From NCBI GenBank assembly GCA_945861435.1, contig CAMAUX010000010.1, positions 1 to 36,483 on the forward strand: a DNA stretch of 36,483 bases. Direction: 5' to 3'. Under the pieces are notes generated by a model, which saw only the letters and a program-made list of their open reading frames with translations, was not told the origin of the DNA and did no database searches. Source of the stretch: Chthoniobacter flavus. Its GTDB lineage: Bacteria; Verrucomicrobiota; Verrucomicrobiia; Chthoniobacterales; Chthoniobacteraceae. Position numbers and translations under genes: made by a program. Below, one piece after another: positions 1-36,483 of the stretch. The stretch's first letter is position 1. The number at the start of each line of letters is the position of its first letter.

Positions 1-1
1 T

Positions 2-150
2 CTCCCTGCCGATAGAGTCCGCCTACTCCATTCCTGGAAACACTCCGGCTTCAATGTCCACCATGGCGAATCTGTCCCCCCAGAAAACAAGGCTCTCCTG
101 GAACAACTCACCCAGTACATCCTTCGCAATCCCTTCTCGGTCGAAAAAAA
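2..150 (+). pseudogene. IS91/IS801-like transposase, 3' fragment
   Basis: The reading frame starting at base 2 encodes a stretch that includes HSGFNVHHGESVPP, then ALLEQLTQYILRNPFS and VEK. This strongly resembles the C-terminal part of Y2 (IS91/IS801-type) transposases, where a HSGF-V motif is followed by a YI-R-PFS-EK motif. The rest of the gene lies left of the window. The similarity stops after the VEK motif near base 148, so the end of the protein is also lost. The frame stays open straight into the next gene, whose proper start is much further on at 287. This is therefore a relic joined in frame by accident and not a functional fusion. The family call rests on motif recognition alone. 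Confidence 0.65.
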
Positions 151-157
151 GGGGGAG

Positions 158-174
158 GCAGGCGGGACGCCTGC
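158..174. repeat. REP-like palindrome
   Basis: GCAGGCG-GGA-CGCCTGC is a perfect 7-bp inverted repeat with a 3-base loop. It lies exactly where the transposase similarity ends and before the signal peptide of the next gene. Compact GC-rich palindromes of this kind occur as dispersed repeats in verrucomicrobial and planctomycetal genomes. It could also fold in the mRNA leader of the next gene. No second copy was noticed in this window. Confidence 0.45.
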
Positions 175-286
175 GGTCTCAGGGGGCTGCCTCGCTACAG
201 TGTCCGATATCCAACAAAAAACGTCAGCAGAGTTACATCGCGGCGCGGGTTATCCTTCATGCGAGCCTAACGCCGCGTCCCAACCC

Positions 287-3200
287 ATGAAGCTCTTCAA
301 ATTCCCCGATCGTCTTCTTACAACCCTTGTTCTCTGGATCCTGCTTTCCTGTGCAGGCTGGGCGTTGGATCAAGGGCCGCTGCTCTCGCCGAAGGACGCG
401 GTATCAAAAATGACTGTTCCAGATGGATTCGCCGTCGACATCCTGGCAAGCGAACCCGACTTGGTACAACCGATCGCTTTCTGCTGGGACGAGCGAGGGC
501 GTCTTTGGGTGGTGGAGGGCAACACTTATCCCACACGCGCCGGCGAGCCCCCCACACCGAGGCCGGACGACGATCCGCAGCTCGACACGCTGACCTCCGA
601 AGAAAAGGCCAGTCTGTTTGGCGGCTCCGATCGCATCCTGATTTTCTCCGATGAAGACGGGGACGGCGTTTATGAAACGAGAAAAGTCTTTTTGGAGAAT
701 CTAAATTTGGTGTCAGGAATTGAGGTCGGTTTTGACGGCGTCTATATTGGGGCAGCACCGTATTTTCTCCACATACCATTGGATGCCTCCGGCGATAAAC
801 CGGCGGGCGCGCCGCGTGTGCTCGCGGACGGGTTTGGTTGGCAGGACACCCATGAAACGTTGAATTCGTTTATCTGGGGCCCCGATGGCTGGTTGTATGG
901 CTGCCACGGCGTCTTCACCCAGTCTCAAGTGCGTGTGTGTACGGGGCCGGTCGGAACAAGAAACCGCACTCCCATGAACTGTGCCTACTGGAGATGGCAT
1001 CCCGTGCGCCAAGTGTTTGAGTTATTTGCACAAGGCACCTCCAACCCGTGGGGGCTGGATTACAACGCAAAGGGCCAATTCTTTTCGGAAGCCTGCGTGA
1101 TTCCGCATTTCTGGCATGTCATCCCAGGGGCGTATTACCTGCGCCAGGGGATTCCGTTGGGCCACTTCAACCCCTACGTATACAAAAATATCGAAACGAT
1201 TGCCGACCACACTCATTTCTCGGATGGCAAACCGGTTATGGGGCAGGAAGCAAACAAGGGAGCCTCCGACGAGTTTGGCGGCGGGCACGCCCACTGTGGC
1301 TTGCTTATCTACGACGGGCTCAACTTCCCCGCCAAATATCGTGGGCAGCCGCTGCTTGGAAATATTCACGGCAAGCGAATCAATCAGGAGCAACTCATCC
1401 CTGAGGGTTCGGGGTACAAGGCCTCCCATGGGCCTGATTTCCTGAAGGCCAATGACTTCAATTTTACAGCGGTAACCCTCAAGCAGGCGCCGGACGGCTC
1501 AGTCGTGTTTAGTGATTGGTACGACCGGCAGAAGTGCCATTCTAGGAACACCGAAATTTGGGACCGTACCAATGGCCGGCTCTACCGCGTCAAGTACGCC
1601 GCTAATTGGAAGCCGTGGAAAGCGACTCCCGGGATTTGGGAGCCCGCGTCCACATTGGAATTGCAGCTTCAGGAAAACGGTTGGTTGAGCCGGACGGCAC
1701 GCCGCAAAATTGAGGAAGCCGCAGCGCGCGCGCCAATTGATGCGGGCTTAATCCAGCGGGCAAGAGAACTGGTTAAGTCTCAAGAGTCGGCGGAGGTCCG
1801 GATGCGTTTAATGTGGTGGCTGTTTTCCACGAATGCCGCCGAGAACACCGAGGTTTGGCGGGAGCGCCTGAGGGATTCCGACGCCGATGTGCGGCAATGG
1901 GCTGTGCGCCTGAGCGTCCAGCAGGGGCCAGTCGGCGAAGGGCTGGTGCGTGAGTATGAGCGTCTCGCGAAAGAGGATCCCTCGCCAGTAGTGCGTTTGG
2001 CGTTAGCGAGTGCTTTGCAAAGCCTCCCCTCGCCCTTGCGCTGGGGGCTGGCCGCGGCACTCCTGCAGCATGCGGAGGATCAGGCAGATCACAATTTGCC
2101 CCAAATGCTCTGGTATGGGTTGGAGCCAGCGGTTCCAGAAAACCCAGCCAAAGCGGTCGAAGTGGCGAAGGCGTCGCGGTTGGAATTGCCAACGGCATTG
2201 GTAGTGCGCCGCATTGCGGAACTGCGCAATGATACATCGAATGCTCTCCTATTAGGAGCGATGACACAGGCGGAGTCGGCTGCGGAAGCGAGGCGTTTCT
2301 TGGGACCGCTCGCAGAGTCTTTGCAAGGGCGGTTCAAAGTCCCCGCGCCTCAGACATGGTCAGCGGCGTATCAGCGGGTTGGCGTCTTGATTGCGAATGT
2401 GCAGGAGAGTGAAGTCCGCGAGGGTTTGCTCGATGCGCGAACCGCCGTCGGGGCGGCATTGAATGATGCAAAGGCCTGGCAAGAGCTACGCACGCTCGCA
2501 GAGGATCCGAAGGCTGGTTTGGGGCGTCGTCAGAGGGCCTTGCAAACGCTGGCCTCTGGTGGTGATGCGGCACTGGGCGACCTGCTGCTCCGTTTGCTAG
2601 GAGATGCATCCATGCGCATGGAAGTCCTGCGTGCAGGGGCGACCTTGTCCGTGGGCAGTGCAACAGAAGCCAGAGCCTTGCCGGCTTTTTTTAAAGCGGT
2701 CTTAGACCAATACCCGTCGCTTAATCCGAAAGAAAAATCCGCGGCTCTCCAGATCTATTCGGGGCGGATTGCAACGGCCAACTTGCTCATGGATGCCGTG
2801 GAGGCGAGGACGGTTTCCTTTCGAGACCTCTCGATGTACGTCGCGCGCCAGATTGCGAACCTCAAGGATGGGGCGCTTTCCCAGCGTGTGGAGAAGCTTT
2901 GGGGTAAGGTGGACGTTTCCAATACCGGAGCGAAGGCGGCGGCGGCGGCGAAAGAGCATGCGCGCTTGAAGGCGATCCTTACTCCCAATTACGTGAAAAC
3001 GGCCGACCTCCAAAAGGGGCGCGTCTTGTTTCAAAGCATCTGCGGGCAATGCCATCAACTCTTTGGAGAGGGTGGGAAAATTGGTCCAGACCTGACTGGG
3101 TCTAACCGCGCCGATTTGGACTACATCCTAGAAAACGTCACGAATCCGAGTGCGGTCATCGGAAAAGACTACGAATTGCACATCTTCACGCTCATGGACG

Positions 3201-4801
3201 GCCGCGTGGTAAGCGGCATGGTGCGCGCCGAAGACAATCAACTCATCACGGTTCAGTCCCCCACGGGCGAGGAACGGGTGCGTAAGTCGGACGTGCGTTC
3301 GGAGGAAAAACCGGGGATTTCCATGATGCCGGAGGGGCTTTTCGGCGCTTTGTCGAAGGAGCAAATGCGGGATCTGGTAGGTTATCTTAAAGTTCCGCAA
3401 CAGGTCTCGCTTGCGGGCGAAGCGCAAAAGCCGGCTGGGACTGGATATCGCGTGGAGGGGGCATTGGAGGCGGAGACGTTCAAAATATTACAGGTGCCGG
3501 GCGTGGCCACGGTGCAGGCGATGGGCGGGTTTAGGGATGGGGTATTTTCCGGGGATTCGCAGCTATTCTGGCGACGGGCGAAAGTTGGCGACGTTTTAAA
3601 GTTGGAAGTGCCAATCAAAGTGGCGGGCAAATTCCGCGTGCGCGCCGCCTTTTGCCGTGCGCCTGATTACGGGATCATTCGTGCGCGGTTTGCGGGGCGC
3701 GAGATGGAGCAGGGCGAGATGGATTTGTTTGGCTCAAAGGTGTCCAATACCGAGGCACTGGTGCTTGGCGTTGCTGAAATTGCCAGCCCTGGAACCGCAG
3801 TTTTGGAGCTTGAGCTGAGGGGAAAAAACGCGGCGTCATCAAACTTTGGCGCAGGCATTGACTATCTGCTTTTGGAAGCCGTGGATGCGAAAGGTGCGGC
3901 ACCTGCGCCTGCTGCGCCCGTATCAAAACCAGCGGCGCCAGCGGCCAAACAAGAAGCAGCGCGTCCTCCGGTAGCGAACCGAAAAAACATCGTCATGGTG
4001 GCGGGGAGACAGAGCCACGGGCCCGGAGCGCACGAGCATAATGCGGGTGTATTGCTCTTGAGCAAATGCCTCAGAGAGGGGGCGAACGCACAGGTAGAAA
4101 TGCGACTCCATCTCAACGGAGGCTGGCCTGCGCAGGAAGAACTCGACCGCGCCGACACACTGGTCGTCTATGCGGATGGATTTAACGGACATCCAATTCT
4201 TCAGGACAATCACCTCGAACAGGTCCGTGCCATGATGAAGCGCGGCTGTGGTCTGGTTTGCCTCCATTGGGCAACAGAAGTCCCTCAAGATCGGGGCGGA
4301 GCCGAATTTCTGGAATGGCTCGGGGGCTATTGTGACCCCGCTTGGAGCGTGAATCCGCATTGGACCGCCGATTTCTCCGAGTTCCCCACCCACCCTATCA
4401 GTCGCGGGGTACGCCCCTTTTCTACAACGGACGAGTGGTACTTCCACATGCGCTTTTTGGAGGGCATGCGCGGCGTGACGTCCTTGCTCTCAGCCGTGCC
4501 GCCTGAGTCGACAATGAGCCGTCCCGATGGGATGCGCTCTGGAAATCCGGCGGTGCGCAAAGCGGTGGCGGACAAGTTGCCGCAGTCGGTGGCTTGGGCC
4601 GTGGAGCGCGCGGATGGTGGCCGCGGATTCGGATTTACCGGCGGGCACTTCCATTCCGGCTGGGGCAATAACGACCAGCGCAAACTGATGCTTAACGCAA
4701 TCCTATGGACCGCCAAGGGCGAGGTGCCAGCCGAGGGAGTCGCATCCACAGTGACTCCCGAAGACCTCACCGTGAATCTGGACCCGAAGGGAAAGAAGTA
4801 G
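287..4801 (+). CDS. exported PVC dehydrogenase/heme protein fused to a ThuA domain
   Basis: A 1504-residue secreted protein. The ATG at 287 is preferred because a good signal peptide (MKLFKFPDRLLTTLVLW..., cleavage near GWA-LD) starts there; the frame is open further upstream only because it runs through a transposase relic. Residues about 35-430 match the PVC 'putative membrane-bound dehydrogenase' beta-propeller (TIGR02604 type). About 500-900 is helical and HEAT-like. C919-GQC-H923 is a c-type heme site in a TIGR02603-type domain. Residues about 1055-1200 form a probable beta-sandwich, followed by an Ala/Pro-rich linker (about 1202-1228). About 1233-1485 is a ThuA (trehalose-utilisation, glutamine-amidotransferase-like) domain starting NIVMVAGRQSHGPG. 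The family is thought to oxidise sugars or polyols outside the cytoplasm with electrons leaving through the heme; the substrate is unknown. The gene converges on the sulfatase array with an 85-bp gap. Confidence 0.88.
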   Translation: MKLFKFPDRLLTTLVLWILLSCAGWALDQGPLLSPKDAVSKMTVPDGFAVDILASEPDLVQPIAFCWDERGRLWVVEGNTYPTRAGEPPTPRPDDDPQLDTLTSEEKASLFGGSDRILIFSDEDGDGVYETRKVFLENLNLVSGIEVGFDGVYIGAAPYFLHIPLDASGDKPAGAPRVLADGFGWQDTHETLNSFIWGPDGWLYGCHGVFTQSQVRVCTGPVGTRNRTPMNCAYWRWHPVRQVFELFAQGTSNPWGLDYNAKGQFFSEACVIPHFWHVIPGAYYLRQGIPLGHFNPYVYKNIETIADHTHFSDGKPVMGQEANKGASDEFGGGHAHCGLLIYDGLNFPAKYRGQPLLGNIHGKRINQEQLIPEGSGYKASHGPDFLKANDFNFTAVTLKQAPDGSVVFSDWYDRQKCHSRNTEIWDRTNGRLYRVKYAANWKPWKATPGIWEPASTLELQLQENGWLSRTARRKIEEAAARAPIDAGLIQRARELVKSQESAEVRMRLMWWLFSTNAAENTEVWRERLRDSDADVRQWAVRLSVQQGPVGEGLVREYERLAKEDPSPVVRLALASALQSLPSPLRWGLAAALLQHAEDQADHNLPQMLWYGLEPAVPENPAKAVEVAKASRLELPTALVVRRIAELRNDTSNALLLGAMTQAESAAEARRFLGPLAESLQGRFKVPAPQTWSAAYQRVGVLIANVQESEVREGLLDARTAVGAALNDAKAWQELRTLAEDPKAGLGRRQRALQTLASGGDAALGDLLLRLLGDASMRMEVLRAGATLSVGSATEARALPAFFKAVLDQYPSLNPKEKSAALQIYSGRIATANLLMDAVEARTVSFRDLSMYVARQIANLKDGALSQRVEKLWGKVDVSNTGAKAAAAAKEHARLKAILTPNYVKTADLQKGRVLFQSICGQCHQLFGEGGKIGPDLTGSNRADLDYILENVTNPSAVIGKDYELHIFTLMDGRVVSGMVRAEDNQLITVQSPTGEERVRKSDVRSEEKPGISMMPEGLFGALSKEQMRDLVGYLKVPQQVSLAGEAQKPAGTGYRVEGALEAETFKILQVPGVATVQAMGGFRDGVFSGDSQLFWRRAKVGDVLKLEVPIKVAGKFRVRAAFCRAPDYGIIRARFAGREMEQGEMDLFGSKVSNTEALVLGVAEIASPGTAVLELELRGKNAASSNFGAGIDYLLLEAVDAKGAAPAPAAPVSKPAAPAAKQEAARPPVANRKNIVMVAGRQSHGPGAHEHNAGVLLLSKCLREGANAQVEMRLHLNGGWPAQEELDRADTLVVYADGFNGHPILQDNHLEQVRAMMKRGCGLVCLHWATEVPQDRGGAEFLEWLGGYCDPAWSVNPHWTADFSEFPTHPISRGVRPFSTTDEWYFHMRFLEGMRGVTSLLSAVPPESTMSRPDGMRSGNPAVRKAVADKLPQSVAWAVERADGGRGFGFTGGHFHSGWGNNDQRKLMLNAILWTAKGEVPAEGVASTVTPEDLTVNLDPKGKK

Positions 4802-4886
4802 GCGTCTCCTCCTGAGGAAGGTTTAGAGGAATACGAACAGGCTTGCCGCCCCTTCTCTGGGACGCGGGGCCAACGAAGGGTAAAGC

Positions 4887-6794
4887 TTAAAAATCCCAGC
4901 GAGTGGACTTGCCGGCTTCAGGCTTCACATTGATCCAGTCAATATCCACAGGCTCACTCGCGTGCGGCAAATAAATGCGCAGGATAGCCGCTCCGCCTTT
5001 GTTTGGGAGGTCCACGTCGATTTCCCGCCAGTCACCGCCTTTGAGGGTGTAGGCGAATTTAAGCAGTTCCTCCGGTTTGGCGTTAGCCTTCGGTAAAAGT
5101 TCAATAGAGCCTTCCCCGCCGCTTGCGGCTTTCATCCGAAAGCTGATTTTCGCGGGGCCATTGAGATTTGCTCCAATGCCAAGAAAAGGCGCGGTTCCCG
5201 TACCGGTGGCAGTGAGAATTCCGTCCTTAATGGCCGCAGCGCAATTGCGGTTTTTCCAGGCCGCAAGCGGCTCGTCTCTGGCGACCGGAGCTTTGCCATG
5301 ATTGGGGTTCAGCTTTGGAACCACGGCTTCTGTGTCCTTTAGAAACCCACTGATGAGATCGTTAAGTTCACGGACGAGTTCGGGTTTTTCTCCCGCAAGA
5401 TTATGTTGTTCGCCGAGATCGTTCTTCAGGTCGTAGAGTTCGAGTTCGTCAGAACCGTCGTCATTGCGTGCGTAGAACCGGATGAGCTTCCAGTCGCCCT
5501 TGCGGACGTAGGTGCCGGCGTAGAAACCGTCCATGACCGAGTCGCGCTTGGCATCGCCGTGCGGGAAATGACAGAAGATGCGGTCGCGGGCCGAATCGCC
5601 GCCGAGCAGAGCCTGAGACTGGTCAAGGCCGTCGAGCTTGAGATCGGCGTGCGGCTTGAGGCCGACGCAGGAGAGTAGCGTCGGGTAGAAGTCGACCGAC
5701 TGGAAAAGGATGTCGCTGGTGGCGGCGGCTTTGGCCTTGCCCGGCCAGGCGAAGATGAACGGCTCGCGTGTGCCACCCTCGTAGAGGGAGGCCTTGCCGC
5801 TGCGCAAGGGGCGATTGCTGGTCGCCGGGATGTCGCTGTAACCTTCCGGATCGGTCTTCCTGGGGGGGTAAGAGTAGCCGCCGTTGTCGGAATAGAAGAC
5901 AATGATCGTGTTGTCGGCGATACCTGCGTCGTCGATTGCCTGCAGGATCCGACCGACGCCGTCATCGAGGCTTTTCACCATCGCAGCGTAGAGGGCGTTG
6001 TGCTGCGGATTCTTCGGGTCGGCCTTGGCCTTAAAATGCTCGATGTAATCCGCGCGCGCATTCCAAGGGGAGTGCACGGAATAAGCCCAGTAATTGAGGT
6101 AGAAAGGCTGGTCCTTGTGCGCCTGAATGTACTTGGCAGCCTCCTTGGACATGCGGTCTTCGATGTGCATTCCGACCTCGTCCGTGATCGTGGGATCTTT
6201 GATGAACTTCCAAGGGGCAAGATAGCCGCCGCCGCCGGGGCCTGACGCATTTGGAGCGTGAGGGAAGTCCGAGTCGAACCCTTGGTCCATCGGCTCGTAG
6301 TGGTCGGCGGGCTTGAGGTTGTGGCCGAGGTGCCACTTACCGAAGTGCGCGGTGGCGTAGCCGGCTTCCTTCAAGGCTTCGGCCAAGGTGAAGTATTCTG
6401 GCTTCAGACGCGTCAGGCTGTTGGCATCGAGTAGGCGGACTTTACCGTTCTCGTTCTTGGCGAGGCGTTTCTCGAGCTGCACCGTCGGCAGATGGCAGAC
6501 TGGCGCCGTGATGCCGGTGCGGGCTGGGTATTGCCCCGCGAGGATGCTGGATCGAGTCGGAGAGCAGAGCGGGCTTGCGGCGTAGGCTTGTGTGAAACGG
6601 GTGCCGCGCTTGGAGAGGCGGTCGATGTTCGGCGTCTCGTAGAAGGTGCTGCCGAAGCAACCGAGGTCGTGCGCGCCAAGGTCGTCGGCGAGAATGAATA
6701 CGATGTTTGGCTTTTCGTTTTTCTTTTCAGCGGCGGTTAGCACTGCCAGGGGAGTCAGCAGCAGGGCCGTGAGGAGTGTGAAGCTGTGTTTCAT
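4887..6794 (-). CDS. secreted sulfatase A with C-terminal beta-sandwich
   Basis: A 635-residue formylglycine-dependent sulfatase. The start at 6794 gives the signal peptide MKHSFTLLTALLLTPLAVL, which matches the leaders of sulfatases B and C; an adjacent in-frame ATG at 6797 is equally possible. Metal-binding DD lies at residues 37-38 and the catalytic motif is C77-S-P-T-R81, where Cys is converted to formylglycine. HFGKWHLGH follows near residue 150 and the late metal site is in FYSDNGG. After the sulfatase fold there are about 115 extra residues with beta-strand character ending in DIDWINVKPEAG, resembling a carbohydrate-binding or galactose-binding-like module. It probably removes sulfate esters from a glycan in the periplasm or outside the cell. 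No maturase (FGE or anSME) is in the window. It is the last gene of the minus-strand array and follows a sulfatase tail relic by 22 bp. Confidence 0.93.
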   Translation of the reverse strand: MKHSFTLLTALLLTPLAVLTAAEKKNEKPNIVFILADDLGAHDLGCFGSTFYETPNIDRLSKRGTRFTQAYAASPLCSPTRSSILAGQYPARTGITAPVCHLPTVQLEKRLAKNENGKVRLLDANSLTRLKPEYFTLAEALKEAGYATAHFGKWHLGHNLKPADHYEPMDQGFDSDFPHAPNASGPGGGGYLAPWKFIKDPTITDEVGMHIEDRMSKEAAKYIQAHKDQPFYLNYWAYSVHSPWNARADYIEHFKAKADPKNPQHNALYAAMVKSLDDGVGRILQAIDDAGIADNTIIVFYSDNGGYSYPPRKTDPEGYSDIPATSNRPLRSGKASLYEGGTREPFIFAWPGKAKAAATSDILFQSVDFYPTLLSCVGLKPHADLKLDGLDQSQALLGGDSARDRIFCHFPHGDAKRDSVMDGFYAGTYVRKGDWKLIRFYARNDDGSDELELYDLKNDLGEQHNLAGEKPELVRELNDLISGFLKDTEAVVPKLNPNHGKAPVARDEPLAAWKNRNCAAAIKDGILTATGTGTAPFLGIGANLNGPAKISFRMKAASGGEGSIELLPKANAKPEELLKFAYTLKGGDWREIDVDLPNKGGAAILRIYLPHASEPVDIDWINVKPEAGKSTRWDF

Positions 6795-6816
6795 CATTAT
6801 ATTTCTTTGATGACAT

Positions 6817-6948
6817 TCAATCAAGCCGGCGGGCACTCACGTAATAGGCACCGCAGATCTCTTTGCCCTGATCGTCGAGGAAGGTACCGCAGAGCAAAGT
6901 CTGCCCCTGCTTGAGGGAGACGTTGAACACGGCAATCGTATCGTTCTG
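6817..6948 (-). pseudogene. sulfatase C-terminal tail relic
   Basis: Forty-three codons plus a stop are open with no start. They encode QNDTIAVFNVS near the beginning and GKEICGAYYVSARRLD at the end. This matches the C-terminus encoded at 10344-10500, apart from scattered substitutions, and also the last residues of the relic at 8501-8869. Similarity stops abruptly at the Gln codon around 6948; the bases between there and the stop of sulfatase B (7000) are unrelated. It is a stranded 3' end of an arylsulfatase-type gene lying just upstream of sulfatase A. Confidence 0.8.
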
Positions 6949-6999
6949 GGGCCAAAAGTGTCTGTCCCCTGCGACTCCTCACTATCCACCAGAGGGGTT

Positions 7000-8487
7000 T
7001 TAGTCGGTAAGGCCAAGGTAATGTCGATACCATCGTTTTTCCTCATCATTGAGCAGGTGATCGGGATCGCCGGGCGGAGCAAGCCGGCTGGTCCAGTCGG
7101 AAAGTTTCGCAGCCAAGTCGCGCGCGATCTCAGGATGCCCGATGATGAGATTGTGTTTTTCATGCTCATCGCTGGTCACATCGAAGAGGTAATTCGTTTC
7201 GTTGCCGACGTGGATATATTTCCATTTCCCGTTGCGCACGGCCGCCTGGTTCCAGAATCGCCAATAGAGCGCGGCGTGCGGCGGTTGAGAGACTTCGCCG
7301 GTCAGGTGCGGGATGAGGTTAACCCCATCCAACCGTTCATCGGCTGGCAAACCCGCCAGCGCCACGGCGGTGGCGGCGATATCGAGAGTGCTGACCGGCT
7401 GATTGTAAATTTTACCGGCCGGCAACCTTCCCGGCCAGCACATGATGAATGGCACGCGTATGCCACCTTCTGTGAGCATCCCTTTCTCGCCGATCCACGG
7501 ATCGTTCAGCGAACCATCCCAATCAGCGCTAGACTTGTTCACCGGCAGTAAATCCGCCTTGGGCTTCCCACGAGCAGCCGCGAGCGGCGCCCCGTTGTCA
7601 GACGTGAAAAAGAGGAGCGTATTGTTATCGATATTATATTGTTTGAGCGCGTCAGTAATTTGACCGACACCGTCATCAATCGCGGAAAGCATCGCTAGGG
7701 CGTGGCGGCGGCGTTCGGGCATCTCTCCGGGGAATCGGGAGAGATATTTCTCGGGGGCCTCCAGCGGCACATGCGGACCGTAATAAGCCAGATACAGGAA
7801 GAATGGCTGGTCGTGGTGGCGCTTGAGGAACGCGAGCGCGGCGGCAGTTTGCGTTTCCAGCCGATACCCGGGCTGTTTAACGATGGTGCCGTGCGGATCC
7901 AGCGTCTTGCCGTCGCAATCGAACGTGGCGAAGTAGCTGTGCTCCTCGCCCTGGAAGCATTCATCAAATCCCTGTGCCAGAGAGGAATACATTTTATAAT
8001 ATTGTCCGGGAATCTCCACTCGACCGTTTTTGCTGGGCGTGAGGCCGGGCAGATTTTTGCGCGCCCACTTGACGGAGGTTGCGTTGGGTTCGAGATGCCA
8101 TTTACCAACCTGCCCACTGACATAACCCGCTTTTTTCAGTCGTTCGGGAATCGTCTGCTCCTCCAGCGGCATTGGATCATCGGCGATGTTGTCGAGACCG
8201 AACTTCTGTTGATAGCGTCCAGTGATCAAACCGGCCCGCGAGGGGCTGCACTGCGGTGCGGTGACGTAACCGGCGGTCAGGCGCACGCCCTGCCCGGCGA
8301 GGGAATCAAGGTTTGGCGTTTTGATGTCGGGAACCTGGCGTTGGCAAGACAAGTCTGCATAGCCTTGATCATCCGTCAAAATGACGATGATGTTGGGCTT
8401 TCCTGCAGGCCTCGGTGCATCAGCAGCGTGCAGCACTGCCAAGGGCGCCAGCAGCAGGGTCGTGAGGAGTGTGAAGTTGTATTTCAT
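7000..8487 (-). CDS. secreted sulfatase B
   Basis: A 495-residue sulfatase. The ATG at 8487 is chosen because the leader MKYNFTLLTTLLLAPLAVL follows and a GAGAAG Shine-Dalgarno-like stretch lies about 6 bases upstream; the frame opens 10 codons earlier without a better start. Motifs: metal-binding DD at 39-40, catalytic C80-S-P-S-R84, GQVGKWHLE near residue 125, and FFTSDNGAP for the late metal ligands. Length is normal for a single-domain S1-family sulfatase with no extra C-terminal module. It probably desulfates a glycan outside the cytoplasm. Its start sits 13 bp after the stop of the deleted sulfatase at 8501-8869, inside the repeated tail-leader module shared with sulfatase C. Confidence 0.93.
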   Translation of the reverse strand: MKYNFTLLTTLLLAPLAVLHAADAPRPAGKPNIIVILTDDQGYADLSCQRQVPDIKTPNLDSLAGQGVRLTAGYVTAPQCSPSRAGLITGRYQQKFGLDNIADDPMPLEEQTIPERLKKAGYVSGQVGKWHLEPNATSVKWARKNLPGLTPSKNGRVEIPGQYYKMYSSLAQGFDECFQGEEHSYFATFDCDGKTLDPHGTIVKQPGYRLETQTAAALAFLKRHHDQPFFLYLAYYGPHVPLEAPEKYLSRFPGEMPERRRHALAMLSAIDDGVGQITDALKQYNIDNNTLLFFTSDNGAPLAAARGKPKADLLPVNKSSADWDGSLNDPWIGEKGMLTEGGIRVPFIMCWPGRLPAGKIYNQPVSTLDIAATAVALAGLPADERLDGVNLIPHLTGEVSQPPHAALYWRFWNQAAVRNGKWKYIHVGNETNYLFDVTSDEHEKHNLIIGHPEIARDLAAKLSDWTSRLAPPGDPDHLLNDEEKRWYRHYLGLTD

Positions 8488-8563
8488 GATTACTTCTCTT
8501 TCATGGAACGTCAGCAAGATAGCGGACGCTTACGTAACAGGCGCCGCAGATTTCCTTGCCCTG
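8443..8563. repeat. sulfatase tail-leader module, copy B
   Basis: This direct repeat contains, on the minus strand, the last codons of one sulfatase, a 13-bp gap with the ribosome-binding site, and the signal-peptide codons of the next. Bases 8443-8501 are identical to 10286-10344 (59 bp), and similarity continues to about 8563 at roughly 95%. A more diverged third copy spans about 6735-6948. Confidence 0.85.
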
Positions 8564-8869
8564 ATTCGCGCCGATGGGATTGAACTCAAAACCGAACCGC
8601 GTCTGAAAACGCCCAGTCATCAGTGCCGCACGCGAGGCCGCGCAAAACGGTGCGGTGACATAGCCGCTCGTGAATTGCGCCCCACTCGCCGCGAGTGCGT
8701 CGATCTGCGGCGTCGGGATGTCTTTCCCACCATAGCAACCGAGTTCGCCGCAACCAAGGTCGTCAACGTCGATGAAGATGGCATTGGGGCGGTGCTCGGC
8801 CGACGCGGAAACTCCAGCGAGTGTCAGGGCAGCGATGCCTGCTGTAAGTAAGTGGCGTATGGGTCTCAT
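8501..8869 (-). pseudogene. internally deleted mini-sulfatase (122 residues)
   Basis: The frame begins like a normal sulfatase: a signal peptide (MRPIRHLLTAGIAALTLAGV), then DVDDLGCGELGCYGG and a C76-A-A-S-R80 active-site motif of the allowed C-x-A-x-R type, followed by ALMTGRFQTRFGFE. At about residue 101 it jumps directly to NQGKEICGACYVSVRYLAD, the extreme C-terminus of the arylsulfatase type encoded at 10344. About 300-400 internal residues, including the late metal ligands, are missing, yet the frame is intact. It cannot be an active sulfatase as read. A deletion between sulfatase genes or within one is the simplest explanation. It is annotated as a pseudogene, although a short secreted protein could still be made. 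Confidence 0.82.
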
Positions 8870-8905
8870 CGGTTCGTTCTTGGTTAGGTTGTCGTGAGGG
8901 CGGCA

Positions 8906-10330
8906 TCACTGTCCCGAAACTGGGACGCGGCCCACGGGGCGGCGGTTCTTGCCCTTCTGGTTGGTGGCGGAGTCACCAATGTCGTCGCGCATCCTCTTCG
9001 CTAGAGCACGCAGGCGCGCCGCAACCTCTGGGTATTTTCCAATCACGTCCGTGGTCTCGCCCACGTCCGCTGCGAGATCGTAGAGCGCCTCTGGCAGAAG
9101 TGCCTCCTTCGCGGCTCCCTGCTTCCGCTCATACGGGGTGTCATCCATTGCAGTGCGCGGGAACACGAGCTTCCAGTTCGCGCTGCGGACCGCCTCGAGC
9201 TTCTCCCGGTTGTAGTAGAAGAACGCGTCGTGAGGACTCGGCGCACCGGGCTTGGTCATCAGCGGGAGAATGTCCTTTCCATCAATGATCCGGTCCTGCG
9301 GAGGCTGCGCTCCGGCGATGCCGGCCACGGTGGGCAGGACGTCCATCGCGGAGGCGATCTCGCGGCAGACGAGGCCGGCGGGGATTCGGCCCGGCCAACG
9401 CATAAGGCAAGGAACACGCACGCCGCCCTCCCGCGTGGTCGCCTTGGCCGCCCGCAGGGGGAAGGCTTGGCCGCGCTTGTCGTGGGGTCCGCGCGTGTCC
9501 GGCCCATTGTCCGAGGTGAAGACCACGAGTGTCCGGTCTGCGAGCCCGGTTTCGTCCAGGGCCTTCAGGACCTCGCCCACGCCCCAGTCCATGCATTCGA
9601 CGACGTCCCCATACAAGCCCCGCGCCGATTTGCCCCGGAAGCCGTCGGAGACGTGCAACGGGAGGTGCGGTGCGCTGTAGGCGAGATACAGTAAGAACGG
9701 TTGGTCGCGTTTCGCCCGTACGAACTTCACCGCCTCTTCCGTGAACTGCTCGGTGAGCGTCTTCTGGTCGGGGTGCGGATCGATGACCGTTTCGTCGCGG
9801 TGGAGGACAAAGGGTTTCATGTCGTTGGGGAACATCATCCCGTAAAACGCGTCGAAGCCATGCTGGCGCGGGGAGAATGGGGCCAGGTGGCCGAGGTGCC
9901 ACTTGCCGACGCAGGCGGTGGCGTAGCCGCGTTCCTTCAAGATCTCAGCTAGGGTGACCTCGTCGGGGTTCAGCCCCTCCAGGTGCGTTTCGTAGAGTAC
10001 GCCGGCGCCTTTGGGTCCGAAGCTGGACATGCCCACCCGCACCGGGTGACAGCCGGTCATGAGTGCTGCGCGGGACGGGGTGCAGACGGAGGACGGAGCG
10101 TAGTAGTCGGTGAACCGGGCGCCCTCGGCGGCGAGCCGGTCGATGTTTGGTGTCAGGATCTTCTCGAAGCCTGGGCGGTTGTCCGGCATCCAGTAGCATC
10201 CGACGTCGTCGTAGCCGAGGTCATCGGTGAGAATGACGATGACGTTAGGTTTGGCGCCGACATCCGCAGCGGTTAGCGCTGCCAGGGGCGCCAGCAGCAG
10301 GGTCGTGAGGAGTGTGAAGTTGTATTTCAT
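8906..10330 (-). CDS. secreted sulfatase C
   Basis: A 474-residue sulfatase. The ATG at 10330 is chosen because it opens the leader MKYNFTLLTTLLLAPLAAL, shared with sulfatase B, with a GAGAAG ribosome-binding-site-like stretch just upstream; the frame extends 61 codons further but reads antisense-like sequence over the upstream relic. Motifs: DD at 36-37, catalytic C83-T-P-S-R87, VGKWHLGH near residue 135, FTSDNGPD for the late metal ligands, and REGGVRVP. The predicted product is a periplasmic or secreted sulfate-ester hydrolase. Its first codons, leader and upstream junction are nearly identical to those of sulfatase B while the catalytic bodies differ. It follows the C-terminal relic of another sulfatase by 13 bp and is followed, after 36 bp, by the deleted mini-sulfatase. 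Confidence 0.93.
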   Translation of the reverse strand: MKYNFTLLTTLLLAPLAALTAADVGAKPNVIVILTDDLGYDDVGCYWMPDNRPGFEKILTPNIDRLAAEGARFTDYYAPSSVCTPSRAALMTGCHPVRVGMSSFGPKGAGVLYETHLEGLNPDEVTLAEILKERGYATACVGKWHLGHLAPFSPRQHGFDAFYGMMFPNDMKPFVLHRDETVIDPHPDQKTLTEQFTEEAVKFVRAKRDQPFLLYLAYSAPHLPLHVSDGFRGKSARGLYGDVVECMDWGVGEVLKALDETGLADRTLVVFTSDNGPDTRGPHDKRGQAFPLRAAKATTREGGVRVPCLMRWPGRIPAGLVCREIASAMDVLPTVAGIAGAQPPQDRIIDGKDILPLMTKPGAPSPHDAFFYYNREKLEAVRSANWKLVFPRTAMDDTPYERKQGAAKEALLPEALYDLAADVGETTDVIGKYPEVAARLRALAKRMRDDIGDSATNQKGKNRRPVGRVPVSGQ

Positions 10331-10406
10331 GATTACTTCTCTTTTATGGACCGTCAGCAAGATAGCGGACGCTGACGTAATAGGCGCCGCAGATCTCCTT
10401 CCCCTG
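10286..10406. repeat. sulfatase tail-leader module, copy C
   Basis: Partner of the repeat at 8443-8563; 59 consecutive bases are identical and about six differences fall in the remaining 62. The module holds the C-terminal codons of the relic sulfatase, the ribosome-binding site and the signal peptide of sulfatase C. Further right, the tail also matches 6837-6948. Confidence 0.85.
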
Positions 10407-11495
10407 ATCGTCGAGGAAGGTACCGCGGAGCATGGTCTGCCCCGGCTTGGGGGAGACGTTGAACACGGCGACCGTATCGTTCTGAGCCACTTCTTTTCCA
10501 CCATTAAACTCACCTACGCTCAGCCGCGCCTTCACAATGGGAAAGGCCTTGCCAACGGGAAGTCGGTGGTTACCGAGCACGGAGTCCCAGGCGGGCACCG
10601 TGCCGCAGATGGCGGTATTCGCCTCCTCCGGCCATCGGCGGAGAGCGATTTCGTAGCGACCGTCGCGCGCCACTTGGATGAAACACTAATCCATAGTGTA
10701 GGTGCCTTTGCGCACCATTTCTGGAGAGAGACCTTTCTGCTCGTATTGCGTCGACGGCACCAGCGTGGACGGATTTTCATGGTCGTCGCCTACGATGATG
10801 GCGCTGCGCTTGGTCGTCCATGGCTCCACGTCTTTCCACCATTGCGCATAGGCTGCGCGCAGCTTCGCGACAATCTGTGGCTGTTTGGCGCTCACATCCT
10901 TCTGTTGGCCCGGGTCGGTGGCAAGGTCATGTAATTCGCGTTCCACCAGACGCCAGCGGCCCCACATGACGGCCAAAGGTTTTTGCGCGGGATCAATGCC
11001 TGTGGCGGCTTTCCGGGGATAGCCGTGTTGAACAACCAATATCCGGTCAGGCGGCTCCTGCCCGGCTTCTTGGATCACTGGCGCGAGGTTGATACCATCA
11101 AATTTGGCCCCAAGCGTTTGCTTCAGGCCGCACAGCCCGATCAGCGTCGGCACCAGATCCTGCACCTCTGTTAGGCCGGACACTTCGCCCGGCGGCCGCA
11201 GTCCGCCGGATGGCCAACGGACAAACAACGGTGAGCGATGGCCGCCCTCCCAGGGCGTCGCCTTGCTGCCGCGCATCCCGGCGTTGTAGAGGTCCGACAT
11301 GTTGGCGGTGCCGTTATCATGGAGAAACATCAGGATCGTGTCCTCGCGCAGACCTGACTGGCGGAGGAAGGCGTCCAGCCGCCCCATGTTCTCATCCACA
11401 TTGGCCAGCATGCCGAGGATTTGCCGATGGTTTGGTTTCTGGTCCTTGTAGGGCTCGCAATATTTTTCCGGCACAATCAGCGGAGTATGGACCAA
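10344..11495 (-). pseudogene. truncated arylsulfatase with in-frame stop
   Basis: The frame starts abruptly around VHTPLIVPEKYCEPYK, the middle of an arylsulfatase, and continues through MLANVDENMGRLDAF, FLHDNGTANM and GGHRSPLFVRWP to GTYTMD. A TAG at 10686-10688 then interrupts it. The same frame resumes CFIQVARDGRYEIALRRWPE and runs to GAYYVSVRYLAD, a recognisable sulfatase C-terminus. The signal peptide, metal-binding DD and CxPxR are all absent because the gene is cut at about 11496. Beyond that point lies unrelated sequence ending in a plus-strand protein fragment. It is a dead gene that probably contributed the repeated C-terminal tail seen at the other sulfatase junctions. Confidence 0.85.
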
Positions 11496-11500
11496 GGGTA

Positions 11501-11602
11501 ACGGGCGCTGATCTTGTGAACTGGACGCGGGTTCAAAGTAATACGGTGCCGATCAATGGGCTGCCCGCCGACAAGGCCTTTGTGCGGATCCGTGCGAAGT
11601 GA
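11501..11602 (+). pseudogene. C-terminal fragment of an exported verrucomicrobial protein
   Basis: The plus strand reads GADLVNWTRVQSNTVPINGL, then ADKAFVRIRAK and a stop. The D-L-V-N-W-T and K-A-F-V-R-I-R pattern is a frequent C-terminal beta domain of large secreted proteins in Verrucomicrobiota. The rest of that gene is missing, because immediately upstream the opposite strand carries the truncated sulfatase. The two broken genes meet head on at about 11496-11501, marking a rearrangement breakpoint. Confidence 0.65.
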
Positions 11603-11610
11603 GCCGGGGT

Positions 11611-11637
11611 CTCACACAAAGGCACCAAGGCACAAAG
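11611..11637 (+). repeat. dispersed CTCACACAAAG element, copy 1
   Basis: CTCACACAAAGGCACCAAGG followed by CACAAAG lies just after the stop of the plus-strand fragment. A closely similar copy lies at 15917-15942. Both follow the end of a plus-strand reading frame. The function is unknown; it may be a dispersed intergenic repeat. Confidence 0.5.
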
Positions 11638-11706
11638 GGTGGAGATGATGCATGTGCCTTGCAGGCGCTATGTGTGCTGGTCCGACGGCGCGCCGACATC
11701 GGCACT

Positions 11707-12645
11707 TCAAGAAGTGCTGGAGGGGCTTGGCACTGATTGGCTTTGGACGAGGCGATGGAGCGCCTGATCGACCTCCGTCGCCTGACACACGGCGCCCAGA
11801 GTATCCGCATCAAGGTCCGAGGGGCTGAGCGAGTTGCCGGCGGTGTTGTGGCGCTCATCGAAGCGCGGCGGTGGCTGAAACCCGAGTGCAGCCGCGAAGC
11901 GCTCCATCGTGACGGGGAACTCCTCGGTGGTGCCAACTGCGGCGAAGGAATTGAGATTTTCGGCGGCAGCCGCGTAGAGAAGATCCGGGGCTACGACACC
12001 GCGGGTGATTTTCTCAAGCATGTCCTGCAGCAGGTAGTTTGAGAGATCCTCCTGCGTGCAGACGGCCCCCAGAGAGCGCGGATCGAGTCCGAAATCGACC
12101 AGGTAGCGGGCCTGATAGTTTTCCACCATGTGGCGGGTGCGTGGGTTGATGCAGAATTCCTTCAGGTCCATGTGCTGCGCGATGTCATGCGCAGGGTGCT
12201 GGGGATGTCGCCTCACATGCTGGTAGTGTGAAATGGTGCGAGCCACCGGATCTCGCAACATGGTGAGCCGCGTCAGTTTCCGGCCCAGATATGGCTCCAA
12301 GTGCATGTGGAAGTGTCCGCTGTAAAAAGCGGTGTGAACCGGACAGCCAGTGCGCTCAAGGTGCGCCATTTGATCCCAGAGCCATGTGTTTGCATGAAGA
12401 CCAAGGTTGTCAAAGAAGCGATTGGTCGATGTGCCGGCTGTCTTGGGAATGTGGAGAAAATATCGGCCTGAATCCGCGCAAGCGGCCAGTTCGGGAAAGA
12501 GAATGCCGGAGGCCTGGGCAGTGACCCTGCAGCGGAAGGCTTCCATCGCGCTTTCGCCTCGCCAAGCGTGCTCGAGGGAGAGGAGACCAGGGGATATTGC
12601 GGCCAAATCAACAGGTTGTTCGGCAATGGCTGGGGTTTGATTCAT
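11707..12645 (-). CDS. sulfotransferase-family protein
   Basis: A 312-residue protein with the two signatures of PAPS-dependent sulfotransferases. The 5'-phosphosulfate loop is F-L-H-I-P67-K-T-A-G-T72 and the 3'-phosphate motif is RDPVARTISHY at 131-141. The IPKTAGTS spelling is typical of the Sulfotransfer_2-like group acting on carbohydrates or lipids. No signal peptide or membrane segment is evident, so it should act in the cytoplasm, moving sulfate from PAPS to an unknown acceptor. No strong ribosome-binding site precedes the ATG at 12645. It follows the cytochrome peroxidase gene on the same strand after 62 bp and lies next to the sulfatase array. Direct functional coupling to the secreted sulfatases is only a possibility, since one adds sulfate inside the cell and the others remove it outside. 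Confidence 0.8.
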   Translation of the reverse strand: MNQTPAIAEQPVDLAAISPGLLSLEHAWRGESAMEAFRCRVTAQASGILFPELAACADSGRYFLHIPKTAGTSTNRFFDNLGLHANTWLWDQMAHLERTGCPVHTAFYSGHFHMHLEPYLGRKLTRLTMLRDPVARTISHYQHVRRHPQHPAHDIAQHMDLKEFCINPRTRHMVENYQARYLVDFGLDPRSLGAVCTQEDLSNYLLQDMLEKITRGVVAPDLLYAAAAENLNSFAAVGTTEEFPVTMERFAAALGFQPPPRFDERHNTAGNSLSPSDLDADTLGAVCQATEVDQALHRLVQSQSVPSPSSTS

Positions 12646-12707
12646 CTAAGGCCAAAGCCTTGGCGTCTGTTGGCGCTTGGCAAGGGACAGACATTATCTC
12701 CGTTTCC

Positions 12708-14105
12708 TTAATCGCCGTAATTGAAGGGATCTTGAAACCGGGGATCTGTGGTCAAGCTCGTGTCCGTCAGCGTCTTGAGAAACGCGACCAGTGCCGCCTT
12801 CTGCTCGGTCGTCAGGTTGAGGCGGCGGGGTTCTCCGGCATTCGGAGTACCCGGCGCATTGCGGAGCGGTGGCGAGAGGTTGGGATGATTCACCACCCCG
12901 GAATTATAAAACTCCACCACCTGCTCCAGGGTGGCGAAACGGCCATCGTGCATGTAGGGGGCCGTCAGTTCGATGTTTCTAAGGGACGGCACTTTGAAGA
13001 GCCCCTCGTCCGCGGAAAGCCCCGTCACCTCGCCCCGGCCCTTGTCGATGAAGGGATTTTCGAGCCCGTTGTTGTTGAGGTTCGCACCCGGAACAAAGTT
13101 GTCCGTGCCGTGGCATGCGGCGCAGTTGCCCTGGGTGTTGGTGTTGAACACGGTGCGCCCCAGATTTTCCTGAGCCGTGAAGTTCGAAAAAGCTGGGGTC
13201 GCAGCGCGGCCCGCATCGAATTTGCTCTGGGTTGAAATGAGGGACCGTACGAACTGGGCGAGCGCTTTTGAAATACGGTCACTAGTCACGGTCGCGCTTC
13301 CGAATGCCTGGGTGAAAAGGGACGCATAATAGGGTTCCTCCGAGAGGCGGGCGACCAATCCGGGGAGGGTCATCCCCATCTCCACGCTGTTCTGGATGGG
13401 TTGCAGGACTTGATCCTCAAGCGTTGCCGCGCGTTCGTCCCAGAAGAATGCTCGGCGCTGATACCAGCGGGCATTCGAGAGCCCCATCGAGTTCCGGTCG
13501 GTCAGCCCCCCTTCAAACCCCACACTGAAGGGGCGCGGATCGGAGAATCCGTGCTGCGCTTGATGACAGGAGGAACAGGAGACCGTTTGATTCAGGGACA
13601 GCCGTTTGTCGTAGAACAGGGCGCGCCCCAAGGTGGCGCCGTTATTCGTGACCGCGTTGTTCTGTGGAGTGTTATCCTGACCAGAAATCGGCGGCTGAAG
13701 AAATGTGGCGGGGAGGGTGGGGCTGGAATAGTTGGCGGTAATGCCGGGGAGAAGCAGGCCGTTCGCCAGGGTGCTGGTGAGGGTCTGACCGGTCGGATTA
13801 TAGGAGACTCGGTAGTAGCCCCTTCCTGCCGGTGTGTCGGCCGATGGGACAGTCCTCCGGAAACGTCCATTGTGGACCTTGAACGTTTCCAAATCCGTCC
13901 AAGAAGTGAGGTCGGTGGAACGCTGAAGGATCCATGTGTGGTTGCCGGGGTTCAGAAGTTCCACCTTGGCTGCCTCGGTATTTCTGGGAGGGGAGATCTG
14001 AACCGCGGTCCCAGTGGGAAGCTGTGCGTACCCATGAAGCGCCGTCAGGCACGCTGCTCCAAGAAGAGCCCGGAGCGGGTGGGGTTTTGAGAGTGAGAAA
14101 GCCAT
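12708..14105 (-). CDS. diheme cytochrome c peroxidase / MauG-like protein
   Basis: A 465-residue exported protein from the ATG at 14105, chosen because GGAGG lies just upstream and a signal peptide follows (LRALLGAACLTALHGYAQ). Residues about 40-105 form a small beta domain with STDLTSWTDLETF, the type often found at the ends of verrucomicrobial secreted proteins. The remainder matches the diheme peroxidase fold: LGRALFYDKRLS, first heme C177-SSC-H181, FWDERAATLEDQ, second heme C328-AAC-H332, VPSLRNIELTAPYMHDGRF, and LVAFLKTLTD near the end. Such proteins reduce hydrogen peroxide or carry out MauG-like oxidations using electrons from cytochromes. An extra domain between the signal peptide and the first heme is less common. 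The gene precedes the sulfotransferase on the same strand. Confidence 0.9.
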   Translation of the reverse strand: MAFSLSKPHPLRALLGAACLTALHGYAQLPTGTAVQISPPRNTEAAKVELLNPGNHTWILQRSTDLTSWTDLETFKVHNGRFRRTVPSADTPAGRGYYRVSYNPTGQTLTSTLANGLLLPGITANYSSPTLPATFLQPPISGQDNTPQNNAVTNNGATLGRALFYDKRLSLNQTVSCSSCHQAQHGFSDPRPFSVGFEGGLTDRNSMGLSNARWYQRRAFFWDERAATLEDQVLQPIQNSVEMGMTLPGLVARLSEEPYYASLFTQAFGSATVTSDRISKALAQFVRSLISTQSKFDAGRAATPAFSNFTAQENLGRTVFNTNTQGNCAACHGTDNFVPGANLNNNGLENPFIDKGRGEVTGLSADEGLFKVPSLRNIELTAPYMHDGRFATLEQVVEFYNSGVVNHPNLSPPLRNAPGTPNAGEPRRLNLTTEQKAALVAFLKTLTDTSLTTDPRFQDPFNYGD

Positions 14106-14268
14106 TCGCCTCCGAGCCTGCATCCGGATTGTGAAGGAATTCTCGGGTTTGTGGCGGGAAATGTTAGGCAACAGTAAAGGAGCGGGCCCCGCGCTGCGGA
14201 AAATAGGGCTGCAATTTTGGTGTTACCCGGTGAAAGAGGGCGAAGGAGACAGGGAGGAATGGCACTTA

Positions 14269-14294
14269 GTGAAGGGGCTTCACCGTGTTTTTTT
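14269..14294 (+). terminator. possible intrinsic terminator
   Basis: GTGAAG-GGG-CTTCAC is a perfect 6-bp stem with a 3-base loop, followed after a few bases by seven T residues (14288-14294). It has terminator form on the plus strand, yet no plus-strand gene lies directly upstream, so it may protect the downstream toxin-antitoxin region from stray transcription or belong to a decayed gene. Confidence 0.35.
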
Positions 14295-14706
14295 GGGACG
14301 ACGATGGCGCGCAGGCGAGTGCGAGTAGTGGAGCCGATTGGGACCGGAAAAACTTTCTCGGATCCTCGCCCTTCTCGCGCCTGCTGCCGGGGCGCGTCGC
14401 GTGGGAAACGGCGATCCGGTGGTTCCTTGCGTTCGCGATGCGAACTGCGGTCACCGACAGGCTATGGGCTCCCATGCGCCCGGCATGCTGAAGTTGCGAG
14501 TGCCTTTTGCCTGCTCGGGCTCCCTCAACAAGGCACGACCGATGCCCTTAACTCAGTGCCATTCGGGCCAGGCAGGTTGGCGTAGTTCAAAACACCCACG
14601 CGGAGGGCTGCTGTCGGAGAGCCATTCGGGAGTGGGGCGGCCACAGCCTTGCATGGTCCGGTTCGGGCGAGTGGAGCAAGTCCGAGCAAGCGCGGGCGGT
14701 CACCAA

Positions 14707-14735
14707 TTGACTGCTTGCTCATATGAGAGTAAATA
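14707..14735 (+). promoter_or_regulatory. toxin-antitoxin promoter with palindromic operator
   Basis: TTGACT at 14707-14712 resembles a -35 box and TAAATA at 14730-14735 a weak -10 box, 17 bp apart. Between them CTCATATGAG (14718-14727) is a perfect 10-bp palindrome, well placed for autorepression by the antitoxin complex. The start codon at 14745 lies so close that the transcript would be leaderless or nearly so. Confidence 0.5.
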
Positions 14736-14744
14736 AAGTCTCAA

Positions 14745-15275
14745 ATGACACGATTGAGCGCCCGGTCGAAATCAGCCCCCCCTGCAAAAAAGGGTGGCGG
14801 GCGGCCAGCCCGGAAGGGTTCATCCCGTGCCGTAAAAAACAGGGTCTGCGGGATTGTGGAGGCCTGCGTCGAGATGCGGCCTGCAGTGGGCTCGCATGCG
14901 CTGCTCTCGCCTGCCCGTTTGATCCCGACGCTGAAGGCGGGGCTGCCTGTTCAAGAGCTCGATGCACTGCGCGGCTATCTTGCGATGCCGATGGACAAGC
15001 TCGTGCCGATGCTTGGAATCTCCAAAGCCACGCTGCATCGCCGGAAAAGTTCAGGCCGGCTCGAGGTGGGGGAATCCGAGCGCTTGGTGCGAATTGCGAG
15101 ATTGCTGGGCCGTGCGGCAGCCGTGATGGAGTCGCTGGAGAACGGCCGGCGCTGGCTCACTTCCCCACAGGTTGGACTCGGGGGCGCAGAGCCGCTCGAT
15201 TTTGCCCAGACGGAAGTCGGAGCTCGTGAGGTGGAGGACCTCTTGGGGCGCATCGACTACGGCGTCTACTCATGA
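14745..15275 (+). CDS. ParS/Xre-type antitoxin (MbcA/ParS toxin-binding domain)
   Basis: A 176-residue protein with the layout of the Xre/ParS/MbcA antitoxins that partner RES toxins. The first 45 or so residues are basic and probably disordered. A helix-turn-helix-like part follows around MPMDKLVPMLGISKATLHRR. The C-terminal DUF2384-type toxin-binding region includes ESERLVRIARLLGRA, NGRRWLTSPQVGLGG and EPLDFAQTEVGAREVEDLLG. It should neutralise the RES toxin and repress its own promoter, where a palindrome sits at 14718-14727. The stop overlaps the toxin start as ATGA, indicating translational coupling. The ATG at 14745 has no clear ribosome-binding site; a later start would still keep both functional parts. 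Confidence 0.88.
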   Translation: MTRLSARSKSAPPAKKGGGRPARKGSSRAVKNRVCGIVEACVEMRPAVGSHALLSPARLIPTLKAGLPVQELDALRGYLAMPMDKLVPMLGISKATLHRRKSSGRLEVGESERLVRIARLLGRAAAVMESLENGRRWLTSPQVGLGGAEPLDFAQTEVGAREVEDLLGRIDYGVYS

Positions 15276-15730
15276 AGCAGCGAGTCTGGCGAATCGTGAA
15301 GCAGAGACACGCGGCCACGGCTTTCGATGGCGAGGGGGCACGGCTCTTTGGAGGCCGGTGGAACTCCCCCGGCACGCGGATGATCTACACGAGCGGCACG
15401 CTTTCTCTGGCGGCGCTGGAAACTCTCGTGCACCTCACCCCGCCAGTCGTGTTCCGGTACGTGGCTATCCCGGTCGAATGGGATGACGCCGTGGTCGAAA
15501 CCCTTCCCGTGTCCGGGATGCCCGCCGACTGGACGGAGGAGCCGCCTTCAACCTCGACGAAGGTTTTGGGCGATCGTTGGGTGCGAGAGAGCCGATCGGC
15601 GGTGCTCAAAGTCCCGAGCGTGATCATCCGTGCAGAGCCGAACTATCTGCTCAACCCCGTGCATCGCGATTTCAGGAAGCTCCGCATCGGGAAGCCTGTG
15701 CCGTTTGCGTTTCATCCACGGTTGTTGTGA
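15272..15730 (+). CDS. RES-domain toxin
   Basis: A 152-residue RES-family toxin, normal length. Conserved features are GGRWNSPGTRMIYTS with R29 and Y39, E50 in LAALETLVH, and S116 in VPSVIIRAEPNYLLNPVH, which fit the Arg-Tyr-Glu-Ser active site of the family. Characterised members degrade NAD+ (phosphorolysis or glycohydrolysis), stopping growth, and have an ADP-ribosyltransferase-like fold. The gene begins inside the antitoxin stop codon (4-bp ATGA overlap), the usual antitoxin-first order. No other genes belong to this pair, and it sits in an otherwise gene-poor stretch. Confidence 0.92.
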   Translation: MKQRVWRIVKQRHAATAFDGEGARLFGGRWNSPGTRMIYTSGTLSLAALETLVHLTPPVVFRYVAIPVEWDDAVVETLPVSGMPADWTEEPPSTSTKVLGDRWVRESRSAVLKVPSVIIRAEPNYLLNPVHRDFRKLRIGKPVPFAFHPRLL

Positions 15731-16140
15731 GACCACGGTCGCCGCGCGCCAGAGGCGCCACGCTGTTGCCGAAAGTCAGGCCGCTCATGGGCGGCGTGAA
15801 ACACCGCTCATTGGTCTTAACCCGGGCGCGAAGCGCAACAGCAACGACACAGGATCCGGGGCCCGCCTCTTTCCCTGCTTGGTGCCGTTGCTTGGTGTGA
15901 GAAACTGCGCCCAAAGCTCACACAAAGCACCAGGGCACCAAGAGACGAAGAAGCCCGCGGATGACTAAAGCAATCGCTCCAACGTGTGCAGTCAGCGGTC
16001 CGCGCTCATCGAAAGCGGACGCTTTGTGTTCAGGCATTTCTCCACCGCGCGGGCACGCTGGGAACACGCACCCCACAAAGGAGGGGGTTTCTCCGAATGC
16101 CGGACTCGCGCACGATATGATGCTTCCACTTCTTCCCCGC
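15731..16140. other. gene-free stretch, about 410 bp
   Basis: No supported gene. It contains copy 2 of the CTCACACAAAG element at 15917-15942 and the upstream region of the large PSCyt/PSD gene. The frame of that gene is open back to 15961 but has no protein-like character before the signal peptide. A GGAGGGGG run near 16080 is not followed by an in-frame start at useful spacing. Confidence 0.5.
15917..15942 (+). repeat. dispersed CTCACACAAAG element, copy 2
   Basis: CTCACACAAAGCACCAGGGC followed by ACCAAG matches copy 1 at 11611-11637 with a one-base gap and a few changes. It lies downstream of the RES toxin, as copy 1 lies downstream of a plus-strand frame end. Confidence 0.5.
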
Positions 16141-19100
16141 ATGAACTCCCTCCCGACTTTGGGCGGCCTCGCTGGCCGCTGGCTCCGTCCATTCCCCGTG
16201 CTGTTTGCCGGTCTTTTCCTTCTTCCGGCGGGGTTGACTACGGCGGGTGCGGCTGAGGATGGAGTGAGCGGTCCGGTGAGCTATTTCCGGGATGTCCGCC
16301 CGATTTTTCAAGCGAACTGCCAGGGATGTCACCAGCCCTCGAAGGCCAAAGGCGGTTACGTGATGACGGACTTCAAGAAGCTGCTCAGTGGCGGCGACAA
16401 GGACGGCGCGGCGGTGGTTCCCGGAGACGCATCGAAGGGATCGCTCCTTTCACAGATCACGCCGGAGAATGGCGCGGCGGAGATGCCCAAGAACAAGCCG
16501 CCCCTGCATGAACTCCAGCTCGCGCTCATCCGCCGCTGGATCGCCGAGGGCGCAAAGGACGACACGCCCGCTGATGCGCTTGCCCACTACGACGCCGCAC
16601 ATCCCCCCGTCTATCCACGCCTGCCCGTGGTGCCTTCGATCGACTATTCCGCCGACGGACAGCTCATCGCCGTTGCCGGCTTCCATGAGGTGTTGCTTCA
16701 GAAGGCCGATGGATCGGGCGTTGCCGGGCGCCTGATCGGTCTTTCTCAGCGGATCCAGAGTGTGCGTTTTTCGCCGGACGGTCAGTGGCTCGCAGCGGTC
16801 GGCGGCGACCCGGCGCGGCTCGGTGAGGTGCAGGTGTGGGAGGTCGCCACTCGCAAGCTGAAGCTCTCGCTGCCTGTCGGATGGGACACGCTCAACGGCG
16901 TGAGTTGGTCGCCCGACAGCCAGTTCCTTGCATTCGGAGCCGCGGACAACACGGTGCGCGTGATCGAGGCGCAGTCCGGGAAGCAGCTCCTGCAGATGGG
17001 TTCCCACAATGACTGGCCTCTCGAAACGGTCTTCTCGCTCAAGGGCGATCACGTGGTCTCCGTGGCGCGGGACATGACGGTGAAGCTCAGCGAGGTCCCC
17101 GCGCAGCGCTTCGTCGACAACGTCACCTCCATCACCCCGGGCGCTCTGCGCGGTGGCATCGACAGCGTCGACCGGCATCCTTCCAGCGACGTCGTCGCGG
17201 TCGGCGGCGCCGACGGCCAGCCCCAGCTCTTCCAGATCTTCCGCACCGCTCCGCGCAAGATCGGCGACAACGCCAATCTCGTGAAGAAGTACGAGCCCAT
17301 GCTCGGCCGCGTCAGTGTCGTCCGCTTTTCCAAGGACGGATCCAAGCTCGCCGCCGCCAGCGCACTCGATGGCGCGGGTGAACTCGCCTTGTTCTCCGTG
17401 GGCAAGGACTTCGTTGGTTCGCAGCGCATCCAGACCCTTCGCGCCAAGCCAGGCAAGGACCGCACCGGTCCCGAAGCTGCAGAGCTTCAGGTGTTCGAGG
17501 ATCAGTTTGGAAAGCGGGAGGTGGACGCCAAGCTCTCCGCCAGCATCTACGCGCTCGCGTTTCATCCGGACGGCCAGTCCGTCGCGGTGGCCGGGAGCGA
17601 TGGCAAGATCCGCGTGTACGATGCCGCCAGCCTTCAGGTCCGCAACGAGTTTGGCGCCGCGCCGCTCCAGCAGGATGCGAAGCCGCGCACCGGACGCACC
17701 ATCGCCCGCGCAACGCCGGACCTCGCGGTGGCGGAGGGCGAAGTGCTGCCGTCTGCGGATCAGGTGACCGGCCTTGAGGTGACGCCTGCGGTGGTCGAAA
17801 TCGGCCGCCCGAACGACTACGTGCAGTTGCTCATCACCGCGAAACTCAGCACCGGCGAGACGGCGGACGTCACGCGCGCCGCGAAGATCGATCAGGGCGG
17901 CGGCCTTCTCAAACTCGCCGCCCGCGGCCTTGCGCGGCCCGTTCGCGATGGGAAAGGGGATCTGTCCGTGTCCTTCGCGGGTCGCACGGTGAAGGTTCCG
18001 GTGAGCGTGGCAGGCGCCTCGCAGCCTGTGCAGGCGGACTTCATCCGCGATGTGAATCCGGCGATGACCAAGCTCGGCTGCAACGCCGGTGCGTGCCATG
18101 GATCGAAGGACGGCAAGGCCGGGTTCAAGCTTTCCCTCCGCGGTTACGATCCGATCTTTGACGTTCGGTCGCTGGCCGACGAACGCGCTGCACGCCGCAT
18201 CAATCCTTCCTCTCCGGACGACAGCCTCATGCTGTTGAAAGCCGTGGCCGAGGTGCCGCACGAGGGCGGGCGCCGTTGCGAGACGGGCGATCTTTCCTAC
18301 CAGATCCTGCGCCAGTGGGTCGCCTCGGGTGCGCGACTCGACCTCAAGGCTTCGCGTGTGAGCCGCATCGAGGTGCAGCCACTCAACCCGGTTATCGGCC
18401 AGGCTGGCAGCCGCCAGCAGATGCGGGTGGTAGCCACCTACCCGGATGGTTCGGCGCGAGACGTCACGGCCGAGGCTTTCCTCGAGACCGGCAACGCCGA
18501 TGTGGCCAGCGTGGATGCAGCGGGTCTCGTGCAGACCCTGCGCCGCGGCGAAGCGCCGATGCTGGTGCGTTTCGAGGGCAATTACGCCGCGACCACCGTC
18601 ACCGTGATGGGCGACCGGAAGGGGTTTGAATGGCAGACGCCGCCTGCATGGGGTCGCATCGACGAACTCGTCGCCGCCAAGTGGCAGCGGATGAAGATCG
18701 CCCCGTCCGACGTCTGCACCGACGGCGAATTTCTGCGACGCGTATCGCTGGATCTCACGGGTCTGCCGCCCTCCTCCGACAAGCTCCGCGCCTTCATCGC
18801 TGACAAGCGCCCTGTGCAAGAGAAGCGGGCCGCGGTGGTGGATGAGCTCATCGGTTCACCGGCCTTCGTTGAGCACTGGACGAACAAATGGGCCGACCTT
18901 CTGCAGGTGAACCCGAAGTTCCTTGGTGCGGGCGCGGCGAGCTTCCGCACATGGATTCGCGGGCAGGTGGAGAAGAACACGCCGTACGATCAGTTCGTGC
19001 AGGCGATTCTCACGGCCGAGGGCTCCAACTTTGAAAACCCGGCGGCGAGTTACTGGAAGATCCTGCGCTTGCCTGCCGAGGCGATGGAGAACACCACGCA

Positions 19101-21261
19101 TCTCTTCCTCGCCACCCGGTTCAACTGCAACAAGTGCCACGACCATCCGTTTGAGCGCTGGACCCAGGACCAGTATTACCAGACTGCCGCCTACTTCGCG
19201 CAGTTCAACCTCGCCGAGGATGGCGCCAACGGAAAAGGCCAGCGCATCGGGGGCACCGCGGTGGAAGGCGCCAAGCCGCTCTACGAGAAGGTCGTCGAGA
19301 ATCCCAAGGGCGAGATGAAGCATGATCGCACCGGCGCCGTCACTGAGCCGAAGTTCCCGTTCCCGGCCAAGGCCGCCGTGGATGGGGCCGCGCCGCGTCG
19401 CAAGCAGATGTCGGCGTGGCTGACTTCGCCGGACAACCGTTACTTCGCTGCGAGTTATGCCAACCGCATGTGGGGTTACCTGCTCGGGCGCGGACTCATC
19501 GAGCCGCTGGACGACATCCGGGCCGGCAATCCGCCGAGCAATCCGGAGTTGCTTGAGCATCTCACGCAGACCTTTGTCCAGAGCGGGTTCAACGTGCGCA
19601 CGCTGCTGCGCACGATCTGCACGTCGCGCACGTACCAGCTCGCCATCCAGACCAACCGCTGGAACGAGGACGACACCGTCAATTACTCCCATGCGGTTGC
19701 GCGCAGGCTTCCCGCCGAGACGTTGTTCGATGCCGTGTTCAAGGTGACCGGCGCTGACTCCGCTCTGAAGGACGGTCGGGCCACGGGTCTTGTGGACAGT
19801 GCAGGGGATGTGAGCACCTTCCTCGCGACGCTTGGCAAGCCCGTGCGCGAGAGCGCCTGTGAATGCGAGCGCAGCAATGATCTGGGGCTCGGTTCTGTCA
19901 TGGCCCTGCTCAGCGGACCCACCGTCTCCAACGCCATCCAGAATCCGAAGAACGCACTGGCCAAGCTCACCACCGAGGAGAAGGACGACGCGCGTCTCAT
20001 CAGCGAACTCTTCCAGCGCGTGCTCTCGCGCGAGGCCACGCCGAAGGAGGTCGACGCCACCCGCAAGCTCCTCACCCAAGTGGATGTGGACCAGCAGAAG
20101 GTCGCCGCTTCTCTCGAAGCCAAGGAAAAGGAGCAGGCCCCCATCATCGCACGGATGGAGAAGGAGCGTCTCGAGGCGATCGCGGGCGCAGAGAAGAACC
20201 TTGCGGGTTACGAGGCCACCACCAAGTTCTACCGCGACGAACGCGAGAAGGCTCGCAAGGAACGCGAGGCGGCCGCCGTCGCCGCGCTCAAGGGATGGGA
20301 CGCCGCGCAGGACGCGCGGGTTGCTGGTTTCCTTGCATCCACCCATCCTGAAAAGGAGGCTCTGCGCTGGACGCAGCTCACACCGATGGAAGCGAAGACC
20401 GTCGGCGGCCAGGCCAAGCTGGCGATTGAGAAGGATGGCTCTGTGACCTCGACCGGCGGCCTTCAAGCCACCACCTACGAGCTCTCGATCGAGACTGGCC
20501 TCGCTCAGATTAGCGGCATCTTGCTCGAAGTTCTGCCAGACGCCGCGGAAGCGGAGTTCGGCCCCGGCCGCGCCAAGAACGGCAACTTCATCCTCACCGA
20601 ATTCACCGCCTCAGTCGGCAAGATGGGCAACCCGGCCGAGACCGCCGCGCGCTTCAAGGCTGCGTGGGCGGACTTTTCCCAGGACAAGTTCCCAGTTGCC
20701 GCCGCGGTTGATGCGAAGGAGGACGAGAACACGAACGGCTGGGCGGTTTCTCCGCAGTTCAGCCGCCGTCATCTTGCGGCGTTCCAATTTGAGCAGCCGG
20801 TGGCTGGGGGCGAGAAGACGCGCCTCAAGTTGCGCCTCATCCAGAAGTCCTCGAACAACTTGGTTGGACGGTTCCGCGTCTATGCCACCACCGCCGCCGA
20901 TCCTCTGGGCGCGGGCGTTCCGGCGCTCGTTGCAGAGGCCGCAGCGGTGGAGGCCTCCGCACGTACGGCTCCGCAGAAGGAGGCGCTCGCGGCGCATGTG
21001 CGCGTGTCCGATCCGGAATACTGGCGTCTCCGGGTGGACGAAGCGCGCGCCAAGACGCCGCTCGCGGCGGACCCTGCGCATGTCGGACTTCAGGAGACCT
21101 TGGCGAAGGCGAAGGAGCCCATCCGTCTGGACCCGGCTCTTGTGCAGCTGCGCGAGGATGGTGCGGCGAGCAAGGCGCAGGCGGCCAACAAACGGCTCAC
21201 CGTGGTGCAGGACTTGACGTGGGCCCTCATCAACAACCCCGCCTTCCTCTTCAACCGATAA
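16141..21261 (+). CDS. giant PSCyt1-WD40-PSCyt2-PSD1 heme protein
   Basis: A 1706-residue exported protein; the ATG at 16141 opens a signal peptide ending near TTAGAA-EDG (an alternative ATG lies 8 codons upstream). Order: PSCyt1 cytochrome with C60-QGC-H64; a WD40-like propeller, about 165-500, with repeated SPDGQ/HPDGQ blades; an Ig-like domain, about 541-625; a second heme-type site C647-NAGA-CH, spaced CX4CH as in [10 protein letters not shown] of this family; a second Ig-like domain, about 739-822; PSCyt2/DUF1549, about 837-1050, with C996-NKC-H1000; PSD1/DUF1553 from about 1089. An insert at about 1310-1682, a charged coiled coil plus a probable beta-sandwich, splits PSD1 before its final [14 protein letters not shown]. 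These PVC proteins are of unknown biochemistry, presumed periplasmic and linked to polymer breakdown or electron transfer. The DUF1501 partner follows after 40 bp. Confidence 0.93.
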
Positions 21262-21301
21262 TCGTTTACAACTCGAAACTCCCCCCAGACCCCCAACTCC
21301 T

Positions 21302-22768
21302 ATGCTCCATCTCCCAGGCGGCAACTGCAGCGATCTCTGCAATGCAGAACTCAAGATGTCCCGACGCGATCTTCTGCGTCTCGGCGGCACCGGCATCCTC
21401 GGCATGTCCCTAGGGACCATGTTCAAGCTTCAGGCGATGGCTGGTGAGGGCGCGAAGGGCGGCCCGGGCTGGGGCAAGGCGAAGAGCGTGGTGATGATTT
21501 ATCTGCAAGGCGGCCCGAGCCACCTCGACCTCTGGGATCCCAAGGAGAACGTTCCCGACAACATCCGCTCCGCCTTCGGCACCATCCCCACCAAGATTCC
21601 CGGGATTCATTACACCGACATCCTGCCGAACCTTGCCAAGCTCAACGACAAGTTCACCCAGATCCGTTCGATGGGCTACACGCCCAACGGCTTGTTCAAT
21701 CACACGGCCGCCATTTACCAGATCATGACCGGGTACACGACCGACAAGGTCAGTGCCTCCGGCCAGCTTGAGCCGCCGGATCCGAAAGATTTCCCGAACT
21801 TCGGTTCCAACATCGTGCGGCTCAAGCCGACCAGCGAGCCCATGCTTCCCTTCGTGATGCTCCCGCGTCCGCTTCAGGAGAGCAACGTGGTCGGCAAGGG
21901 CGGCACCGCCGGCTTCCTCGGAAAAGCGTTCGATCCCTACACCCTCTATCCCACGGGTGACGACCTCGACATGTTCAAGATGGACCGCATCAAGGTGGAC
22001 GACCTCAAGCTTCCGCCCGAGGTGTTCGCCCTGCGCCTTCAGCGACGCGCCGAGCTCCGCGAGGTCATCGAGAGCTCCATGCCCGAAGTCGAGAAGGCCG
22101 TCTCCAAGTACAACCTCGACGACTATTACCAGCGCGCCCTCAACCTCATCGTCTCCGGCCGCGCACGCAAAGCCTTCGATCTCAGCGAGGAAAAACCCGA
22201 GCTCCGCGACCGCTACGGCCGGAACACCTTTGGGCAGAGCTGCCTCCTCGCCCGCCGCCTTGTCGAGGCCGGCACCCGTGTGGTCGAGGTCATCTGGCCG
22301 AAGGTCGCGAACTCCGACAACCATTCTTGGGATCACCATGTCGGCCTCACGGATCGGATGAAGACCAAGTCCGGCCCCATGCTGGATCAGGGTCTCTCCG
22401 CCTTCATCGACGACATGGATTCGCGCGGTCTTCTCTCGGAGACGCTCGTGGTCGCGATTGGCGAGTTCGGGCGTTCGCCGCAGAAGGGTGTGAGCACCTC
22501 AGGCAACGGCAACAGCGCCGACGGACGCGACCACTGGCCTTATTGCTATTCCGCCATCGTGGCGGGTGCGGGCACGAAGCGCGGCTACGTGCACGGAAAG
22601 AGCGACAAGACCGGCAGCAGCCCTGCGGAAGATCCGGTGCATCCCACCGAGTTGCTCGCGACCATGTACCACGCGTGCGGCATCGATCCGGAGACCATCG
22701 TCTACAATCACCTGAACCAGCCGCGCGAGTTGGTGAAGGCGAAGGCCATTCCCGCGCTCTTCGCCTGA
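21302..22768 (+). CDS. DUF1501 protein
   Basis: A 488-residue member of DUF1501 (PF07394), a PVC-rich family with an alkaline phosphatase/sulfatase-like fold. [19 protein letters not shown] near residue 20 looks like a Tat-type export signal. Recognisable family blocks are [86 protein letters not shown] and [16 protein letters not shown]. The DGRDHWP block is the family hallmark. It is almost always encoded next to a PSCyt2/PSD1 protein, as here, which suggests the two act as one unit outside the cytoplasm. The substrate is unknown. It ends facing the DUF1552 gene, with a bidirectional hairpin between them. Confidence 0.93.
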
Positions 22769-22863
22769 GATCGGCGCGCATCTGCGTCTCCAAGTGACGA
22801 GCGGCGGCAGCCGGCGTTCAAGGCTGCGCGCAGGCTCGTGGCCCGGCGGTCCGCGCTGGCGTT

Positions 22864-22886
22864 GAAAACGCAGTCGATGCGTTTTC
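22864..22886. terminator. bidirectional terminator hairpin
   Basis: GAAAACGCA-GTCGA-TGCGTTTTC is a perfect 9-bp stem with a 5-base loop. It lies between two convergent genes (stops at 22768 and 22917), and each strand carries a short T run at the 3' side of the stem. It probably ends transcription from both sides. Confidence 0.65.
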
Positions 22887-22916
22887 GCGTCACTGACGGC
22901 CGCGCTCTCCGCACAC

Positions 22917-24164
22917 TCAGGCCATCTCGAGCCCCTTCATCGTGCTTTTGCCGGTCGAGAATTCGCCGGTCTGGATGCCGATGCGTTGGAGCATGGAGAC
23001 GTGCAGGTTGGTGAGGGGATGGTTGTTCACCTTGTCGAAGGCAAGGTGCTGGCCATGCTTGAAGCCGCCACCTGCGAGCAGGACTGGCAGGTTCACGTTG
23101 CTGTGGGAGTTCGCGCTGCCCATGCAGGTGCCGTAGAGGATCTGCGTGCGGTCGAGGAGCGAGTCGCCTTGTTCCTTCGTGCTGCGCAGTGCGTCGAGGA
23201 ACCCATTGAGCGCATCGAACTGCCGCTCCTCGTGCCCGCGCAATTCGCCGAGCACTTCGGGACGGTTGCCGTGATGGGTGATGTTGTGGATCACCGTGGT
23301 GTCGATGAAGAGCGAGATGACGCGCGTGCTGTCGGTCTCCAGTGCGAGCTTCATCACGTCAAACGTCTGCTGCGTGCGGCGGACGAACTCCTTCGCATCG
23401 GTGATCTCGTCGGGCGCCTTTGCGGAGACGGCGGGCTTCGGCTTGTACTCCCAATCCTCCGCGCTGTGCAGGCGCTGCTCCAGCTCGCGCACGGCGGTGT
23501 AGTACTGATCAAGCCGGCTCTGATCGCTTTTTGAGAGCGTCCGTCCGAGACGCTTCGATTCGTCGCTGACGAAGTCCATCAGGCTGCGGCCGCGCTGCAG
23601 CGCCTCGACGTTGGCGGCGACTTCCTTGTTGTTGCCCTGGATGAACAGGCGCTCAAAGAGCTTCTTCGGACTCTGCTCCGAAGGAATGGGCGCGCCATTG
23701 CGAGTAAAGCTCATCGTCGCGTTCTCATTGGTCACCGCGAGCACCAGGGACGGATGCCGGGTCTGATTCCCAATCTCCTCCGCAACGAGTTGGTCAAGCG
23801 AGATGCCGTTGCGAAAGCCGCCCTGCGCCGGATGCGGCGTGCCCGTGAGAAAGCACTTCTGGGCCGTGTGCCCGCCATCGACGCCGGGGTAGCTCACGCC
23901 CGAAAAGACCGTGATCTGGTCGCGGTGCGCTTTCAGCCGTTCCAAATAGGCGCTGGGTGCGTAATCGCGGCCGGCTGTTTCCGGGAAGAAGAACTGCGGA
24001 AGGATTCCCATGTTCGTCTGGATGCAGACCATGCGGCGCGGGATGGCTGTTGCGGCCTGTGCGCCGAAAGCCGGCTGCATGGCCTCAAGGAATGGGAGGG
24101 CGAGCGTGACGCCGGCTCCACGCAGAAAGGCGCGGCGATTGAGGGGGGTGCTTGGGATGTGCAT
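22917..24164 (-). CDS. DUF1552 (HXXSHH-type) protein
   Basis: A 415-residue member of DUF1552 (PF07586), distantly related to DUF1501. NRRAFLRGAGVTLALPFLEA at the start is a Tat-like signal. Typical blocks are RRMVCIQTNMGILPQFFFP, FSGVSYPGVDGGH, SLDQLVAEEIG, LDQYYTAVRELEQRL and LYGTCMGSANSHSNVNLPVL. The motif for which the Pfam family is named appears as H293-N-I-T-H-H298, with Thr in place of Ser. Its biochemical role is not known; relatives are encoded beside PSD3/PSD4-type cytochromes, as here. It is the third gene of a minus-strand operon and begins 4 bp after the HMA-like gene stops, so it is probably translationally coupled. Confidence 0.92.
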   Translation of the reverse strand: MHIPSTPLNRRAFLRGAGVTLALPFLEAMQPAFGAQAATAIPRRMVCIQTNMGILPQFFFPETAGRDYAPSAYLERLKAHRDQITVFSGVSYPGVDGGHTAQKCFLTGTPHPAQGGFRNGISLDQLVAEEIGNQTRHPSLVLAVTNENATMSFTRNGAPIPSEQSPKKLFERLFIQGNNKEVAANVEALQRGRSLMDFVSDESKRLGRTLSKSDQSRLDQYYTAVRELEQRLHSAEDWEYKPKPAVSAKAPDEITDAKEFVRRTQQTFDVMKLALETDSTRVISLFIDTTVIHNITHHGNRPEVLGELRGHEERQFDALNGFLDALRSTKEQGDSLLDRTQILYGTCMGSANSHSNVNLPVLLAGGGFKHGQHLAFDKVNNHPLTNLHVSMLQRIGIQTGEFSTGKSTMKGLEMA

Positions 24165-24168
24165 GGCG

Positions 24169-24729
24169 TCAGTTTTTGGGCTGGGGTTCCTGTTTGGCAG
24201 CGGCTTCCACGACTTTGATCTCTTTCTTCTTCAACACCTCCGCAAGCGCCTCGCGGCTGGTCTTGGAGGGGTCGATGAAGGCGGTGAGTTTGCCGTCGTG
24301 AAAGCTGGCGGTGGCGCGTTCGACACCCTCCAGAGTGGCGACCGCATTGTAGACTCCGAAGGAGCAACCGAGGCAGTCGAGTCCCTCGATGGTGAAGTCA
24401 ATGCGCTTCAACCCAGCCTCCGGCAGGGCCCCCGGTTGAAGGAGCGAGAAGGTGCTGTTGGTCGCCTTGCGGATCTGGTTGTCGATCTGCTGGAGGATTT
24501 GTTCCGGCTTGGCCTTCTTGAAGCCCTGCGCCTCGTCATCATACGTGAACGTCGCCCGCGCAGTGTCGTAATCCACACCGACCAGCCGGCAGTTCTCAAG
24601 CGCCTTCGCGCCGTGGACGAACGCCACCTTCCGATCGGGCTGGAAAAGGCCGCGCACGGAATATTGCACCGATTGTTCGGCTGCGGCTGCCGAGACAGAA
24701 AGGATGAGCAGGAATGCGAGAGTCTTCAC
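24169..24729 (-). CDS. exported two-domain HMA-like protein
   Basis: A 186-residue protein with a signal peptide (MKTLAFLLILSVSAAAA-EQ). It starts with GTG overlapping the stop of the upstream cytochrome gene by 4 bp (GTGA). Residues about 19-95 look like a degenerate ferredoxin-like HMA domain without the cysteines (VQYSVRGLF, ATFTYDDE). Residues about 106-172 are a clearer HMA domain with G-L-D-C119-L-G-C122, followed by VYNAVATLEGVERATASFHDG. HMA domains carry copper or other soft metals through the CxxC pair. Placement between a c-type cytochrome and a Tat-exported protein suggests metal delivery or a structural role in the exported complex; this is inference. The C-terminus is short, charged and low in complexity. 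Confidence 0.8.
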   Translation of the reverse strand: MKTLAFLLILSVSAAAAEQSVQYSVRGLFQPDRKVAFVHGAKALENCRLVGVDYDTARATFTYDDEAQGFKKAKPEQILQQIDNQIRKATNSTFSLLQPGALPEAGLKRIDFTIEGLDCLGCSFGVYNAVATLEGVERATASFHDGKLTAFIDPSKTSREALAEVLKKKEIKVVEAAAKQEPQPKN

Positions 24730-27323
24730 CGTGTCTGGAATAGGGGGCTTTGAATGATCTCGTGAATCAGCGTCCGCACGCCGTTGTTTGGGCCGGTTTT
24801 TTCAAGAATGGATTGGAGCGCAGGGCGGTCGGTGAAGCGGACTTCGCGGCCCGTGCTGTAAACGAGGAGGTTCTGGGCAAGGCTGCGCAGGAGGACGTCC
24901 GGCTTCGAAGCAAGGAGGAGCTGCATGCCGCGGATGTCGGCGAATGTATGGCCGCTCGTCGTCTCGCCCGTCGGATCCACCTTGGGCCCGAGTTTGAAGC
25001 TGATGCCGATGAAGGGATCAATGCTCCCTCGCGGTGCGGGGTCTCCACCGGAATCGGAGACGAGGCGGTAGCGGTCGCGCTGGCCGCCGATGACGTCGAA
25101 GGACTCCAGTGCGAACCCGGGCGGATCGATCCTGGCGTGGCAGCTTGCGCAGGTGGCGTTGTCGCGATGCTGGGCGAGTTGCTCGCGGATCGTCGTGGTT
25201 CCGCGCACGTCCGGCTCCACAGCAGGCACGTTGCTGGGCGGAGGCTCCGGCGGCTGGCCCAGCAGGCGGTCGAGAACGAATGCCCCTCGCACAACAGGTG
25301 ACGTGGTCGTTCCGTTCGCCGTGACCTTTAGGATTGAAGCCTGCGTGAGGAAGCCGCCACGCGGACTTTCCGGAGGCAGATCCACCCGGCGAATCTTCGG
25401 CCCTGCGACTCCCTCGATGCCGTAATGCGTGGCGAGTTTCTGATTCACCATCGCAAAGCGCGATTGCACCAGGTGCGTGGCGTCGAGGTTCTTCTCGATC
25501 AGTTCGCGGAAATAGGCGCGGGTTTCCGCGACCATGCTGTCCTGCAAATACGGGCTGAATTCAGGGTAGAGCTTCTTGTCGGGATCATTTGCAGCGATAA
25601 GACGGAGCTTGAGCCACTGCCCGAGGAAGTCCTCCACGAAGCGCTGCGATCGCGCATCACGCAGCAGACGCTCGGTCTGAGCGCGCAGGATTTTCGGGTC
25701 TTCCAGATGAGCGGAGGTCAGCTCGTCATCCGGCGCGGAGTTCCAGAGGAAGTAGCTCAGCCTGCATGCGAGCGCATTGCGCGCCAGCTTGGGTTCGGGC
25801 TCCACATGGTAAAGGAAGTCCGGTGAGCACAGCGCGGCGCGGTACGTCTCGCGCATGGCGGTCTCGAAGCACTCCCCAGCCTTGATCCGCGCATCGACAA
25901 TCTTGAGGTAGGCGCCGAGCGAGCTCTCATCGACTGTTTTACGAAAGGCCTTCGGCAAAAAGGCCGACAGCAACCGACGCGCGTCGGCCATCGGATCTTC
26001 ACTGCGGACCGTCCAGATGCCCGCCACCGGATCCGGCTGGTTCTTGCTCACACGCAGCCAGGTTTTTTCCCAGTTCCTGCGCGCCGGCGGACGGATCTCC
26101 GGATGATCCTTCGGGACGAACTCCTCGATTGGCAGGGCGCCGAAGAGCAGTTGGTGCGCGCGTGGTGGCCAGACGTCGTGCAGGGGACCCTCGACCTCCA
26201 TCCAGTCCACGGCGATTCCCGGTCCGGTGAACCCCATGGCGCGGTCCTTGCGGCTGTAGTTGGCCACCGGCGCCAGCGAGGAGACGTCAAAGCCCATCAG
26301 CTCGTTGTGATTGAGCCAGACGTCGAGCTCGTGTTCGGTCGGTTGGAGTGAGGGCGCGTCGAAGTAGCCCAGCGTGTAATTCGGATGCTGGCCACCGCGT
26401 CCGTCGGAGGTCAGTTGCACCACTGCGAGGCGCGCCGCCTCCGTGCCGCGCGAGGGCAGCACCTGTCCTTTGTCCCACTGATAGGACCACAGGGATGTGC
26501 GGACGCGGTAGCGGCCGGGATAGATCGTGGTGTGCCCGCGGAAATAGTAGTTCACCGACTCATCTTCCCGGCGGAACACGCCGACGGAACTGTCTGTCTC
26601 AAAGCTGCCGATGCGTTCGTGCGAACCCTGATCCAGATGCCTGTGCGCGCTTGCGGGGGGATAAAGGGGGTCGGCCTTGCGATCCCGCAGCGTGATCACA
26701 TCCCCCTGCATGGCGAGGGACGCGCCCTGCCCACCGCGATCGAGCAGGGACAGACGCACCTTCTGCGACGCGGGTGCCTTCGGCCGTGTGGCAATGGCCA
26801 GATCCAGTGCGTGGTCTGCAGCCTCCACGTACTTCGCGATGTTGACGTGCGAGACTTCCAGCGCGTCGCTGTTTTTGTCGAAGCCATGCGCAGTCCCGTC
26901 CGCGGGCAGGAGGGTCTGCAGTGCAAGGCCAGGCATGCCGAAAAGATCCCGCACGGTGTTCTCGTATTCCACCCGCGTCATGCGGCGCATGCCCGTGGAA
27001 CCTTTCTCCTTCAAGCGCGCGAGTTCGGCGGCACTGAGCCCCTTGGAAAGCGCAGCGGTCACCGCCTTCACTGCGTTTGCCTCAGGCCGCTTCTCCTTCT
27101 TCGGCGGCATCTCACCAGACGCGATGCGGTCATGCACCTTCACCCACCGCGCGAAGCTCTCCGGATCTGAGTAATCCACCTTCAAGGATTCGAGGTTCAG
27201 ATTGCCCTTCCGGCTGTCTGCGTCGTGGCACTTCATGCAGTGCTGCTCAAGAAACGCTGGCATGTCCGCCCGGGCAGGCAGGTTGAGCAGGAGCACGAGC
27301 GGGAGGAAGACGATGGGGTGCAT
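24726..27323 (-). CDS. PSCyt1-PSD3/PSD4-type cytochrome (DUF1587/1592/1588/1585)
   Basis: An 865-residue exported protein. The start at 27323 gives a signal peptide (MHPIVFLPLVLLLNLPARA-D); the frame is open 32 codons upstream but that part is not protein-like. First heme C29-MKC-H33 with SRKGNLNLESLK and SGEMPPKKEKRP, the usual cytochrome opening. DUF1587 begins at RRMTRVEYENTVRDLFGM. DUF1592 includes RNALACRLSYFLWNSAPDDEL and RSQRFVEDFLGQWLKL. DUF1588 carries the second heme C725-ASC-H729 with ARIDPPGFALESFD. DUF1585 at the end includes ADIRGMQLLLAS and RSLAQNLLVYSTGR. The family is restricted largely to PVC bacteria and has no proven reaction. It leads a three-gene operon with the HMA-like and DUF1552 genes. 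Confidence 0.93.
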   Translation of the reverse strand: MHPIVFLPLVLLLNLPARADMPAFLEQHCMKCHDADSRKGNLNLESLKVDYSDPESFARWVKVHDRIASGEMPPKKEKRPEANAVKAVTAALSKGLSAAELARLKEKGSTGMRRMTRVEYENTVRDLFGMPGLALQTLLPADGTAHGFDKNSDALEVSHVNIAKYVEAADHALDLAIATRPKAPASQKVRLSLLDRGGQGASLAMQGDVITLRDRKADPLYPPASAHRHLDQGSHERIGSFETDSSVGVFRREDESVNYYFRGHTTIYPGRYRVRTSLWSYQWDKGQVLPSRGTEAARLAVVQLTSDGRGGQHPNYTLGYFDAPSLQPTEHELDVWLNHNELMGFDVSSLAPVANYSRKDRAMGFTGPGIAVDWMEVEGPLHDVWPPRAHQLLFGALPIEEFVPKDHPEIRPPARRNWEKTWLRVSKNQPDPVAGIWTVRSEDPMADARRLLSAFLPKAFRKTVDESSLGAYLKIVDARIKAGECFETAMRETYRAALCSPDFLYHVEPEPKLARNALACRLSYFLWNSAPDDELTSAHLEDPKILRAQTERLLRDARSQRFVEDFLGQWLKLRLIAANDPDKKLYPEFSPYLQDSMVAETRAYFRELIEKNLDATHLVQSRFAMVNQKLATHYGIEGVAGPKIRRVDLPPESPRGGFLTQASILKVTANGTTTSPVVRGAFVLDRLLGQPPEPPPSNVPAVEPDVRGTTTIREQLAQHRDNATCASCHARIDPPGFALESFDVIGGQRDRYRLVSDSGGDPAPRGSIDPFIGISFKLGPKVDPTGETTSGHTFADIRGMQLLLASKPDVLLRSLAQNLLVYSTGREVRFTDRPALQSILEKTGPNNGVRTLIHEIIQSPLFQTR

Positions 27324-27616
27324 GCGGTTGGTGCGCGGCGGCCTGCCTCCATGCGTTGAATCCCTTCCTGTGCCTGCTGCCCCGCCGGGGGCGAGCTTTG
27401 CGTTGCGTTGGAAGGTCATGGGGAAGTCAGGTCTCAGGAGTGAACCGGGGGCGCGGCTGTCCCTTAGGCGCGGACCGTTGTGGGCGTGACTATTTAGTTT
27501 AGCAAGTATCTAGATTTGCGGACGTTGCATGGGGGACGAACGCTGGGCGATTCGGAGGCCATGGAGGGGGATGGCGTTGATGTTCGTGCGTGAAAACGTA
27601 GCTTCACCCTCAATCA

Positions 27617-27645
27617 TTGACATCTGACAAATTATCAGACATATT
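27617..27645 (+). promoter_or_regulatory. VapBC promoter with dyad operator
   Basis: TTGACA at 27617-27622 is a consensus -35 box. TCTGACAAATTATCAGA at 27623-27639 is a near-perfect dyad with TCTGA/TCAGA arms, lying directly after it. An AT-rich CATATTTTT stretch follows as a loose -10 region. The antitoxin start at 27652 leaves almost no leader. The dyad is the likely autorepression site. Confidence 0.55.
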
Positions 27646-27651
27646 TTTCAG

Positions 27652-27879
27652 ATGGAGGCGACAGTCACAGAATTGCTCCGGGAATTCCCCCGCGTAAGGC
27701 GCGCGGTGCTCTCCGGCCAAACCGTCATCATCAAATCCCGCGAGGGAAATATGCGCTTGTCCTTGGATACGCCGGTCACCGGCGCCCTCGTCGGTTGCCT
27801 CAAGGGTCTTCTGATCGGCTCGGACGATCATATCGACCGGCCAACCACCGACCCTAGGAGCTGGGATTCGGATTTGTGA
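27652..27879 (+). CDS. VapB/Phd-like antitoxin
   Basis: A 75-residue protein with the size and order expected for the antitoxin of a PIN-toxin pair. The N-terminal part (TVTELLREFPRVRRAVLSGQ, then TVIIKSREGNMRLSLD) resembles the short DNA-binding fold of Phd/YefM or AbrB-like antitoxins, in which a strand such as VIIKSREG follows two helices. The C-terminal part probably wraps the toxin. It should repress its own promoter through the dyad at 27623-27639. The stop overlaps the toxin's GTG start by 4 bp (GTGA). The exact antitoxin family cannot be fixed by eye. Confidence 0.75.
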   Translation: MEATVTELLREFPRVRRAVLSGQTVIIKSREGNMRLSLDTPVTGALVGCLKGLLIGSDDHIDRPTTDPRSWDSDL

Positions 27880-28262
27880 GAGCGTTACTGGACACGCATG
27901 CCGTGCTCTGGGCAGCGGCGGGAGACGCCCGGCTCGGATCCTCAGCGGCAGCACTGTTGCGAACCCTCCAGATCGGCGAGGCCGTGATCGCGGATATCAC
28001 CCTGCTGGAGATCGCGATGCTCGCGAAGAAAGAACGGATCCGCCTGTCCGTGTCAGCAGGGGAATACCTGCGGGGCATTCAACGCAATTTCCCGCCTTTG
28101 CCGATCACATCGGAAATTGCAGCGCTCGCCATGGAGATAGAACTTCCGCATGGCGATCCGTTTGACCGGATCATCGTCGCTTCGGCGCTGCACCATGAAC
28201 TGCCCCTTCTCACTCGGGAGGAGAACATTTCCGCCAGCGGGTTGGTCCGCGTGATTTGGTGA
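27876..28262 (+). CDS. PIN-domain toxin, VapC-like
   Basis: A 128-residue PIN-domain ribonuclease of normal VapC length. The acidic metal-binding residues are visible: D6 in LLDTHAVLW, E45 in ITLLEIAMLAKK, and D94 and D97 in HGDPFDRIIVASA. The last stretch, LPLLTREENIS, is the usual end of this subgroup. VapC toxins cut tRNA or rRNA when released from the antitoxin. The start codon is GTG, overlapping the antitoxin stop, which supports coupled translation. The pair is isolated between a cytochrome operon and a glycoside hydrolase gene and is flanked by matching 10-bp inverted sequences (27490 and 28348). Confidence 0.93.
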   Translation: MRALLDTHAVLWAAAGDARLGSSAAALLRTLQIGEAVIADITLLEIAMLAKKERIRLSVSAGEYLRGIQRNFPPLPITSEIAALAMEIELPHGDPFDRIIVASALHHELPLLTREENISASGLVRVIW

Positions 28263-28513
28263 AGCGGTTTCCGATGTTCGAAGGCCGTCGGTCGGGCGGT
28301 CGATGCGGACGATTTGCATTACAGTCCCTCGCCCCCCGCCGGTCCCTAACTAAATAGGGTCTACTGGGTAGTCTATGGGCCGCATTGCTCAGCATCCTGC
28401 ATTCTCCAACCTAGTTACACCCAGCCTTCCGCAGATTCCGATGCGCAAAGTCTGCGCGGTGTGGGCGCATTAATTATTTGATCGGCCCGGTTCGGCCCAT
28501 GGGATTCGCCAAA

Positions 28514-30232
28514 ATGAAATCGCTCCTACTCTTCCTCCTCGTTTCGCTGACCACCCTTGTCTCCGCACCCGTCCGCGCGGCGGATGCGCTGGCGGTTGAA
28601 CTCCAGCGCACCCTCAGCCCGTTCGGCATTGGAGCCTGCAATCAGACCTCGCAGGAGCTCGCAAAGTGGATTCCGCAGATGTCCGCCATCGGCATCCAAA
28701 CAATGCGCGCGTGCCGGACAGGTTTCGGTGACGTGGAGCCCGAGGAAGGCCAATGGTCGTGGACCCGCCTCGACGAGCAACTGGCCTACGCCGAGACGCA
28801 GCACATGGAGTTTTTCGGCCTGCTCCTCGGGAGTCCCCGCTGGAATACCAAGGATGCGCCGGGCCGGCTTCCGGTGAACAACCTCCCCGCGTGGTCCAAG
28901 TACGTCTCGGAAGTTGTGGGGCACTCCAAGGGCCGCATCCGGTTCTGGGAGGTATGGAATGAGCCGCCGAACTTCACTGGCCGCGACCAGACCCCGGAGG
29001 ATTACGCGAAGATTGTCGTGAGCGCATACGATGCGGCGAAGGCCGCCGACCCCTCGTGCTTTGTCGGGCTCGCGGCGAAATCGGTCCACGTGAATTACCT
29101 CGAACAGGTGTTGAAAGCGGGCGCGAAGGATCACTTCGACTACATCACGCTGCATCCGTACGAGGTGCTTGGCACGGTGATCAACAACGCCGGGACGGAA
29201 CCCGTTTTTATGAACATCGTTCCGCTCATCCGGAAGATGCTCGCCGCGCAAAATCCCGCGAAGGCCGATGTGCCGATCTTTTTCACCGAGATCGGAACGG
29301 ACACGAAGAAAGGTGTCGACGTGCAGGGCCATGCGCTCGTGAAGGCTTACACTATGGGCCTCGCGCAAGGCGTGGCGTGCATTAATTGGTTCGAAGGCAT
29401 GGACGGCGACAGCGGGCCGATGGGCCTGCTCGAACGCAGTGGGCACACCCGCCCCGCTTACAAAGCACTTGGAAGCCTGATCGAAAACCTCGGCTCGCAT
29501 CCGAGGTATCTTGGCTGGGTGCTCCTGAATACACGCCATTACGGCTTTGTATTTGAGGGGCCGAAGACCACCGTGCTCGTAACATGGGCCTCGCGCGGCG
29601 TGCCCGATCTCGTCGAGTTTGGCGCGACCACGCAGATCGCGAATCCGCTCACGGGTCACATCGCCAAAGCGACGAGTTACGAGATATCCAGTGCCCCCGT
29701 GCTTGTCCTCGGCGTCGCAGAAGACCTCGTGAAGCAGGCCCGCGCAAACAAGGCGCAGCCGTTGCCGTGGGGTGAAGATGCTCCTTCCGCCACGAGCGTC
29801 TCCGTGACGATGGGTGAGAAGAACACCGAGAAGGGTCTGCATACGCTCGCGGGCGAGTCCGTCGCCGCCGATGTCATCGCCTATGGCGGCTCCGCACGCG
29901 CGGGCGGCGTGCCGGGCGGAAACCTGTTTGTGGTGAACCCGAACTTCCTCTCCTACACCTCGGAGCCGATCGAAATCACCGCCGTCGTGCGCCGTAATTC
30001 CGCGAACGACAACGCGGGCTTCAAGCTCGTGTACGAGAGCGTCAACGGCTTCAAGACTGCGGGCACGTGGTACACCGTGCCCGACAACAAAGACTGGCAC
30101 ACGGTGAGCTGGAAGATCTCCGACGCGCAGTTCGTGAATTACTGGGGTTACAACTTCGCCCTCGAGTCCGACGGGAACAAATTCAACAAGTATTACCTCC
30201 AGAGCGTGACCGTGAAAAAGCTCGGTAAGTGA
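28514..30232 (+). CDS. exported clan-A glycoside hydrolase (GH39/GH5-like)
   Basis: A 572-residue exported protein. The ATG at 28514 is used because a clean signal peptide follows (MKSLLLFLLVSLTTLVSAPVRA-AD); in-frame ATGs at 28499 and 28478 are possible. Residues about 35-340 look like a clan-A TIM barrel: FWEVWNE150-PP carries the likely acid/base and FFTE259-IG the likely nucleophile. TMRACRTGFGDVEPEEGQWSW resembles the early barrel strands of GH39 and related families. The remaining residues include a small beta domain after the barrel and a C-terminal beta-sandwich, about 440-572, ending with KYYLQSVTVKK. It should cleave a beta-linked glycan outside the cytoplasm. The family number and substrate cannot be decided by eye. 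Confidence 0.85.
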   Translation: MKSLLLFLLVSLTTLVSAPVRAADALAVELQRTLSPFGIGACNQTSQELAKWIPQMSAIGIQTMRACRTGFGDVEPEEGQWSWTRLDEQLAYAETQHMEFFGLLLGSPRWNTKDAPGRLPVNNLPAWSKYVSEVVGHSKGRIRFWEVWNEPPNFTGRDQTPEDYAKIVVSAYDAAKAADPSCFVGLAAKSVHVNYLEQVLKAGAKDHFDYITLHPYEVLGTVINNAGTEPVFMNIVPLIRKMLAAQNPAKADVPIFFTEIGTDTKKGVDVQGHALVKAYTMGLAQGVACINWFEGMDGDSGPMGLLERSGHTRPAYKALGSLIENLGSHPRYLGWVLLNTRHYGFVFEGPKTTVLVTWASRGVPDLVEFGATTQIANPLTGHIAKATSYEISSAPVLVLGVAEDLVKQARANKAQPLPWGEDAPSATSVSVTMGEKNTEKGLHTLAGESVAADVIAYGGSARAGGVPGGNLFVVNPNFLSYTSEPIEITAVVRRNSANDNAGFKLVYESVNGFKTAGTWYTVPDNKDWHTVSWKISDAQFVNYWGYNFALESDGNKFNKYYLQSVTVKKLGK

Positions 30233-30283
30233 CGGGCGCCGGTCTCTGCATGCAAACGTCGCCGTGCTTTTCCCGAGATTCGG

Positions 30284-30364
30284 TTAGTTTGCGGCGGGCA
30301 CCGTTCCCGTGATGACATAGGCTCCGAGAGACCCGTAGGAGCTGTATCCGCTGGTCAACGAATC
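30284..30364 (-). pseudogene. C-terminal tail of a secreted peptidase-like protein
   Basis: Directly after the stop of the neighbouring dehydrogenase gene, the same minus-strand frame continues DSLTSGYSSYGSLGAYVITG, then TVPAAN and a stop. Y-x-x-Y-G-S-L-G-x-Y-x-I-x-G resembles a short block found at the end of the catalytic part of secreted metallopeptidases and other exported proteins in Verrucomicrobiota. With 26 codons and no start, it is either a stranded gene end or the lost tail of the dehydrogenase. The assignment is tentative. Confidence 0.4.
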
Positions 30365-32842
30365 TCAGCGCGGCTGGGGTGCAGGGGATTCCATCAGTAG
30401 ATAAGTCATCAGGTCGCGGAGCTCCCCGCTGCTGAGCGCCTTGTCCAGTCCTGCCGGCATCAACGAGACGGTCATGGGTTCCGTGCTGAGGATCTCCGCC
30501 TTGAGGATTCTGGCGACGTGACCGCCGGGCTGGGCGATGTGGAGTTCAGTGTCGGTCTCCGCCACACGCGTGCCGACCGTGATGTCTCCGTTTCTTTGCG
30601 TGACTGTATAGCCAACTGCATCCGGGTGAATGGACGCGTTCGGGTCGCTGATGTTCTTCAGGACGCTCGCGTAGTCGGAGTGGATGAGATTGTCCAAGGC
30701 GGGCCCCACTTTCACTCCATCGCCGCGCAGTGTGTGGCAGGTCGCGCACGCCGCCTTGCCTTTGAAAAGCACGCGTCCCGCCTCCCAGTTTCCACCCGCA
30801 ATCTCCGGGATGTTGCGTGTGTGGATGTCGGCCGCGGGCGGCTGCGCAAACGGTAGCAGGAAGCGGCGGAGGGACAGCGCCCGCGGCCGTTGATCAGCGT
30901 CGGTGTTGAAGGAAACCTCGAGCGTTTTTGCGGGCGTTGCCACGGTGATGTCGACGGGCATCCAGCTGTTCTCCGCCGGCCCCTGCACCGTGAGTTGGCT
31001 CTCATGGGCGTTGATGCGCGACACCTGTCCGGCGGCGGAACCGAGCGTCAGCGTCAACTGGCCGTCGCTGCGGAAGAGGACGGTCACGGTCTCGGGGCTT
31101 GGGTGATAATCCAGCCGCGACAATGGCTGGGTCGCGGGAGCCAGCATCTGCCAGAGGTCGAGCTGCGCTCGCATCGTCAAAACTCCGCTGTTCGTTGCGT
31201 GCTGCCAGAGGCGCTCGTGTGCGGTGCTGCCGCGGGTGAATTCGCGGGCGGCGTCGAAGTCCGCATGCGGAAGCCAGCCGTTCCATGCGATTCCATCCGC
31301 TCCCTTCCATTCGGCCGAAAGGCCGCAGAGCGTGTGGGCGAGGTCAAAGTGACCGGGAGAGCTGACGGCATAAGTGAACGCGTCCGTGCGAGGCTGCGTT
31401 TCCAGCACGAGCTCATGACTGGTCCGGCCCGCCGTCAGTCGCGTCACAGCCGGCTTCGAGCGCGCTTGGAGCTGCTGCATCTTCACCACCGCGTAACCCG
31501 GGCGCATCGTTTCAAGGCGGTCGGCGGCCTGCACATAACGGCCTCCTTCGATGTTTGGCGTGGAAGCGCTCAGCGTGCTGGGGACGGGCTTGTCGAAGAC
31601 GATCGTGGTCTTGGTCGCGCTGTCCGCCCACACAAGCACTGCTCGAGGCGCGGTGGTCGGTCGGTAGCTGATCTTGAAAAGTCGGCCCTCGCCCTTGGGG
31701 CCGTTCCCCCAGTCGGGCTTTCCTGTGTGACAGCACACCACCAGATCTCCCGTGGGCGAGATCGCGCAATCGACGGCGAGCAGTGGCACCGAGCCGATCA
31801 ACTCGGTCTGCGCCACGTAACCCGCAGCCGTCTTCGCGAGGACCGTCCGCCAGAGTTTTCCCCGGGACTCACCGACCGTGAAGGCAGATCCCGCCCATGT
31901 CTCCGGGCCGAAGCATCCTCGACCCTGCGCCGGTCCGTTGAAGCGGAAGCCGCACGTGCTCTGGTGCTGGGGCGCGAAATCCCAGGTGCTCGGTTCATCG
32001 ACAACGTCCGGCAGCCAGCGCGGGTGCCGCGGCGGAAAGCCGTAATGCCTGCCCGGCTGCAAATGCAGAAGCTCATCGAAGGGATTGCCGTTTGGAACCC
32101 ATGTGGCGCCCTCCTGGTCCGTGCCAAACAGGTCGCCATGGCGGTTGAATTGCAGGGACATGATATAGCGCAGCCCGGAGTTGAGCTGCTCGACCCGGCC
32201 GTCCGCCGAGATGCGTAAAAGGCAGCCGCGCCGTTTCTTTGGGGAGTAATGCGCAACGCCCTGTTTGTCGTGCCAGTAGGGGTTGTTGTAGCCGGCATTA
32301 CCCATGGTCACGTACATCGCGCCGTCGGGATCAAATGCGATCCCCATCGAGCTGTCCACACGCCGGTGGTTCAAATAAGGCGCGGCCACCAAGTCCGGAT
32401 CGTCGAACCCCTTGATCACACTCGTCTGCTTATCCGGGACACCGTCGCCGTCGGTGTCCTGCCAGCGGATGATCTCGTCCGTGAGCACCGCATACAGATC
32501 TCCATCACGCACCGCCATTCCGAGCGGGTAATTGGCGCTGGTCTCGGCAGAGAAGGTGTCGACGTGCTCCTCGAGGCCGTCGCCATCGAGATCGCGCAGG
32601 ACATGGAATCGCCCATCGTATCCGCCGGCGAAAAGCCGCCCGTCGGCTCCGTACTCAATGTTATTGAGACTCGTGAGCTTCACCGGAAGTTCCCGGACGG
32701 TGAAGCCCGGCACGAGCATCTGAAACTCCACGGGAGGCGTCGCCGCAAACGGCGGTTCGGGCTGCTTGTCCGGCACTGGCGGAATGGGCTTCTCCGCAGC
32801 GAGAGCGGCTCCCGCGAGGAAAAGGAGAGCGGCGCGTTTCAT
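30365..32842 (-). CDS. exported PVC dehydrogenase with C-terminal heme domain
   Basis: An 825-residue protein with a signal peptide (MKRAALLFLAGAALA-AEKP). Residues about 45-400 form a PVC membrane-bound dehydrogenase-type beta-propeller (SLNNIEYGADGRLFAGGYDG, RDLDGDGLEEHV, SMGIAFDPDGAMYVTMGNAG), with calcium-like D-x-D-G-D-G motifs. A beta-rich central part, about 400-660, follows. The C-terminal TIGR02603-type domain holds heme C699-ATC-H703 in GRVLFKGKAACATCHTLRGD, then DPNASIHPDAVGY and SLMPAGLDKALSSGELRDLMTYLL. It presumably oxidises a sugar or derivative and passes electrons to its heme. It starts 6 bp after the enolase-superfamily gene and is part of the same minus-strand operon under the divergent promoter next to GntR. 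Confidence 0.9.
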   Translation of the reverse strand: MKRAALLFLAGAALAAEKPIPPVPDKQPEPPFAATPPVEFQMLVPGFTVRELPVKLTSLNNIEYGADGRLFAGGYDGRFHVLRDLDGDGLEEHVDTFSAETSANYPLGMAVRDGDLYAVLTDEIIRWQDTDGDGVPDKQTSVIKGFDDPDLVAAPYLNHRRVDSSMGIAFDPDGAMYVTMGNAGYNNPYWHDKQGVAHYSPKKRRGCLLRISADGRVEQLNSGLRYIMSLQFNRHGDLFGTDQEGATWVPNGNPFDELLHLQPGRHYGFPPRHPRWLPDVVDEPSTWDFAPQHQSTCGFRFNGPAQGRGCFGPETWAGSAFTVGESRGKLWRTVLAKTAAGYVAQTELIGSVPLLAVDCAISPTGDLVVCCHTGKPDWGNGPKGEGRLFKISYRPTTAPRAVLVWADSATKTTIVFDKPVPSTLSASTPNIEGGRYVQAADRLETMRPGYAVVKMQQLQARSKPAVTRLTAGRTSHELVLETQPRTDAFTYAVSSPGHFDLAHTLCGLSAEWKGADGIAWNGWLPHADFDAAREFTRGSTAHERLWQHATNSGVLTMRAQLDLWQMLAPATQPLSRLDYHPSPETVTVLFRSDGQLTLTLGSAAGQVSRINAHESQLTVQGPAENSWMPVDITVATPAKTLEVSFNTDADQRPRALSLRRFLLPFAQPPAADIHTRNIPEIAGGNWEAGRVLFKGKAACATCHTLRGDGVKVGPALDNLIHSDYASVLKNISDPNASIHPDAVGYTVTQRNGDITVGTRVAETDTELHIAQPGGHVARILKAEILSTEPMTVSLMPAGLDKALSSGELRDLMTYLLMESPAPQPR

Positions 32843-32848
32843 GACACT

Positions 32849-34276
32849 TCAAAGGGATACCGCCTCGAAGGAATCCATCGGGATGTGCGCGGCGAGGCCG
32901 AATGGCGCGGAATTGACAGAGCCGATGGCGAGCTCTCCTTCCCGCACCGCAAGCCGCGCGAATCCATCGAGCGGCGTGTAAAGGTCGCCGTGCTTCGCAA
33001 GAATCGCATCGCTGACCGCGGCGGGAAACACCGACAATCCGCGGAAGTAATGATGCCCGTTCCGCTCCACGGATGCATTGCCGAGAGCGGCCTGCACCGC
33101 CAGATCCTGCAGGAGCGCCACCGGGCCGATATTCACCAGATCCTCCCCGCTCATCTGATAGCGGGTCGTTTTTTCCACTGCGTTGCGATGGTTGATGAGG
33201 CAGCGGTTCGCGGCTCCCTTCATCACTCCTTTGCAGTTCTTGTGACTGGTTCCTGCGTACCCGAGCTCCAGCGCGCGCTCGAGATCCGCCATCTCCGCAT
33301 CCGACTCGTCGATGATCATCGGCGGCCCATCGCGCCATTCGCGGATCTTGGCCACTGCGGGATCCAGCGCGACGGATCGGTAGAGGGGCTGTTCGATGAA
33401 GATCAGCTTATCAAAGAAAAGCCGGAGTGCTCCGTCTGCCTGGATCCGGTCCCACAATTCCACGAACCGCGGGAACTCCCTGTACTGTTCATTGCCGTCG
33501 AGGGTGAATGCGTAGTCGCGGCCGCAGAGACGTGTGATTACCGCAGCAATGCGACGCAACCGATCGAGGTCGGCATCGACATCCCCCAGAACCTTCAGCT
33601 TGAAGTGCCGCAGGCCGTAGAACTGCACGCACTGCTCAAGCGTGTGCGGCAGGCCGTCCGAGAGTTCCTCGCCGGCCGGAACATCTCCCTGCGTGAGCGG
33701 GTCGGACAATCCCACCGTATGCCGGGCGATCAACCGCTGCAGCGGCTGGGACGGTAGGAAATCAGAGGGTTGGCGGCCGGCGAGTTCCGCGTGCAGGGCC
33801 CCGAGGTCCATGCCCACGAGGTTGTGTTTCAGCAGCCCGAAAATCGTGGTGCCGTGGGACTTCGCAAGGGCGTCCAAGAGGGTGCGTTCCACCATGCTCA
33901 CGCCGAAGTGCGCGAGCAACGCAGGAAGCCCGCGCTGGGCGGCCCACTCCATCTGCGCCGCGTAAAGCGCCCGCCAGAATTCGAACGCCGTGGCCGCCGG
34001 TAGTTGCTGTGCCAGCGAAACCGCGTGCCGGATTACGAGAAGCATCTCCTCGATCTCCTGCTGAGGAGACTTCCCGGGAGACTTGTCGAACCACCGCGGG
34101 GGAAGCCCGTCAGCGGCGATCCCTGTGAAAGTCCCGCCATTGATCTCGAACGTGCAGTTCAAGAAAACGTGCGGGACCTCGGTCATGACCGCGATGCCAA
34201 AGCGGAATGGCATCCGGGTCTTCGTTTGGGTGCTGTGAAGTGTGGCGGCGACAAGACGGAGGGAGGCGGTGGGCAT
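32849..34276 (-). CDS. enolase-superfamily enzyme (mandelate racemase-like)
   Basis: A 475-residue enzyme of the enolase superfamily. Catalytic and metal residues are visible in order: K226-x-K228 in LRHFKLKVLGD, D260 in FTLDGNEQY, E295 in FIEQPL, D323-E324 in MIIDESDAEM, and K346 in GTSHKNCKGVMK. Members remove a proton next to a carboxylate, leading to racemisation, epimerisation or dehydration of sugar acids. The sequence is longer than the typical 380-400 residues, with an extended capping region, and belongs to a group common in PVC genomes. No signal peptide is seen, so it acts in the cytoplasm. It heads a minus-strand operon with the dehydrogenase and is divergent from the GntR regulator across about 200 bp. 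A sugar-acid substrate is likely; the exact one is unknown. Confidence 0.85.
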   Translation of the reverse strand: MPTASLRLVAATLHSTQTKTRMPFRFGIAVMTEVPHVFLNCTFEINGGTFTGIAADGLPPRWFDKSPGKSPQQEIEEMLLVIRHAVSLAQQLPAATAFEFWRALYAAQMEWAAQRGLPALLAHFGVSMVERTLLDALAKSHGTTIFGLLKHNLVGMDLGALHAELAGRQPSDFLPSQPLQRLIARHTVGLSDPLTQGDVPAGEELSDGLPHTLEQCVQFYGLRHFKLKVLGDVDADLDRLRRIAAVITRLCGRDYAFTLDGNEQYREFPRFVELWDRIQADGALRLFFDKLIFIEQPLYRSVALDPAVAKIREWRDGPPMIIDESDAEMADLERALELGYAGTSHKNCKGVMKGAANRCLINHRNAVEKTTRYQMSGEDLVNIGPVALLQDLAVQAALGNASVERNGHHYFRGLSVFPAAVSDAILAKHGDLYTPLDGFARLAVREGELAIGSVNSAPFGLAAHIPMDSFEAVSL

Positions 34277-34428
34277 GGCTCGGGTGCGGGGATGGTGCGG
34301 TCCTCAGTATAACCCGCGCGGTACGCGGTGTGTGGAGTCCAATTCCGGGTAAATCCCGCTGCCTGCCACGATGGGGCGCCGGGCGTGATCTGCGTCGGAG
34401 CCTTTCCATGAGTGGAAGAAATCCTAAT

Positions 34429-34440
34429 AGTGTCGACACT
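34429..34440. promoter_or_regulatory. GntR operator candidate
   Basis: AGTGTCGACACT is a perfect 12-bp palindrome, 34 bp before the GntR start at 34474 and in the spacer between the divergent enolase-superfamily and GntR genes. GntR-family regulators bind short dyads of this kind, so it may be the site for autoregulation and for control of both operons. Confidence 0.55.
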
Positions 34441-34473
34441 TTTGGGGTTAACCCAGCAGCCCCATCCTCCCAA

Positions 34474-35205
34474 ATGCCCGCGCCAGCACCCCCCTCCGCC
34501 TCCCGAAAAAACCTCGCCCGCGAGGTCGTCCAGCTCCTGCGCACAGCCATCCTTTCCGGAAAACTTCCGCCGGGTGGGGCGCTTGCAGAGCCGGTCCTCG
34601 CCGAACGGTTCGGTGTCAGCCGCGCTCCCGTGCGTGAGGCGCTGATCGAGCTCGAGCGCGAGGGCCTTGTAGAGTTCAAGGCGACGGGCAGGACCTGCGT
34701 CCGCACACTCGCGAGAAAGGATTTTGAGGAGATCACCGAGGCACGGTCTGCCCTTGAGAGCATGGCTGCCCGTCGTGTCGCGGCCGTCTGGAGCGCGGCA
34801 GACACTGCTTTCCTTGAGAAGAACATCGCCGCCCAAGCGAAGGCCGCCACCCTCGGCGAGTTGAGCCGTCTCGACATGGAGTTGCATGCTTACGTTGTGC
34901 GGAGGTCTGGAAACGATCGTCTCGCCGCGCTGTGGCAGACCATTCGCTGGCAGTTTGAAATGGCCCTCGCCAGCACACACCGCCTGCAGGAAAGCCTCGT
35001 CTTCCAGCCCCGCGCAATCACCGTGGAATCGCACCGATGCCTTCTCGCTGCGCTTGCTTCGGGCAGGCCTGAGACGGCTGCCAAAACGATGGCAGCCCAC
35101 ATCGCGGGCGCGCTGGAGTGGTTCGCAGCAGACGCTCCGCCCGATTCTTCGGGACAAAAAAGGGCACGCACCAAGCGCCGTGCAACCACGGGAGGTCTGG
35201 CATGA
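34474..35205 (+). CDS. GntR-family regulator, FCD subfamily
   Basis: A 243-residue regulator. The N-terminal winged helix is clear: LAREVVQLLRTAILSGKLPP, LAERFGVSRAPVREALIELE and GLVEFKATGRT. The rest is an all-helical FCD domain with likely metal or ligand residues in LDMELHAYVV and in AAHIAGALEW. FCD regulators respond to organic or sugar acids, which fits the enolase-superfamily gene next door. The ATG at 34474 is preferred over one at 34408, because the 12-bp palindrome at 34429-34440 would otherwise lie inside the coding region. The stop overlaps the start of the next cytochrome gene as ATGA, so the two are coupled. The C-terminus is short and basic. Confidence 0.9.
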   Translation: MPAPAPPSASRKNLAREVVQLLRTAILSGKLPPGGALAEPVLAERFGVSRAPVREALIELEREGLVEFKATGRTCVRTLARKDFEEITEARSALESMAARRVAAVWSAADTAFLEKNIAAQAKAATLGELSRLDMELHAYVVRRSGNDRLAALWQTIRWQFEMALASTHRLQESLVFQPRAITVESHRCLLAALASGRPETAAKTMAAHIAGALEWFAADAPPDSSGQKRARTKRRATTGGLA

Positions 35206-36483
35206 TCCGGCGTTCCATCCGCTCAGACACGCTCGCGAGCCGCCTCCCTACGGTATTCAGGGCGGCGCCGGCTTTTGTTTGCGCAGTCTTCTGGGGGGCC
35301 CTCCTGCTGACCGCTCCACTCCACGGCGCGCAAGCCCCCGCCTTCGAACAGGCCGTCCAGCCCGTGCTAAAGGAGTTCTGTATCAACTGTCATTCCACGG
35401 AAAAACAGAAGGGCGACCTCGACCTCGAACGCTTCACCTCACTCGATCTCGCGAAGGCCGCTCCGTCCGTATGGGAGCGCTCGCTGGAGCAGATCCGGGA
35501 CGGTGAGATGCCGCCCAAGAACAAGCCGAAGCCTTCCCCGGCCCAGTTGAAAACGCTCACGGATTGGATGCAGGGCACGCTGGACGGGATCGCGCTCGCC
35601 AGCGCGGGCGACCCGGGGCCAGTGGTGCTCAGGCGCCTTTCCAACATGGAGTACACTTACTCTCTGCGCGATCTGACCGGTGTCGACTCACTCGATCCGG
35701 CGCGGGAATTTCCGGTCGACGGTGCGGCCGGCGAAGGATTTACCAACGCCGGCGCGGCGCTCGTGATGTCCCCGGCGCTCCTCACCAAATACCTCGATGC
35801 CGCAAAGCAGGTGGCCGCTCACATGGTCCTCCTTCCCGATGGTATCCGGTTTTCCCCAAGCACCTCCGCGCAGGACTGGACCAACGAGACATTGGATCGG
35901 ATCCGCTCCCTGTACGCCCGCCACTCCGGAACCGCAAAAGCGTCTGAGACCACACAGCAGGGGATCAAACTGGACGTCGGCGATGGAAGCGGCCGCCTTC
36001 CGCTGCAGTCCTATCTCGATGCGCTCCAGGGCAGACGCAACTCCGAGGGCCTCAGTCCGAAGTATCTCGCGCTTCTCAAAGCAGCACTCACAGCGCAGGA
36101 ACCGGATATCCTCCTGGACCCGCTCCGAGAGGCGTTCAGCAAGGGGAAACTCTCCGTCGCAGACATCGAACCGTGGCAGAACGCCCTCTGGCGCTTCACG
36201 CAGGTCGGTCACATCGGGAAGCAGAACGGGCCGAAGGCATGGCAGGAACCCGTCACGCCCCTTTCCAACCGCTTCGAATCGAGGATCAAACTCACCGGGG
36301 CGACGGATACCATCCTATACCTCACCGCCACAGACGCTGGCGACGGCCCTGCGGGTGATGATGTCCTCTGGAACGATGCGCGGCTTGTGGCACCGGGTCG
36401 TCCCGACATCCCAGTCTCAAGCATCGACGCCCTTGTCGCTCATCTCGCCTCCCGACGGGAGGCGTTGATCACCTCCGCAGAAC
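35202..36483 (+). CDS. PSD3/PSD4-type cytochrome, partial (5' part)
   Basis: An open frame from ATG 35202 to the window edge, at least 427 codons. It begins with a long N-region and hydrophobic signal (FVCAVFWGALLLTAPLHGAQ), then heme C60-INC-H64 with STEKQKGDLDLERF and IRDGEMPPKNKPKP, the same opening as the cytochrome at 24726-27323. The block RRLSNMEYTYSLRDLTGVD matches the start of DUF1587, followed by DGAAGEGFTNAGAALVMSP. The remainder should carry DUF1592, DUF1588 and DUF1585 outside the window. It overlaps the GntR stop by 4 bp (ATGA), so the regulator and the cytochrome are in one transcript. Reaction and partners are unknown. Confidence 0.88.
   Translation, partial: MIRRSIRSDTLASRLPTVFRAAPAFVCAVFWGALLLTAPLHGAQAPAFEQAVQPVLKEFCINCHSTEKQKGDLDLERFTSLDLAKAAPSVWERSLEQIRDGEMPPKNKPKPSPAQLKTLTDWMQGTLDGIALASAGDPGPVVLRRLSNMEYTYSLRDLTGVDSLDPAREFPVDGAAGEGFTNAGAALVMSPALLTKYLDAAKQVAAHMVLLPDGIRFSPSTSAQDWTNETLDRIRSLYARHSGTAKASETTQQGIKLDVGDGSGRLPLQSYLDALQGRRNSEGLSPKYLALLKAALTAQEPDILLDPLREAFSKGKLSVADIEPWQNALWRFTQVGHIGKQNGPKAWQEPVTPLSNRFESRIKLTGATDTILYLTATDAGDGPAGDDVLWNDARLVAPGRPDIPVSSIDALVAHLASRREALITSAE

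Follow-up and report, generated by a model that had tools for sequence, protein, structure and literature searches.

In the type VI effector-immunity arrays of Vibrio cholerae, modules are added behind a conserved upstream anchor, perhaps by homology-facilitated illegitimate recombination, and old pieces stay downstream as an array, according to the available text of the report (PMC5361080). As far as that text describes them, those arrays resemble the sulfatase array analysed here in their upstream anchor, added modules and leftover pieces; however, the pieces retained in V. cholerae are immunity genes, whereas here the constant part is the tail of the preceding gene plus a signal peptide and the cargo consists of degradative enzymes (PMC5361080). 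Rhs/T6SS-like loci with a constant 5' end, a swapped 3' body and displaced fragments are also similar, in that here, too, different bodies follow one and the same 5' stretch within a single slot, and displaced remnants are present. The present array differs from them in having no toxin or immunity gene and a constant coding part of only ~70-80 bp, the signal peptide; the array genes scanned in the window are sulfatases, and the locus works like the Rhs/T6SS effector loci without belonging to that family. Integron gene cassettes have a constant site at every boundary, whereas the boundaries examined here differ. The Vsp/Vlp surface lipoproteins of Mycoplasma likewise combine different bodies with a conserved 5' region and signal peptide; there the surface antigens vary through site-specific inversion or phase variation, whereas no constant site was seen at the joints examined here. 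In Planctomycetes, adjacent sulfatases are mostly dissimilar (averages 26.7-29.0%), and the sections available ascribe their tandem order to rearrangement or HGT and not to recent duplication (PMC4807772). Dissimilar tandem neighbours are common to both cases, but those sections describe neither tail-plus-leader junctions nor exchange of leaders between bodies (PMC4807772). The leader motif was not found in the open-access literature searched, and no such pattern appeared there among the matches listed for leader or signal-peptide shuffling and sulfatase arrays.

Our comparison indicates that the array very probably evolves by the joining of existing 5' ends (preceding gene end, ribosome-binding spacer, start codon and signal peptide) to different bodies. 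The window, the whole stretch of 36,483 nucleotides that was analysed (G000:C10:1-36483), is part of a 5.35-Mb draft genome. Its minus strand carries the order X'-Y1-Zf/T-Y2-T-Y3, in which T is the tail of gene X, with these features:

10344-11504, minus strand: X', a remnant of sulfatase gene X with its N-terminal part gone; its 3' end is tail copy 1
10261-10484, minus strand: junction copy 1, the X tail, a 13-bp spacer and the Y1 leader (repeat families D1 and D2)
8906-10330, minus strand: Y1, intact sulfatase of 474 aa with CTPSR (PF00884, 1.1e-63)
8792-8960, minus strand: second module, the Y1 3' end, spacer and leader alpha (MRPIRHLLTAGIAALTLAGVSASAE), here 5' of the Z fragment
8501-8869, minus strand: Zf, a remnant in which roughly the first 100 codons of sulfatase Z run in frame into tail copy 2
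8418-8565, minus strand: junction copy 2, the tail, a 13-bp spacer and the Y2 leader
7000-8487, minus strand: Y2, intact sulfatase of 495 aa with CSPSR (PF00884, 8.1e-55)
6952-6969, minus strand: GGGGACAGACACTTTTGG element at the joint of Y2 and tail
6725-6948, minus strand: junction copy 3, an orphan tail (6837-6948), a 22-bp spacer and the Y3 leader
4887-6794, minus strand: Y3, intact sulfatase of 635 aa with CSPTR (PF00884, 5.4e-57)

Y1, Y2 and Y3 all combine a PF00884 domain above the Pfam cut-off with the CxPxR motif of formylglycine sulfatases. Their best matches among solved structures were steryl-sulfatase and arylsulfatase A for Y1, an exo-4S kappa-carrageenan sulfatase for Y2 and an S1_16 kappa-carrageenan sulfatase for Y3. 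X' contains an in-frame TAG (10686-10688), its homology to relatives ends at 11504 and its Pfam Sulfatase match covers positions 175-300 only; at the DNA level it is 93% identical to X on contig C57 of the source genome, where the gene is intact. The second module was defined by alignment with Z of locus L136, S5 of genome G012 and the Y3p genes. Z is full-length in L136, in the same place behind X-Y1, and its fragment in the window carries CAASR at the sulfatase motif.

A sequence-only reading of the window had proposed that each intact sulfatase is preceded by the same sulfatase tail and begins with almost the same signal peptide. The 59-bp identity on which it drew (8443-8501 and 10286-10344) is exact and extends no base further, within a longer match of 148 nt at 92% (8418-8565 against 10261-10408). 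Junction copy 3 is indeed more diverged (6725-6872, 77% to copy 2), with 87% identity over 127 nt between 6822-6948 and 10358-10484. The tail stop lies 13 bp from the next ATG at junctions 1 and 2 and 22 bp from it at junction 3, the shared tail is real (GKEICGAYYV, GKEICGACYV and GKEICGAYYV in copies 1, 2 and 3) and the bodies differ, with pairwise identities among Y1, Y2 and Y3 of 30.3, 32.6 and 29.5%. The tail sequence thus precedes each gene, but it stands on a sulfatase gene only in copy 1, the pseudogene X'; in copy 2 the tail is fused to Zf, and in copy 3 it stands as an orphan behind Y2. The intact X on C57 ends in the tail as well (tail copy 88%), and the source genome holds four further short matches (33-47 bp), in the leader part. 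Because the tail sits on an intact X, on the pseudogene, in the Zf fusion and as an orphan, it is, judged by its placement, mostly a passenger or scar, the useful retained part being spacer, start and signal peptide. It is accordingly not a designed part of the module: it is the C-terminus of gene X, or what is left of it, carried along with the leader.

A DNA search of 57 genomes, counting the source genome, found matches in 31, a large share of which were short. X was sought in GTDB genomes, yielding 15 loci, of which five were, to judge by their lengths, contigs of genomes already in the set; repeats were not counted. The sequences are drafts, nearly all MAGs, and the relatives are different species, not strains. 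Among 19 tail junctions with a readable next gene, Y1 follows in eight (the window, G034, G012, G020, L135, L136, L137 and L144, the G034 contig holding only the first 39 codons of the Y1 body) and Y2 in two (the window and G034). One junction each is followed by Y3 (the window), Y3p (L137, behind a 51% X paralogue), S4 (G032), Z (G028), a GH115-like gene (PF15979; L146), a DDE transposase (C57 of the source genome) and a protein with another start (L139), and in two (L134 and L138) there are orphan leaders and then other genes. Not among the 19 are the contigs of G016 and G032 on which X is cut off by the contig end, the distant L142 (43%), and L145 (34%). The leader is not of the window type in L135, L137 and L139; in G032 and G028 the spacer is shared with the window and the leader is diverged. 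X-Y1, the commonest arrangement, is probably ancestral, and conserved synteny accounts for much of what is seen, because Y1 follows X in so many junctions and L136 is colinear with the X-Y1-Z stretch of the window over 2,948 bp (91.7%). The sequence-only reading had set conserved synteny, or a single tandem duplication with no variation in relatives, against the finding of different genes in the same slots. Apart from the X-Y1 cases the junctions vary, 11 of the 19 having something other than Y1 next, and they do not present one invariant duplication.

A plain tandem duplication of one sulfatase, whose bodies diverged while their ends were kept alike by gene conversion or constraint, would fit part of this picture: most array members are tandem sulfatases, X-Y1 is a common order, junction copies 1 and 2 look recently homogenised, and L137 holds a real duplicate pair, Y3p-Y3p (92%). 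The second slot, behind Y1, argues against it. Leader alpha (MRPIRHLLTAxIAALTLAGVSASAE) stands there with its spacer and precedes Y3p in G034 and L144, and in G012 behind a Y1-end fragment, S5 in G012, and Z in L136 and, as a fragment, in the window. Whereas the leaders are 94-97% identical and the 40 bp upstream 82-97%, the full-length bodies behind them are only 24-32% identical; in an array made by tandem duplication, bodies would be at least as similar as ends. When three pairs were profiled in successive 30-bp bins, identity was 87-100% through the leader and then 40-73%, for example 97, 93, 97, 97 and 97%, then 47, 50, 47, 43 and 60% for S5 against Z, and 87, 87, 93, 93 and 90%, then 73, 50, 59, 50 and 47% for Z against Y3p of L144. 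L144 and L136 match over 1,966 bp (87%) and diverge just behind the leader. S5 of G012 has on either side a 348-bp repeat made up of the Y1 end and leader alpha (copies 90.5% identical), and the uninterrupted form without S5 is found in L144 and on contig C150 of G034. A weaker tail-plus-leader repeat (258 bp, 79%) flanks Y2 on contig C11 of G034; joining C11 to C150 through Y1 was rejected, their Y1 copies being only 88% identical.

Orthologous Y2 bodies with unlike leaders are a further point against duplication. Y2 of the window and of G012 are 96% identical over 1,482 bp; in bins, identity is 42-73% as far as base +60 and rises to 93-100% beyond that point. From the spacer to +60, Y1 of the window is 93, 100 and 83% identical to Y2 of the window, against 57-74, 93-97 and 72-83% to Y1 orthologues; behind +60 it is closer to the orthologues than to Y2, and upstream the clear difference is in the spacer bin. 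In L137, X, X2, both Y3p genes and Y1 share, to varying degree, a genome-specific leader and spacer, of which Y2 there has part of the leader; in L135, X and Y1 have another leader in common. Among 886 pairs of bodies at most 60% identical, 17 have leaders at least 0.85 and 40 bp upstream at least 0.80 identical (thresholds applied to rounded values), and these fall into four leader groups common to different sulfatase bodies. Weaker leader pairs were left uncounted because the identity measure has a high background, with a mean of 0.68 for different bodies (0.72 for the same bodies).

The pattern is wider than the X tail and the sulfatases. The consensus leader MKHTFTLLTALLLAPLAALHAAD gave 184 matches (E<=0.05, summed per genome) in 23 of 40 genomes of the family; a scrambled version gave none in these 40, a null of little weight without a known positive. 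Across 197 genomes of the order, 24 match the leader at E<=0.005, 20 of them in this family and four in one other. Ten genes within 19 kb on contig C12 of G034 start with the consensus leader: GH28, an esterase, three sulfatases, GH32, three BNR_2 and one without a Pfam match. In Chthoniobacteraceae, enzymes from six or more Pfam families follow a related leader. We clustered 54 genes, 51 from 17 stretches that were not random (leader-dense or already in hand) and three being Y1-Y3, and took one gene from each of 20 body clusters without mutual blastp similarity (E<1e-3). The same codon was used at 1,228 of 2,310 matched residues, against 889.6 expected from 300 within-gene synonymous shuffles (sd 23.0, highest 981); this null replaced the composition-based one of a first test (1,489/2,784 against 961.7). 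A control of 47 other signal peptides showed no clear bias (1,121/3,359 against 1,085.3, sd 25.1), and an earlier one of 15 suggested some positional bias (165/385 against 133, sd 10). The strongest case is that of contig C47 of G034 and contig C34 of G027: 400 bp upstream, the reach of the comparison, plus the leader are 80.6% identical and the match stops at base +69; the next body is a sulfatase in the former and an alpha/beta-hydrolase in the latter. In this alignment a tail-plus-leader module stands before bodies that cannot have arisen as divergent duplicates, a pattern that tandem duplication cannot give. As an account of the array, duplication is very unlikely.

The joining of 5' ends to different bodies is also reflected in joints whose partners change. 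The Zf/tail fusion is the same in the window and G032; it is followed by Y2 in the former and S4 in the latter, and preceded by Y1 and by a Y2 fragment, respectively. Its parents share, by eye, at most 1-2 bases at the joint, beside long homologous flanks. The joined sequence of Y2, the GGGGACAGACAC element and the tail leads into Y3 in the window and into Y1 in G034; because the tail breakpoints lie ~30 bp apart, the two joints may go back to a single event that was modified later or to two separate ones. At up to one mismatch, the 18-bp element has 23 copies in G020, four in G012, one in G016 and one in the source genome, and was absent from the other 34 of 38 genomes searched. Displaced remnants in the arrays comprise the Zf/tail fusion, orphan tail 3, the Y1-end fragment of G012 and the orphan leaders of L134 and L138.

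Several contigs end within the array (for example C11 of G034 and C66 of G012), and because these are draft MAGs any single gene order could be a chimera. Short-read contigs might have been misjoined at the common 59-350 bp repeats, a length of 59 bp being within the k-mer range of assembly, and C66 and C165 of G012 have an exact 129-bp end in common; this may fit a single continuous array or be mere assembly overlap. However, the joints recur in different MAGs (Zf/tail in G000 and G032, Y2/element/tail in G000 and G034), which may share samples or assemblers, and the form without S5 is found in two MAGs. Artefact is thus a decidedly unlikely explanation. A dedicated site-specific cassette system, integron-like or invertase-like, is very improbable: it would suit the modular look and the presence of the element at two kinds of joint, but the breakpoints vary (right after the signal peptide, within Z, within the Y1 end, past the element), no recombinase domain was found in the 18 window ORFs scanned with Pfam (of 104 of at least 100 aa), and no element-bearing contig of G020 has a Y1_Tnp match, for which reason a REP-associated transposase was rejected as driver. 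As to carriage, megablast gave no match in 72,556 plasmid records, and one viral-contig stretch matched a pattern of Y2 while none encodes a relative.

Taken together, the comparison of genomes revealed the same 5' module before different bodies in one slot, the same body with different leaders, and an inserted body between direct repeats. Under the preferred reading, the joining of resident 5' ends to different bodies, incoming or sister DNA would pair through the 150-350 bp of tail-plus-leader homology, or alternatively through the leader together with the conserved [KR]PN(I/V) motif that follows. For RecA-type pairing, gene-start homology of this length (150-350 bp) suffices. If a crossover in the module were combined with a homologous or an illegitimate join at the other end, a body would be added, removed or replaced; candidate routes are homology-facilitated illegitimate recombination and unequal crossover between modules. 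The new gene would retain the resident start site and predicted export signal, and tails, gene fragments and orphan leaders would remain as scars. Module crossover with an illegitimate join would account for a module-flanked inserted body, in-frame leader-body fusions and scars. Both the recombination route that acts here and any selection of the resulting variation are matters of inference. Of the cassette shuffling that the sequence-only reading proposed, different bodies behind a kept spacer and signal peptide and module-flanked insertions are borne out in related genomes; a dedicated system and selection for sulfatase specificity are not.

On a broader scale it is somewhat more likely than not that the ~70-bp signal-peptide leader, often with spacer and preceding gene end, is a recombining unit family-wide, that unrelated enzymes (sulfatase, GH28, GH32, BNR sialidase-like, esterase, cytochrome-type) gain it by recombination, and that the lineage captures enzymes and secretes them via a resident leader. 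The array touches the question of how large sulfatase repertoires turn over, with 63 PF00884 matches, fragments among them, in the source genome. A reusable start-plus-export module would offer a simple way, since it would allow immediate expression and secretion of an acquired body. For such enzymes, the catalytic part may also have a history different from that of the N-terminus and of the neighbouring genes in the operon. Because start and export DNA is found joined to different enzyme bodies in these environmental Verrucomicrobia, the data suggest that secreted sulfatases, and apparently other enzymes too, are swapped behind a reusable export signal.

The remnant of sulfatase gene X in the window (X', 10344..11504) lost similarity to those related X genes that extend this far at approximately the same base, 11504, and the DNA upstream of this position had no match to them. 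This marks 11504 as a sharp truncation point of X'. In the window's own genome, an intact X is present on contig C57, directly followed by a transposase gene:

L061:5231-6487, (-) strand, DDE transposase with DUF4372

When the X junction of C57 was compared with window junction 1 (10261..10484, (-) strand), homology was found to stop at the start codon.

Two leaders were found without an enzyme body:

L134:9640-9850, signal peptide reaching a stop after 29 codons
L138:5235-5430, signal peptide reaching a stop after 20 codons

Both loci look as if the enzyme had been excised. In L135, from a MAG labelled Haliscomenobacter, X and the sulfatase Y1 share a leader (MKNYVGLS...) quite unlike the others, possibly reflecting a leader change after transfer, or mixed binning. 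The fragment of sulfatase Z in the window (8501-8869, (-) strand) carries CAASR where the CxPxR motif is usual.

A short element was located at the joint between sulfatase Y2 and the X tail:

6952-6969, (-) strand, GGGGACAGACACTTTTGG

Allowing up to one mismatch across 38 genomes, copies numbered one in the window's genome, 23 in G020, four in G012 and one in G016. The Y2|Z joint of G032 holds a related sequence, GGGGACAGACACTCC. No contig of G020 carries both the GGGGACAGACACTTTTGG element and a Y1_Tnp match.

Elsewhere in the window, 15961-27419 holds large planctomycete-type cytochrome/DUF1549/DUF1553, DUF1501, DUF1552 and DUF1592 genes. The sulfatase array itself is flanked by a convergent gene:

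200-4801, (+) strand, DUF7133/ThuA/cytochrome c gene

Given that this gene is co-directional with the sulfatases in G034 (C150) and G012 (C165), its orientation in the window suggests a local rearrangement.
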